A stretch of DNA of 64,000 bases. Origin: Phytoseiulus persimilis (lineage: Eukaryota; Arthropoda; Arachnida; Mesostigmata; Phytoseiidae). Numbering within the stretch: position 1 is the stretch's first letter; every line of letters begins with the position of its first letter. Shown here piece after piece: positions 1-64,000 of this stretch. A model generated the notes under the pieces. The model did no database searches. It saw only the letters and a list, made by a program, of their open reading frames with translations, and was not told where the DNA came from. Position numbers and translations under genes: made by a program. The DNA lies in assembly GCA_037576195.1 (NCBI GenBank), contig CM075104.1, positions 23,204,211 to 23,268,210 on the forward strand, in the 5' to 3' direction.

Positions 1-2
1 CG

Positions 3-656
3 GAATGGCTTGAGCGTTGATGTCGCAAATGGAATTTCATAACTCCCGCAGCCCCATGGGTTGGAGCCTTTTGGGAGAGATCAGTCGGGTCGGTAAAGCG
101 TTGTCTGCGCAAGGTTCTCGGAACCTCGACGCCGTTCTCCAGAGATCTGGAGGTGATCGTCGCTGGCGCAGTCGCCGTGGTCAATCGCCGTCCGATGAGC
201 GCCGTCCCCACAGATCCAAACGAGTTCAGAGCGCTTTCGCCGGAGAACTTGATATCCGGCTACGACGGTGACAACATGATACCTCCATCGTCAGAGACCC
301 CAAGACGCCGCAACGATGTTGGAGCTGTTTCATTTTCCAAGCGCTGGCTTTTCCAGCAAAGGATCCTGGCCGCGTTTTGGGAAAGGTTCCGTTCGGAATA
401 CCTGGTTCACCTTCGAACAGTCATGCAACGGAAGCCAGTATCTCGTCGTTCCGTTCAGGTGGGAGACATTTGCATCCTGAAAGACGACAACAAGTCCCGC
501 GCCTACTGGCCGTTGGTGAGAGTTGAGGAGCTGATCAGGAGCAGTGACAACAGAGCTCGCTCTTGTTCGGTCAGGACGACAAACGGCAATACGCTGATCC
601 GGCCAGTGAAGCTACTTTACCCTCTTCAGGGCGACAAAACAGATCCACTCCACTAG
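3..656 (+). pseudogene. BEL/Pao retrotransposon pol, C-terminal fragment (integrase end + DUF5641)
   Basis: Read in the frame of base 3, this encodes the last part of a BEL/Pao integrase followed by the C-terminal DUF5641-type domain. Visible hallmarks are a WNF..PAAPWVGAFWER-like segment near base 30, then RDLEVIVAGAVAVVNRRP, LSPENL, WERFRSEYL and VGDICILKDD...YWPL.RVEEL, ending at LIRPVKLLYPL. An in-frame TGA at 18-20 interrupts the integrase part, so the copy is probably dead. The 5' part lies outside the window. Downstream, a C-run and GGGGAG stretch at 1030-1050 is followed by TGTCACGA at 1051, a plausible polypurine tract and 3' LTR start. Family assignment rests on motif recognition. 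Confidence 0.75.
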
Positions 657-1050
657 AACCACCGGCCACGGCGGGAAGCGCCCCTTCTTCGAGCGAATTT
701 CCGGACCCGTCATATCTCTTCTCCCCGCTCGCTTTCCCAGCCACCCAACAATCCAATCTTGCGATAAGTCAAATCGAAATATTTTTTCCAACTGTACAGC
801 GTCTACCGCATCCCTTTGCATCGACGTGCACACGTTTCTCGACAGCTTCGCCGCCCCGGCAGTACGGCCGACGTGTCCGGTCGGCACCCTCTCGTTCATT
901 AAAGCCCTGGAGTTTCTAAGTATTGTGATCGTGCGCACAAGAAATCAGAGCCGTCACCTAACTGCGGTCCCGTTATGAGCCGTTGTTGAATTCTATCCCC
1001 GTTGCCGGTGCGTCAAGAATGTTCCAGAGCCCCCCCCCCCCCCCGGGGAG

Positions 1051-1110
1051 TGTCACGAACCAAGGTTCGGTGCATGGTGATAGGTATTGCACCGCGAAGT
1101 AACCCATGTA
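1051..1110 (+). repeat. possible 3' LTR of the BEL/Pao fragment, split by mariner
   Basis: TGTCACGAAC at 1051 directly follows a purine stretch (GGGGAG), as an LTR would. The mariner insertion at 1111-2394 would split this LTR, and the sequence after it contains AATAAA near 2414. I cannot find the LTR end or a matching 5' copy, so this is a weak call. The roughly 390 bases between the pol stop and this point hold no other recognisable feature. Confidence 0.3.
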
Positions 1111-2394
1111 TTAGGTAAGTCAAAAAGTTCGTAGCGTTTTTTACCTATTTTTCAAGAGCCGAATTCCTGTACACAAGAGTCTTTTTATTGAATGATATAT
1201 TGGCCGTTTTGTTCTATGACCTTCGCCCATCGGTCAGGTAAATCGAAGATTCCCTTCTCCCAGAACTTGGTTTCCTTCTTTCCAAAAAACTGATTGAGGT
1301 GATTTTTTATACCCTCCAAAGATTCGAATATTTCTCCATCAAGAGAGTTTTGAAGAGACCGGAACAAGTGATGGTCTGACGGTGCAAGGTCGGGACTATA
1401 AGCTGGGTGTGGCAGCACATCCCAGTCAAACTCCGCCAATTTCTGCCGAGAGCGCAAACTTACGTGGGGTCTCGCATTATCATGTTGAAAAACGACGCCC
1501 CATCTGTTCGCCAATTCTGGGCGCTTTGTTGCTACTGCGGTCTTCAAATCCTCAAGCTGCCTGCAGTAGACTTCGGTGGTGATGGTCTGACCCGGCGGGA
1601 GCAGCTCGAAAAACACAACGCCCTTGCAGTCCCACCAACAGCTCAGCATCACTTTTTTTTGATGAATTTCGGGTTTGGGGACGGCTGCGGCCCGTGAACC
1701 TTTGGGGACCCAGCTTTTTCTTTGCGTAGCGTTCCTGTAGAGTATCCACTTTTCATCGCCGGTTATCAGTCTCTTCAGAAATGGTTCATTGGCATTCTTC
1801 CGGAGAAGAGTGTGGCTTGTATCCACACGTCTTTCGAGCTGGCGATCGGTGAGGTCATGAGGCAGCCAGATATTCCTCTTGTTTCAGAAGCCAGCTTGAT
1901 GGAGGCGATTCCAAACGGTTCCATGAGAAACTCCCGTCGAGTCTTCAATTTCTCTGATGGTCAGGCCGGGGTTTGAAGTTACCAGGCTAATGATTTCATC
2001 GGGTTCCACAACTTGTGGTCGTCCTGATCTGGGCTCATCTTCAAGATTAAAGTTTTCAGCCTTGAAACGGGTAAACCACTTTCTAACCGTAGAACTTTGA
2101 AGAGCATTCTCCCCGTAAACTGCAGATATTCTTCGAGTGGTCTTCGCTGCATTCAAGCCTTCGCGGTAGCAGAACAACATTATGTGTCGAAAATGCTGCT
2201 TTTGGTCCTCCATCGCAAATTCTTCCTGATTTTACGAACTCGACGATAAAGTCTGAAACGATACACCGGTAGGAACTCTAGAGCCCGCCTAAGAACGTAA
2301 ACGAACAACCACTGTAGTAGGCGGCTCTTGTGCGGAGCGCGGGAATTTCAAAAATGTCGGATCAAAAACGCTACGAACTTTTTGACTTACCTAA
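1111..2394 (-). mobile_element. mariner transposon with perfect terminal inverted repeats and TA duplication
   Basis: A 1284-bp element. The first 31 bases (1111-1141, starting TTAGGTAAGTC) and the last 31 (2364-2394) are exact reverse complements. TA flanks both sides (1109-1110 and 2395-2396), the target duplication expected for Tc1/mariner. The length is typical of mariner. The transposase runs on the minus strand. It inserted into what may be a BEL/Pao LTR. Confidence 0.93.
1185..2213 (-). pseudogene. mariner transposase, full length with one premature stop
   Basis: One continuous minus-strand frame of 343 codons including the terminator. The N-terminal 109 residues carry the paired helix-turn-helix region ending GTVWNRLHQAGF, immediately followed by an in-frame TGA at 1884-1886. 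The frame then continues without any shift through the WLPHDLT-type linker to the catalytic domain: ITGDEKW (first D), QHDNARPH (second D) and YSPDLAPSDHHLF (third D, the D34D pattern of mariner). It ends near the 5'-side TIR. Apart from the single stop it looks intact, so this is a recent, barely inactivated copy unless the stop is a sequencing error. Confidence 0.92.
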
Positions 2395-2396
2395 TA

Positions 2397-3290
2397 CATA
2401 CGCTGATTTCTGAAATAAACCGCCGTTACCTGCGGCGGTGGCCGAGGGAAAGTGAGAAAAGAGATGGCCGCCTCCAGCGGCCATATTGAACAGAGGGAAA
2501 AAGAGAGCGTCGAACACGCTCGATTCAGAGCCGCGGTACTTTCCAAAAGCTACAATAATTCTCTCTCGGTTGCCGCCCCGCGTATCGCGCGAGTCGCAAA
2601 CACCCCGTGTCATTTCCACTCGCCTATACCTGTGCGCAACATCGGGGTCGTTTTGGTTGACCCGATAGGACATCTGATGGATGGAGTCCCTCAAAACCAA
2701 GCCAACTCCACGAGATGTGCACCGGACGACTGGAAAGAATTTTGACGTTGCAGCTCATGAAGATCAGTCACCCAATGTCCATCCTGGAACATCGTGAGCC
2801 TGTTTTTGAGTGTGTTCCGACACCAGGAGCGGAGTTTTCGGGGTGATCATTCTTTCCTCACATTCGCCAGTTTTCCACGGAGAGGCCTGGGTGGCCAGGA
2901 AACAGGTAGCGACGACCACGATAGCAGGGCAACGCATAATGTCAGAACTGAGGTTCTCTGTACGGCTTCCGAGTGTGACTCTTCCAATACTACGCTGACA
3001 ATCAGAATGTATTCTGTCGGACAATGCATTTTGTCTTTTGACGATGTTCTCATTCTCGGAACATTGACAGCACCACATGACTCTCTGTGATCGGGCCGCT
3101 GCTCTTACAGCCCGCAACACGAAATTATCGACGGTCGAGCTCTCTAGACAATTCCTGATGACATACAGAAATGACGTCCATGCTGCCATGGAATTCTCCC
3201 AGCATCACCACGATTGAGTCAATGGAATATTTTTCCGATCCGAGGAAGACGACGAGCATAATTCTAGAGGATCGATTCCGAGCCGTAACA
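2397..3290. other. no assignable gene; one weak secreted-peptide ORF
   Basis: I find no transposon or gene homology in this interval. The only item of note is a minus-strand ORF of 57 codons from an ATG at 2937 to a stop at 2764. It begins with a hydrophobic leader (MRCPAIVVVATCFLATQAS) that resembles a signal peptide, and a GTGAG donor-like site lies shortly after. No convincing promoter or downstream exon was found. Confidence 0.3.
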
Positions 3291-3295
3291 TGAAA

Positions 3296-4330
3296 TTATC
3301 GACGGGCTGATTTATTCCACGATTTTGGAATTCTCGGATGTTGATACTTCGTTGAACCCCCTTTAGCCTTGATGACCTCAAGAATGCGCCTTGGGAGAGA
3401 ATCATAGAGAGGTTTCATGTCTCGTTCCCCAATTCTCACCCAAAAAGAAATGTTCCAGTTCTTCTCGTGAGCTGTACTGCTTACCATCGGGATAGACGAG
3501 CCGAGCTAACGTTCCCCAGAGGTTCTCAGTGATGTTCAGGCCGGGGCTCTTCGCGGGCCAGTCAAGAAAGCGTACTCCGCTCTCTCGGAACCAGTCCTCG
3601 ATCATGGCCGCCGCGTGCAAGGAGGCGCAATCTTGCTGGAAGATGAAATCCGTTCCAACTTTCTCTAAAGCTTGAGGTCGCAGGTGGTTTTCGAGTAGCA
3701 GCTTATAGTCAACGGCACGCATTATTGTCTCTACAAAGATGATTTAGAACGTGCCGTGGCGACTGACCGCCCTCCAGATCATAACTAAGCCGCCCCCAGG
3801 CTGTCTTTTGGAATAGAAGCGAGGCTCTTTCCTAAGATCGTGATAGTAGTTATGGAATCCATCCGGGCCGTCCAGATTGAACTCTTTCTCATCGCTGAAG
3901 AAAACTTTATCCCATTCCGAAGTCCAACTCATCCATCGGGCGGGATCGAGCCTAGCGTCTCGGTGTTTTCGCGTCAGCAGGGGAGGGGCTGCCCGCTCAT
4001 AATCTTGAATTTCAGATGATAAGCATTTCTCGAAACGCACCGGACGGTCTGTTCATTCACTGAGAGGTTGTTTGAGTCTTTGATTTGAGCTCAAGAGACA
4101 CTCTTGTTGCTTGCATCCCGATTTATCTTCAGTTTCTGACGATCTGAGAGCTCTGTGCTTCGTTTCTTGCACGATCTGATATCATACACCGCCCCTAATC
4201 TCAAATACCGCAGCACGACGTCCGCTGTTCTGCCAATCTCTCGTCCTATAGCTGTCGCTGCGAGCCCAGAGCCGTGTAATTGATCAATGCGGATCCTTTC
4301 TTGAGGAGTCAGAGCCGGTTTCCGTCCCAT
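3296..4330 (-). pseudogene. Tc3-like transposase remnant (Tc1/mariner superfamily)
   Basis: Three minus-strand pieces in different frames make up one decayed transposase. 4330-4091 is the N-terminal helix-turn-helix (MGRKPALTPQERIRIDQLH, then REIGRTADVVLRYL). 4040-3744 holds the first catalytic segment, FSDEKEFNLDGPDG, followed by HDLRKEPRFYSKR. 3722-3402 has FQQDCASLH (second D kept, usual N changed to C) and SPGLNITENLW (usual SPDLN changed to SPGLN, catalytic E kept). Frameshifts lie between 4091 and 4040 and again after about 3480. I could not find clear terminal repeats. Confidence 0.8.
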
Positions 4331-4339
4331 GCTGAGGGT

Positions 4340-5245
4340 ATGAATTCTTTCTCACAAATCTTGACGAGCCAGAGTTCTGAGTCGACAAATCGTACCTGTG
4401 TGTCCTTCGTTAGCACCAACTTGAAGTTCTTCGGTATCAGCCACACGAGAAAACGCTGAAACTCCAACGGAATGCGCGATTTCAACGCTGTCGATAATTT
4501 CGTGATACAGCTGCATGTGAAAAAAATTTCGATCCTGAGCCTCAACTTCGTTTTTTCCAGTCGGTTGATACAATCTCAAAGTCTGTTGCACAAAGTGGAT
4601 TTCCAATGACGACACTGACTTCGTTATCCAGCGGGTGCGGAAATCCTCCACGAAGAATCTGTATGTATAAAAGACAACGGCCGGTCTAACCTGTGATCCG
4701 AATAAACGCCGCGGCAGCGGCTTGGAGCTCGACGAAACCTCGCATACTCACGCGGAATCGGCCCCGGATGGTTATTATGAGCATTGTGAGTCGCGAAAAG
4801 GAACACCTCAAGAATATGAGCAGGCAAACTAGCATAAGTAGCTTGCAGACTCTAGACTCACCCCACCGCGCCCTATATTTGAGTCTTCCGACTACTTCTC
4901 ATGGGCTCTGTGGCGTACGGATAGGCCCTAGCGCTGAGACTCTAGCACATCACATCCATGTCACACAGGGTGAACACATACACATGGGAAATTGAGTAGT
5001 CGAGGAGTTCCAGAATGTGATGTACATTTATTAAAGCAATCTCGAATTGTCAAATGAGCTCAAGCAGAGCCGCAAGTGTCAAATATATGAGGAGGTCCTT
5101 CGACACTGGGTTCGTCCGGTGACGCACGGTCACCATCGGCTGGCGGGGTCTCGGATACAGAGAGGGCGCTGTCTCCACGTTTTCCTTGAAGGTAACGTCT
5201 AGCCACAGATGACATATAGTCTGTTGGTACACGACATCCGCCATC
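4340..5245. other. no recognisable gene or repeat
   Basis: Several ORFs of under 100 codons exist on both strands but none shows a domain, signal peptide or plausible exon structure that I recognise. Confidence 0.4.
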
Positions 5246-5525
5246 TTTGTAAGAACACGTTTCGCAACAAGACCGTCACCCGACGAGTCGTTTGTTTGTT
5301 CTCTCTTGGAAATATTTCCTAACCGTGCCCGAATCGGGTCCCCGACCCGAGGGATACAAAGTCACGAAGCATCATCGAGAGACCCCGTTTTCCCGATAAT
5401 CCCGTCAGCCGTCAGCCGGCACCCGCCAGTCAGCGGCCGAACGGGCGCAGTGCGCTGATACACCATCTAGAATCGGAAGCAGACGTGTCTTTCTTTCCTA
5501 AAGTCAGAGGTGTGAGCCACAAAAT

Positions 5526-5537
5526 TGGTGTCAGAAG
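5526..5537 (+). other. candidate primer-binding site of BEL/Pao element
   Basis: TGGTGTCAGAAG follows ...GAGCCACAAAAT, where a 5' LTR ending in CA would stop (about 5522). A PBS starting with TGG next to an LTR is the usual LTR-retrotransposon arrangement, and the gag ORF begins about 240 bases downstream. The 5' LTR start is not certain; TGTAAGAACACG near 5246 is one possibility. Confidence 0.4.
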
Positions 5538-5778
5538 CTTAAAACCGAACTCAGGCCGCACATTCGTCGGAGCTCGGCAATATCTCTAGAAAATCAAGAG
5601 CAGGACCACAGCGGAAGTACTACCCGCGTGCAGCTCCAACGGCAGACCACCCGGCAGCCTTCAGAAGCATCAGAGGCGAAGCTCCTCAGCACAGATATAC
5701 TCCCCAGGGCGAGTGGATTGAACCGGTCGGTTCACCCCCAAGTCACCCCCGTAATTCATTAATAAATTTGATGTCAGC

Positions 5779-8700
5779 ATGTCTCATAACGCAGGCGCAT
5801 CGTCAAATCCAGCCACGGGAGTTGCGGCCGACGGCCAAGAGCCAGAGGATCGGCTAACCGCTTATGGTTACCCGGTGCTTCCACGTCCACCTGCGACGAG
5901 CAATGCGGATCGGCAACTACCGACCGGCAGTGCTTTCAGCGAGTACAGAGTACAGAATGAACACAGCTCGGACGGTGGGATGGAGTCAGAATTCTATACG
6001 CAGATATCTCTGTCAGACACTTTGGACAACCGGACCGGTGAGCAGGTCGCAAGACGCTCCGCGCAGGTTGGAGAAGGCAGGCAGGAGGTTGGTGGAGCCG
6101 TGGCAGTTACTCCTCGCGCCTCCCCCGCTCCCCGAGCCAATCAACCAGAACCCGCAACAGAGGTGGTTAAACTCCACCGCAGACTCGCGCAGCTACGAGG
6201 TCGAGTCAAGGCGTTCGTTAACGACGCCGCAGCGTTCTACAAGGAAGGCATAGACAAAAGGCAGGCCGTGTCGAAGGTTGACGACCTGAAGGATACGCTG
6301 GCGTCGCTGCTGGAGCAGTGGCTGGGTACAGTCACAACAATATCCATGGAAGCGTCGGAGGAACCCGAACAGGAGTTCTACGACGAGGCCGGCAAGACAG
6401 AAAGAGATATCCGGGAATCGCTCAGGTATCTCAAAGATCTGCGTATATTCCTAGTCAACAGCATCACCGCAGAGACGTCTCGATCTCAGTCGGCCCGTGA
6501 TCCGGACGATACGTCTTGGGCCAGCCCTCTGAGCCACGTACCGTGGAGGTCATCCACAAAAAATGAGGAGGGCCTCCGGCCGGAGGTGGTCCTTGGGGCG
6601 TCAGCATTAGCTGAGGTCTCGAAAATTTCTCCCAAGAATTCTCTTCAAGAACAAGCTCCAATTCCGGAAAGGGCCCCGCACAGTGTAGCTGGGGTAGGGA
6701 ATTCGTCAAATGGCATTCCAAGTATGCAACAGCTCGAACCGAATTGGCACCCGCCTTTGGCAGCACCGCGAGCGCAATACGTGAACCCACAGGCAACACA
6801 AGAAGACCCAGCAAATTATCTTCCTAAGCTGAACAAAAACTTCAAAATGCCGAGGTTCAACGGCGACGTCAAGGAATTCCGAAAATTCATGAGCACGTTC
6901 AACGTCTTCGTTCATGATAGACAAATTCCGGACCTACAAAAAATGCTGCTTCTACACGAATCGCTGTCAGGCAGAGCATACCACAGTGTGAAACACCTGG
7001 ACCTTAGTGCAGAAAACTATATCCCAATGCGTCGAATACTGGAGAAACAATTCGGAGACGAAGGTTTGGCAGAGGACAGCCACCTTCGAGCGTTGGACCA
7101 GATCCTGTCAGCTGGAGGTGAAATCCGTTACGATAAGTTGCCCAATTTTGTTAACTCAATCTCCCAACACATATTGGCACTCATTTCTCTAGGAGAATCC
7201 TATACAACACTTCCACCTTCCTACGCAAACAGGGTCTTAGATAAACTTTCCAGGGAGACACAACACAAATTCATGACAGCTTTCAGGGACACACACAAAC
7301 AAACACACGCGTGCAAACTCGAAGCGTTAGTGGCTTTTCTTGAGTCAGAGTCCCGAATAATTGAAGCTCTCACGTCGAATCGAAACCTGAATGGTAGACA
7401 GCAGCCTTCCAACTTCAACCCAAACAGAAGAACAGCGACGGACTACAACCAGCGGAGCCCGCAGCCGACTCGAGGTCATACGAATCAGAGACGGGATTTC
7501 AACAACCCCAACGGCAAGCAAAACCCTACGTCGTACAAGAGTGCAACGAACAACTTCCACGTGGCGTCGCGGTCGGCAGTAGCACCGAGTCGGCAAGTTC
7601 CTACACCACCTCGGAGAAAACAGGAAATACGCTGTATATTCTGCGAAGGCGATCACCCACCGTACCGGTGTCCGGCCACCCTGTCACACCAAGAACGGAA
7701 AGAGAGAGCCGAGGCGGCGAGGGCTTGCCTGAAATGTCTCAAGCTCAACCATGAGGCGAAGAGTTGCAAGGAGGTGTTCCGGAAGGTCTGTCGCTACTGC
7801 AAAGGGAAACATTACTCGATCATTTGCAGCAAGGCCCCCGCGGACATGCAGGAAAGGAAGTCAACAGTTTCCAGTGTCAACCTGAAGACGGAGATCCATG
7901 ACAGACCGGTATACCTCTGGAGGGCCCATGTTTGGGCAGAAGTCGGCGATAAGCGGTTATTATGCAGAATACTCATAGATCCTGGCTCACAGTCTTCACA
8001 CATTACGCACGCCATGGTCGGGAAGCTACAATCAGTTCCTGAGAGACACATCGACATGGCGATGTCTACAGCAGGAGGAAGAGTCACCAACATTCGCAAC
8101 TGTGGAGTACACCACATAACCCTGCGGAGCAGGTACGACGAACAAAAATCACTCTCCCTGGAGGCGGTGGAACTGAGGTGCCTATCTAGGGCAAAATTTC
8201 CCATCTTGAGGGAGGACTTCGGTCTGAAACGCCTGGCCGACCGCGTCCCGGAGGGCGAATCAGAATGGATCGACGTTTTACTCGGACCAGAGAAAATGGC
8301 ACGCATAGGGTGCTCGGACCCGCGCTCGTTCGACGATATTTTCGCTTTCGACAGCATGTTCGGATTCATTCTGGGGGGAACGACAACGGGCTCAGTACCC
8401 GGCGAGAGTGCAATAACTCGATTCTGCGGTTTCGAAATTGTCCAGGAGGCGAAATGCTCTTCTCCAACATGCCAAGCAGAATCTATAGAAACAGAGCTAC
8501 CGGAACAGTCCTTGTCAGCCTCTAACAGGAAATCACAAACTATGGAAGATATTCGTTTCCTGTGGACCTCGGAGGATGTCGGCTTCGAAAGAGAAGCGAG
8601 CGAAGATAAAGAGGAGGAGGATGAGCTGAATGAAGCACTGATGAAGAACTTCCGCGAGACTACATACCGTGATGAGACGAACCGTTACGTCATTCGGCTT

Positions 8701-8895
8701 CAGCTGAAGGACAATGTGTTGTCGCTGGGAGACAATCACAATTTGGCTCTCTCTCGGCTATATTCTCTTTTGAACAAGCTTCAGAAGGATCCAATCAAAC
8801 TCGAAGCTGTAGACCTGGAGATGAAGAAATACTTGGACGATGGTTTCATCGAAGCGGCACGACCAAGGAAAGAGAATCAACTGGTTCATTATTAA
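5779..8895 (+). CDS. BEL/Pao retrotransposon Gag-protease ORF, truncated before reverse transcriptase
   Basis: A 1038-codon ORF starting at ATG 5779. Residues about 130-230 form a charged helical region. From residue about 354 (FKMPRFNGDVKEFRKF) comes the DUF1759-type Gag domain of BEL/Pao elements. Three cysteine-rich zinc knuckles lie at residues about 620-685 (CIFCEGDHPPYRCP; CLKCLKLNHEAKSC; CRYCKGKHYSIIC). The DUF1758-type aspartic protease follows, with IDPGSQSSHI near residue 731. The linker that normally precedes reverse transcriptase is present (LWTSEDVGFE, LALSRLYSLL, YLDDGFIEAA), but the frame stops at 8895 just before the RT domain. The sequence beyond is unrelated. The element is therefore a 5' half, unable to move on its own. 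Confidence 0.85.
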   Translation: MSHNAGASSNPATGVAADGQEPEDRLTAYGYPVLPRPPATSNADRQLPTGSAFSEYRVQNEHSSDGGMESEFYTQISLSDTLDNRTGEQVARRSAQVGEGRQEVGGAVAVTPRASPAPRANQPEPATEVVKLHRRLAQLRGRVKAFVNDAAAFYKEGIDKRQAVSKVDDLKDTLASLLEQWLGTVTTISMEASEEPEQEFYDEAGKTERDIRESLRYLKDLRIFLVNSITAETSRSQSARDPDDTSWASPLSHVPWRSSTKNEEGLRPEVVLGASALAEVSKISPKNSLQEQAPIPERAPHSVAGVGNSSNGIPSMQQLEPNWHPPLAAPRAQYVNPQATQEDPANYLPKLNKNFKMPRFNGDVKEFRKFMSTFNVFVHDRQIPDLQKMLLLHESLSGRAYHSVKHLDLSAENYIPMRRILEKQFGDEGLAEDSHLRALDQILSAGGEIRYDKLPNFVNSISQHILALISLGESYTTLPPSYANRVLDKLSRETQHKFMTAFRDTHKQTHACKLEALVAFLESESRIIEALTSNRNLNGRQQPSNFNPNRRTATDYNQRSPQPTRGHTNQRRDFNNPNGKQNPTSYKSATNNFHVASRSAVAPSRQVPTPPRRKQEIRCIFCEGDHPPYRCPATLSHQERKERAEAARACLKCLKLNHEAKSCKEVFRKVCRYCKGKHYSIICSKAPADMQERKSTVSSVNLKTEIHDRPVYLWRAHVWAEVGDKRLLCRILIDPGSQSSHITHAMVGKLQSVPERHIDMAMSTAGGRVTNIRNCGVHHITLRSRYDEQKSLSLEAVELRCLSRAKFPILREDFGLKRLADRVPEGESEWIDVLLGPEKMARIGCSDPRSFDDIFAFDSMFGFILGGTTTGSVPGESAITRFCGFEIVQEAKCSSPTCQAESIETELPEQSLSASNRKSQTMEDIRFLWTSEDVGFEREASEDKEEEDELNEALMKNFRETTYRDETNRYVIRLQLKDNVLSLGDNHNLALSRLYSLLNKLQKDPIKLEAVDLEMKKYLDDGFIEAARPRKENQLVHY

Positions 8896-8989
8896 GCCTC
8901 TTTCCATATGCGTCCAGGCTGAAGTGATCCTCTGCTCGTTGATATACTTGCAGAGCACGGAGCGGTTGTGGATGACTATCTGACCGTCT

Positions 8990-10200
8990 TCTTGAAGCTC
9001 AACGTCTTGTGAAACATCCTGTGCGATGTCGCAAATCAGGGCTGGAAGGCGCAAGGTTCAAATATGTGGTCTGCGGGAATCGTAGCATGATTGACGTCGA
9101 ACCGCGAGAACAGGGAGCACGCATCTGATACACGCAACAGGAATACCTACCAAATAGATTCCAAAATGGCGGTTGATGTCCAAGGTCTCTCTTCAATCGT
9201 GAATTGCTTGATTCTACGGCGTTATTCGTGCGGGTGGTCACTCTCTGAAGAGAGAGAGGCTATCTGGACCTATGTTCTTGAGCCGGAACGATCTCATGTA
9301 ATCACAGAAGGGTTTGAACTGTGGAGAAAATATGACATGAGCTAAATACGTCAACGACGAGGGAACACAGTCCGACTCATGCTTCTACAGTCGGGAGGAA
9401 AAGCTTCTTGAATGGATTTCTATTCGGACGGTAGAAGACGAGTTCGAGTGTTTCCGAAATCATCACAGTATAGTAATCGCGTAGCAAAAATTGATCACCC
9501 GTGCAGTCGGTGCCAGAGCTTCCCGCTCGAGGTCCTCGAACACGGCGAACATCTTGTTTGCCGGCAAGAAAGGTAGAGCAGTGAAGGAGAGGAACCTCTT
9601 CATCATCCCTCCCGGTGTTCTGATGTATTTCGCGAGACCAACTTCCGGGCTACGTGCTTTCCTCAGGAGTGCTTGTGAGAAGTGGAACAGACAACCGTTA
9701 ATGCGAGCTTCGGGGATCTCCGCTCTCACCGCCGCTCGCATAGCACCATCGAAATCTCCTTGGTATGAGCAGATAACGTCGTCGCTGGTTTCCTGCTTGA
9801 GGAAGCGAAACACCTGACGATACGCTTCTCTCGTTGAAGATCTCATCAGTGGGAAGAGAATGATGCGAGCCTGCAATCGATAACGTGAGATAGGTTTGAT
9901 GGGATCGCATGGAAATTATGAGAGAATCCAGATGCCAGCTCTCTGCTCACCTGGCCATGCCAGTTCCCGTGCACGGTGAAGAGCTGGCGGAAGCTGCCTC
10001 GAGGAACGACATCATAGGTCGCGTCAGCCTGTACTAGAGAGGCATAGGGGAGTATATCGAGCTGGCGCCGAGTAGTCATTATGACTGTTTCCGTATCAGG
10101 GAAGAAGACACTGAGTAAACGCTCATCGTCGTCCGTGACCGTGAAGCCGGGTAGAGCTTTTGTGGAGATAGCTTCGTGGAGCTCTCTGGGAGTTTGGACC
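8990..10200 (-). pseudogene. Mutator-like (MULE) transposase, decayed, with a recognisable intron
   Basis: Reading the minus strand, the segment about 10150-9951 gives DDDERLLSVFFPDTETV, then TTRRQLDILPYASLVQADATYDVVPRG and FRQLFTVHGNWHGQ, the start of a MULE catalytic domain (first D in ADATYDVVP). The next piece continues at 9870 with ARIILFPLMRSSTREAYRQV, DFDGAMRAAVRAEIPEARINGCLFHFSQALLRK (second catalytic region), to about 9463. A third piece near 9240 has RTNNAVESSNSRLKRDLGH, the conserved MULE C-terminal motif, now out of frame with the upstream exon. No N-terminal FLYWCH domain is seen. Its insertion may have removed the 3' half of the BEL element next door. Confidence 0.78.
9871..9950 (-). 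other. 80-bp GT-AG intron in the MULE transposase
   Basis: On the minus strand the coding sequence ...HGNWHGQ ends in CAG followed by GTGAGCAGAG, and resumes after ...TCGATTGCAG with ARIILF. Removing the 80 bases restores a continuous MULE reading frame, which supports a real splice rather than a frameshift. Confidence 0.7.
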
Positions 10201-10445
10201 GTCGGTGGCCTTCCAGCTGCGGAAAGACGACGAGCACTTCATTGGTGTCTAAGAGGGATGATTTGCTTTGCTGCTGCCATCGGGAGCCTGTATGAGGAAC
10301 ACATGTGGAGAACACGGGGCGGAAATGTGAGATAGTGTTGACTCATAGATATGTGACCTCCCATACGCTGTAAGCATGGGAGCCGATTACTCACGTCCGG
10401 CGTTCCTCCAGAATCGCCCGCGTGGGTGGGAGCCGGGGCGGAGCG

Positions 10446-10563
10446 CGTCATTCGGGCGCCGGAGTCATTTGGGCTCCGGAGTCGATTGGGCGCCGGAGTT
10501 GATTTGGCGCCGGCGTCAATTGGGCGCTGGCGTCGATTGGCCTCCGGCGTCAATCGGGCGCAG
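10446..10563 (+). repeat. 17-bp tandem repeat, left end of MULE
   Basis: About seven tandem copies of a 17-mer of the form GGGCGCCGG(A/C)GTC(A/G)ATT. The array is the inverted counterpart of the one at 13563-13680. Confidence 0.85.
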
Positions 10564-10599
10564 GCTCCCACAGCTTGTGAGAGATCGTTGACATCTCTG

Positions 10600-11311
10600 T
10601 GGTCCCAGGCTCTGCCCCACATTGCGAGCCCGTGGTAATAAAAAAGCTAGACCAACTCGAAGGTGGACTCGAGCTTGGGAATATAGTGGCCCTGCGAATA
10701 CGATTCATCGCGTTCGATTTTGACGAATGTACAAGAATATCCACGGGAGGTAGATAATTCGCTGAGCTGAGCGCTGAGCGGCTGGCTCGTTCAATGAAAC
10801 CCGAAAGACTAGCGAAAATCTAGATTGAGTCATCATCACCGCATCGAAAGCGGAAGATAATCGTACACTGCAATCAATTAGTGGAATTGTGTGGGAATGA
10901 TCTCCGTGGTTCCCGTATTGAGCGGACGAAGCGCTCAGCGCCCGGAGGCCATGTTTCAAGGAACCGTTATGAGCCAGGGGGTTAGAACTTGGGAGAGTGT
11001 GCAACGCTCTCAGTGTCTGGGAGAAACATCGAAATTGGAAAATCTGTATTTCCTGCATTGTTGATGTCTCTTCGTGTTCAAGCAATACTAATCCGCATTG
11101 CTCATTGGACTCAGGCCATTGTTCTCGGAGCCCTGATGTCCTATCGGAAAATTTCTCATATTTTGACTGCCGTACCATCGAGAACTCATGCGAAATTCAT
11201 ATTTCATTCCAAACTCCAAACGGCGGAGCTGCGCACGGAACTCAAACTGACGCTCTGAAAAAACTTCCACAACTAATATCTCTGAACTCTTGTGTCTTTG
11301 TTTATTGTTCG
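10600..11311. other. MULE 5' region without recognisable coding sequence
   Basis: This interval separates the left repeat array from the first transposase codon. It has short ORFs on both strands but no motif I can name. It probably contains the promoter and 5' leader of the MULE transposase. Confidence 0.35.
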
Positions 11312-13244
11312 ATGGGAGGTGACATATTGTCCAAGCGCAATGAGCTGAAGACTGCTCATGAAGGGCATCTTCACGTGTATGACAAGAAGGGCAACGACTC
11401 CAACACCGAATTTTGGCGCTGTTACTCGAAGTGTTAAGTATTTTATGTTTTTACCCAGAGCGGTCGTCGGCACTGTTTTGGTAATCAGGGATGACGCCAG
11501 TCGAGCAAGCGAAGCGTCAGTGAACTTTGAGCATGATCAACCGCGCACAGGCGATACTGTAGATCACTGAGATAGAAATCGGACGCCTGTAGACTGACGT
11601 CAAGCGTCAGTATTCGCCGTGTAACTCTCCCCTGTCAGTGACTATAAAAGCCGGAATAAAACTTCAGTGTGTTGGGGGAGCCAAACATTCTGTCCACCAG
11701 AATTGTCGTTTTCATTCAGTAGCCGTCGACTCTAGGCAAGTCTTGTACGCGCCACCGATCTTCTCATACAGCCGCAAAGAAGCTAGAGTCAGGCCCAAAA
11801 GGCTTATCATGAAGAATAACCCAGCCTTCAAATGCAAAGCTCATCTTCACAAGAACCTGATAACAGGTGAACTTCGCGCAGTGGGTGAACACAGCGACAA
11901 CGCCGCCGCAATCGAAGTACAGCGGAAGAAGACCGCGCTGGAACGACGAGCCGCCGAGACGGTGGAGCAACCCCAGCAGATCATAAGCAAGGTTCGCACG
12001 CAATCCTCCTCGGCTGCGCAAGGATCCATGGGCACGAACAAGTGTTTAGCACGGATAGTACAGAGGATGCGCAACCGACTAGGGATTCCATCGACTCACT
12101 TCACAAGACTGGCCGACATCGATATTCCCGAGTCTATCCGTGTGTACGAAAGCACTCCGGGTGAAGTCGAGAACTTCCTGCTAGCGGATTACGGATCCGA
12201 CGATCCTCATCGAATATTCATCTTTGGAAGAGAGTCCGCGGGATCGTGGGTCGGTCGAGTAAGGAAGATCTATGTTGATGGGACCTTCTCGTTGGCTCCG
12301 CAGGTATTCGCGCAAATTTGCGTGGTCCTCGTGGAACGCCCTGGAGTAGTCACTCCCCTGTGTTATGAGCTTATGCCAAACAAGGAAGAGCGAAGCTACA
12401 ACAAGGCAAATAACTCATGGATTTCGTATAATATCCTGGAAGATAACAGCTCGTTGCCGCTGCATCATGAGGGCAACGCGGGTATCAACGATTTCAAGGA
12501 AGTTCGTTTTCCTCTTCCGCTCAGATGTTGGATATGTTGACCTCGGGATGGCCCGACTTCAATCCAGGAGCAGTATCGATGGACTTCGAACAAGAGTTGC
12601 GGAACGCATTCGCTGCCTACTTCCCTGAAGCCTAACTGCATGGATTTTTTTTGCATCTCGTGCAAAATATGAAGAAGGAAGTTGCAGTATGTGGGTTGAG
12701 CCGGAGATACAGGAACGAACCGGACTTCGCTCTCAATGCGAAAATGATATCTGCCATGGCGTTCCTCCCACCAGAGCATCTTGAAGACGGTTTGAGGGAG
12801 TTGCAATCTCATCTTCCGCTCGAGCTGCAGCCGGTCTCGGAGTACTTTGAAGATTTCTACATGGGTCGACTTCAAATAGACATCAACGGAAATCCGAGCC
12901 GCCGAGCAGCCATGTTCCCTGTGTTCACGTGGACCGTTTACGAAAGGACCCTTCAAGGGGACTCACGAACGAACAACTACGTGGAAGCTGCGCACAGGAG
13001 CCTCCAGCGCCAATTCGCAGTCCAGCATCCCGGCCTTCTCAAGTTCATAGAAGGCATAAAGTGCGTTCAACAAAGTAAAGACGCGGACTTGGAGCGATAC
13101 GTGGCCGGGAACGCCTCTCAGAGAAAACGGAACCGTCACCTGGAAATCGATCGTCGCATCATGAATATAATCACAGATCTAGAATCTCGAACTTTGTTCG
13201 GAACACTCCGCGGAGTCGCTCATAACTACGAGATTAATCCGTAA
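11312..13244 (+). pseudogene. MULE transposase with FLYWCH zinc finger, split by a solo LTR
   Basis: The ATG at 11312 opens a FLYWCH-type domain: LKTAHEGHLHVY, FWRCYSK, then after the LTR insertion NNPAFKCKAHLHKNL and GEHSDN. The catalytic region follows with YVDGTFSLAPQVFAQICVV (first D near 12276) and YELMPNKEERSY. After a frameshift near 12420-12510 the frame continues with MDFEQELRNAFAAYFPEA, a TAA stop, and LHLVQNMKKEV. The C-terminal portion (to 13244) has TNNYVEAAHRSLQRQF. Lesions are one LTR insertion, at least one frameshift and one stop. FLYWCH plus MULE is a known arrangement in animal MULEs. Confidence 0.8.
11432..11809 (+). mobile_element. solo Copia LTR inside the MULE FLYWCH domain
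   Basis: It starts TGTTAAGTATTTTATG and ends GGCTTATCA, matching the LTRs at 16685 and 28617 over its whole length but with more than ten differences. The flanks are CGAAG (11427-11431) and TGAAG (11810-11814), a near-perfect 5-bp target duplication. Deleting the LTR and one flank restores the FLYWCH frame from FWRCYSK to NNPAFKCKA. No internal Copia sequence is present, so it is a recombination-derived solo LTR. Confidence 0.92.
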
Positions 13245-13562
13245 AGAGCAGTCATGCCTGCCGGGAATGGAGTCCGATCTGTAATATACACAATAAAAGT
13301 ATATTCGAATCCATGCTCAACGGGCGTTTTCTCTCCATTCGCGCACTTCCGATGAAAAGTCCATTCCTTCCGCGGAACCCTCCAGCCAGCGGAGACAATC
13401 GTCTCATTTTCAGCAAATTCCCATGTTTGACGAAGCCGAGAGATCGTCCCTCCAGGGACCTGGAAGGACCCTCCCACATTGTATGAGTGGGCTCTCCGCG
13501 GACGCAGCTGAGTGTATTGTGGGTATGATGAAAGCACACAGGGACGACCCTGCGCTTGGGCC

Positions 13563-13680
13563 CGATTGACGCCGGAGCCCAATTGACGCCGGAGCCTAAT
13601 TGACGCCAGTGCTCAATTGACGCCAGTGCCCAATCGACGCCAGCGCCCAACCGACGCCGGCGCCCAATTGACGTGCACCG
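13563..13680 (-). repeat. 17-bp tandem repeat, right end of MULE
   Basis: Six to seven tandem 17-mers of the form CAATTGACGCCGG(A/C)GCC, the reverse complement of the left array at 10446-10563. Confidence 0.85.
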
Positions 13681-14094
13681 CGGAGCCGGGGATCCTGTCG
13701 CAAATTTCTCATCTAGTTACCCCGCGCCGTGTAGACGTGATCTCCTTGTCCTTCGTACTCGGGTCCATGATTGTGGAGTTTCTTAAGCCACACGATCCGA
13801 CCGCACTCCGTGATCTCTGCTCTGACAGGACATTTGATTGGACTGAAAAAATGGGGGGATGACAAACAGCTATCCAAAAAGAAAGGCGGATGGAGCATCG
13901 AAGGCAGAGCGGTGAACCACTCAGTTCGGACATCGCAGGGACATCGATTTCATTCCCGTGCTCCGTAGTGCGTCATCGACTTCACAATCGATTCTCATGA
14001 CGGAACCCATATGAGTTGTGCTCGATTCCGGCGCCAAGGTTGCCCCTAGGCACCTCTCCTATATTCCTGTGATCAGCATCTAGCACCGAAAGAC

Positions 14095-14424
14095 TCACGC
14101 TTTGCGTTTCCTGCAACGGATGGTTGTCTCGCCGCTGTTGGGGAATTGTCGCTCGCGGTTGAAGAAGTACACGGAAGAGCCTCTCACACCGTTAACCTCA
14201 TATTCGCTACGAGCGTCATACCACAAGAGCTCACCGAAGCGAGCACCATCACATAAAGCCTTATTATCCCCAATACGGTTCATATTCCCACGGATTCGTA
14301 AAAGTGGTCTCATCGACTCTGATCTCGATAGAGAATTATGGCGCCCTTCGGGATCTCCAACGAACTTTTCAAAAGTCACCCAAGAAATTTTTGACATCGA
14401 AACTTGCGGTGTACTCGCGGTCAA
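14095..14424 (-). pseudogene. possible FLYWCH-type exon of another MULE
   Basis: A 109-codon minus-strand ORF ends GELLWYDARSEYEVNGVRG, VYFFNRER and RCRKRKA, a spacing of aromatic, Asn-Arg-Glu and Cys-Arg-Lys residues that resembles the first half of a FLYWCH zinc finger. A GTGAGTC donor-like site follows RKRKA on the minus strand near 14099. I did not find the matching second half, and the similarity is weak. Confidence 0.3.
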
Positions 14425-14429
14425 TCATC

Positions 14430-15160
14430 GTATCCTGATGAATAGACCTCAGAAGAGTCTCTCGAGTCAATCGATTCGATATTCATCCAATGTATCGAAA
14501 GTCGAAACCTTATGCTCTTTGGGAGATTTAACGGTCGGTTCCGGTTCTAGATGACGGCAGTAGCGGCAAAGCCATCCCAGTGAGACCCAGTTATGATGAG
14601 AGCTTGGGGGAAGTATTGGTACCACTCAGGGAGAACTCTTTGACAATTTCAAATCTCCTTCATTGTATCTTATTCAGAATAGGGCTGGAGACACCTCAAC
14701 GAGCCGGCCGTTCGAGCCCGCCACGAGTACTGGCGCCTGGGAGTAGATGGGCTCTTCTTGCCCGTGGCCTGGGTCACCATGAACAGTGAATTCGGGGGCT
14801 ATATGAAACGATGAGAATGAAGAGTTTCATGTGAGGAATGGATCGTGAACGATAATTTATTCGCTCCTGCAACGGAAACGGATTTCGACAAGGATGAATC
14901 TGCTGGAGGCGAGAGCCCATGAATATTTTGGCACAAATGAGGTATGCGTTCGCTATGCCACTCAAGTACTTATCAATTATGTCATCGAAACATACTATCC
15001 GTGATCGTACCGAGGGTACCAGAGCGAATGCTTCCAACGAGCTTTTTTGAATACCGCGGGTTTCCTCTTGTGTTGGACCTGCCAATGACGCTCCTCTCCC
15101 TCGAATCCGTCTGCGCGCTTCCCTCGTGTTTGCGTCCCTCCTATGTCAAAGACCAAGACC
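14430..15160. other. no recognisable gene
   Basis: Short ORFs only; none carries a motif I recognise. Confidence 0.35.
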
Positions 15161-15164
15161 CTCC

Positions 15165-15425
15165 GATACTGGCCGCAGCAGACGAAAGCGGTCCGCTGCC
15201 GTGAGGCGAGACACTCCGCCAGCATCGCGATAGGAGAGGGAGCGGAGGATTGGGTTGGGTTCCTGGCGAGCGAGCGAAGCGATGCGAGCAGACCCGGAGC
15301 AGTGCCGGAGCAGTGCCGGGGCAGTGCCCGGAGCAGTGCCAGGTGAGGTCCCTGGCAAGCGGACCCGGATGAATGCGGGGGATGGGGTGAGCTTAGGTTC
15401 CTGGCGAGCGAGCAGACCCGCAGCA
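15165..15425 (+). repeat. dispersed GC-rich repeat, inverted copy at 30.56-30.77 kb
   Basis: The stretch TACTGGCCGCAGCAGACGAA followed by GGTCCGCTGCCGTGAGGCGA and the GAGCGAGCGAAGCGATGCGA core recurs in reverse orientation at about 30575-30765. The core also recurs several times between 15240 and 16600. No coding content is evident. It may be a nonautonomous element, but I see no clear ends. Confidence 0.6.
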
Positions 15426-15429
15426 GTGC

Positions 15430-16648
15430 CGGGAATTGAGTAGGTGAGGTCCCTGGCAAGCGGATCGACAGCGAGCGGACCCGGATGGATGCGGGGGATT
15501 GGGCGAGGTCAGGTTAGATTCCTGGCGAGCGAGCAGACCCAGAGAAGTGCGGGGGAATGGGTGAGGTTCGGTATTCTTCGCGAGCTCTAACGCGGGTAAG
15601 TTTCGTTTCCTGTCCTCCTCTCCCAACGGTCAATTTGCAATTCCGGCGTGTTCTGACTTTTTTGTTCTTTCGCGCAACCCGCCCAAAGCAGAAATACCTC
15701 TTCCTTTTAGGCGGCTTGAAATGGGTTCTCTTTCAGTAAACGCTCGCCGACGTGAGCCGACTACGAAGTAGCGGCTGCAAGCCACCACACTGACGGCCTG
15801 GCGAGTTTCCTTCTGAATAAAGCGCGGGCTGGTCCCAAGCAAGGAAGCATGATCAGAAATTTATGGGTCTGTGGCATTCTGAGGGCTTCCTTGACCGATG
15901 GTATGGAATCATCCCGAGCGTGGCGAGGGACACGAACTGCAAGAAGCTTGGGAGTCAGGGATGGGGATTGGATAAGGCTAGGTTTCTGGCGAGCGAGCGA
16001 AGCGATTCGAGCAGACTGACAGCAAGCGGCCCGAGGGCACTGCGGAGAGATTGAGTAAGGTGAGGTTAGGTTTCTGGCGAGCGAGCGGAGCGATTCGGGC
16101 AGACTGACAGCAAGCGGCCCAAGGGCACTGCGGAGAGATTGAGTAAGGTGAGGTTAGGTTTCTGGCGAGCGAGCGGAGCGATGCGAGTAGACTGACAGCG
16201 AGCGGCCTCAGAGGCCGAAACACACCGATACGCAGGGCTCCGACCACCGTCATCCCTCACCCATGTTGTGACTCTCTCCCCTTCGAGCGTCAGCTCGCCA
16301 GGTTGGCGTGTCTACCTTTGGCTCCTCGGGTCGGCGGGCGTATCCTGAAAAAATTCCGTCAAAATGTAAACAAGCTTTCCCCCAACACGCCGATTCGGGG
16401 AGTTGACGGTAGAGAGAGGAGGTGGGGAGAGGAGGACAGGAAACGAAACGTACCCGCGTTCGAGCTCGCGAAGAATACCGAACCTCACCCATTCCCCCGC
16501 TCTTCTCTGGGTCCGCTCGGTGTGGGTCTGCTCGCATCGCTGCTCTCGCTCGCCAGGAAACTAACCTCACCCTATCCCCGCATTTCTCCGGGTCCGCTCG
16601 CTGTCGATCCGCTTGCCAGGGACCTCACCTACTCAATCCCCGACACTT
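15430..16648. mobile_element. fold-back (long inverted repeat) element
   Basis: 15430-15650 and 16395-16648 are imperfect reverse complements over roughly 220 bases, beginning with GAATTGAGTAGGTGAGGTCC on the left and ending with its complement on the right, and including the shared segment around GTTTCGTTTCCTGTCCTCCT. The interior holds an 88-bp tandem array and no coding sequence. This is the layout of a fold-back or long-TIR nonautonomous transposon. The Copia insertion at 16685 starts just after its right end. No target duplication was identified. Confidence 0.6.
15966..16230 (+). repeat. 88-bp tandem repeat, about three copies
   Basis: The phrase GAGTAAGGTGAGGTTAGG recurs at 16053 and 16141, giving a period of 88 bp. 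Each copy contains the GGCGAGCGAGCGGAGCGAT core shared with neighbouring repeats. Confidence 0.85.
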
Positions 16649-16684
16649 TTTTCTTTTTTTTTTCTCTGAGGCGGGTGGAGAAAT

Positions 16685-17061
16685 TGTTGAGTATTTGATG
16701 TTTTACCCAGAGCAGTCGTCGGCACAGTTTTGGTAATCAGGGAAGGCGCCAGTCGTGTAAGCGAAGCGTCAGTGAACTTTGAGCATGATCATCCGCGCAC
16801 AGGCGATACTGTAGATCACTGAGATAGAAATCGGACGCCTGTAGACTGACGTCAAACGTCAGTGTTCGCCGTGTAACTCTCCCCTGTCAGTGACTATAAA
16901 AGCCGGAATAAAACTTCAGTGTGTTGGGGGAGCCAAACATTCTGTCCACCAGAATTGTCGTTTTCATTCAGTAGCCGTCATCTCCAGGCAAGTCTTGTAT
17001 GCGTCACCGATCTTCTCATCCAGCCGCAAAGAAGCTAGAGCCAGGCCCAAAAGGCTTATCA
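16685..17061 (+). repeat. Copia 5' LTR with promoter and poly(A) signal
   Basis: A 377-bp LTR beginning TGTTGAGTATTTG and ending GGCTTATCA. It contains TATAAAAG at 16895-16902, an Inr-like TTCAGT at 16915-16920 about 20 bases later, and AATAAA at 16907-16912, so transcription start and polyadenylation signals are tightly packed, as in other LTR elements. Confidence 0.95.
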
Positions 17062-17077
17062 GCGTTATCAGCACGGC
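17062..17077 (+). other. candidate Copia primer-binding site (internal tRNA type)
   Basis: GCGTTATCAGCACGGC lies directly after the LTR. It lacks the TGG start of a tRNA 3'-end PBS, and would be complementary to an anticodon-arm sequence of the form GUGCUGAUAACGC, resembling a tRNA-Ile (GAU) arm. Priming from an internal half-tRNA is known in Copia elements. The tRNA identity here is inference. Confidence 0.45.
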
Positions 17078-17149
17078 ACACTCAGGTTGAGCGGGTCGGT
17101 GACGTAAGTATACATCGGTGAATCAAGGAAGTCACAGTTCAGCATCACG

Positions 17150-20100
17150 ATGTCAAGACAGCAATCCGCCAGAGATGCCCAAGGCCCCAACGGCTTCGTT
17201 CACTACGGACTGGACGGTCTCGAAGTTGATCCAGAACCCAGCTCCAGCACATCCGGAGATCCCATCGTGTGTGGACCAAGACCACGAGTCGCAACCAACA
17301 TCATCCTAGCACTAGACGGCAAGAACTACATACCATGGCGCACAGTCATGCCATCCGTACTAGATGGAGAACCGTATGCCTGGCCTGTAACCATCGGGAA
17401 ACTCAACCCACCAGCTCCAGATCAAGCAAACACACCAGAGGGCAAAACGCAAATGAAGAACTACACCATCGGAAACAGAGCTGCGAGGTACGTGCTAATC
17501 AACTCGATACACCCGAATCTCGCCACATCATTATTCCTCGACAACGCAGATAACATAGCAGCACAGGAGATATGGCGCCGAATCAAGAACAAGTTCACGC
17601 GCGCAACAGGCACAAGGAAGGGTTGGCACTGTCGAAGTTCATGACGTTCGAATACCAGCCAGGACTATCCGTTGGCGATAACCTCCTCGCTTACAAGAAA
17701 GTCATCTTCGAGCTCAACACAGTTGGAATCAACTTACCAGACGATGTTCAGTGCTCCAAACTTCTAGAGGCGCTTCCAAGTTCATGGGAACCGTTCCGAC
17801 AGGGATGGAGCACCCGACTGGACTCTGACAAACATCTGGACACACTGACGGATCTAATCGAAGGTGAAGCCACTCGAAGGAACCAAAGTGACGTCAACGA
17901 GATCACGGCGATGTTCTCCCGATTCAACCCCTCAAGGAATCAACACTTCAGGAGAAGAAACTTCGCCAGAAGATCAAACTTCCGAAGAACATCTGTGCAG
18001 TCATCCGAAGTGATATGTTACAACTGCAATCAAAGAGGACACATGCAATCAGCCTGCAGACTTCCCCGACAAGGCGGGAATCAACGCAGAGGCGGATTTC
18101 GAGGCAGAGGAAGAGGCAGAGGACAATCGAGAACACTGCCGCCGCAAGCCAACATTGCTGAAGCCCTGATCGTGGAATGCCAGCAAGCCGAAGTCAATCA
18201 GGCAAGTGCTGAAGAAATATTTGCTGTTGATAGCGGCTCGACCCACCACATGCTAACCAGCCTGAAATGGATGACGGACTACAAGCCGTTCGAAGACAAC
18301 CAAGTGGTCGCACTCGGCGGATCCAACACCCTAAGTGCACAGGGGTCAGGAACCGCAATCGTGCCAGTGAACAACGACAACAAGACCGCAACGCTATGTC
18401 TGAAGGACGCTCTGTACGTACCCAGGCTTCGTAGAAATCTAATCTCAGTTTCGAAGCTACTAAACGAGAAGTTTCGCATTTTGGTAACTGAGGAGGCCAT
18501 CACCATACTCCGAGACAACGATGAAGTTCGAGCTGAGCAACAAAACGGATTGTTCATGTTCCATGCAAGTGAACCAGTGGAGGGAAACGTTGCGGGACTG
18601 AAGAAGAGAGTAAGTCTGAAAGCGGTACATGAAATGTTCGCTCACATCAACGTTAAGACCCTCGAGAAAATGCTGAACCGCGAAGGATACGAGATAATCA
18701 ATGACTTCGTGAAATGTGACGTATGTACCCAAGGCAAGATGCATCGTTCGAGCAACAGGCCGAAACCCGGGAAAGTGGTAGCTCCAAGACCAGGGTACAT
18801 ACACGCGGACACCTGCGCTATGCGTAAGAGATCTCTTGGAGGAGCGAATCTGTTTCTCACGCTGACTGACGACATGACTCGGTTTCGAAAAGTGTACTTC
18901 TTGAAATCAAAGGATCAAGTGCCTGACCACATCGCGGAGTTCGTCAAATGGTTCCAGAATCAAAGCGGTTTCACTGTGTATCATCTCCACTCTGATGAAG
19001 GGACTGAGTTCAAGAATCAGAGAGTGAAGGAGATCATGAGTGCCATCGGAGCTGATGTAAGTTACTCCCCTCCTTTTACCCCCCAACTTAACGGTGTAAG
19101 TGAGCGTTTAAATCGATCGTTGCTTGACTTGGCAAGGACCATGCTCATCGACAGTGGCCTGCCCAAGTACCTTTGGGCGGAAGCCGTGAGCTTTTCCGCC
19201 CACGCGACGAATTGCGTAAAGTTTGTCGAATCAACCGGGAAGACACCGTACGAGATGATCATGAGGAGAAAACCATACATCAGTCTCATCAGAGCATTTG
19301 GCACCGAGTGCAAGTTTTACAACCGCACCCCGCGGAAGGACAAGTTGGACACCAGAGGATTCCCAGGCTACATCGTCGGGATCGACGAAGATGGACTCAG
19401 CTATCGTGTGTGGTATCCCGAGACCAGACAGATCGTCAGGACGAAAGACGTGAAGGTGAGCACTCCCAGTCCACTGGATGGAGGAGTCGCCTCAGAGAAT
19501 GCCGCCGAAGCAGAAGCGCCTGAAGGCAACGGCGAAGAGCAGATCGAAGAAGCCAATCCGTCAGCGGATACCAGAGAGAACGCATCAGCAAGAGAAGAAG
19601 CAGCATCCGCGGGCCCCGTGCCGGAAAGAGAATCCTCGAATGAAGGACATGGCGCCGCAGGAGCGGCTGCCCCAAGTGAAAAACGCAACGAACGGCGCGG
19701 GAGATACGAGCTACGAGATCGATCCAAGTTGCGTCCTCCGGAGAGGTATCAGGCCGGCAGCGCACACGTTGCGATGTGTGTCAGCGAAACAGTAAGCACC
19801 GTTGTAAATAATTTGGTTGACGAACCAACATGTATAGAAGATGTTCACAAGTCCAATTACAGCCAACAGTGGCTTAGTGCAATGGCAGAGGAGATGGCGT
19901 CGCTCGATTTCCACAAAGTTTGGGAGCTCACCGAACTTCCAAAAGGCAAACGCACGGTTGGGAATCGATGGATCTTCAAAGCGAAGAAAGACGCCCTAGG
20001 TAACATCGAGAGGTTCCGTGCAAGATGGGTCATTCAAGGATTCAGCCAACGTCCAGGTAAAGATTTCACAGAGCTCTACTCGCCTGTAGCTAGGTTCGAT

Positions 20101-21381
20101 ACCATCAAAACAATACTATCAATAGCTGCCAGGGAGAAATTGAAGCTATACCAATTCGACGTTAAGACAGCATTCCTACACTCGGAACTATCGGAAGAAA
20201 TCTACACGAACCAACCAAAAGGGTTCGAAGATGGAACAAATCTAGTCTGCAAACTCTTGAAGGCGGTCTACGGGCTTCGTCAGGCATCAAGGGCTTGGAA
20301 CCTGAAGATCCACCAGGTTCTGACAGGACTTGGACTCACACAGAGCCAAGCTGACCCTTGCGTGTACTTCACAATTGGCCCAGAACGAATTTTGGTTGCC
20401 CTGTACGTTGACGATGGATTGACAGCGGGATCAGACCAAAAGGTCGTGCAGGAGTTTCTCGAGAACCTCGGTAAGGAGTTCGAAATCACTTCCAGGAAGT
20501 TAGAGTTCTTTCTCGGTCTACATGTCGAATCATCAGATGACAACTCCGTCATTCGTGTCCATCAAGCAAAGTATATCCAAGAACTGCTAGACAGATTCCA
20601 GATGTCGAAATGCAAGGAAACAGCAGTCCCAATGGACAACAGCTACAAGTTGAATCCCAGTGACGAAGTCGAGCCAGAACTGCCGTATCGTTCAATTGTT
20701 GGTGGTTTGATGTACCTCACGATTGCGACGCGTTTTGACGTCGGTTACGTGGTAGGATACCTGTCAAGGTTCCTGGATCGTCCCACCAGACGTCTTTGGC
20801 ATCTCGCATTGAAAGTGCTGCGCTACCTCCAAGGTACCAAGACTTTCGGTCTCCGGTACACGGGGAGCGGTCCAGAGCTGCTCGAGTGTTTCAGCGATGC
20901 AGATTTCGCTGGCGACGAGCAAACGAGACGGAGCACCACTGGGTCATTGATTCGGTTCGGAGCTGGAGTCATTTCTTGGGCGAGCAACCGCCAAGCGTCC
21001 GTGACGCTTTCTTCAATGGAGGCGGAGCTTGTGGCCCTCTCTGAGACACTCAAGACCGCGATTTGGACAGCGCGCTTACTCGCAGAGCTTGGACATCCAG
21101 TCGTACCAAAGTTGCTCGTTGACAACCAGTCGACGATCGCTCTTGCTGAGAATCCTTCTTTCCACAAGCGCTCAAAGCACATCGAGGTGAGACATTTCTA
21201 CTGTCGAGAGAAACTACAGCGCGGAGAAGTCACAATCCACTATTGCCCGACAGCACAGAACGTTGCTGATATTCTGACGAAGTGCCTGCCTAGAGAAACG
21301 TTCCAAAGACTTAGATCACTTGCAGATGGAAACCGTCAAGATGATGATCGCGTTCATCATGGTTTGCGTGATGGCCAGTAG
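17150..21381 (+). pseudogene. Copia Gag-Pol polyprotein with one frameshift in gag
   Basis: The ATG at 17150 opens Gag (DGKNYIPWRTVM...). The frame shifts near 17600-17640, after NKFTRATGT, and continues to 21381 in the frame of 17572. Domains in that 1269-codon frame: the UBN2-type Gag remainder; zinc knuckle CYNCNQRGHMQSAC (about 149); protease AVDSGSTHHML (about 218); integrase zinc site HEMFAHIN with CDVCTQGK; integrase catalytic residues in HADTC, HSDEGTEF and NGVSERLNR (about 411, 474, 509); RT with VYGLRQASRAWN and YVDD (about 945); RNase H with SDADFAGD (about 1110), MEAELVALSE and the closing ADILTKCLPRETFQRLRSL. All enzyme motifs look intact, and the single gag frameshift is the only visible defect. 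Confidence 0.93.
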
Positions 21382-21533
21382 CGCGTTGGGGTACTTCACA
21401 TACTCCGACTGCGACACTGATTGTCAGAAGATGACCTGGCCATGCACGATTTCCCGAACAAACGAAAACAACTTCCCATGCGACTGCGTGGAGCTCGAAG
21501 CGAGCTGCCTCAGATTGGCGTCAAGAGAAGTTG
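21341..21533 (+). pseudogene. Copia accessory ORF3, N-terminal part: signal peptide and Cys-rich region
   Basis: The ATG at 21341 lies 41 bases inside the end of pol, in another frame. The first about 17 residues (MMIAFIMVCVMASSALG) are a convincing signal peptide. The following 45 or so residues are cysteine-rich, with CDTDC, a WPC and PCDC. A Gypsy element inserted at 21534, and the same frame resumes at 27173 with no shift once the insertion and one copy of the GTTG duplication are discounted. The uninterrupted ORF would be 170 codons including stop. I do not recognise the family. Overlap with pol, a signal peptide and a later hydrophobic segment are env-like features, but capture of a host secreted-protein gene is equally possible. 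Confidence 0.65.
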
Positions 21534-21735
21534 TGTTGGTAGGATGATAACGGAGAACTCGCGACTCTGGCCCACGACGATTTATTTCACAATTACCGAC
21601 TCACGGCCCCCAGGGCTCGATATTGTCGCGGCTCTGCTCGACGTGTGGTATCAATTGCGCCTTTTTTGATTGCATGACGCCCGGAGGCCTTTAAGTGTGC
21701 GCCGTCGCGGCGGGAACTACCTAGCATTGCTAACA
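21534..21735 (-). repeat. Gypsy 3' LTR
   Basis: 202 bp, TGTTGGTAGG...GCTAACA on the plus strand, nearly identical to 26967-27168. Confidence 0.95.
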
Positions 21736-21983
21736 TTCGACCATCCTGACTCCACGACGTCCCCGTCGACACTAGGCTGGGATTAAGTTAACTGGAGGGA
21801 GTGACTCGATCCCCGTTCTGCCGATGAAATAACTGAACACCGTGACAGCCACCAGAGAACCTTGAGTGACATTTGCGAAGTGATTGATATGAAAAATCGT
21901 GGATTGCTAGATGTGGGATTGCTTTCTATAATTTGCCTTTCGCCGGAGATCGCTTCATACCTAAGGGATCACAAGTCTTCGAG

Positions 21984-24900
21984 CTAATTGGACGGGTCGA
22001 AGATCCTCCTGGGTTTCGGTATCCGAGTTGTGCGTCTTGGGTGCGGTCGACTCTTGTCGGTTGTGTTCGTCGGATTCGCTGGGGCTACGGATTCTGCAAT
22101 GTCCTCCGAATTCGTTAGTAACCGATCGTCTGTGCCTCCGAGAGTGTCGACGGTGTCGGAATTCGAACTACCTACTGCACTGCCGGTTTCAATGGTGCAA
22201 GGGAATTCACTCGATTGGTTGTCTTCAGAAGCACCGAACAAGCGGAGCTGGCTTATATGGGCTGTCGCTCCATTCTCCTGTTCTTCGTCCAGGGAGACCA
22301 CCGCGTAAGTGTCACCTCCGAATGCTCTTGTGATAACCATGGGTCCGCGGTACAGCGCGTCCAGTTTTCTAGATGTTCCATCGGCCGCTCTCTGTGGGGC
22401 TGAAAACCACACAACGTCGCCCGGCGACAATCGTTCCGCTGCGCGATGTCTTCTGTCGAAATGCGTTTTGGCCTCTCTGAACGATTTCCTAATGCGGAGA
22501 AGAGCTTCCTCCTTGAGCTGTACAGGGTCTTTACGAAGCTTTGTTGATGGGTGCGTCAGTGCACTGAGAAACCTGTCGGTTACCTCCGGATCAAACCCGC
22601 ACAACAGGCGAATCGGCGTTTCACCGGTGGCCTTATTAACCGATGTGTTGAGGATCAACTGGATTTTCTTGAGTAGGAGGTCCCAGTTGCCTACCTTTCT
22701 TGCATGAAGCAGTTTCGCCAGTAACGGAGTTACGATTCCATTTACCCTCTCCACTTGACCGTTACCTTGAGGTCGTCGTGGCGAGTTGAGGTGATGTTGA
22801 GTTCCAAGGCGTGTTAGATGGCTCTGGAATGTTTTTGACGTAAATGCTGTCCCCCGATCAGTTGTCACATGGGCAGGGACTCCCCAGTCGGAAGTGAATT
22901 TCTCGAATGCCAGAATAGTCTCCTTGGCTGACGTATCACGAACGGCCTCGAGGTATGCGAACTTTGTCAGGCGGTCGACTATGACGAGGATGTGAGTCTT
23001 TTTCGAGAAGGTGGTCGGGTAAGGACCCACGTGATCTACATGAATCCAATCGAATAGGCGAGTAGGAGTGGGGATTTCCTGTAGCAGTCCTGGTTGTTTT
23101 CCACTTCTTCTTTTGTGCGCGAGGCAGGGTATACAGCGAGCAATGTGGTCTTTTATGTATCGTTTCATTCGCGGAAACCAGCACTTTCGCAAGATGATCT
23201 CTGCGGTCCTCTCCACTCCGAAGTGACCCTGAAAATCGTGAGCGCGGATCACGACAGCCTTTCTCTGAGAGTCCGGTATGACCAGAAGATTCGCGTTCTG
23301 TATTTTCTTGTAAAGGACGCCGTCGTCCACTGCAAACGAGTCTACCAAAGTCTCCTCTTGCCGGGATCTTTCCTCGCTCGGTCTTCTGAGGATGTCTATC
23401 CTGTTCCGCAGCCGCTCGTCCTCTCGCTGAATCGCACGCAGCTCCTCGAGGTATGTGAGGGGCTGGGTTGGCTGTACGGACGTTTCATCCTTGTCTCCGG
23501 TAATCAGTGTCTCTAATTCGGCGTTATCCTCCGCACCTGACGTCTCTGCGCCGCCGCAGTAGATCCTCTCGACGTCGCTCGGCGACTTGTCTGTCGGGTT
23601 TCGAGATAGGGCATCGACATGTGCCATTCGAGATTCCGCGCGGTGTTCCACTGTGAACTGGAAGTCCTGGATCAACGCCAGCCAGCGCGCCATCTGGGGA
23701 TTCCTCGTCGACTTCGCGTTGATACACAGAAGTGCCTGGCAGTCTGTAACGAGCTTGAATGATCTACCGATCAGGAACGAACGTAGCTTTTCCAGGGCAA
23801 AGGTGATGGCAAGAAGCTCAAGGCGGGATGAGTGGTACGATGACTCCGTCGGGTTACATTTTCTCGAAACGCAACGCACCAAATGGAGTCTTCTGTGCTC
23901 GTCGGGCTGTAACATCATTGCCGCGAGTCCCACCGAAGATGCGTCCGTGTGTACCTCTATGATTGCGTTTGGGTTGAACAAGGCGAGGACAGGCGGTTTG
24001 CACATGACCGACTTCAATTTTCCGAAGGCAGCTGCATGGGGTTCGTCCCACTCGAAGGGGTTCTTGGTCGATGTCAACGCCGTCAGGGGGGCAGCGACCG
24101 TTGCGTAGCCTGGGACGAATCTACGGAAGAAACCGCAGAGGCCCAGAAACTGTCGAACCTGTGTAATGTTACTGGGCGTGCGAAACTTGGCTATCGACCT
24201 GAGTTTGTCCTCAGTGGGTGCCACCGTGCCCCTCCTGATCAGTAGTCCCATAAAAACGACCTCTTCGTATCCGAATTTACACTTCTCTGGATTGAGGGTT
24301 AGTCCAGCCTTTCTGATTCTCGCGAACACTTCTCTCAGTGTCCGCATTAGTGCCTCGAAGTTCCTGCCCTTGACCAACACGTCGTCGAAAAAGTAAAAAC
24401 AAGACCTGTTTCGACGCAACGGACCGAGAACCAGGGACACAAGGTGGTTGAAGATGGCCGGGCCATTTTTAAATCCGAACATCATCCGGTTAAACTCGCC
24501 GCTCGATTCCGGTGTGATAAAGGCTGTGAGTCTCCGAGCCTTCTTTGCGAGCGGAATCTGCAGAAATCCCTGCATGAAGTCTAACTGTGCGAAACAATTA
24601 GCATCAGAGAGATCCATCAATTCGTCTTCTATGTTGGGGATGGGCCAGTGCAGATCTATGGCAATATCGTTCAATTTCCTGACATCGACGACTACTCTTT
24701 TTTTCGAGGTCTTACCAGGGACGAGTTTGGTTACCACGAATGCCGGGCTCGCGAAGGGGCTTCGCGTATCGGACACAACTCCGGCTTCTCTCCACAGCCG
24801 TATTTGGTCTTCCATGAAATCCCGGTCCTCCGGCGCGAGACGATACGGTCTTGCGCGTGGCAGCGACTTCCCAGGCTCGAGCTCGATATCTGCCTCGATG

Positions 24901-26932
24901 AGATTCGTACATCCAAGTTCTCGCAGGTTGAACGAGAATACGTCGCGGAATTCGTTAATTAAAGTCATCACAGCGTCCTGCTGCGCGCTGGTAAGTGAGG
25001 GTGAAAGGTTAATCTCCGTAGGCTCGATCCGTCGTGCACATCCCACCGAATTGCCGGGCACGACAACCACATCGTTGCCCACCGATCCGGCGGGTGAGGA
25101 CCTATCTGGCAACTCAGCCAACCTGACGTCCTCCTCCGCCAGGATCCTGCCTCTACCTAAGCGATCACCTGGGCGAAACAGCACAGGTTTGGGACCATGA
25201 TTTTCGACAGGAATCCTGAACCGCCCCCTGTCATCACTGTGATACACAATATCACATTCCGGGGCATGCACAACCACCGCCGAGTTCGGGTCGGTCCGCG
25301 CCTCAACGAAGGCCGCCGTTCCCGCAAGGAGCTCAACCTCCGCCGCCGCCTCCAGTCTGACGTTTCGCGCGTTTCGGAATTTCTCTAGGAGCGCGTCTGT
25401 TGGCCCCACGAAAAACTTGCCGTTGATTCGGAGCAGCGCCAAATACGGCAGGTCCAAGAACGTGCGACCGACGAAAAGCTCCTCGGGAATTGCGTCGTCC
25501 GACACAACCATAGCCTCTACGTCTTCGGCGTACCCCTCGTCCACCTGCAACGAACCCAAGACGACTCGCCCAAGGGCGACAGTAGAAGGACTTGAGATGT
25601 CTCCCGTCCCATATATTGGTATTGGCTTGAGGATCGTTCTTAATTTCAGACGATTCACCGTACTCGCCCGTATAAGAACAGATGAACATCCGGTGTCCAT
25701 CAGACCCTTAACTTGTTCCTTACCGTTGACCAGGCATGGTTTCATGTATTTCTCTCCTGATCCTGCGACCGTGGTATCCGCAGATGCGTTGCACTGTGCT
25801 CGGTCCTGTTGAGTGGGGCTCGGCCGTCGCTGGGAGTCTCTGGGGCAGTCTCTTATATAATGCCCAGTCTCTCCGCAATTCCAACAGACCGAAGAGGATG
25901 GTACGGATCGATCGGTCCCTCGGTGGTGCGGCCGAGTCATTGCTCGAGGTGCCTCCTCCGTCATACCATGACTTCGACCTCTGTTCTGGAAATGGCGAAA
26001 CGGCGCGCCGCCGGTCGGGTCAAGAGGCCCGAAAGACCCGTCACTGCCGCGTCGTTCCTGCGCTCCATTGGAACCTGGAGCAAACTCCGGAGTCGCTCCC
26101 CAAACCGGTGCACGAGAGCGGGAACTCCACCGACGAGTGTTCACCTGAACAAACTCCCGGTCTCGAGGCCCATTTCGGCACTCATCTCCATGCCCGGATG
26201 CGCGTTTAAGCTCACGCGGAGTTCTCGAGGCGTCCAAACCGATCATCCGGGCGGCCCTCCCCACGTCAGCAACCAAAGCCACCACGCTGGCCGATGGATG
26301 ATGGGACATCGCCAATTTGACCGACGTGAACACCTCATGTATTCCTTCCACGATATGGTCGAAGGCTTCCTCGAACGGAATCCCCGCCGCCTGAGCCATG
26401 CTGGCCTTCTCAAAAACGTATGATTCCATGGGGGTATCGGCCGATTGCACGAAAGTGAAGAAGGCGCTTGATGTACACCCCGGCAGGACGAAGGCGGCGG
26501 TGAAGCGCGGGGAGAAGGCCGTTTCGTCCTCAGCATCGTCGAATGAAGAGAACGGGTTTTCGCGTCCTCAAAATGGAACCACGTTGCCGCGCGCCCCTCA
26601 AGGTGCGCGAGAGCAAGGCTCAGGGCTGCCTCCGATCCCTCCCCCGAACTCGAAATTTCCCCCTTCATCTGCAATAGCCACCTCCTGGCCGCCAAACCCT
26701 TGCTGGCTCCGTCATACAAAGTCAACCGAGGACCCCTCCGAGAAACCACCGGTTGGCGATCTGTCATAGTCCGCATAAGGCTCGTGAGTTGCTCCGTCAA
26801 CTCGAGAATCCTTTGTTCCATTCTGAACGTTCGTGCGGTCTCGAAAGGAAAAGTAACGTTAACCGGTATCCCTCGTGTCCGTCTCGCGTTGATTCGAGAA
26901 ATCCTACCTGCTCTTCCGGGCCCTGCCCTCAC
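21984..26932 (-). pseudogene. Gypsy Gag-Pol polyprotein with one frameshift in gag
   Basis: Gag starts in one minus-strand frame (26932 on) with LTLYDGASKGLAARRWL and ALAHLEGRAATWFHFEDA. Near 26560, at a run of four A's, the frame changes by one base, and a single frame then runs to 21984. In the 1488-residue ORF beginning at 26450: zinc knuckle CWNCGETGHYIRDC (189-202); protease LMDTGCSSVLI (about 250); RT with QLDFMQGFLQIPL and FFDDVLV (about 688; most Gypsy elements have YLDD or YIDD); RNase H HTDASSVG (about 832); H2C2 zinc site HDFQGHFG...CIPC; integrase triad in IHVDHVG, TTDRGTAF and QGNGQVERVN. No chromodomain is seen. The shift lies inside Gag rather than at a Gag-Pol border, so it looks like a mutation, not programmed frameshifting. 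Confidence 0.92.
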
Positions 26933-26966
26933 AAATCCAACGAGCTCGGTTATCCCACTTCTGAAT

Positions 26967-27168
26967 TGTTGGTAAGATGATAACGGAGAACTCGCGACTC
27001 TGGCCCACGACGATTTATTTCACAATTACCGACTCACGGCCCCCAGGGCTCGATATTGTCGCGGCTCTGCTCGACGTGTGGTATCAATTGCGCCTTTTTT
27101 GATTGCATGACGCCCGGAGGCCTTTAAGTGTGCGCCGTCGCGGCGGGAACTACCTAGCATTGCTAACA
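26967..27168 (-). repeat. Gypsy 5' LTR
   Basis: 202 bp, the partner of 21534-21735 with a single difference. On the minus strand it is followed by ATTCAGAAGTGGGATAACC, the position of a primer-binding site. Confidence 0.95.
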
Positions 27169-27172
27169 GTTG

Positions 27173-27489
27173 TATGCCTGATCAAGAATAGGACTGCCGT
27201 AGGAGGAGAAGACGTTTGGATTCCATACTTCAACCATACGCACCCGTCGACGCCATCGCCCCCGGTTCCCGATCCTGATCGGACGATTGGATATTGGTTC
27301 GAATTCCTGTCGATATACTTTGTAGTCACAAACGTGCTCTCGGTACTCGCCGGATTGGTCGTTTCACGAGATGGATCGGACGAATTCGAGCGCGTTCATA
27401 CGCTCACTTGCCTGATCCGCCTCTTGAACAGGAGGATGGACCAACCGACCGACAACCGAAGAGATTTGAGATGTAACTCTTTCTTGTGA
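27173..27489 (+). pseudogene. Copia accessory ORF3, C-terminal part: glycosylation sites and hydrophobic segment
   Basis: This continues the frame interrupted at 21533. It has NRT and NHT N-glycosylation sequons, a proline-rich stretch (HPSTPSPPVPDPD), a hydrophobic segment of about 22 residues (WFEFLSIYFVVTNVLSVLAG) that could span a membrane, and a basic tail ending at the stop at 27489. AATAAA lies about 20 bases after the stop. Apart from the Gypsy insertion the frame is open throughout. The layout is that of a small type I membrane glycoprotein; the function is unknown. Confidence 0.6.
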
Positions 27490-27547
27490 ATCTCGCTTTT
27501 CCCAAATAATAAAACGCACGTCTCACTATTTACAAATTTGAAGATTT

Positions 27548-27556
27548 GAACCTTTA
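27548..27556 (-). terminator. poly(A) signal of the antisense ORF
   Basis: On the minus strand the stop TGA is followed by TCGACG and AATAAAGG. A plus-strand AATAAA for ORF3 sits about 45 bases away (near 27507), so the two transcripts converge with almost no gap. Confidence 0.6.
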
Positions 27557-27564
27557 TTCGTCGA

Positions 27565-28257
27565 TCAAGCAGAGAAGATCGAAAATTTGGAACAGAGCCT
27601 TTGTATCTCAGATACATCTTGTCCAAAAGCAGCGAAACTACTTGGATCATAGTTTCGAACTGACAAGCGATCTGGAGTCGGAATGAGCAGAGGGATGACG
27701 ACACAGCGTCGATCCCTGCGGTAGATGCAGGTTCGCACATACGACAACTGGTAACAATGATATCCACGGATATCCAATTCGAATCGCCTGGGTGGCGAAG
27801 TCGATGAAATCGAAACGGTGCTCATTTCCGAAATCGAACTCGAGATAGTCGATATGGAAGCGGCGTCAGTTGTCGTTGAATGCGTGATTGACTTTGGAGA
27901 AGTAAGACGCCTGGTTGTGGAAGTAGAAGGAAAAGTCCGAGCTGTTGTCGTAAGCGGCAGGTCCGAGGCAACAACACCCTCGGCAGTGGTCAAAGAAGAC
28001 CGAGTGGTGTTGTTGTTGTGGTCGTTCAGATCGGTGATTATGACTTGTAACTTATGGTTGAAGGACTCACCGAACAACATGCGGAGACATTGTATCGCTC
28101 CGATGATGGCGGCTGACACCAAAAACGACGTCCCTGGTCGTTCTCTGATCCTGGCCAGAAGAGCGCGTAAGCGCCTCAGGATCGCGAGGACTTCGTTTTG
28201 TGTCAACTCGATGACAGCGACTTGGTGGCGGCGTGGATTTTCCATCCTGTCTGACAT
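27565..28257 (-). CDS. antisense accessory ORF of the Copia element, unknown membrane-type protein
   Basis: A 230-codon ORF from ATG 28257, opposite to Copia gag-pol and convergent with ORF3 (about 75 bases between the two stops). I do not recognise a family. The N-terminal 45 residues are helical and basic (LTQNEVLAILRRLRALLARI), followed by a hydrophobic segment (SFLVSAAIIGAIQCLRML) that may anchor it in a membrane. Residues about 85-150 are very rich in Ser and Thr, and the last 80 contain several Cys and Tyr (YHCYQLSYVRTCIYRRDRRC). A TATA box and an Inr-like site lie upstream, and AATAAA lies within 15 bases of the stop. It could be an element-borne accessory gene or a captured host gene. 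Confidence 0.6.
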   Translation of the reverse strand: MSDRMENPRRHQVAVIELTQNEVLAILRRLRALLARIRERPGTSFLVSAAIIGAIQCLRMLFGESFNHKLQVIITDLNDHNNNTTRSSLTTAEGVVASDLPLTTTARTFPSTSTTRRLTSPKSITHSTTTDAASISTISSSISEMSTVSISSTSPPRRFELDIRGYHCYQLSYVRTCIYRRDRRCVVIPLLIPTPDRLSVRNYDPSSFAAFGQDVSEIQRLCSKFSIFSA

Positions 28258-28281
28258 CGCAAGGCGAAGTCACAACTCAAC

Positions 28282-28321
28282 GAGTGTGACGATCGAGTGC
28301 TCGAGAGCAACCCCTTTTATA
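28282..28321 (-). promoter_or_regulatory. TATA box and initiator-like site for the antisense ORF
   Basis: On the minus strand TATAAAAGGGG occupies 28321-28311, and TCACACT begins at 28290, about 30 bases downstream, the normal TATA-to-start spacing. The ATG follows after about 30 further bases. Confidence 0.6.
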
Positions 28322-28616
28322 CGATTTTGGCGAGAGTTTGTCTCAAGATACGGTCGTATGTCACTTCAATCGAAAGCAAATTTCGCGACAAAGATGTCTA
28401 GACAGACATCAGCCTGAAGTTTCTCTATAGAATTCGAACCATTGAACTGATAATGTATCTAGTGAAGTCTCTACACATTGCATGTCCGATAGATGCTTCC
28501 GCTGAAGAGATCTGTAATCGCGGAATCGCGCATCCGAGTAATGTCACATGCAATGTTCCCCACATCAGAAGGTTCCGGCTATGATCTGCAAGCGACTGTT
28601 CTGTGTAGGAGGGAGC

Positions 28617-28992
28617 TGTTGAGTATTTGATGTTTTACCCAGAGCAGTCGTCGGCACAGTTTTGGTAATCAGGGAAGGCGCCAGTCGTGTAAGCGAAGCG
28701 TCAGTGAATTTGAGCATGATCATCCGCGCACAGGCGATACTGTAGATCACTGAGATAGAAATCGGACGCCTGTAGACTGACGTCAAACGTCAGTGTTCGC
28801 CGTGTAACTCTCCCCTGTCAGTGACTATAAAAGCCGGAATAAAACTTCAGTGTGTTGGGGGAGCCAAACATTCTGTCCACCAGAATTGTCGTTTTCATTC
28901 AGTAGCCGTCATCTCCAGGCAAGTCTTGTACGCGTCACCGATCTTCTCATCCAGCCGCAAAGAAGCTAGAGCCAGGCCCAAAAGGCTTATCA
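28617..28992 (+). repeat. Copia 3' LTR
   Basis: 376 bp, TGTTGAGTATTTG...GGCTTATCA. It differs from the 5' LTR at two sites and is followed by the target duplication GAAAT. Confidence 0.95.
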
Positions 28993-28997
28993 GAAAT

Positions 28998-29440
28998 CCT
29001 TTCGGACGCACAGGACTCCAGGTCCTGAGCAGTGAGGTGCTTCCTCTAAAACTCCACCCTCCGCTCCGGATGTCCCGGGAACCGCCGAAAAGGCATTACT
29101 TCCAGAGCACCCGAGCCGACTGCAAGGAATAGCTTCTATCGAATCGCAACTTTCACCTTGATCTGCTCTATCTGTTCGCACCAGTGCGGGTCACCGGCTG
29201 TGTCCGGCCGGTCGCTCCGCGCTACTTTCCTCTGGCAATCGCCGGCAGCACTTCGGAGCGGGATCCAGGGGTCTGGTCCGTTTTTATTCTGAGTGAGATC
29301 TCCAGTTTGACGCCCATCTGGGGGGTATCAATCCCCCGATGGGCCCCGCGCCTTCCTCATGGGCCAGCGTGACCCGTCCAAATATATACATGTTGTCGTC
29401 TAATAAGTCACCCCGCGTCACCGTTTGTTGTGGCTGAGAG
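28998..29440. other. no recognisable gene
   Basis: Flank of the Copia insertion. Only short ORFs without motifs are present; part may be the 3' untranslated end of the LINE on the minus strand. Confidence 0.35.
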
Positions 29441-29442
29441 GA

Positions 29443-30560
29443 CTATTGGGCCCCCATGCGCAGGCTCCGCTTCCTTAGCATGATACATGCTACCTTCCGG
29501 CTGATTAGCTTCCATCTCTCTTCTGACTCGAGCATATCGCGCACTAGTTCCGAGACCGTCGTTGCGCTAATTCCGCTCCTTACCGCCCGGAACTTGTCAC
29601 ACGCGATGATGGTATGATGCACCTCATCTTCGAACCCTGCAAGGCAGAATTTACAGGTTGGATTCTCTGACTTCTCGGAGGTTGTCAAAGTCTCCGTGTC
29701 CCGTTAGCATCTGTGTCGTGAAGTAGCTGATTTTTCCAAATTTTTTGGCTCTCCATGTTCCGATGTTCGGGATGAGCTCATGTGTCCATCTCCCTGTGGA
29801 TCCTTCGTCCCAGGTTTTTTGCCACTTCTCAAGGGTTTTTGCTTCGATGTCTGCGTCCGTTCCCGTGGCTCCTCTTCGCTCTCTGAGTCATAGAGGCGGG
29901 CTCTACGAATGTTTTCTCGATAATTCTCAGTCCTTTCTTCCGCCGGGAGTGACCACGGTGTGGTTCCATCAAGGACCATGATCGCCGCCGACGAGACTGT
30001 TCGGTAGCAGCGAGTGATTCTAATGCCGGCGACTCTTTGAGATCTCGCCAGGGCCTCCCGATTGTGCTGCATCTTCAGAGCGCTTTTTGACCAAATGGGG
30101 GCTCCGTGGAGAGCCACCGATTCTGCGACTGTCGCGAGTTCCTTCCGTTGAGCTTCAGACTGTATGTTCTTGGGAGGAGTCTTGCTATATCCCCGGCTAC
30201 CTTCGCTGCCTCCTTGGTGGCGTGTCTTACGTGTTCCGATGCTGCAGAATGAAACCGAGGTATTTGCCCGTCTTTGTGAACACAATGGGGTTTCCCTTCA
30301 CCTGGGGGGCTGGGAGATCCTCAGTCCTGCGCTTGAGTAACATTATAGCTTCAGTCTTGTGCGGGGCCAGCTGTAGGAGGTTCTCGTCCATCCAGAGCGA
30401 GATTGGGTCCAGGGCGTGCTGGGTTATCTCCTGCAGCTCCGGTATACCCCTTGCTCTTGTGATGAGCGCGATGTCGTCCGCGTATGGCAGCGTGGTCGCC
30501 CCAGGGGGAAGTTCTATTCCAAGGACCCCATCGTAGCCTTCGTTCCACAGGGTCGGGCCG
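29443..30560 (-). pseudogene. R1-like non-LTR retrotransposon, 5'-truncated reverse transcriptase fragment
   Basis: Minus-strand coding in at least two frames. From 30560 it gives PTLWNEGYDGVLG, then the RT catalytic motif YADDIALIT, WMDENLLQLAPHKTEAIMLL and KYLGF. It continues through YRTVSSAAIMVLDGTTPW and LPAEERTENYRE, and ends with a Cys/His cluster (CKFCLAGFEDEVHHTIIAC) followed by MLESEERWKLIS. These are the RT palm, thumb and C-terminal zinc region of R1-clade elements. Endonuclease and upstream RT are missing. The upstream break coincides with the dispersed GC-rich repeat. Confidence 0.8.
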
Positions 30561-30770
30561 AGGACCGGGGTCTGCTCGCTGTGGGTCCGCTCGCATCGCT
30601 TCGCTCGCTCGCCAGGAACCTAACCCAACCTAATCCCCCGCACTTCTCCGGGTCCGCTGGTATCGTTCCGCTCTCTCGCCCATCGCTGTGTTGGCGGAGT
30701 GTCTCGCCTCTCGCCTCACGGCAGCGGACCGCTTTCGTCTGCTGCGGCCAGTATCAGCTCCCCAGCCGCC
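30561..30770 (-). repeat. dispersed GC-rich repeat, inverted relative to the copy at 15.2 kb
   Basis: CGCTCGCTCGCCAGGAACCT followed by TCCCCCGCACTTCTCCGGGT and CGCCTCACGGCAGCGGACCG, the reverse complement of sequence around 15180-15300 and 15480-15550. Confidence 0.7.
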
Positions 30771-31008
30771 TACAATGAAAGAACCGCCTGATTCGACGGC
30801 TTTTGATTCGAAACAATTTTGATTCGATGTTGCTCGATACGAATCTGCCCAACTCTGCAACCGCGAACGGGAAAAGGGAGCAGTTGCCGCACAACGGAGC
30901 CAACTCCTCCCGCTTGGTGACGAAGATCCGGTGGATTGTTCAAGCAGGACACGGCCGAATCTCTTAACGGTGCATACTTTCACAACGCTGTCGACAACAA
31001 GATGCAGA

Positions 31009-31482
31009 ATTATATAATAAGATGGAACAGGTGAAGAAAGAATAATCAGGGATTGCGGCCTCGCGGAGCGAAATGTCGACGGTGAGAAATAAATACTCAA
31101 ACAACGAGGTTAATAAACATGTGTACGGGGAATCGTTTCGGTCTACTCCGTGATTGCCAGAATTCGCGAATAGTAGATCAGCGAGAGGGGCCACATCATA
31201 CTGGTCACCCTTTTTCCGATTCGCCACCGATCTGCGCGTTCCAGGATTATATAATAAGATGGAACAGGTGAAGGAAGAATAATCAGGGATCGCGGCCTCG
31301 CGGAGCGAAATGTCGACGGTGAGAAATAAATACTCAAACAACGAGGTTAATAAACATGTGTACGGGGAATCGTTTCGGTCTACTCCGTGATTGCCAGAAT
31401 TCGCGGATAGTAGATCAGCGAGAGGGGCTACTTCATACTGGTCACCCTTTCTCCGATTCGCCACCGATCTGCGCGTTTTTGC
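31009..31482. repeat. tandem duplication, two copies of a 237-bp unit
   Basis: The phrase TTATATAATAAGATGGAACA begins near 31010 and again near 31248, and the following 200-plus bases match with only a handful of differences. The unit is divisible by three, so a minus-strand ORF (31527-30964) reads through both as a repeated 79-residue block. The plus strand of each copy has two AATAAA-like motifs. I cannot assign it; a doubled LTR fragment is one possibility. Confidence 0.85.
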
Positions 31483-31539
31483 AAACATTCTGCAGGTGGG
31501 ATCGAGAGGAAATTCCCCGTTTGCCATTTTTAGAAATCG

Positions 31540-32700
31540 GTTGAGAATCAGCGAAGTCCTGGGTGGTTTCTCCAGGGACCATGGATGGAATTGTGGAAAA
31601 CTCCGACGAGCTCTGGGGAACGCAATACTGATCTGATTGGTGGGATTAAAAATGGGAGATGAAAAAATTCCCGGACCGGATGAAAGACCGAAATACAGGT
31701 CAAAACACAGAAGTCACCAAATGTTGCGGCTCGAAGTAAACACCCTCAACATGCGCTCATATTCGGGCTTTGAAAGATAATGTTCTCGGTAAGAAATATT
31801 GTGTGGGAACCGTTCAGACAGAAAACAGCCCATCTGACCTCTTCGAGGAACCTTGGGGGTAGTCGAGAGATTTCTTTCACGTTATTGGTCTCATGAAATC
31901 ATGGAATCTGCGTGAGCGTTCGACTCCGAACAGCCCCCGCTGAAGTGAAATTTGGTCACGAATACTTTCCCGCCGAGAAGAAGTTTGAGCCTGGTGTACG
32001 CGCTCTTGTGCGACCGGTGTAATCATTCGTCCCACGAGCAGCCCGGGGATTTCCCTAGTCGCCGTCACTCGCCGTGGCGTGATTGCTATCAGCTCGAAGA
32101 AGTCTACGCTCAGTTCCGAGCTCGTGTCTCCAAGACCAGACCGTCAATCGGAACTACTGGAATCTCTTTGAGCCGCGAATAGCGTGAACAATGGTAATTG
32201 TCCTCGGATCACCTGTCCCATCGTCGCTCGGGGACTCTACGTCAAGAAGTAGTTCAGAGTCTTGCTTCTTCATTGTCAAGCGTGGTATGGCTCTTGCTGG
32301 GACTCGAGGCATGAGGCGACATTGAATCAATTCGATTCAAATCGAAACGCTCCAATGCGGATATCTGTACTTCGAAGCTCGCCATAAGTTGATTGATACC
32401 CTCCGAATCAGATCCTATCGGTCAATGCGTAGGCTGGGAAGCTTGTCCTGCTCTGCGGAGGATTCCGTGTCTTGAGAGGAATGATCCGAAATCCCCTCTC
32501 TTATCGTCCAACGCTTTCGTAACCGTACCAACTGCGCTTGGTTCCATGAATCGCTTCGGAATCTCAACAACGATGGCAGACTAGGAGGAGACAAGAGCTT
32601 CCAACTTGCGAGTCTGGTCATTGTCCATTCGTCTCGAAGCCATCGGAGTCGCCTCAGCTCGCAAATTCAGTCTCCACGCGCTTTCTCTATCGAACGACAG
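31540..32700. other. no recognisable gene
   Basis: No domain or repeat recognised. The last few hundred bases may be the decayed N-terminal half of the Tc3-like transposase that follows. Confidence 0.35.
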
Positions 32701-32719
32701 CTCCAACATCGGAACACAC

Positions 32720-33175
32720 GCTGGTTCAATAAATTCTCTTCAGCGATGAAAAAAAGTTCTCCCTCGACGGGCCGGACGGCTACAATCACTATTGGAGAGA
32801 TTTGAGGAAGGAACAAATGATCTTCTCACGACGCAGTTCCCGGGGAGGATCGGTCATATGTTGGGGTCGCTTTGGGTCCTTGGGGAAAGTGGAACTAGCG
32901 TTTTCCTCATCAAAAATGGATTCCATAGAATATCAAGGGGTGCTAGATTCTCATCTTTCACCTATTTTGAGGAGGTTCCGCCCCCTCAAACTGATATTTC
33001 AACATGATAATGCATCTGTGCATGCCAGCTCGAGTACAAATCGATGGTTGAAGTCCAAGAGGATCAAGGTTCTCAAAACGCCAGCGTGCAGTCCTTACTT
33101 GAATCCCATGGAGAACGCTGAGGCATTGTCGCTCGGCGGAAAACACGGAAAACAGGCGATTCGAAAATGTAGATG
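32720..33175 (+). pseudogene. Tc3-like transposase catalytic fragment
   Basis: Two plus-strand frames combine into the catalytic core. Near 32730-32800 the sequence reads RWFNK, FSDEKKFSLDGPDGYNHYW and RDLRKEQ. The frame of 32802 then gives GGSVICWGRFG, LIFQHDNASVHAS and CSPYLNPMEN, the second D and the E region of the DD34E motif. The usual LW after the final Glu is lost and the C-terminus is scrambled. It is on the opposite strand from the related remnant at 3296-4330. Confidence 0.75.
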
Positions 33176-33842
33176 AAATGAAAGGAGGCATAGTGAATGC
33201 TTGGAGCAGTATTGGGCAAGGAACAATTGATAATCTCATTTCTTGCATGCCAGATCCCGAGTTCCACGTCGTATCAAGAAAGGGGAAACAGATAAACTAT
33301 TGAGAAGCCTTAGTCTTTTTTCCGATCAGATGGAATTATCGAGAATCTGGAGGTCACTCTAAAGCCTTGAGAAATCTTTCTCCTCTCGTCTCGACGCCCA
33401 CACGAGATTTGATCCGAGGGTCTTACATGTGGTGTATAGATTCGTGGAAACTCCCACCTGATTCTATGAGCATTCCCTTGGGTGTCGTAGGATTCTCGAA
33501 GCATCAGTTTCAGAAGCTTGGATGTGTCGTCAGGACTTATGAACATCGTTTCCGATCGAAAAGCGATGTACGGATGGTTCTGCCGTTTGAGGGTTTTTGG
33601 CTGCTCGAAGCGGTTCAAACGAACGTCAAACAGACTCCGGAGGCTGTGCGGACTACCAAGGGTTCTGCACTCTTGCACGTGATGCTACACTGCGTTACTG
33701 TAGCTCCAAATCCAACCCAACGTGCATGGAAGTGAGGGTCGAGGCAAATGTCAACATTCCGCAGGAAATGCAACCCGAGTCTCAACGCGCTGAGATAACA
33801 TGGAGGCCTGACTTCGTCATCATCCAAGCCGGTCTCCTGATA

Positions 33843-35231
33843 CAGGGTGACCGGAAATAACGTGAACTCGCGAAATCGGCGGTCAAAAAAGGAAGACACT
33901 GGGCGTTGACAGAAAATCGACGGATTCGTGTGCTCGGGGGCCTCGGTGAACTATATTTCGAGAGGTTTCGAAATTGCCGCCTCGGGCTCGGATACAGAGG
34001 CTCAAACGTTTCTTGAAGTTGGCGGCTATTGGCCGAGGCTCTTCCAGAGATAATCGATCCCACTCCCGGCGAAGAGAGCGCTGAAGGGCGTCTAGAGTCT
34101 TGTGCGGTTTATCGCAGGCCATCGCTCGTAGAATTGACCGAAAACTGAAATCCATTGGGTTCCGGTCGGGAGAATACGGAGGCCACTCAGAGCACGTGAT
34201 GAAGTCTGGGAAATGTGCTCGACACCACTGCTGAGTTTCCTTAGCACTATGAGCGGGCGCGGAATCCTGCTGGAAAGTCCAACGACCTTCACCGGAATGT
34301 TCCCGCGCCCACGGAGCGACAACTGCTCCCAAAATATCACGGCGTTGCACTTCAGCGTCGATTTTCACTCCTGACTGCACTAAAACCAAGGGTGTGGATT
34401 TTGGCGGTGCTCAACGATTTGAGAGGTTGAAGGCTCCGAACACCAAATGCGATCGTTCTGGCGATTGGGAGACTGTTCGATCGTGAACAACTCCTCGTCA
34501 GTGGACAGGATAGTTTCCCATGCCGAACCTACGGCCCGCTCGGCAAGATCACAGCATCGTTGCAGTCTTTTACGCTTGCTGTCTTCGGTCAGTCGCTGGC
34601 CTTTTCTCGGCTTGTAGGCCTTGAGGCCCACAACATTTTTCGCTATCTGGCGCACTGATCCGCGTTTGAGGCCAAGCTCACGAGCGATTTTCCGCAGGGA
34701 TTTCTAGGGATTTCGTTAAAGTCTCCTCTTAAGGATGTTCCGATTCCTGGGACTGTTCACGGTTGGTTTTCTGCCTCGTCCCGTCAGGTGGCAGCCGAGC
34801 GTAGGCGGGTCAACTCACTGGATCGATATGGAAACTCAGACGGAGGGTGGATACTGGCTTCTGATCAGTTATTCGCCAGTCGCAAACTCAGATAGGAATA
34901 ATTGGGAATAACTTCGAACTTCGATCGTTCGACGATCTCAATGGTGGCCAAGCTCGGGAAACCTGCGGATTGCTTTCGACACGGTCGATTTGAGAGCACT
35001 AACCATGCGAACGATGTCACACTGAGCGTAATCCCGCTGGAATCATTTCAAAATCAGGGAACGCTTGCTTGTCGTCCGGGAGAAGAAAATGTCAACAACT
35101 TGGAGCCCGTACGCACGGAGTGAGGGATCGACTGATGGCTTCTGAACGCATCGTCATAAACTTCGGTGCCCTCCTCACAGCGAGACTTACAGCTCGTTTG
35201 AAAAAAAGTTCACGTTATTTCTGGTCACCTG
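33843..35231 (-). mobile_element. IS630/Tc1-type transposon with inverted ends and TA duplication
   Basis: The left end CAGGGTGACCGGAAATAACG (33843) and the reverse complement of the right end (CAGGTGACCAGAAATAACG, ending 35231) match over about 25 bases with one gap and one mismatch. TA flanks both (33841-33842, 35232-35233). The length is 1389 bp and the transposase is on the minus strand. CAGGGTG starts are common in this superfamily. Confidence 0.88.
33883..34790 (-). pseudogene. IS630/Tc1/mariner superfamily transposase, frameshifted
   Basis: The minus-strand N-terminal part gives LGLKRGSVRQIAKNVVGLKA and YKPRKGQRLTEDSKRKRLQRC (helix-turn-helix and linker), then ILSTDEELFTIEQ..NRQNDR (first catalytic D) in the frame of 34655. 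After a frameshift near 34385 it continues with WTFQQDSAPAHSAKETQQW (second D) and EWPPYSPDRNPMDFS (third acidic position, where DLNPMD is more usual) to the stop at 33883. The N-terminal region beyond 34700 is decayed. Confidence 0.85.
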
Positions 35232-35272
35232 TAATCGCAAGCTCGGCGATCATCCAGGAACCAGCCGGCCTT

Positions 35273-35385
35273 CGGCCGACTGGAGTCGGCCGCGCTGCGC
35301 GCGGTTTGACGGCGCTCCCTGCCATCGAGGCACTTTCTTTCCCTTCACTGGGTCAGCATTCTGATTTTGAAAAATATGGTCAGAT
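35273..35385 (+). repeat. hairpin-rich leader of the 45-bp composite repeat, copy A
   Basis: GCCGGCCTTCGGCC, CCGACTGGAGTCGG and GCGCTGCGCGC can each form a short hairpin. The segment through CATTCTGATTTTGAAAA is about 90% identical to 46213-46334, which precedes the second array. It is shared by both arrays, so it belongs to the repeat rather than to local flank. Confidence 0.85.
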
Positions 35386-38300
35386 TGGTCTTGGAATCAC
35401 CCCTCCAGAGTTGTAAAGTAACGCTCAGATTGGTCTCGGAATCGCCCCTCCAGAGTTGGAATGTAATGGCCAGATTGGTCCCGGAATCACCCCTCCAGAG
35501 TTGGGAAGTAATGCTCAGATTGGTCTCGGAATCACCTCTCCAGAGTTGGGAAGTAATGCTCAGATTTGCCCCGGAATCACCCCTCCAGAGTTAAAAAGCA
35601 ATGCTCAGATTGGTTTCGGAATCACACCTCCAGAGTTGCATAGTAATGCTCAGATTGGTCTTGAAATCACCCCTCCAGAGTTGGAAAGTAATGCTCAGAT
35701 TTGCCCCGGAATCACCCCTCCAGAGTTAAAAAGCAATGCTCAGATTGGTTTCGGAATCACACCTCCAGAGTTGCATAGTAATGCTCAGATTGGTCTTGAA
35801 ATCACCCCTCCGGAGTTGGAAAGTAATGCTCAGATTGGTCTCGAAATCACCCCTCCAGAGTTGGAAAGTAATGCTCAGATTGGTCTCGGAATCACCCCTC
35901 CAGAGTTGGGAAGTAATGCTCAGATTTGCCCCGGAATCACCCCTGCAGAGTTAAAAAGCAATGCTCAGATTGGTTTCGGAATCACACCTCCAGAGTTGCA
36001 TAGTAATGCTCAGATTGGTCTTGAAATCACCCCTCCAGAGTTGGAAAGTAATGCTCAGATTGGTCTCGAAATCACCCCTCCAGAGCTGGAAAGTAATGCT
36101 CAGATTGGTCTCGGAATCACCCCTCCAGAGTTGGAAAGTTATGCTCAGATTGGTCTCGGAATCACCCCTCCAGAGTTGGAAAGTAATGCTCAGATTGACC
36201 CCGGAATCACCCCTCCAGAGTTGGAAAGTAATGCTCAGATTGGTCTCGGTATCACCCCTCCAGAGTTGGAAAGTAATGCTCAGATTGGCCCCGCAATCAC
36301 CCCTCCAGAGTTGCATAGTAATGCTCAGATTGGTCTTGAAATCACCCCTCCAGAGTTGGAAAGTAATGCTCAGATTGGTCTCGAAATCACCCCTCCAGAG
36401 CTGGAAAGTAATGCTCAGATTGGTCTCGGAATCACCCCTCCAGAGTTGGAAAGTTATGCTCAGATTGGTCTCGGAATCACCCCTCCAGAGTTGGAAAGTA
36501 ATGCTCAGATTGACCCCGGAATCACCCCTCCAGAGTTGGAAAGTAATGCTCAGATTGGTCTCGGTATCACCCCTCCAGAGTTGGAAAGTAATGCTCAGAT
36601 TGATCTCGGAATCACCCCTCCAGAGTTGCAAAGTAATGCTCAGATTAACCCCGGAATCACTCCTCCAGAGTTGGAAAGTAATGCTCAGATTGACCCCGGA
36701 ATCACCCCTCCAGAGTTGGGAAGTAATGCTCAGATTGGTCTCGGAATCACCCCTCCAGAGTTGGGAAGTAATGCTCAGATTTGCCCCGGAATCACCCCTC
36801 CAGAGTTAAAAAGCAATGCTCAGATTGGTTTCGGAATCACACCTCCAGAGTTGCATAGTAATGCTCAGATTGGTCTTGAAATCACCCCTCCAGAGTTGGA
36901 AAGTAATGCTCAGATTTGCCCCGGAATCACCCCTCCAGAGTTAAAAAGCAATGCTCAGATTGGTCTCGGAATCACACCTCCAGAGTTGCATAGTAATGCT
37001 CAGATTGGTCTTGAAATCACCCCTCCAGAATTGGAAAGTAATGCTCAGATTTGCCCCGGAATCACCCCTCCAGAGTTAAAAAGCAATGCTCAGATTGGTT
37101 TCGGAATCACACCTCCAGAGTTGCATAGTAATGCTCAGATTGGTCTTGAAATCACCCCTCCAGAGTTGGAAAGTAATGCTCAGATTGGTCTCGAAATCAC
37201 CCCTCCAGAGTTGGAAAGTAATGCTCAGATTGGTCTCGGAATCACCCCTCCAGAGTTGGGAAGTAATGCTCAGATTTGCCCCGGAATCACCCCTGCAGAG
37301 TTAAAAAGCAATGCTCAGATTGGTTTCGGAATCACACCTCCAGAGTTGCATAGTAATGCTCAGATTGGTCTTGAAATCACCCCTCCAGAGTTGGAAAGTA
37401 ATGCTCAGATTGGTCTCGAAATCACCCCTCCAGAGCTGGAAAGTAATGCTCAGATTGGTCTCGGAATCACCCCTCCAGAGTTGGAAAGTTTTGCTCAGAT
37501 TGGTCTCGGAATCACCCCTCCAGAGTTGGAAAGTAATGCTCAGATTGACCCCGGAATCACCCCTCCAGAGTTGGAAAGTAATGCTCAGATTGGTCTCGGT
37601 ATCACCCCTCCAGAGTTGGAAAGTAATGCTCAGATTGGCCCCGCAATCACCCCTCCAGAGTTGCATAGTAATGCTCAGATTGGTCTTGAAATCACCCCTC
37701 CAGAGTTGGAAAGTAATGCTCAGATTGGTCTCGAAATCACCCCTCCAGAGCTGGAAAGTAATGCTCAGATTGGTCTCGGAATCACCCCTCCAGAGTTGGA
37801 AAGTTATGCTCAGATTGGTCTCGGAATCACCCCTCCAGAGTTGGAAAGTAATGCTCAGATTGACCCCGGAATCACCCCTCCAGAGTTGGAAAGTAATGCT
37901 CAGATTGGTCTCGGTATCACCCCTCCAGAGTTGGAAAGTAATGCTCAGATTGATCTCGGAATCACCCCTCCAGAGTTGCAAAGTAATGCTCAGATTAACC
38001 CCGGAATCACTCCTCCAGAGTTGGAAAGTAATGCTCAGATTGACCCCGGAATCACCCCTCCAGAGTTGGGAAGTAATGCTCAGATTGGTCTCGGAATCAC
38101 CCCTCCAGATTTGGGAAGTAATGCTCAGATTGGTCTCGGAGTTACCCCTCCAGAGTTGGGAAGTAATGCTCAGATTGGTCTCGGAATCACCCCTCCAGAG
38201 TTGGAAAGTAATGCTCAGATTGGTCTCGGAATCACCCCTCCAGAGTTGGAAAGTAATGCTCAGATTGACCCCGGAATCACCCCTCCAGAGTTGGAAAGTA

Positions 38301-41300
38301 ATGCTCAGATTGGTCTCGGTATCACCCCTCCAGAGTTGGAAAGTAATGCTCAGATTGATCTCGGAATCACCCCTCCAGAGTTGCAAAGTAATGCTCAGAT
38401 TAACCCCGGAATCACTCCTCCAGAGTTGGAAAGTAATGCTCAGATTGACCCCGGAATCACCCCTCCAGAGTTGGAAAGTAATGCTCAGATTGGTCTCGGA
38501 ATCACCCCTCCAGAGTTGGGAAGTAATGCTCAGATTGGTCTCGGAATTACCCCTCCAGAGTTGGGAAGTAATGCTCAGATTGGTCTCGGAATCACCCCTC
38601 CAGAGTTGGAAAGTAATGCTCAGATTGGTCTCGGAATCACCCCTCCAGACTTGAAAAGTAATGGTCCGATCGGTTCCGGAATCACCCCTCCACGTTTTGA
38701 GAAGTATGGTCAGATTGACCCCGGGATCACCCCTCCAGAGTTGGAAAGTAATGCTCAGATTGGTCTCGGAATCACCCCTCCAGAGTTGGGAAGTAATGCT
38801 CAGATTGGTCTCGGAGTTACCCCTCCAGAGTTGGGAAGTAATGCTCAGATTGGTCTCGGAGTTACCCCTCCAGAGTTGGAAAGTAATGTTCAGATTGGTC
38901 TCGGAGTTACCCCTCCAGAGTTGGAAAGTAATGCTCAGATTGACCCCGGAACCACTCCTCCAGAGTTGGAAAGTAATGCTCAGATTGACCCCGGAATCAC
39001 CCCTCCAGAGTTGGAAAGTAATGCTCAGATTGACCCCGGAATCACCCCTCCAGAGTTGGAAAGTAATGCTCAGATTGGTCTCGGAATCACCCCTCCAGAG
39101 TTGGAAAGTAATGCTCAGATTGACAACGGAATCACCCCTCCAGAGTTGGGAAGTAATGCTCAGATTGGTCTCGGAGTTACCCCTCCAGAGTTGGAAAGTA
39201 ATGTTCAGATTGGTCTCGGAGTTACCCCTCCAGAGTTGGAAAGTAATGTTCAGATTGGTCTCGGAATCACCCCTCCAGAGTTGGAAAGTAATGCTCAGAT
39301 TGGTCTCGGAATCACCCCTCCAGAGTTGGGAAGTAATGCTCAGATTGGTCTCGGAGTTACCCCTCCAGAGTTGGGAAGTAATGCTCAGATTGGTCTCGGA
39401 GTTACCCCTCCAGAGTTGGAAAGTAATGCTCAGATTGACCCCGGAATCACTCCTCCAGAGTTGGAAAGTAATGCTCAGATTGACCCCGGAATCACCCCTC
39501 CAGAGTTGGAAAGTAATGCTCAGATTGACCCCGGAATCACCCCTCCAGAGTTGGAAAGTAATGCTCGTTGGTCTCGGAATCACCCCTCCAGAGTTGGAAA
39601 GTAATGCTCAGATTAACCCCGGAATCACTCCTCCAGAGTTGGAAAGTAATGCTCAGATTGACAACGGAATCACCCCTCCAGAGTTGGAAAGTAATGCTCA
39701 GATTTACCCCGGAATCACTCCTCCAGAGTTGGAAATTAATGCTCAGATTAACCCCGGAATCACTCCTCCAGAGTTGGAAAGTAATGCTCAGATTTACCCC
39801 GGAATCACCCCTCCAGAGTTGGAAAGTAATGCTCAGATTAACCCCGGAATCACTCCTCCAGAGTTGGAAAGTAGTGCTCAGATTGACAACGGAATCACCC
39901 CTCCAGAGTTGGAAAGTAATGCTCAGATTAACCCCGGAATCACTCCTCCAGAGTTGGAAAGTAATGCTCAGATTAACCCCGGAATCACTCCTCCAGAGTT
40001 GGAAAGTAATGCTCAGATTTACCCCGGAATCATCTCTCAAGAGTTGGAAAGTAATGCTCAGATTAACCCCGGAATCACCTCTCCAGAGTTGGAAAGTAAT
40101 GCTCAGATTAACCCCGGAATCACCCCTCCAGAGTTGGAAAGTAATGCTCAGATTGGTCTCGGAATCACCCCTCCAGAGTTGGGAAGTAATGCTCAGATTG
40201 GTCTCGGAATCACCCCTCCAGAGTTGGGAAGTAATGCTCAGATTGGTCTCGGAGTTACCCCTCCAGAGTTGGGAAGTAATGCTCAGATTGGTCTCGGAGT
40301 TACCCCTCCAGAGTTGGAAAGTAATGCTCAGATTGACCCCGGAATCACTCCTCCAGAGTTGGAAAGTAATGCTCAGATTGACCCCGGAATCACCCCTCCA
40401 GAGTTGGAAAGTAATGCTCAGATTGACCCCGGAATCACCCCTCCAGAGTTGGAAAGTAATGCTCGTTGGTCTCGGAATCACCCCTCCAGAGTTGGAAAGT
40501 AATGCTCAGATTAACCCCGGAATCACTCCTCCAGAGTTGGAAAGTAATGCTCAGATTGACAACGGAATCACCCCTCCAGAGTTGGAAAGTAATGCTCAGA
40601 TTTACCCCGGAATCACTCCTCCAGAGTTGGAAATTAATGCTCAGATTAACCCCGGAATCACTCCTCCAGAGTTGGAAAGTAATGCTCAGATTTACCCCGG
40701 AATCACCCCTCCAGAGTTGGAAAGTAATGCTCAGATTAACCCCGGAATCACTCCTCCAGAGTTGGAAAGTAGTGCTCAGATTGACAACGGAATCACCCCT
40801 CCAGAGTTGGAAAGTAATGCTCAGATTAACCCCGGAATCACTCCTCCAGAGTTGGAAAGTAATGCTCAGATTAACCCCGGAATCACTCCTCCAGAGTTGG
40901 AAAGTAATGCTCAGATTTACCCCGGAATCATCCCTCAAGAGTTGGAAAGTAATGCTCAGATTAACCCCGGAATCACCTCTCCAGAGTTGGAAAGTAATGC
41001 TCAGATTAACCCCGGAATCACCCCTCCAGAGTTGGAAAGTAATGCTCAGATTGGTCTCGGAATCACCCCTCCAGAGTTGGGAAGTAATGCTCAGATTGGT
41101 CTCGGAATCACCCCTCCAGACTTGAAAAGTAATGGTCAGATCGGTTCCGGAATCACCCCTCCACGTTTTGAAAAGTACGGTCAGATTGGTTCTAGAATCA
41201 CCCCTCCACGTTTTGAAAAGTATGGTCAGATTGGTTCTAGAATCACCCCTCCAGCTTCTGAAAAGTATGGTCAGACTCGTACCGGAATCACCTCTCAAGA

Positions 41301-41330
41301 CTCGGGAAAGTATGTTCAGATTGGTCCCAG
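35386..41330 (+). repeat. 45-bp minisatellite array A (about 132 units)
   Basis: Head-to-tail units of the form CAGATTGGTCTCGGAATCAC + CCCTCCAGAGTTGGAAAGTA + ATGCT. The most variable part is the six bases after CAGATT (GGTCTC, GACCCC, AACCCC, TGCCCC, TACCCC, GACAAC). Almost all units are exactly 45 bp. The last few (41160-41330) are diverged, with CGTTTTGAAAAGTATGG. Because 45 is divisible by three and the unit lacks stops, several frames on both strands stay open for hundreds of codons. The longest is 1382 codons and has no ATG at its start. The variation changes amino acids freely, which argues against coding. Confidence 0.97.
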
Positions 41331-41340
41331 AATCACCTTC

Positions 41341-41430
41341 ATGTCTTTCAGAAAAAGTGCGGACGAACTGACAGACAAACTGACAAACTTACAAACTGAC
41401 AGACTAAGCCGATAATATATAGTAAGGATG
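41341..41430 (+). repeat. trailer of the composite repeat, copy A
   Basis: AAGTGCGGACGAACTGACAG through ATATATAGTAAGGATG. Related trailers occur at 56427-56510 and, inverted, at 63230-63300, each next to 45-bp units. Confidence 0.85.
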
Positions 41431-41880
41431 TGTCCGTTAACGGGAGAGCTTCAACACTGCCAGGCGAATTTTAGCATTCTTCCTCCTGGACCCCACAAAA
41501 AAAACGCTACCAGAAATATATGATCCCGTCTCTCTCGATCCCTCTCCCTCTCATCGACGACATGGGAAGGGATTTTTGAGAATGAAGGTCAAAAAGTTCA
41601 CGATTGCATGAGGCTTGCAATCAAGATGGAATTCCGGGAGTTGTGTCGCGGCTCCATCCATTGGCGTTGATCACCATAGATGAGTTCTGCCATTCTGAGG
41701 GAGGTCTTTGGTGGCCGCACAGGTGCCGCTTGAATTTCGCGGCGGTATCGTACAACTCAGATCAGTTCGCTTGCTGGTATTGAATCGAGGAGTGCAACAA
41801 TGAAATGCAACTGTCATTCCTGAATTCGTCGCATCCGTCGAATCGAACACAATGGTTCGAATGCACGTCTCCCATCCTGG
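41431..41880. other. no recognisable feature upstream of the secreted-protein gene
   Basis: I see no ORF or repeat here; it may hold distal regulatory sequence of the gene that starts at 41943. Confidence 0.35.
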
Positions 41881-41885
41881 CAGAT

Positions 41886-41930
41886 GCTATTTAACGGCCA
41901 GCCTGCATCGGAGCCGAGAGACAGTTTGAA
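41886..41930 (+). promoter_or_regulatory. TATA-like box and initiator-like site
   Basis: CTATTTAACGG begins near 41887, and GAGACAGTTTG lies about 30-35 bases downstream, about 20 bases before the ATG. The spacing fits a TATA/Inr promoter for the three-exon gene. Confidence 0.5.
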
Positions 41931-41942
41931 CGGCTCGAAATC

Positions 41943-42463
41943 ATGAAGTTCTTCATCTTTCTTCTCGGTGTCGGCCTCGTTTTGACTCATGGTGAGAGCG
42001 ACTCCGATGTGAAGAACTCTACCGATCTTTTCTCATCGCTCTCCGCAGGGAAATTCTGACCTATTCTATCGATTCAGAGGAGGATGTCACGGCAAAGCCC
42101 GAGAGGCAACCTTGCGACGGTCGTGGCAGACTCATCAGCCGCAACGGCTGCACCGAGTTTTGTCATTCTCCTGGCTCGGAAAAACCTTACTTCTTTACCC
42201 CCGCTGTGGGCGTACCCTGCGAGGTATCCGAGTCCATCTCGGTTTTCGTTCGTTGCTATTTATTTTGTTATTGTCGAGTTTCGTTCGCGTAATTCGGGAA
42301 ACAACCGGAGCTCGCGAGCATCCCTAATGATTATCCGCATATCTTACAGCTATATTCTTTAGGGGGATTCGTGAACCCAGGGTTTTGCGTGAAAGATGAG
42401 TCCGGATTCACCGCCGAGTACGGCGATTGCGATTGTGATGGCAGTAGACAATACATCGCATGA
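41943..42463 (+). CDS. small secreted cysteine-rich protein, three exons
   Basis: Exon 1 (41943-41991) encodes a clear signal peptide, MKFFIFLLGVGLVLTHG. Intron 1 is 41992-42077 (GTGAGAG...GATTCAG), exon 2 is 42078-42223, intron 2 is 42224-42349 (GTATCC...TTACAG, with a branch-like CCTAATGA), and exon 3 is 42350-42463. The predicted product is 102 residues. Mature cysteines are spaced C-x11-C-x3-C-x18-C-x13-C-x13-C-x-C (including NGCTEFC and GDCDCDG). AATAAA at 42490-42495 follows the stop by 26 bases. Seven cysteines leave one unpaired. The layout resembles secreted salivary, defence or venom-type small proteins of arthropods, including tick cysteine-rich peptides, but I cannot assign a family or claim toxicity. 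This is the only complete host-like gene I see. Confidence 0.65.
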
Positions 42464-42489
42464 AGCTGAATCATTCTCCTTGCTGACCC

Positions 42490-42495
42490 AATAAA
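42490..42495 (+). terminator. poly(A) signal of the secreted-protein gene
   Basis: AATAAA 26 bases after the predicted stop codon. Confidence 0.6.
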
Positions 42496-42499
42496 ATGC

Positions 42500-43010
42500 A
42501 GTTTGTGTCAAGATGTTTGTCATCTATGGACTCGATCGCTCGGAGGTTCACCGCCCCGATATGACGCCACCTAGACTCACAGGCCTCTCCTCGATGTCAT
42601 GGGATACCAACCCGACATGGAATTGATGAGGAGTGGTTCACAAGCATGGGCGAAGACTTCGGTGCAGAATGAAGGTGCTTCCGGGACCGATCTAGCCATA
42701 CTCTCGGGGATCTCTTCTTTGTGGGGTCCAGGAAGCAAAATGCGTGGTGCAGACTGTGCCATAGCCCCATCACAGTGCTGTGGGAGTCGCGAACCTACTA
42801 AAAGCCTCCCAAACCCCCGCCCGCTGTCGGTTCAGCATCACTTCGAACCGATATGAACAGGAGTCATCATCCCTATATCCGTATCCTAAATCGTATCCTC
42901 GCGAGCCGTTAACTTGGTGGTGCTCTGTTGCATATGATGAGGAGTGTGCCGATGTGTGCACCGTGGTCAGTGGCGAACGTGTATCGCTCGTTCTATGTGC
43001 TGTGCTCGGA
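42500..43010. other. no recognisable gene
   Basis: Short overlapping ORFs without motifs. Confidence 0.35.
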
Positions 43011-43011
43011 C

Positions 43012-43565
43012 CTAAATACCTCCCGCTTCCATTCCATGAGAGTCCGTCGGTTCATCTGCAGTGTCCAGAGCTCGCTGACGCGCCCGTTCTCCCGCTTCAG
43101 CCGCTCGACGTGTTTCGGAGTTCGTGACGAGTCGCGCCCTCCGAACTTTCTCCCTCGCTTTCTCGCCCAACATGATTCTCTCGAAACGGCCCGGAACATA
43201 ATCCCATTCTTCCCTCCGCCTGAGCCCGTACGCCACCACCTGTTTCAATCTCCCCGCCCCCACCCCCTGAAACCCACAGCCCAGTCCCCTTTGTCGCGCA
43301 AGGCCTCGCAGTGAAGCACGTTGTGTTACGCATCGTCGGTTCCATCTGACGTGCGCAGGGTGCACACATCAGGGTCTGACTTCCCAATCTCGACCATGAA
43401 GGTCCGAACCTGACCATGCCCCTCGAGAATCCGGGTTAGTCTGCAGTTGAGCTCCCCGTGCTCGCAGTCCACCGTGTTGTGCAAGTTTCTAAAGATATGC
43501 CTCGTCCATTTTCCCTTCGACTCCCCGATTAGACCTGCCCCCCATTCACGCTGCCATGCCTCCAT
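43012..43565 (-). pseudogene. LINE C-terminal remnant (R1/I-like)
   Basis: The minus strand from 43565 reads RHIFRNLHNTVDCEHGELNC then RILEGHGQVRTFMVEIGKSD and DVCTLRTSDGTDDA. After a frameshift near 43330 it continues NVLHCEALRDKGDWAVGFRG. The order LTxxLxGHGxF..Y, C..C and HxxxxC is typical of the region after the RT domain in R1/I-group LINEs. It is separate from the Jockey/CR1-type element just upstream on the same strand. Confidence 0.6.
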
Positions 43566-43650
43566 GGTTTCCTCCCTCCCTTCCGAGTCCCTTCTCCCCC
43601 AACACGTGCTCCTTTCTTCGCTCGCTCAGAAACGATGAGACGACCCAGAT

Positions 43651-45854
43651 TTAGCACTCCGAGAAGCCCCGGTCCCTCATTTTGGGATTTTTCTTGGGAA
43701 ATTTTGGGATGACTAGCGAGTTGTAGAGTCTCGTGTAGAATTCGGGACGTTTAACAGCGAAGCATCTGAAAATGTTGTTGATCACAGACCGAGCCGGGGC
43801 AACCGTGATTGCAATGTGACGGCCGGAATCGAGGTCTGTTGAGACAATGACACCGAGATCCCGGATGGAGCGGATCAAAGGTAGTAGCTCTCCGTCTATG
43901 GAGTAAGACGGGGAAGGTGCATTCGAGCCGCCGTCCACTAAGACCGCACACTTTGAGATCGATAGTAACATTTTGTTTCCTGTGCACCATCGGACCACGC
44001 CGTCGATTGCTGCCCGTAGAGTTGTTCGGTCAACATGGTCGCGAGCGGGCCCGACGAGTTCCAAGTCATCGGCGAATAGGAAGTAGCTGGTGTACGGGGG
44101 GCGGTAATCACGGATATCTAGTACAAAGATTACGTAGAATAATGCGGAGAGGGGCCACCTTGGGGTACGCCAGACGTGGCGGGGTATGGCACAGATAGGT
44201 GCTTGTCGATCCTCACTCTGAAAGATCGGTCCGACAGGAAGCTGCGACACCACTCAACGGTCTTGTGGCGGAGTCCTATGTCCTCCTATCCTCATCTTCC
44301 GAAGCAGTAATTGGTGATCGACTCTGTCGAAGGCCGATTTTTGATCGAAGTACACCACGTGAAATGGAACGCCGTCGTTTAAGAATCGCCCGAACTCCTG
44401 CGTCATCGCGAGCAGCTGGGTGCAAGTTGACTTTTTGGGAAAGAACCCATGCTGCTTTGGGTCATAGATGTCGTTGAGTCTTAGGTGTCGGGTGACGTGT
44501 GTGGCAACAATATTTTCGAAGATTGCACACGCTGACGAGCATTGGGACACTGGACGGAAATTTCTGACGTCGTCTTTAGCTCTTTTCTTATGTATCGCGT
44601 TTACAATGCCGCTCCTGAAGAGGGCTGATGCGGTTCCGTCCTCGTATGATCGCTGGAGAATCAGGGAGAGCGGTTCGCAGAAGAAGAAGCGAAATGTTTT
44701 GAGGAAGTTGGGTGGGATGCGATCGGGCGTACAAGACATCTTGGAGGGCAGCGCTGAGAGATGCTTCAAGATCACGTCCTCATTGAATACGATAGAGCTG
44801 TTGGGAACCGTCTGTGCATTTGCGTTCTTCGACTGTTTAGTCCCAGGCGCGGGTTCGGCGGGGTTGAGCACAGTAGCACAGTGACTCGCAAGTATGTTTG
44901 CCTTGTCGGTGGGATCGTGAACAGTTCCGCCTGGGGTTTGCAATGTGGGAACGGTCTCGAATCCTTTCAGGCGCGTGTTCGAGTAACAGTAGGAAGCGCG
45001 AATATTTCCCAAGACTAGGCCGATCTCCGAGAGTGTGCGCTTTCTCAGAGTCGCCCTTTTGAGATGTCGCGCCACAACTTCGGGGCTGTGACGTCCATCC
45101 GTCGTCGCATTTTCTAGGCGATCAATTCAACGATCCAGGTTGGCGGCCGTGGATGCTGAGGACCGTAGTGGGACGAAAGATTCGATCAGGAAAAGGCAAC
45201 AGGCGACGAATTCGGAGTACATCTCGTCAGCTGTCGTGCGACGCGGGTACCGCTTTGGGCGGCGGTTGTTCGGAGATAAGATTGAAATTTATAGCGAAGT
45301 GATCGGATGTAATGGGTGATTGAGACGACGACAGATCTACGATAAGCTCACGGTTCGTTGTAATCAGCAAATCGAGGGTGTTTCCCGATTTGTGCGTGGG
45401 GGACTCGATCAGTTGCGAGAGCCCGTTTGCCTCGCAGCACTCCAAAAACGCCGTTTCTTTCGGCGAGTTGGGGAAAGACAGATAATCTTTCTCGGTTCTC
45501 CCAGCATCGTGAGATTTTCTTCGTCCTTCTGATGTCCTTCGGTGTTGAGTTGCGGTGGAGTCCAATTCGGAACGGGAATTCTCGTGGGGGATACCTTCCT
45601 TTCTCGCATTCCTTGGCGAGGTGTGTGCCGGTTTCAGGTCTCCCGTATGTGTTGCAGTTCACATCGATAGTAGGATCGCGGCTACGTCGTTGGGTTCTGG
45701 TGTTGAGCATTCCTGCTCTTGTTAACGCCAGAATTCGACTACCCTGCAAGTTATCGTACACATCCAGTTGGAAACCTCTTGTCTCTTTGAATCGTCGATA
45801 TATGCACAGTGTGGATTTGGATTCCGTGTTCTGTTCGGTCGGAGTCGTTGGCAC
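43651..45854 (-). pseudogene. Jockey/CR1-type LINE: endonuclease end and reverse transcriptase, broken
   Basis: Minus strand. Around 45565-45227 is the end of an AP-endonuclease domain (FLECCEANGLSQLIESPTHK, LDLLITT, SPITSDHFAI). From 45075 comes the RT: LKHLSALPSKMSCTPDRIPPNF, LILQRSYEDG, NFRPVSQCSSACAIFENIVA, KQHGFFPKKSTCTQLL and VYFDQKSAFDRVDHQLLL. A frameshift or stop near 44260 separates the palm with SGVPQGGPLSALFY, YFLFADDLELV (FADD catalytic motif) and CTGNKMLLSISKCAVL. The 5' part is out of frame, and the element ends near 43650. Several lesions make it inactive. Confidence 0.8.
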
Positions 45855-46053
45855 GAATCAATTTACCAAGCGTCGAAGATCCAGCGGAGAGCCTAGAGAA
45901 TCCACACTCTCTTCTAGCAATGCCAGATCTAGCAGGAGTCTCCGTACGTCATTTCGGGTTCAGATTTGTCGAGTGCAATGCAAAGTACCTGTGTCGGACT
46001 GTGGTGCATCCGCCTCACTCCAATATATACATTTTATTTCGAAAGCGTGATCA

Positions 46054-46212
46054 NNNNNNNNNNNNNNNNNNNNNNNNNNNNNNNNNNNNNNNNNNNNNNN
46101 NNNNNNNNNNNNNNNNNNNNNNNNNNNNNNNNNNNNNNNNNNNNNNNNNNNNNNNNNNNNNNNNNNNNNNNNNNNNNNNNNNNNNNNNNNNNNNNNNNNN
46201 NNNNNNNNNNNN
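46054..46212. other. assembly gap (159 N)
   Basis: A run of N directly before the leader of composite repeat copy B. Its true length is unknown. Confidence 1.
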
Positions 46213-46334
46213 TGCCGGCCTTTGGCCGACTGGAGTCGGCGCGCTGCGCGCGGTTGGACGGCGCTCTGTGCCATCGAGGCACTTTTCTCTCCCTTCTGGT
46301 TCAGCATTCTGATTTTGAAAACATATGGTAAGAT
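46213..46334 (+). repeat. hairpin-rich leader of the composite repeat, copy B
   Basis: GCCGGCCTTTGGCCGACTGG and the following GCGCGCTGCGCGCGG, through CATTCTGATTTTGAAAACAT, matching 35273-35385. Confidence 0.85.
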
Positions 46335-47667
46335 GGTCTCGGAATCACCCCCAGAGTTGGAAAGAAATGCTCAGATGGGTCTCGGAATCACCCCTCCAGA
46401 GTTGGAAAGTAATGCTCAGATTGGTCTCGGAATCCACCCCCCAGAGTGGGAAAGTTATGCTCCGATTGGCCCCGGAATCACCCTCCAGAGTTGGGAAGTA
46501 ATGCTCAGATTGACCCCGGAATCACCCCCTCCAGAGTTGGAAGTAATGCTCAGATTGGCTCCCGGAATCACCCCTCCAGAGTTGGAAAGTAATGCTCAGA
46601 TTGACCCGGAATCACCTCTCCAGAGTTGGAAGTAATGCTCAGATTGGTCTCGGAATCACCCTCCAGAGTTGGAAGTAATGCTCAGATTGGTCTCGGAATC
46701 ACCCCTCCAGAGTTGGAAAGAATGCTCAGATTGGTCTCGGAATCACCCCTCCAGAGCTGGAAGTAATGCTCAGATTGACCCCGGAATCACCCCTCCAGAG
46801 TTGGGAAGTAGTGCTCAGATTGGTCTCGGAATCACCCCTCCAGAGTGGAAGTAATGCTCAGATTGGCCCCGGAATCACCCCTCCAGAGTTGGAAGTAATG
46901 CTCAGATTGATCCCGGAATCACCCCTCCAGAGTTGGAAGTAATGCTCAGATTGGCCCCGGAATCACCCCTCCAGAGTTGGAAAGTAATGCTCAGATTGGT
47001 CTCGGAATCACCCCTCCAGAGTTGGGAAGTAATGCTCAGATTGAGCCCGGAATCACCCCTCCAGAGTTGGAAGTAATGCTCAGATTGGTCTCCGGAATCA
47101 CCCCTCCAGAGTTGGGAAAGTACTGCTCAGATTGACCCGGAATCACCCCTCCAGAGTTGGAAAGTAATGCTCAGATTGACCCGGAATCACCCCTCCAGAG
47201 TTGGGAAGTAATGCTCAGATTGCCCCGGAATCACCCCTCCAGAGTTGGAAGTAATGCTCAGATTGGTCTCGGAATCACCCCTCCAGAGTTGGGAAGTAAT
47301 GCTCAGATTGGACCCGGAATCACCCCTCCAGAGTTGGGAAGTAATGCTCAGATTGGCCCCGGATCACCCCTCCAGAGTTGGGAAGTAATGCTCAGATGGC
47401 TCCGGAATCACCCCTCCAGAGTTGGGAGAGTACATGCTCAGATTGAGCCCCGGAATCACCCCTCCAGAGTTGGGAAGTAATGCTCAGATTGACCCCGGAA
47501 TCACCCCTCCAGAGTTGGGAAGTAATGCTCAGGATTGACCCGGAATCACCCCTCCAGAGTTGGAAGTAATGCTCAGATTGACCCCGGAATCAACCCCTCC
47601 AGAGTTGGGAAGGTAATGCTCAGATTGACCCCGGAATCCCCTCCAGAGTTGGAAGTAATGCTCAGAT
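46335..47667 (+). repeat. 45-bp minisatellite array B, left part
   Basis: Same unit as array A but with many one-base gains or losses, mostly in short runs (GGAAAG versus GGAAG, ACCCCGG versus ACCCGG), so no long ORF survives. It is interrupted by a LINE at about 47668. Confidence 0.95.
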
Positions 47668-47792
47668 GAGAGCTGCTTGATCCACATACTCAGGACCGGG
47701 AGACCTTCAGCATTATCCGTATAGGGAGACAGCGCAGAGATTCCGCACCATATCAGAACACATCGAGGTTATTCGGAGGTTGAATCTCGGAG

Positions 47793-49815
47793 ATGGGTCT
47801 GCCGAGAACCCTTCGCAAGAGCTCCCAAGGCGAGAAAGAGGGCGATGAAGAAGAGATGAAGCGCACAGACATGGAAACGATGGACGAAGAGGTCGAAGAG
47901 AGAGCGGAAAACGTCATAGAGGCAAACCCGAACGCTGTTGGGCTCCAGGCTGAAGTAGCAAAGGCTAACAAGGATAAGATACAGAAGTCTACTTGCCCAA
48001 TCCAATTGCCCCCGGAAGCAACTCTCAGGGTAGAAGGGCCCATATCGGAGAACGAATCAAGGAGTAGCAAGAAGCGCAAAGATTCTTCTACAGATGGGGA
48101 AGAGTGCGATAAGAGAGCAAAAACCTGCGATTTGGAAGAAAAAATTGCTGGAAAAATAAACAGTATAATCAAGAAGAAAATCGACGAATTATACGAGAAC
48201 GAAGTCCATAACACCGCGAAAGTAATCAAAAAAAATCACCCAAGAACTCATCAGGGGGAGTGGCGAGGCTTGATAGAGAAGTCAGAGACCTCATCAAGGA
48301 GAGTGTGACGATCCCGATACAAGCTGAGACGAAACCTGTGAGATATGTGCGAAACGCGAATGCGGAACAAAGGGTGCCTCAGAGCGGAAGACAAGATTAG
48401 AGCAAGAAGAAGCTCATAAAATAAAGAGAGAGATCTCAAATCTGGAAACCCTGGAAGGAATGGTACACCTTGCGAGAAGAAATGGCCCAAGCAAACCTTC
48501 GAGAAGGTAACTAAAAGCAACGCTGGAATTGTCGGTAACCGCGGCTGCCGTGTACTCATCCACAGCGGCGATGATCAGGATCAGAGAACGACGAACATCA
48601 TTGAGCAGCTGTCCCGCCTTCCCCGCGGTCAAGGAAATCCACAGCCTCGAGGACGGTGGTCGCTTCTACAACTGCACTGCTGTCGCCTGCGCTCCTGAGA
48701 GCAGGTGCCTCACAAGTCGCTAAAGAGAAGAGAACCCTCATCGTGGGAAAGATCAAGAGCGCCGCTACACCGATAGACATCGCAGATATACTTCAGAAAG
48801 TGGCAGAGCAGGTGAAAATGAGCTGTCATAAAATCGAACAAAAGGTCCTGATAAAGATACGGTGTAACTCCGACCACGAACTATACGGGAAACTCGCGGA
48901 GGCTGTTGGATCGTCAATGGCATGAAGGTGGAGCAGAGCTGTCGCTCAAGTCACTCCGAGACCCTGCCAAAAGGTCAGCAGACAGGAGACAAACAGACGG
49001 CAAGAAGACCTCGCGACGAAATGAAGGATCAATCTCGTCGGAACAGGAGAGAAAAGCTTTGCCGATGTCCTCAGAAACCTTAGCAGCAATATCGACACGG
49101 AGACGTCCAGAGCTCTTGGAGTCGACGTCCGAGGGGTGCGCCAAACAGGAGAAGGTGTCAGGATCCAGATTCGGGAAAAGAAAAATGGAGGACAGGAGAG
49201 ACTAGCCAAAGACATCTCTGATGAGCTGAAACTGAGCGCGAAAACGCGGGGGCCCCAACTGAATCCACCATCATTGTGTCTCGCATGGACATGGTCACTG
49301 ATGAGTTGGAGATCGATAAGAACTCAGAAGCGCACTAGGAAGGCAGCAGGAAGGATACATTCGAGTGGAACAGATAAGAGAAACGAAATCAGGGGAAAGA
49401 ACAGCCTTGGTCCGACTATCCAAATCCGACGCTGAAAGGATGCTTAAGATAGGAAAGATCAATTCGGATGGCAACTCTGCAGCGTAAAAGAATGGTACGA
49501 TGTTCCTATCTGCTACAGGTGTCAGTGCGTGGGCCACAAATCCAACACTTGCTCAGTAAAGAAACAGAGAGGAAGTGCTACCGATGCGGAGGCAACGGCC
49601 ACATCGGCAAGAATTGTGAATCAGCGGAAGCTTTCTGTACAAGCTGTGAAGCAAGCGGACATTCGGCATACTCATCACTGTGCTCGAAATATCGACTGAT
49701 CATCCAGACGATGCGAGACCGGTCGCGAAGCAGTGGACAGCGAACTGAGAATGTCGAGAACCGCGGACCAGCAATCGGAAAACCCACAGAAGCCGAGACG
49801 CAAGAGAGACCATAG
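47793..49815 (+). pseudogene. LINE ORF1 (Gag-like protein with CCHC knuckles), frameshifted
   Basis: The ORF opens at 47793 with MGLPRTLRKSSQGEKEGDEE and is rich in Glu and Lys with a coiled-coil-like segment (KINSIIKKKIDELYENE). After several frameshifts the middle shows TLIVGKIKSAATPIDIADIL and VKMSCHKIEQKVLIKIRC, then VRIQIREKKNG. Near 49500-49690 are three zinc knuckles: CYRCQCVGHKSNTC, CYRCGGNGHIGKNC and CTSCEASGHSAYSSLC. This is the usual ORF1 layout of R1-type LINEs. Confidence 0.75.
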
Positions 49816-49874
49816 GAAACAGAACAAAGGAGTCTGAAGGATGGAGCACAATGCAGAACGGGAAGAGGGTCCCG

Positions 49875-52816
49875 TCAGGAAACTACAATGAACATGAAGA
49901 TAGTACAGATCAACCTCGACGATCTAGAGCAGCACACGCTCTCCTGGAAGACAGAGTCAACAAGGAAGATATCAGCGTATGTATACTGCGCGGAGTGATA
50001 GAAAAATATCCAACAGAAAATTTGGAAGAGACCAGGGATGGATCTCTGAAGAATCAGGGATACTGCCATATGGATGACCGTAACTGTAAGGAAAGTATCA
50101 AGGAACGGAAGATAGCTGTTATTTCTCACCGAACCGGAATACAGAAGAATTTATTGAATACATCGAAGCACTAGAAAACGTCGTTGAAGGAACGAGCGGA
50201 CAGCTTATCCTCGCGAGAGACTTCAATGCGGCATCAACGGCCTGGGGAAGTGCTCGCAACACAACCAGGGGCAATGCCTGGAGGAGCTACTGGCAAGACA
50301 AGGATTGTATATACTCAATGACAGCAAGACCCCCACATTCCGAAGAGGTACACAGGAGACCTTCATCGACATCACAGCAGCACGAATCCCGTCTGGGATC
50401 TCAGGATGGACAGTCAATGATGAATTCGAGTCGCTCAGCGACCATCTGAATGTGGAGATGGAAGCTGTAGGAGAGGAACAACGAATACCAGAAGACAGAC
50501 CGGCTGGATTGCAAGACGACTCGACCAGGAGATCCTCGCGCAAAGCATAGATGAGGAATGCAAGAGACTTAAAGATCTCAATATGAATGTAAATGAACAT
50601 GTTATTCTGAAGATCCTACGCAATGCCTGTCAGGCAGCATCATCGAGAGCATCACCCCAGCTGGCCGAAAAAGGCCAGCGTACTGGTGGACGCGAGAAGT
50701 CGCGGAGCAGAGAAAACTTGTCTCTCAGCACGAAGAAACTACGTGCGATCGAGAAGAACAATACACATGAATCCCGAAGCAACGCAGCAGTCCTTAACAA
50801 GATACTCGCTGGAAAAAAAGAAGTACATGAAGACTATCTTGGACGCAAAACGCGCGAGCTGGAGGGATCTCCTAGAGAATCTCAGACAGGATGTGTGGGG
50901 TCTTCCATACAATATCATCCGAGATAAGGTTGGCCGACACAGGCGACAACTATCCTTCGAAACAATTGACAAGGCAGTCTCGGACCTTTCCCAGAGGGCA
51001 CCGATTTCGAGAGAGAAAACTTATCCATCATGAAGAAGATATCCCCGAGGTAACCAATAAAGAAGTTATAGACGCTGCCGATCTAATCGCGCTCCGCAAA
51101 ACACCGGGACCCGATGGCATTCCAGCAGAAGCTCTCAAGATACTCATGAAGAGATGGCCATCCATCTTCAGAAAAGCCGCAAACGCGATCATACAGAGTG
51201 GAATCTTCCCACCTCAATGGCGAACTGCAAGGCTCGTACTGATCCCGAAACCTGGGAAACCGAACTCCTACAGACCCATATACCTGCTGGACACAACCGC
51301 CAAGGCAGTGGAGAGCATCATAAACAAAAGACTACAAGATGAGCTTGAAGAGGACGGGCGTCTCTCCGAAAACCAGTTCGGCTTTCGAAGAGGAAGATCC
51401 ACCCTGTCCGCCCTGGAAAGGGTTACGCAAATCGTTGATGCCGAGAAGCAGCGCTCACGGAAGCTGAGAGACCGTGTCCTCATCACCCTTCTGGATGTCA
51501 GGAATGCCTTCAATTCGGTCGAGTGGGAGGTCGTCCTGAAAAGTCTGCAGAAGAGGCAGATCTCCCCTTACCTCCGGAGAATACTGAGCTGCTACCTACA
51601 AAATAGATGGATCGTCGACGAGAAAGGTCGAACCATCGAATGTCAGCGGGAGTTCCGCAGGGTTCGGTGTTAGGACCGACCTTGTGGAATGTGGCTTATG
51701 ACGACGTTTTGAGAGAGGTACTCCCAAGGGGAGCTGTGACTATCGCATACGCTGACCACCTTGCGATCATAACTAAGGCAAGATCAATGAGGAACGGAAG
51801 AAATCACACAGGACTCACTTGACATAATCTCACGGTGGATGAAAGCGAATCACCTCGCCCTTGGCCTGAGAAAACGGAGGCTGTGATGCTGATCAAACGC
51901 AAAAAGGAGCGCCTCCCAATAGTGGTAGTGGAAGGACATAGAGTAGAAGTGGCCAGATCCGCGAATACTTGGGAGTTCTATTACAGTCCGACCTGAAGGG
52001 GACTGAACACATCAAGATGGTCGTCAATAAGGCCACGAAAGCGGCAACCGACATAGCGACGATTTTACCGCGCACCTATGGAGCATCTGAGGAGCAAAGG
52101 AGGATTTTGGCCACAGTGGCCAATCCATCGCACTGTATGCCGCCCCTATTTGGAGTCCATCTGCGCTGCGATACAAAAAGAACAGTGACGATCTGGAACG
52201 AGCGCAAAGAATCACCGCGATAAGGATCACTAGAGCCTATCGCACGGTATCCACTTCAGCTTTGCTTGTGCTGGCCCGCGCGATCCGTGGCCCTTCCTAG
52301 CGCAGGAGAGAGTGGAGACCTACAGGCGCGACAAGATCCGAGATGGGGACGACGAGTCCGGAAATGACGAGGAGGCCACAAAAAGGATGAAGAGATACGC
52401 GAAGAGACGCTCAACAAGTGGCAACAATCTTGGAGCAGCTCGCTGACCGGCAGAACGACCTACGATAGCATATCGGATCTGCGAAGCTGGTAGAAGCGGG
52501 AATTCGGTGAACTAACGTACCACACAACCCAAGTCCTCACAGGACACAGAGATTTCCAGAAGTACCTTCATCGCTTCAAGAAAGCTCCTAGCCACTGTGC
52601 ATCCTTTGCGATTCAGGTGCAGAGGACGATGTGAATCATACGGTCTTCACTTGCGAAGCGCTGTCTCAGCCAAGACGAGGCTTAAAAGGAGGCACGGTCC
52701 CAGAACTGGTCCAGAAGATGCTGCAAAATGAAGGTAAGTGGAATTTAATCTCACGCAAAATAGGATGTATACTCAAAAAAAGGAGAACATGCTCATGCGA
52801 AGAAACGCAGAACTAA
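49875..52816 (+). pseudogene. LINE ORF2 (endonuclease, reverse transcriptase, C-terminal zinc region), frameshifted
   Basis: It begins near 49890 with MNMKIVQINLDRSRAAHALL, the start of an R1-type endonuclease. The EN continues with FNAASTAWGS and ITAARIPSGISGW. The RT spans about 51050-51850: DAADLIALRKTPGPDGIPAE, ARLVLIPKPGKPNSYRPIYL, LSENQFGFRRGRSTLSAL, LLDVRNAFNSVEW and GSVLGPTLWNVAYDDVLR, followed by TIAYADHLAIITKA. The catalytic YADD has become YADH. Further on come a TAIRITRAYRTVST-like segment near 52220, HTVFTCEALSQPR, and VQKMLQNEGKWNLISRKIGC to 52816. Multiple frameshifts plus the lost catalytic Asp imply inactivity, unless the sequence here is poorly polished. Confidence 0.85.
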
Positions 52817-53012
52817 ACGGGCAAATTATGCCTGCGCCTGAGGTCCCGTAGGGAACCCTAGCCGCAAGACAGAACGTAGAATAGATAACAAAAGGGAGAC
52901 GAGAGCGACTGACGAAGCGGACGGCCCTTGGTGACCCGGAAGTAATACAATACAGGGCTTGCCTTGAGTGCCCAGTCACCAAAAGGGCGAATGGAGGGTT
53001 TTAGAGGACACA

Positions 53013-56000
53013 GGAATCACCCCTCCAGAGTTGGAAAGTAATGCTCAGATTGGCTCGGAATCACCCCTCCAGAGTTGGAAAGTAATGCTCAGATTGGCCC
53101 GGAATCACCCCTCCAGAGTTGGGAAAGTAATGCTCAGATTGGTCTCGGAATCACCCCTCCAGAGTTGGAAGTAATGCTCAGATTGAGCCCGGAATCACCC
53201 CTCCAGAGTTGGAAAGTAATGCTCAGATTGGACTCCGGAATCACCCCTCCAGAGTTGGGAAGTAATGCTCAGATTGGCCTCGGAATCACCCCTCCAGAGT
53301 TGGAAAGTAATGCTCAGATTGGCTCGGAATCACCCCTCCAGAGTTGGAAAGTAATGCTCAGATTGGTCTCGGAATCACCCCTCCAGAGTTGGAAAGTAAT
53401 GCTCAGATTGGTCTCGGAATCACCCCTCCAGAGTTGGAAAGTAATGCTCAGATTGGCTCCGGAATCACCCCTCCAGAGTTGGAAGTAATGCTCAGATTGG
53501 CTCCGGAATCACCCCTCCAGAGTTGGAAAGTAATGCTCAGATTGGTCTCGGAATCACCCCTCCAGAGTTGGGAAGTAATGCTCAGATTGGTCTCGGAATC
53601 ACCCCTCCAGAGTTGGAAAGTAATGCTCAGATTGGTCTCGGAATCACCCCTCCAGAGTTGGAAAGTAATGCTCAGATTGGCTCGGAATCACCCCTCCAGA
53701 GTTGGGAAGTAATGCTCAGATTGGCTCGGAATCACCCCTCCAGAGTTGGAAGTAATGCTCAGATTGGTCTCGGAATCACCCCTCCAGAGTTGGAAAGTAA
53801 TGCTCAGATTGGTCTCGGAATCACCCCTCCAGAGTTGGGAAGTAATGCTCAGATTGGTCCTCGGAATCACCCCTCCAGAGTTGGAAGTAATGCTCAGATT
53901 GGCCTCGGAATCACCCCTCCAGAGTTGGGAAGTAATGCTCAGATTGGCTCCGGAATCACCCCTCCAGAGTTGGGAAGTAATGCTCAGATTGGCCCCGGAA
54001 TCACCCCTCCAGAGTTGGAAGTAATGCTCAGATTGGTCCCGGAATCACCCCTCCAGAGTTGGGAAGTAATGCTCAGATTGGTCTCGGAATCACCCCTCCA
54101 GAGTTGGGAAGTAATGCTCAGATTGGTCCCGGAATCACCCCTCCAGAGTTGGGAAGTAATGCTCAGATTGGCTCCGGAATCACCCCTCCAGAGTTGGGAA
54201 GTAATGCTCAGATTGACCCGGAATCACCCCTCCAGAGTTGGGAAGTAATGCTCAGATTGGTCTCGGAATCACCCCTCCAGAGTTGGAAGTAATGCTCAGA
54301 TTGGCCCGGAATCACCCCTCCAGAGTTGGGAAGTAATGCTCAGATTGGCTCCGGAATCACCCCTCCAGAGTTGGGAAGTAATGCTCAGATTGGCTCGGAA
54401 TCACCCCTCCAGAGTTGGAAGTAATGCTCAGATTGACCCGGAATCACCCCTCCAGAGTTGGAAGTAATGCTCAGATTGGCTCGGAATCACCCCTCCAGAG
54501 TTGGAAAGTAATGCTCAGATTGGCTCCGGAATCACCCCTCCAGAGTTGGGAAGTAATGCTCAGATTGGTCTCGGAATCACCCCTCCAGAGTTGGAAGTAA
54601 TGCTCAGATTGGTCTCGGAATCACCCCTCCAGAGTTGGGAAGTAATGCTCAGATTGGCCCGGAATCACCCCTCCAGAGTTGGGAAGTAATGCTCAGATTG
54701 GCTCCGGAATCACCCCTCCAGAGTTGGAAAGTAATGCTCAGATTGGCTCCGGAATCACCCCTCCAGAGTTGGAAGTAATGCTCAGATTGGCCTCGGAATC
54801 ACCCCTCCAGAGTTGGGAAGTAATGCTCAGATTGGCCCCGGAATCACCCCTCCAGAGTTGGGAAGTAATGCTCAGATTGACCCGGAATCACCCCTCCAGA
54901 GTTGGGAAGTAATGCTCAGATTGGTCTCGGAATCACCCCTCCAGAGTTGGGAAGTAATGCTCAGATTGGTCCCGGAATCACCCCTCCAGAGTTGGGAAGT
55001 AATGCTCAGATTGGTCTCGGAATCACCCCTCCAGAGTTGGGAAGTAATGCTCAGATTGGTCTCGGAATCACCCCTCCAGAGTTGGGAAGTAATGCTCAGA
55101 TTGGCTCCGGAATCACCCCTCCAGAGTTGGGAAGTAATGCTCAGATTGGCTCCGGAATCACCCCTCCAGAGTTGGAAGTAATGCTCAGATTGGTCCTCGG
55201 AATCACCCCTCCAGAGTTGGGAAGTAATGCTCAGATTGGTCTCGGAATCACCCCTCCAGAGTTGGGAAGTAATGCTCAGATTGGTCCTCGGAATCACCCC
55301 TCCAGAGTTGGAAAGTAATGCTCAGATTGGCTCGGAATCACCCCTCCAGAGTTGGGAAGTAATGCTCAGATTGGTCTCGGAATCACCCCTCCAGAGTTGG
55401 AAAGTAATGCTCAGATTGGCCCCGGAATCACCCCTCCAGAGTTGGGAAGTAATGCTCAGATTGGTCTCGGAATCACCCCTCCAGAGTTGGGAAGTAATGC
55501 TCAGATTGGGCTCGGAATCACCCCTCCAGAGTTGGAAAGTAATGCTCAGATTGGTCCTCGGAATCACCCCTCCAGAGTTGGGAAGTAATGCTCAGATTGG
55601 CCCGGAATCACCCCTCCAGAGTTGGGAAGTAATGCTCAGATTGGCCCCGGAATCACCCCTCCAGAGTTGGGAAGTAATGCTCAGATTGGTCTCGGAATCA
55701 CCCCTCCAGAGTTGGGAAGTAATGCTCAGATTGGTCTCCGGAATCACCCCTCCAGAGTTGGGAAGTAATGCTCAGATTGGTCTCGGAATCACCCCTCCAG
55801 AGTTGGGAAGTAATGCTCAGATTGGCCCCGGAATCACCCCTCCAGAGTTGGGAAGTAATGCTCAGATTGACCCCGGAATCACCCCTCCAGAGTTGGGAAG
55901 TAATGCTCAGATTGACCCCGGAATCACCCCTCCAGAGTTGGGAAGTAATGCTCAGATTGACCCGGAATCACCCCTCCAGAGTTGGGAAGTAATGCTCAGA

Positions 56001-56259
56001 TTGGGCTCGGAATCACCCCTCCAGAGTTGGAAGTAATGCTCAGATTGGCTCGGAATCACCCCTCCAGAGTTGGAAAGTAATGCTCAGATTGGTCTCGGAA
56101 TCACCCCTCCAGAGTTGGAAGTAATGCTCAGATTGGTCTCGGAATCACCCCTCCAGAGTTGGAAAGTAATGCTCAGATTGGTCTCGGAATCACCCCTCCA
56201 GAGTTGGAAGTAATGCTCAGATTGGTCTCGGAATCACCCCTCCAGAGTTGGAAAGTAAG
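53013..56259 (+). repeat. 45-bp minisatellite array B, right part
   Basis: Continuation of array B beyond the LINE. Units of 43-46 bp include GGTCTC, GGCTC, GGCCCC and GACCC variants, with frequent one-base length changes. It ends near GGAAAGTAAGGGTAACTAAA. Confidence 0.97.
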
Positions 56260-56426
56260 GGTAACTAAAGTCAGCCTCCGGCTCCCATGGTCCTAGCCCA
56301 GAATCAGAGACTTTGGGATTCGAACCCGTAACCGAGATTCTGCGCCCTTACCTGGACTCGTGGACTCGAACTCGGACTCGTGGATTTTTGTGACCCCTAG
56401 TCAGAACTAATCCCGGAATGACCCCC
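56260..56426. repeat. junction sequence with a tRNA B-box-like motif
   Basis: On the minus strand GGGTTCGAATCCC (near 56325) matches a tRNA promoter B box, but flanking bases do not form a T-stem beyond three pairs and no A box at the right distance is evident. A SINE fragment is possible. Confidence 0.25.
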
Positions 56427-56510
56427 ATATATTCCAGCAGGAGTGCGGACAAACTGATGAACTGACAAGCAAAATGGCCGGGAAGCGGATCATTTATAGT
56501 AAGGATACCC
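56427..56510 (+). repeat. trailer of the composite repeat, copy B
   Basis: GGAGTGCGGACAAACTGATG, then AAGCGGATCATTTATAGTAAGG. It aligns with 41341-41430 and with the inverted copy at 63230-63300. Confidence 0.8.
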
Positions 56511-56694
56511 TGACATCGGTTCCGAGCTCGGGTGCGAAGCTACTCCGCTGGAGAAGAGCCTGATACGTTCTGCCGGCACGAACCAATTTATGAGTACGAT
56601 TCTCCTCACAGTGCCTTAACTGTTCAGTCGTCAAAATCGTAAGCCGGAGAGCCTTGGCTCGAGTGAAGTTTAATCATTGCGAGAATGCAGACAA

Positions 56695-57699
56695 TCAGAA
56701 GATCACGAACAGCAACAAGCGCAGGATGTTATGGAAACTGAAAACCGCATCACGGGTCTGACGGGTCGTTGGATACATGTTGAGTCCGACGGTTGTCAAG
56801 TATCGACGGCGATTCAGCTTTCGCAATTCTGCTCGCGGGTTCTCCAGACATAGTCCTGCAACAAGAAGCTGTCGCCGAGCGCGCTTTAACACTCTCTAGC
56901 GATAGGGCAGCCGCGATCATCGAAGAAGATGTTATACAAGACAAGCAAAAGCATATGAGAAGGGCGGAAGATAAATCCGCACCTTGCGGCAGGAGGACGA
57001 TTGCCGCGTGTTTCAAGAGCTGGGTGTAGATTCTGAAGAACGCGAGAGCCAAAATGTGAGGGAGGAATCCGTTGGCATCTCGAGTTTGAGAGAACAACTG
57101 ACGCCACTTGCTCGGAGTTGCACCGATCGAGAACCTTTCCAACTTTTTTTTCTAGGTCTGAAATATGCTTCGCAGCGAGAGCATCAATAACCAACGTGCC
57201 TTTAAGAATAAAGTAGTAATGACAGAACTGCAAAACATTGTGCTCCGATGCTGCCGAAGTAACCAACCAACGTCGAGCTCACATTGTATTCGCTCCAGTC
57301 ATCATAGGTGACACTGAGGGTTGTAAATGCGAAAGTTCCGTGCTCACAGATAGACCACTTTCGAGGCAATTTCCGAGAACACATGAATCGACGACTGAGG
57401 AGAATGTTGAAGTTCAGCGCGATGAACGATAAAACATGCCATGCGTACACGCCACGAGTAGTATCATCCATGAAATCTCGAGAAAAAACATGGACGAGAC
57501 CGAGGATGTATCCCACGTGGAAAAAGTTGATGAATGAAAAGAAGAAAAGCTTGGTTTTCGGCTCGCCAAGGCCAAGCGTATGGAGGAGTGCGTTGATAGG
57601 CAGAGATACTCTCTGCTTGCATAAGAATGTGCCCCAAACTTCCAACCATGGGATTCTCCACCAAGAAAACGACGCGTTGGGTTCCCTGCGGAACTTCAT
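56695..57699 (-). pseudogene. possible gustatory-receptor-like (7TM chemoreceptor) pseudogene
   Basis: Minus strand, three frame changes. 57699-57202 gives four or so hydrophobic segments (INFFHVGYILGLVHVF; YAWHVLSFIALNFNILL; VGYFGSIGAQCFAVLSLLLY). The next frames give GTLVIDALAAKHI, then SKWRQLFSQTRDANGFLPHI with LALAFFRIY, reminiscent of the conserved mid-region of arthropod gustatory receptors, then hydrophobic ALLICFCLSCITSSSMIAAA. The last piece has ELRKLNRRRYLTTVGLN and FHNILRLLLFVIF. The hydrophobicity order and these phrases suggest a chemoreceptor, but no diagnostic C-terminal TYxxxxxQ motif is present. One break lies at a run of eight A's on the minus strand. Confidence 0.4.
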
Positions 57700-57719
57700 G
57701 AATTCAGGAGAAGGAGCTC

Positions 57720-58360
57720 GTGTAAAATGTAGTTTTGTAGATGTCGCGGTCGTGGACTGAGGCTCCCTGTGGTATTCAAGCTTTTTCCCGGCGCCTATTC
57801 TTCATTCGAGCCCCGGCAGCAGCCACATCAAACGATCGATGAATCTATCGACTTGAATTAGAACCCAGTCTTTGTCACCAAGGCTGGGATACCTTCGAGG
57901 GCAGCGAACAGAGTTCAGGTAAACTCGGCCTGAGAGAGGGTCTCAACCCGAGCTGCGTTCGTGAAATCTGACTTGGTCAATCACGTAATGAGATTGAATA
58001 AAGAATGGCGATTACTTTTAGCGTCGGAAGATATGACGTAGTTATATTTGCATTCGCTGTAGGTCGAAGGCTCAAGCGGGACTATCTGGCGTTCCGTTAA
58101 AAGCGGTGATCTCGACACCGCCTTGGGTGACGTTTTGGATGACAGCGCAGCTATTTGATTGTGCTCAGGATCTCAAAGACCCTCTCAGAGCTCCATATGC
58201 GCGAGATTATGACTAGGTTGAACGCGTCGCTCAGTGATACAATGCCATGCAATGAGATGAAAAATTTTGTGAAGTCTCTTTACAGCTCGTTGTCGTCCGC
58301 GAACGTGAACACCAAGTTGACACCGCGAGTCCGGTCCTCTCGGGTTGCAGCTCCTGATGG
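57720..58360. other. no recognisable gene
   Basis: No ORF or repeat with identifiable features. Confidence 0.35.
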
Positions 58361-58363
58361 GTA

Positions 58364-58451
58364 GACCTATTTTCCGTTATAACGCATAACGGAAAATAGC
58401 ATTTCCGCTGTGACGGAAAATCAATCTGGGAAAATACATGGAAGACTTGCT
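58364..58451 (+). repeat. left 88-bp inverted repeat of the hAT-type element
   Basis: Begins GACCTATTTTCCG and is the partner of 62161-62248. Confidence 0.9.
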
Positions 58452-58661
58452 CTTCATGAGGCCCTATACTACGCACTCATGATCATGATCGTATGTGGGC
58501 TGCATTAGCTAACGCTATGGGACCAGAACTGCAGAACCCCACAATAACCGCACAATCGAGAACGAGGGAGTGAAATTTGCAGTCGCACGAAAAGATGAAG
58601 GGACAATGATTGCAGGAACATAGGTTGCATGTATATCACTCCGTCGTATTCCATTTCATTA

Positions 58662-61075
58662 TTATGTCGGATGAGTGTGACTATATTCTAACATGCACTT
58701 CAAGCATCGCTCGCACTCGCGTTCGCGGCTGTCTTTCTTTTGGCTGAGAAGTCCTTGAGAATATATAGTTGACGAACCTCGTATCGTCCAAATTTCTTGG
58801 CGAAAGCGCCGAGCGTGGCGCGCCTTGCTGAACATTCGCTCCGCAGCCACACTACTTGCCTGCAGAGCGTCCATAGCTTTGCACACCACGGCGGGTAAGA
58901 CTCGCACGCCGCGCTTGTGCAGGTTGATGAGTTCTTTGGGGGAGCATTCGACGATGCCGCGCTCCTCCCAATCAGCGTCTCGAAGGAGCTCGAATTTGTC
59001 GACCCCGGTTCCGATCGTTGTTCTTCTCTTCGAAGCTCCGGACTTTTGAAATTCCTGGAAAGCCGCGACTTCCTCGACGATGTCACCGTGTTTGAGAAAC
59101 GTTGAGAGCAGTCTCTTGTTTCGGTCAGCCCTGACTCTCCGGCGGACCACTGCAAGCATCCCATCGAGCTCCGTGCTTTCTGTCTTCCTACGCAGGAGAC
59201 GCGCCAACCTTGAGGAAACGCCTCTGCAGTATCCTGATGCAAAGATTATTATAGAGGGCGTCAGCGAAGTTGCTCTCATTGCTCTTGAGTTGCGTCAACA
59301 TCACCTGCAAGCAACGGTACGAGGCTCATCATCCAACTCATACATCAGCAAGGCTTAGAGAGAACCGCGGGATTTTGCCGTCAGGTCTGAATCTATTCAA
59401 GAACTCTAACCCACTCGAGAGCGATGTCACAGTTTCTCAGAGTTGAATCTCCCTCTTAGAGCCGCTTCGATGCGGCTTCACGCAAGTGAGGCACCCCACA
59501 ATTTCCCCGATTTCTGATAGTTCTTCATTGGAGAGCGGAAATCTCCCTTTCGGTCTTGACTCGTAGAACCGGCGGAGCGGCTCAACCAGCTCCAAGAAGT
59601 TTTGGAGCATACGGAGCGTGGAGCCCCACCTCGTTTGCATGTCCAAGACGAGCTGAACACGTGCGCCGCTCCCATCGCAGCAGTCCGCAAACTGGTCGGT
59701 GAGACCAGCTTTCCGGTGGAAAGCTCGGCACAAGGTGCGAACCTTTTTGACCGCCTCGCCGTGTGTTCCGTGGAACACTGGAGACCCCGCCCTGAGCTCT
59801 TCATCCTCGTCCATTGGGCCTGCAATATTCAAGCAAGCCCAATAGATGAAATGAGAGAACTTGATACTGGCTTGGCTGATCGGAAAAAATCCAATCGCAA
59901 GCCGTGAGTGCGCGTATCGCTGAACGTTAACGGGCGTACAACACAACACACACATACCTTGAGTTCCCGCGTCGGCTTGCATGTCCACCAGGTGCCAAGT
60001 ACCTGGGCCCATCTCTACGACGCCGTTACTATCATCATCCTCGCTGCCAGATTCTGTGCCCCGCTATGCAGCGGCTTTCGAGTCCTTTCAGTGTGTCGCG
60101 AACCGCGAGGTGCAACGCTTGGGCGAAGCACAGCTGATGGTAGAGCGGTCGAGGTAAGACAGCTTCCTTGAGGAGCCGCCCGAGCTTCAACATGACCGAT
60201 GCGGCATCGGTGGTCATGCCAAGCGGGTCAACTACGCTCAGGCCAACCCGCTGCAGTGAACCACCGAGCGCTAGCCGGAGGTTCCGCGCGTCTGCTCGAT
60301 CGGTAAAACGGCTAAGAAGCTCGATCGCCGCCCGCCGAGACAGGGAGTTGTGGAGAGTGACCCCTGGGAACAAGGGAAGCGTTACCTAGAGCTTTTTTTT
60401 TCACCTGTGGGGCAACGGTCTGCGCCTGCCCTCGCTGAGCTGAAGACTACGGCCTTGGGCCGACCGACTCCATTGCCAAAGATTTCTAAAGGAATGAAAT
60501 ATCCATACTGAGACTACCTACCGAAAAATCTTTTACGATGCCAACTCCATTCATCGGCCGTCAATGTGAAGACCGCCCCTGAATCGCGGGGGCTGCTGAT
60601 CTCCTCTGCCAGGCATGCGAAGGCTTTCCTGGTAGAATAATACTTACATACTTACATACATGGTTATGGTATGCAGCAGAGACATGCAGCAATCAATCAT
60701 TGACCGATCACTTCTTGTAGCTGTCAATTTAAGGGGGAGTATTTTCCACTCACTCTGCTTCTGCATCCGTCAACTGCCTCGCGAAAGCCTGGTTGATTAC
60801 GCCGAGCTTCACTCGCTCGAAGAGTTCTTGATATAGGCTGACTTGAAAGCGTTCCCTGGAATGTTCAGTACCGCAACCATGCCGGCGGTGATGCGAGCCT
60901 TCGCTTCTTTTTCTTCAGACGGTGCGTCTCTCTTGCGGTGGAGTTGCAAGTGCGCCTTTAGACTTGTTCTACTGCCGTTCGCCGCCGTTATAGGCTTGTC
61001 ACACTCCTTGCATTCAGAAGTCATAGTAACAAGTCCATCTCTTTTCTTCGTCGTTGAACTGAACTGACTGAACAC
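58662..61075 (-). pseudogene. hAT transposase with BED zinc finger, introns and frameshifts
   Basis: Minus strand. 61075-60809 encodes a BED finger (ECKECDKPITAANGSRTSLK, AHLQLHRKRD). An intron ends at ...TTGTTCCCAG (near 60365), and the next exon has VVDPLGMTTDAASVMLKLGR (catalytic D region) and PLYHQLCFAQALHLAVRDTL. After a one-base frame change it reads VVEMGPGTWHLVDMQADAGT, then an intron (GTATGTGTG...ATATTGCAG, about 59957-59823). The third exon (59822-59437) has KVRTLCRAFHRKAGLTDQF and LDMQTRWGSTLRMLQNFLEL. The final piece (59279-58662) has the C-terminal dimerisation motif LPAVVCKAMDALQASSVAAE then RMFSKA. The large first intron (about 60400-60660) may hold another short insertion (poly-T and TACATACTTACATACA). 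Confidence 0.75.
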
Positions 61076-61156
61076 GGGGTCCGAGCTCCTGTCGGTAACG
61101 GGACGCCCCCTGCTTCTCGGGGACCGGTCCTTCCCTGGTCTCGCCGAGACTGCTTT

Positions 61157-61546
61157 CTAACCTTCGTACGTCGAGGCAAGAGCTGCTTCTGATGCGGAAG
61201 ATCTCTCTACGTCGGTGTCAACGCAACTACCACACTGAAGCGTCGTCGGCGTCCATTCTTCGTCCTCGTCGCTGTAGTCTTCAACCTCAGGCTCTCCGCA
61301 GAAATCACTTCTGCAAGTAGAAATCGGGCGAGAAACTCTACGCTGACGACGAGCGCTTCTAATTTCAGCTCCGTTTTTCTCAGAGGGTGATAGCCAAGAC
61401 GTGGCCAAATGACGAGCTCGACTCCAAACGGCGATAAGTCCATTTTTGATGATTTCGAGAAAATCGATTTTATGAGAATGGAGACGTCCTGTAGAACCCA
61501 CATTTGAATTTACTCTCCTTAGCTCCGCTTGAGCAAGGGCGGTCAT
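61157..61546 (-). CDS. unassigned ORF inside the hAT-type element
   Basis: A 129-codon minus-strand ORF between the BED exon and the right inverted repeat. It has a basic first half (RARHLATSWL...RSARRQRRVSRP) and a very acidic stretch (EPEVEDYSDEDEEWTPTT). No domain is recognised. It could be an upstream exon of the transposase or a separate small ORF. Confidence 0.3.
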   Translation of the reverse strand: MTALAQAELRRVNSNVGSTGRLHSHKIDFLEIIKNGLIAVWSRARHLATSWLSPSEKNGAEIRSARRQRRVSRPISTCRSDFCGEPEVEDYSDEDEEWTPTTLQCGSCVDTDVERSSASEAALASTYEG

Positions 61547-62160
61547 CTACTTATCCGTGGGCTGCTCTCTCTGATGCTGGTGAATCGTTCAAACAGAAGA
61601 AATGAGCAAAGGCCCAACGGCACCAGGACAATGATTACGGACACTGACACCACCGTCGGCGAGGGCGGTTCAATCTATCTGATTCGGAGAGTTGAAAATT
61701 GAAATACTCGAAGAACGGGATATCACACAGAGTGCTGCCGATTCACTGATGCACGGTTAAATGGCAGTCAATGAGCGCGACCAACGAATAGATCGATGTA
61801 CATGGAACTCTCCGTTGTGGATATCGCAGAGGTATTTGATGAACATATTCATGTAAGTTCCAAGTGGATCCACTTCTAATTGTCGACAGGACCGAACGGA
61901 TCACGAACCGTCCACATGGAAGACATCGAGCGAATCGTCGTAGTCGGAGCGTCGAAGAGGCTGAGCGAAGCGTCTCGCGAAAAGCGTAAGGAAGATCACA
62001 CGAAGCTTCTTGTTGGAAATTTCCGCGTATTCTTTGTTTGTCGGCGACCGGGAACGGATATCCGCTCTCCAGGTTCTAGACACCCCACGGCCGCGCAAAA
62101 TGACCATGGTTTTTTGTCTCCCGGTAACCGGGTTGAGAAGCAATGCAAATCTGGACCGAT

Positions 62161-62248
62161 AGCGAGTCTTCCATGTATTTTCCCAGATTGATTCTCAGTT
62201 ATAACGGAAATACTATCTTCCGTTATGCGTTATAACGGAAAATAGGTC
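62161..62248 (-). repeat. right 88-bp inverted repeat of the hAT-type element
   Basis: Reverse complement of 58364-58451 with about eight differences. Confidence 0.9.
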
Positions 62249-62250
62249 TA

Positions 62251-63006
62251 CTAAAGATTGCTACTATCGGCTGAACCGAAGGGGAGCGGCGTGTTCTGCT
62301 CTAGGTTATGCCTCGTTTCCTCGAATCTCGTCTCTGAGAATCTCGCTCCGCCGACTCAATCCTCTCCCTTGAGTCTCCCAAATTCTCTAGCGCCGCTCGT
62401 TGAGTCCCGATCGGAGTACATTCCATGCATGGCACAGGTTCTAGACATGGAGGCTACGGCGGACTGTTTACTCACGGGGAGGGCATCGGTGGAGCCAAGA
62501 ATCTGATCGATTGACTTTGATCCAATATATCCACAGTGTCGCTTTCGACCTACACCTCTGGAAAGCACTGGTAACCCGAGTCAATAGGCCTCCCATACAT
62601 TCCTGTATCCAAGTGTCTCAACTGATGAAGTGCTACTCCTCACATTGGATTATTCAGAGATTGCCTAGATTGATGACTGAGAGAACTGGAACTTATCGTT
62701 CATTGCGGGTCACTGAACAGTCCTCCAATCTGGAAGAAGGTTCGCTCCTGGAGACAATACAATGGCTCCAGTCAATATATATGTATATCTAAAAAAATGA
62801 TAGCCGCACACAAACTGCTTCCTATCCCAATGATGACCGCACATTGTGTGGTTCTCATCCAACCTGAGTTTTTATCCACGAGCGGTTACCAGCGATGAGC
62901 GACTATCATTGGACTGATTGCCGCAAACCCCGTAATTTCATCGGTTTTGAGATTCGGATGCCGCACGGAATCCACATTCTGCCTACCTCTCCGTCCCAGC
63001 GATATA
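62251..63006. other. no recognisable gene
   Basis: Short ORFs only, without motifs. Confidence 0.35.
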
Positions 63007-63757
63007 GGGTAAAAGTACCAGTTATGGGCCACTTACCAGTTTTGGGCCAGCTACCAGTTTTGGGCCAACTACCAGTTATGGGCCGCCCATGACCAGTTAT
63101 GGGCCTCAAGGGCGGTGAACTTTTCCACAAGGGGACCATCTCTTGTCCACTGCAGAATCAACGGGAACGTGTGGGGACTAATGAGAAGAGCTCCGGTCCT
63201 CATCAGCAAATCGCCTATGACTTCGAATTCGTCCTTACTACTTATGATCCGCTTCGTCTGTCAGTTCGTTGTCAGTTTGGCCGCACTCCTTATAGAATAT
63301 ATGGGGGTGATTCCAGGACCAATCTGACCATACTTTTCCAAACCTGGAGGGGTGATTCCGGGATCCATCTGACCATATCCTTGGAGTCTGGAGGTTGATC
63401 CCGGGTCGAACCCGCAGAACCTCCAAGGGTGCGTTGAAGTGGGGAATCCTGCAGAGTCCGCATCAGTGTCCTCAGATCAGCATACGATTTCGGCAGACAT
63501 GGTATTGGTGAAATCGAAATCGAGTGCCTCACTCTGATTTAGGAAGATGGAGGGAGGAAATCGTTAGATCCTTCCACGATTCACCTCGTCACGAAAGAGA
63601 GGCGCTTCCTCCCCACGGAAAGCCTCCGGTTGGAGCAGTACTTCGATATCCGGCGATGGACCACCACTGGTCAGTATATGGCCCATAACTAGTGGGTGGC
63701 CCAAAACTGGTGAGTGGCCCAAAACTGGTAAGTGGCCCATAACTGGTACTTTTACCC
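63007..63757. mobile_element. 751-bp nonautonomous element with tandem-repeat inverted ends
   Basis: The left end (63007 on) reads GGGTAAAAGTACCAGTTATG, followed by tandem 18-mers of the form ACCAGTTWTGGGCCACTT. The right end (to 63757) is the reverse complement for at least the first 42 bases, with no mismatch that I can see. Each terminal array holds four to five units. The interior lacks an ORF and includes a piece of the 45-bp composite repeat. This is a MITE or fold-back type of layout. No target duplication was recognised. Confidence 0.75.
63230..63405 (-). repeat. inverted fragment of the 45-bp composite repeat (trailer plus 2-3 units)
   Basis: On the minus strand, units like ATGGTCAGATGGATCCCGGA followed by ATCACCCCTCC precede AGTGCGGCCAAACTGACAAC and AAGCGGATCATAAGTAGTAA, the same order and orientation (units, then trailer) as at 41.3 and 56.4 kb. 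It lies inside the 751-bp inverted-repeat element. Confidence 0.8.
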
Positions 63758-63759
63758 TT

Positions 63760-64000
63760 CACGAGAAGTTGTGAGAACTAGTAGCATAAAGGCTCAAAAC
63801 TGGAGTTCGTGATGGAAGCTAGATTCAGCGATAGGAAATTCCGCTTTGCGCTCATCGCTCTTTCGAGGTGAGCATGCAATCGAATGCAGGGGATTCAACA
63901 TTTAATTCTGGAACAAGGAAGTGGGAGAATCACTTTGAGAATAATTCCATATTGGAATCACATGAGATCACTGGACGCACATCCTGTGATCGCGCTTGGA
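63760..64000. other. no recognisable feature
   Basis: Nothing recognised to the end of the window. Confidence 0.3.

What the first reader, a model, noticed from the sequence alone, without database searches (positions are those of the whole stretch)
21341..28616. Copia retrotransposon carrying a secreted/membrane-type ORF and a convergent antisense gene between pol and the 3' LTR
Seen: LTRs at 16685 and 28617 differ at two sites and share the flank GAAAT, so everything between them is one insertion (minus the nested Gypsy). After the pol stop there is about 1.6 kb of extra DNA. It holds a sense ORF that overlaps the end of pol by 41 bases and encodes a signal peptide, Cys-rich ectodomain, two N-glycosylation sites and a C-terminal hydrophobic segment, plus a 230-codon ORF on the opposite strand. 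Known: Copia elements usually end soon after RNase H; env-like third ORFs are known mainly from plant Sireviruses, and antisense ORFs from some plant LTR elements. Inference: this arthropod-type Copia lineage has gained accessory genes, by env-like acquisition or host gene capture.
Basis: partly seen in the sequence, partly recalled or inferred. Interest (0 to 1): 0.88.

Follow-up and report, generated by a model that had tools for sequence, protein, structure and literature searches.

The report
Two-way-coding Copia retrotransposon with membrane genes
A jumping-gene family in an arthropod genome carries, beyond its usual genes, three predicted surface-protein genes, two of them written backwards with introns, and one of these differs sharply between otherwise near-identical copies, as if the elements trade surface types.

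Summary
In sister copies the segment between pol and the 3' LTR is up to about 2.9 kb, not 1.6 kb. It holds a sense gene, ORF2 (signal peptide, Cys-rich ectodomain, transmembrane helix, conserved tail), and facing it tail to tail two antisense genes: C (predicted type II membrane protein, Ser/Thr-rich stalk, Cys domain) and A (predicted type II membrane protein, related Cys domain, conserved TATA box). Both antisense genes have conserved intron borders. The window's 230-codon antisense ORF fuses A and C across a 1.29-kb deletion. The reading frames evolve under constraint, and the order ORF2 > < C < A recurs in distant Copia families of this genome, so it is no passenger. Gene A is hypervariable: copies 96-99% identical around it can carry first exons only 21-30% alike, and A type is close to random on the element tree. 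Most likely an ambisense, envelope-like surface module with A as an exchangeable recognition or exclusion determinant. Architecture is shown; expression, splicing and function are inferred. Nine library searches listed no such Copia.

The parts
16680..28997 (+). Copia element with target duplications GAAAT (16680-16684, 28993-28997); LTRs 16685-17061 and 28617-28992
17150..17644 (+). gag-side ORF with weak Copia gag matches (under cut-off); overlaps the next ORF in another frame
17572..21381 (+). gag-pol ORF of Copia type (zinc knuckle, integrase, RVT_2, RNase H end)
21341..21533 (+). 5' piece of sense ORF2 (signal peptide and first part of the Cys-rich ectodomain), 41-base overlap with pol
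21534..27168 (-). nested young Gypsy element that splits ORF2 (not part of the module)
27169..27489 (+). 3' piece of sense ORF2 (rest of ectodomain, transmembrane stretch); the tail frame differs from sister copies
27508..27513 (+). sense AATAAA after ORF2; a signal is present in 29 of 32 copies examined
27554..27559 (-). antisense AATAAA after gene C; a signal is present in 27 of 32 copies examined
27565..28019 (-). 3' part of antisense gene C (end of Ser/Thr-rich stalk, Cys domain, stop)
28019..28020 (.). deletion junction: about 1.29 kb (A exon 2, exon B, most of the C stalk) present in sister copies is missing here
28071..28257 (-). antisense gene A, exon 1 (basic N-terminus and transmembrane stretch) up to the predicted donor
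28314..28321 (-). TATAAAAG of the antisense gene A promoter, at the same place in 22 of 33 sister loci
28291..28616 (-). antisense promoter region up to the 3' LTR; shared by copies whose gene A differs

Best explanation
The window holds a decayed copy of a Copia LTR retrotransposon whose lineage carries an ambisense surface-protein module between pol and the 3' LTR. ORF2, read in the pol direction, is predicted to be a type I membrane glycoprotein. Genes C and A, read from the opposite strand (A from a conserved promoter beside the 3' LTR), are predicted type II membrane proteins with related Cys-rich outer domains, C on a Ser/Thr-rich, mucin-like stalk. Because C and A are antisense to the genomic RNA, their introns are not lost at retrotransposition. 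I infer that the three proteins act at the cell or particle surface in transmission between cells, ORF2 perhaps as anchor or fusogen, C and A as binding proteins, and that A is an exchangeable recognition or exclusion determinant moved between copies by recombination. Shown: gene content, orientation, constraint, promoter and intron signals, hypervariability and shuffling of A. Inferred: expression, splicing, topology, surface role and transmission.
For: ORF2 at the pol end in 28 of 33 loci, C segment in 31 of 33. Own-frame dN/dS 0.22 pol, 0.23 ORF2, 0.50 C, 0.46 B, 0.21 A exon 2; C frame open in 23 of 26 copies against 5-14 stops in every sense frame. TATA box in 22 of 33 loci and the window. 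A intron with phase-matched borders in 17 of 19 copies with a donor; B/C intron GT in 26 and AG in 27 of 27. Distant families: C matches 86-294 bases past ORF2 in 41 of 55, A matches 1.6-2.5 kb past it in 23 of 36, every one antisense. A and C domains match as profiles, ORF2 matches neither. Transmembrane stretches in ORF2, exon B and each of nine A types tested. Nine A types in 20 copies, sharp edges, type near random on the pol and C trees.
Against: No RNA or protein evidence. No known envelope, fusion or receptor-binding homologue by sequence or fold; no fusion peptide or furin site was identified. C constraint is moderate. For B and C the mirror sense frame gives the same dN/dS as the own frame (0.47 and 0.51), so for B the case rests on the intron and the single-exon relative in L043. 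In L032 the first part of exon B lies in another frame. Distant locus L044 shows ORF2 without a recognisable antisense partner, and 14 of 55 C and 13 of 36 A matches had no listed ORF2 nearby. Sense poly(A) signals inside the element would cut short the genomic RNA unless bypassed.
Confidence: 0.55

Rival explanations
1. Exclusion or self-recognition without entry: the surface proteins, A above all, block or sort related elements or cells, so that rare A types are favoured; the module does not carry particles between cells.
For: A is exchangeable and type-rich while its flanks are near identical; no fusion protein features or homologues were found.
Against: Does not by itself explain ORF2, the most conserved of the three extra genes, or the mucin-like C protein. 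No functional data either way.
Confidence: 0.2
2. Regulatory antisense unit: what matters is antisense RNA (dsRNA, piRNA) or an intracellular regulator, as proposed for plant antisense ORFs; the membrane-like features are incidental.
For: [quoted passage not shown]).
Against: Protein-level constraint, intron borders and repeated transmembrane plus Cys-domain architecture in distant families are not needed for an RNA role.
Confidence: 0.1
3. Captured host genes: A and C are host membrane or mucin genes, taken up with their introns in antisense orientation and now carried by the elements, perhaps for manipulation of the host cell.
For: Introns and an own TATA box look like cellular genes.
Against: No Pfam or PDB relative. 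41 of 55 C and 23 of 36 A matches lie downstream of an ORF2 match; the rest were not read, so a host locus is not excluded.
Confidence: 0.1
4. One-off passenger or chance ORFs in this copy only.
For: The 230-codon antisense ORF itself is an accident of a deletion.
Against: Present in many copies and in distant families with constrained frames.
Confidence: 0.02

Closest known systems
Sirevirus, plant Copia with env-like third ORF (ICTV Pseudoviridae profile PMC8515867, passages)
   Same: Copia pol followed by a sense third ORF with membrane-protein features.
   Different: Described as restricted to plants; no antisense spliced membrane genes in what I read.
Plant antisense accessory ORFs (Retand, Grande, RIRE2; PMC11963269 and PMC7264820, passages)
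   Same: Antisense gene between pol and the 3' LTR, in Grande transcribed from a promoter of its own.
   Different: Retand and its TRP28 ORFs are plant Gypsy elements; that paper suggests DNA binding. Here the antisense products are predicted membrane proteins and no TRP28 was found.
sORF2 / FAST-like proteins of MDG1-group Gypsy elements (PMC11952523, abstract and three result sections)
   Same: Accessory single-pass membrane protein of an arthropod LTR retrotransposon, shown there to serve cell-to-cell transfer.
   Different: sORF2 is 63-107 residues with an ectodomain of about 30 residues, always sense and mostly upstream of gag; ORF2 here is 163 aa with a Cys-rich ectodomain downstream of pol, beside antisense genes.
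Bdelloid rotifer ORF3 elements (PMC5408684, passages)
   Same: Varied extra 3' ORFs, some short with transmembrane regions and Cys; modular exchange.
   Different: Retrovirus-like LTR lineages; no antisense membrane genes in the passages I read.

Membership tests
Copia (Pseudoviridae) LTR retrotransposon | LTR pair with target duplication; pol with integrase before RVT_2-type RT | tested here: met
Sirevirus | plant host | tested here: not met
   arthropod cuticle domain PF00379 in 112 places of the genome, 0 of 14 control genomes
Sirevirus | sense third ORF downstream of pol | tested here: met
   ORF2; common origin with Sirevirus env-like ORFs not tested
sORF2 / FAST-like | 63-107 aa, ectodomain of about 30 residues | tested here: not met
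   ORF2 is 163 aa, transmembrane stretch from about residue 112
Retroviral or errantiviral Env | sequence relationship to a known envelope or fusion protein | tested here: inconclusive
   no Pfam or PDB sequence match, no significant fold match for one model
Retroviral or errantiviral Env | furin site and fusion peptide | not tested
   no dedicated search was made
Retand-type antisense accessory ORF | antisense ORF between pol and 3' LTR | tested here: met
Retand-type antisense accessory ORF | TRP28 (PF04195) domain | tested here: not met
   not among Pfam matches of the antisense proteins scanned
Spliced protein-coding gene (A, and B plus C) | GT-AG borders kept in matching phase | tested here: met
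   A: 17 of 19 copies with a donor, 26 examined; B/C: GT 26 and AG 27 of 27. Splicing itself not observed

The most novel reading that the evidence does not exclude
An ambisense, envelope-bearing branch of Copia in arthropods: a retroelement that keeps two spliced surface-protein genes on its minus strand and maintains many exchangeable types of one of them, implying transmission between cells or individuals and frequency-dependent recognition or exclusion among co-resident elements.
Probability: 0.35. Interest if true: 0.93.

Novelty: new variant of a known kind. Interest (0 to 1): 0.85.

Why it matters
Copia elements are described as lacking an extracellular phase (PMC8515867, passages). A conserved three-gene surface module in animal Copia families would challenge that. 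Antisense coding gives a simple way for a retroelement to keep introns and an independent promoter. A gene whose types are shuffled among near-identical copies is an unusual sign of recognition polymorphism inside a genomic parasite, and it can be tested with ordinary transcript and population data.

Tried and rejected
One-off passenger: rejected. The 230-codon ORF as one gene: rejected. The window antisense ORF as a processed, intron-less form: considered, rejected because the missing stretch starts past the A donor (28070) and ends inside the C stalk, not at an acceptor.

Homologues outside the genome: the ORF2 profile gave 6 proteins from short unnamed contigs (28-44% identical to the first query row); the A-domain profile gave none at E <= 0.1 among 449 candidates; the C profile gave one, P0007, by eye almost the C protein of locus L046. 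Viral contigs: three scans with single ORF2 proteins, no relative. PDB by sequence: none for three profiles. ORF2 fold (P0001 with five relatives; mean pLDDT 71, ectodomain blocks 86-93): no Foldseek match at E <= 0.001 in PDB or viral library; the second look mostly tested the transmembrane helix, residues 90-139, and the ectodomain was not folded alone, so no new fold is claimed. C domain folded from one sequence: mean pLDDT 56, not searched. Weak match of P0005 to Commissureless (E 0.024, under cut-off) not pursued. Rfam: nothing in the window.

Limits: genome listings are capped (150 rows used for ORF2 and for pol). In one search I gave 108 of the 150 ORF2 rows, leaving out rows of the window's own family (one such row stayed in). 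dN/dS pools all pairs of related copies covering over 60% of a segment (28 pol, 29 ORF2, 31 C, 26 B, 8 A exon 2). One search used the 20 of 33 loci with a TATA box and an in-phase donor; L009/L010 and L015/L016 are near duplicates, so the 20 are not all independent. L025 was dropped from the pol tree and L041 from the C tree. Roles A and C in L046 were assigned by eye. The within-type cut of 60% is my choice. Hypervariability of A was examined only in the window's family. Host species not identified.

Literature: nine searches of the held library listed no animal Copia with antisense membrane genes, judged from titles and abstract starts; most subscription journals are not held.

Full report
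What is in the window. LTRs, target duplication, Copia pol, sense ORF and the 41-base overlap are as described. A young Gypsy element with identical 202-base LTRs sits inside the sense ORF. The window lies in a 181-Mb genome of an arthropod: cuticle domain PF00379 in 112 places, 0 of 14 control genomes.

Sister copies change the picture. A search with window 27000-28600 and 33 fetched loci show a family of similar elements. In 28 of 33 loci ORF2 starts at the end of pol; in 31 of 33 at least 370 bases of the antisense C segment are present; 31 of 33 hold at least part of a stretch of about 1.29 kb that lies, in sister copies, between window bases 28019 and 28020. The window copy has lost that stretch, so its 230-codon antisense ORF joins the first exon of one gene to the last part of another. 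From pol stop to LTR sister copy L010 has about 2.9 kb against 1.6 kb here.

The genes. ORF2 (163 aa in L003) has a hydrophobic start, a transmembrane stretch from about residue 112 and two N-glycosylation sites; seven aligned members share six invariant Cys, GG...W and a tail motif PY..T. Gene C: exon B with a transmembrane stretch, then a 297-aa exon with 41% Ser+Thr in its first 230 residues and a Cys domain at the end. In the distant family L043 one uninterrupted 536-aa ORF has transmembrane stretch, Ser/Thr-rich part and Cys domain, which supports the B plus C gene model. Gene A: a short exon 1 with basic residues before a transmembrane stretch, hence type II by the positive-inside rule (established knowledge), and an exon 2 with a Cys-rich domain. 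The A and C domains match as profiles (probability 85.6, E 5.6e-6; the L046 rows were assigned by eye); ORF2 matches neither.

Why they look like genes. Own-frame dN/dS over all pairs is 0.22 (pol), 0.23 (ORF2), 0.50 (C), 0.46 (B) and 0.21 (A exon 2). Other frames give 0.88-2.3, except the mirror frame that shares wobble positions (0.25-0.51) and two further frames of B (0.57, 0.75). Mirror and own frame cannot be told apart by this measure for B and C; for C the antisense frame has no stop in 23 of 26 copies while each sense frame has 5-14. A TATAAAAG stands at the same place on the antisense strand in 22 of 33 loci and the window. Of 26 copies with an A exon-2 match, 19 had a TATA box and a phase-1 donor, and 17 of these 19 had a phase-matched acceptor 91-132 bases on, although A types are barely alignable. 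The B/C intron has GT in 26 of 27 and AG in 27 of 27 copies, and a one-base insertion in L031 and L032 falls inside it. Poly(A) signals face each other between ORF2 and C (sense 29 of 32, antisense 27 of 32). Against: in L032 the first part of exon B is in another frame, and several copies are plainly decayed.

The module is old. Listed ORF2 matches run down to 28% identity, and 113 of 150 have a pol-end match directly upstream; 109 of 150 listed pol ends have an ORF2 match downstream. Seven distant loci were read, each with Copia RNase H sequence before ORF2. C-domain matches lie 86-294 bases past an ORF2 match in 41 of 55 and A-domain matches 1.6-2.5 kb past one in 23 of 36, every one of these antisense; an A match is followed by a C match on its strand in 31 of 36 (with 108 of 150 ORF2 rows given). 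L044 shows ORF2 with no recognisable antisense partner in the stretch read.

Gene A is hypervariable and shuffled. Twenty copies hold nine exon-1 types. The 172 pairs of different type average 96.3% (pol), 92.6% (ORF2), 90.0% (C) and 93.0% (promoter region) DNA identity, but 28.8% aa identity in exon 1 and 63.1% in exon 2; the 18 same-type pairs average 91.0% and 95.6%. L011 and L012 are 97-100% alike from pol through C, 83-93% just beyond, 38-57% across A, and 91-99% again from the promoter into the LTR. On a pol tree the types need 14 changes (shuffled mean 13.2, least possible 8) and on a C tree 12 (13.3, 8), with 19 rows each: in this sample A type is close to independent of the rest of the element. 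Many pol-tree forks are weak. Exchange of old A types by recombination, for example template switching between co-packaged RNAs, is the inference. Exon 2 nevertheless evolves under constraint (0.21, 8 copies).

Mechanism. Three predicted membrane proteins between pol and the 3' LTR, one of them variable, most simply make an envelope-like surface module; antisense orientation protects introns from loss (inference from the replication cycle). Rivals are exclusion without entry, regulation, or host capture. No direct evidence separates them, and no known sequence or fold relative was found.

Literature seen. PMC11952523: abstract and three result sections. PMC11963269, PMC7264820, PMC8515867 and PMC5408684: passages only. 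Other papers were seen only as search listings.

Noticed in passing
window 35376-41337, 46340-47667, 53013-56258: Three arrays of one 44-45-base satellite unit (about 133, 30 and 73 copies) fill much of the right half of the window.
   Followed up: no
window 15975-16207: An 88-base tandem repeat (2.6 copies) directly before the Copia insertion.
   Followed up: no
window 21534-27168: Nested Gypsy element on the minus strand with identical 202-base LTRs and a 1488-codon open ORF, so a very recent insertion.
   Followed up: partly
window 27508-27513 and sister copies: A sense poly(A) signal directly after ORF2, inside the element, in 29 of 32 copies; how full-length genomic RNA avoids it is unexplained.
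   Followed up: partly
L043 4058-5023 (oriented), L045 3770-4558: In two distant families ORFs upstream of the A domain on the antisense strand are long and coiled-coil-like, with a transmembrane stretch, unlike the short A exon 1 of the window family.
   Followed up: no
G000 contig C4, about 7-560 kb: Many copies of this family cluster near one end of contig C4.
   Followed up: no
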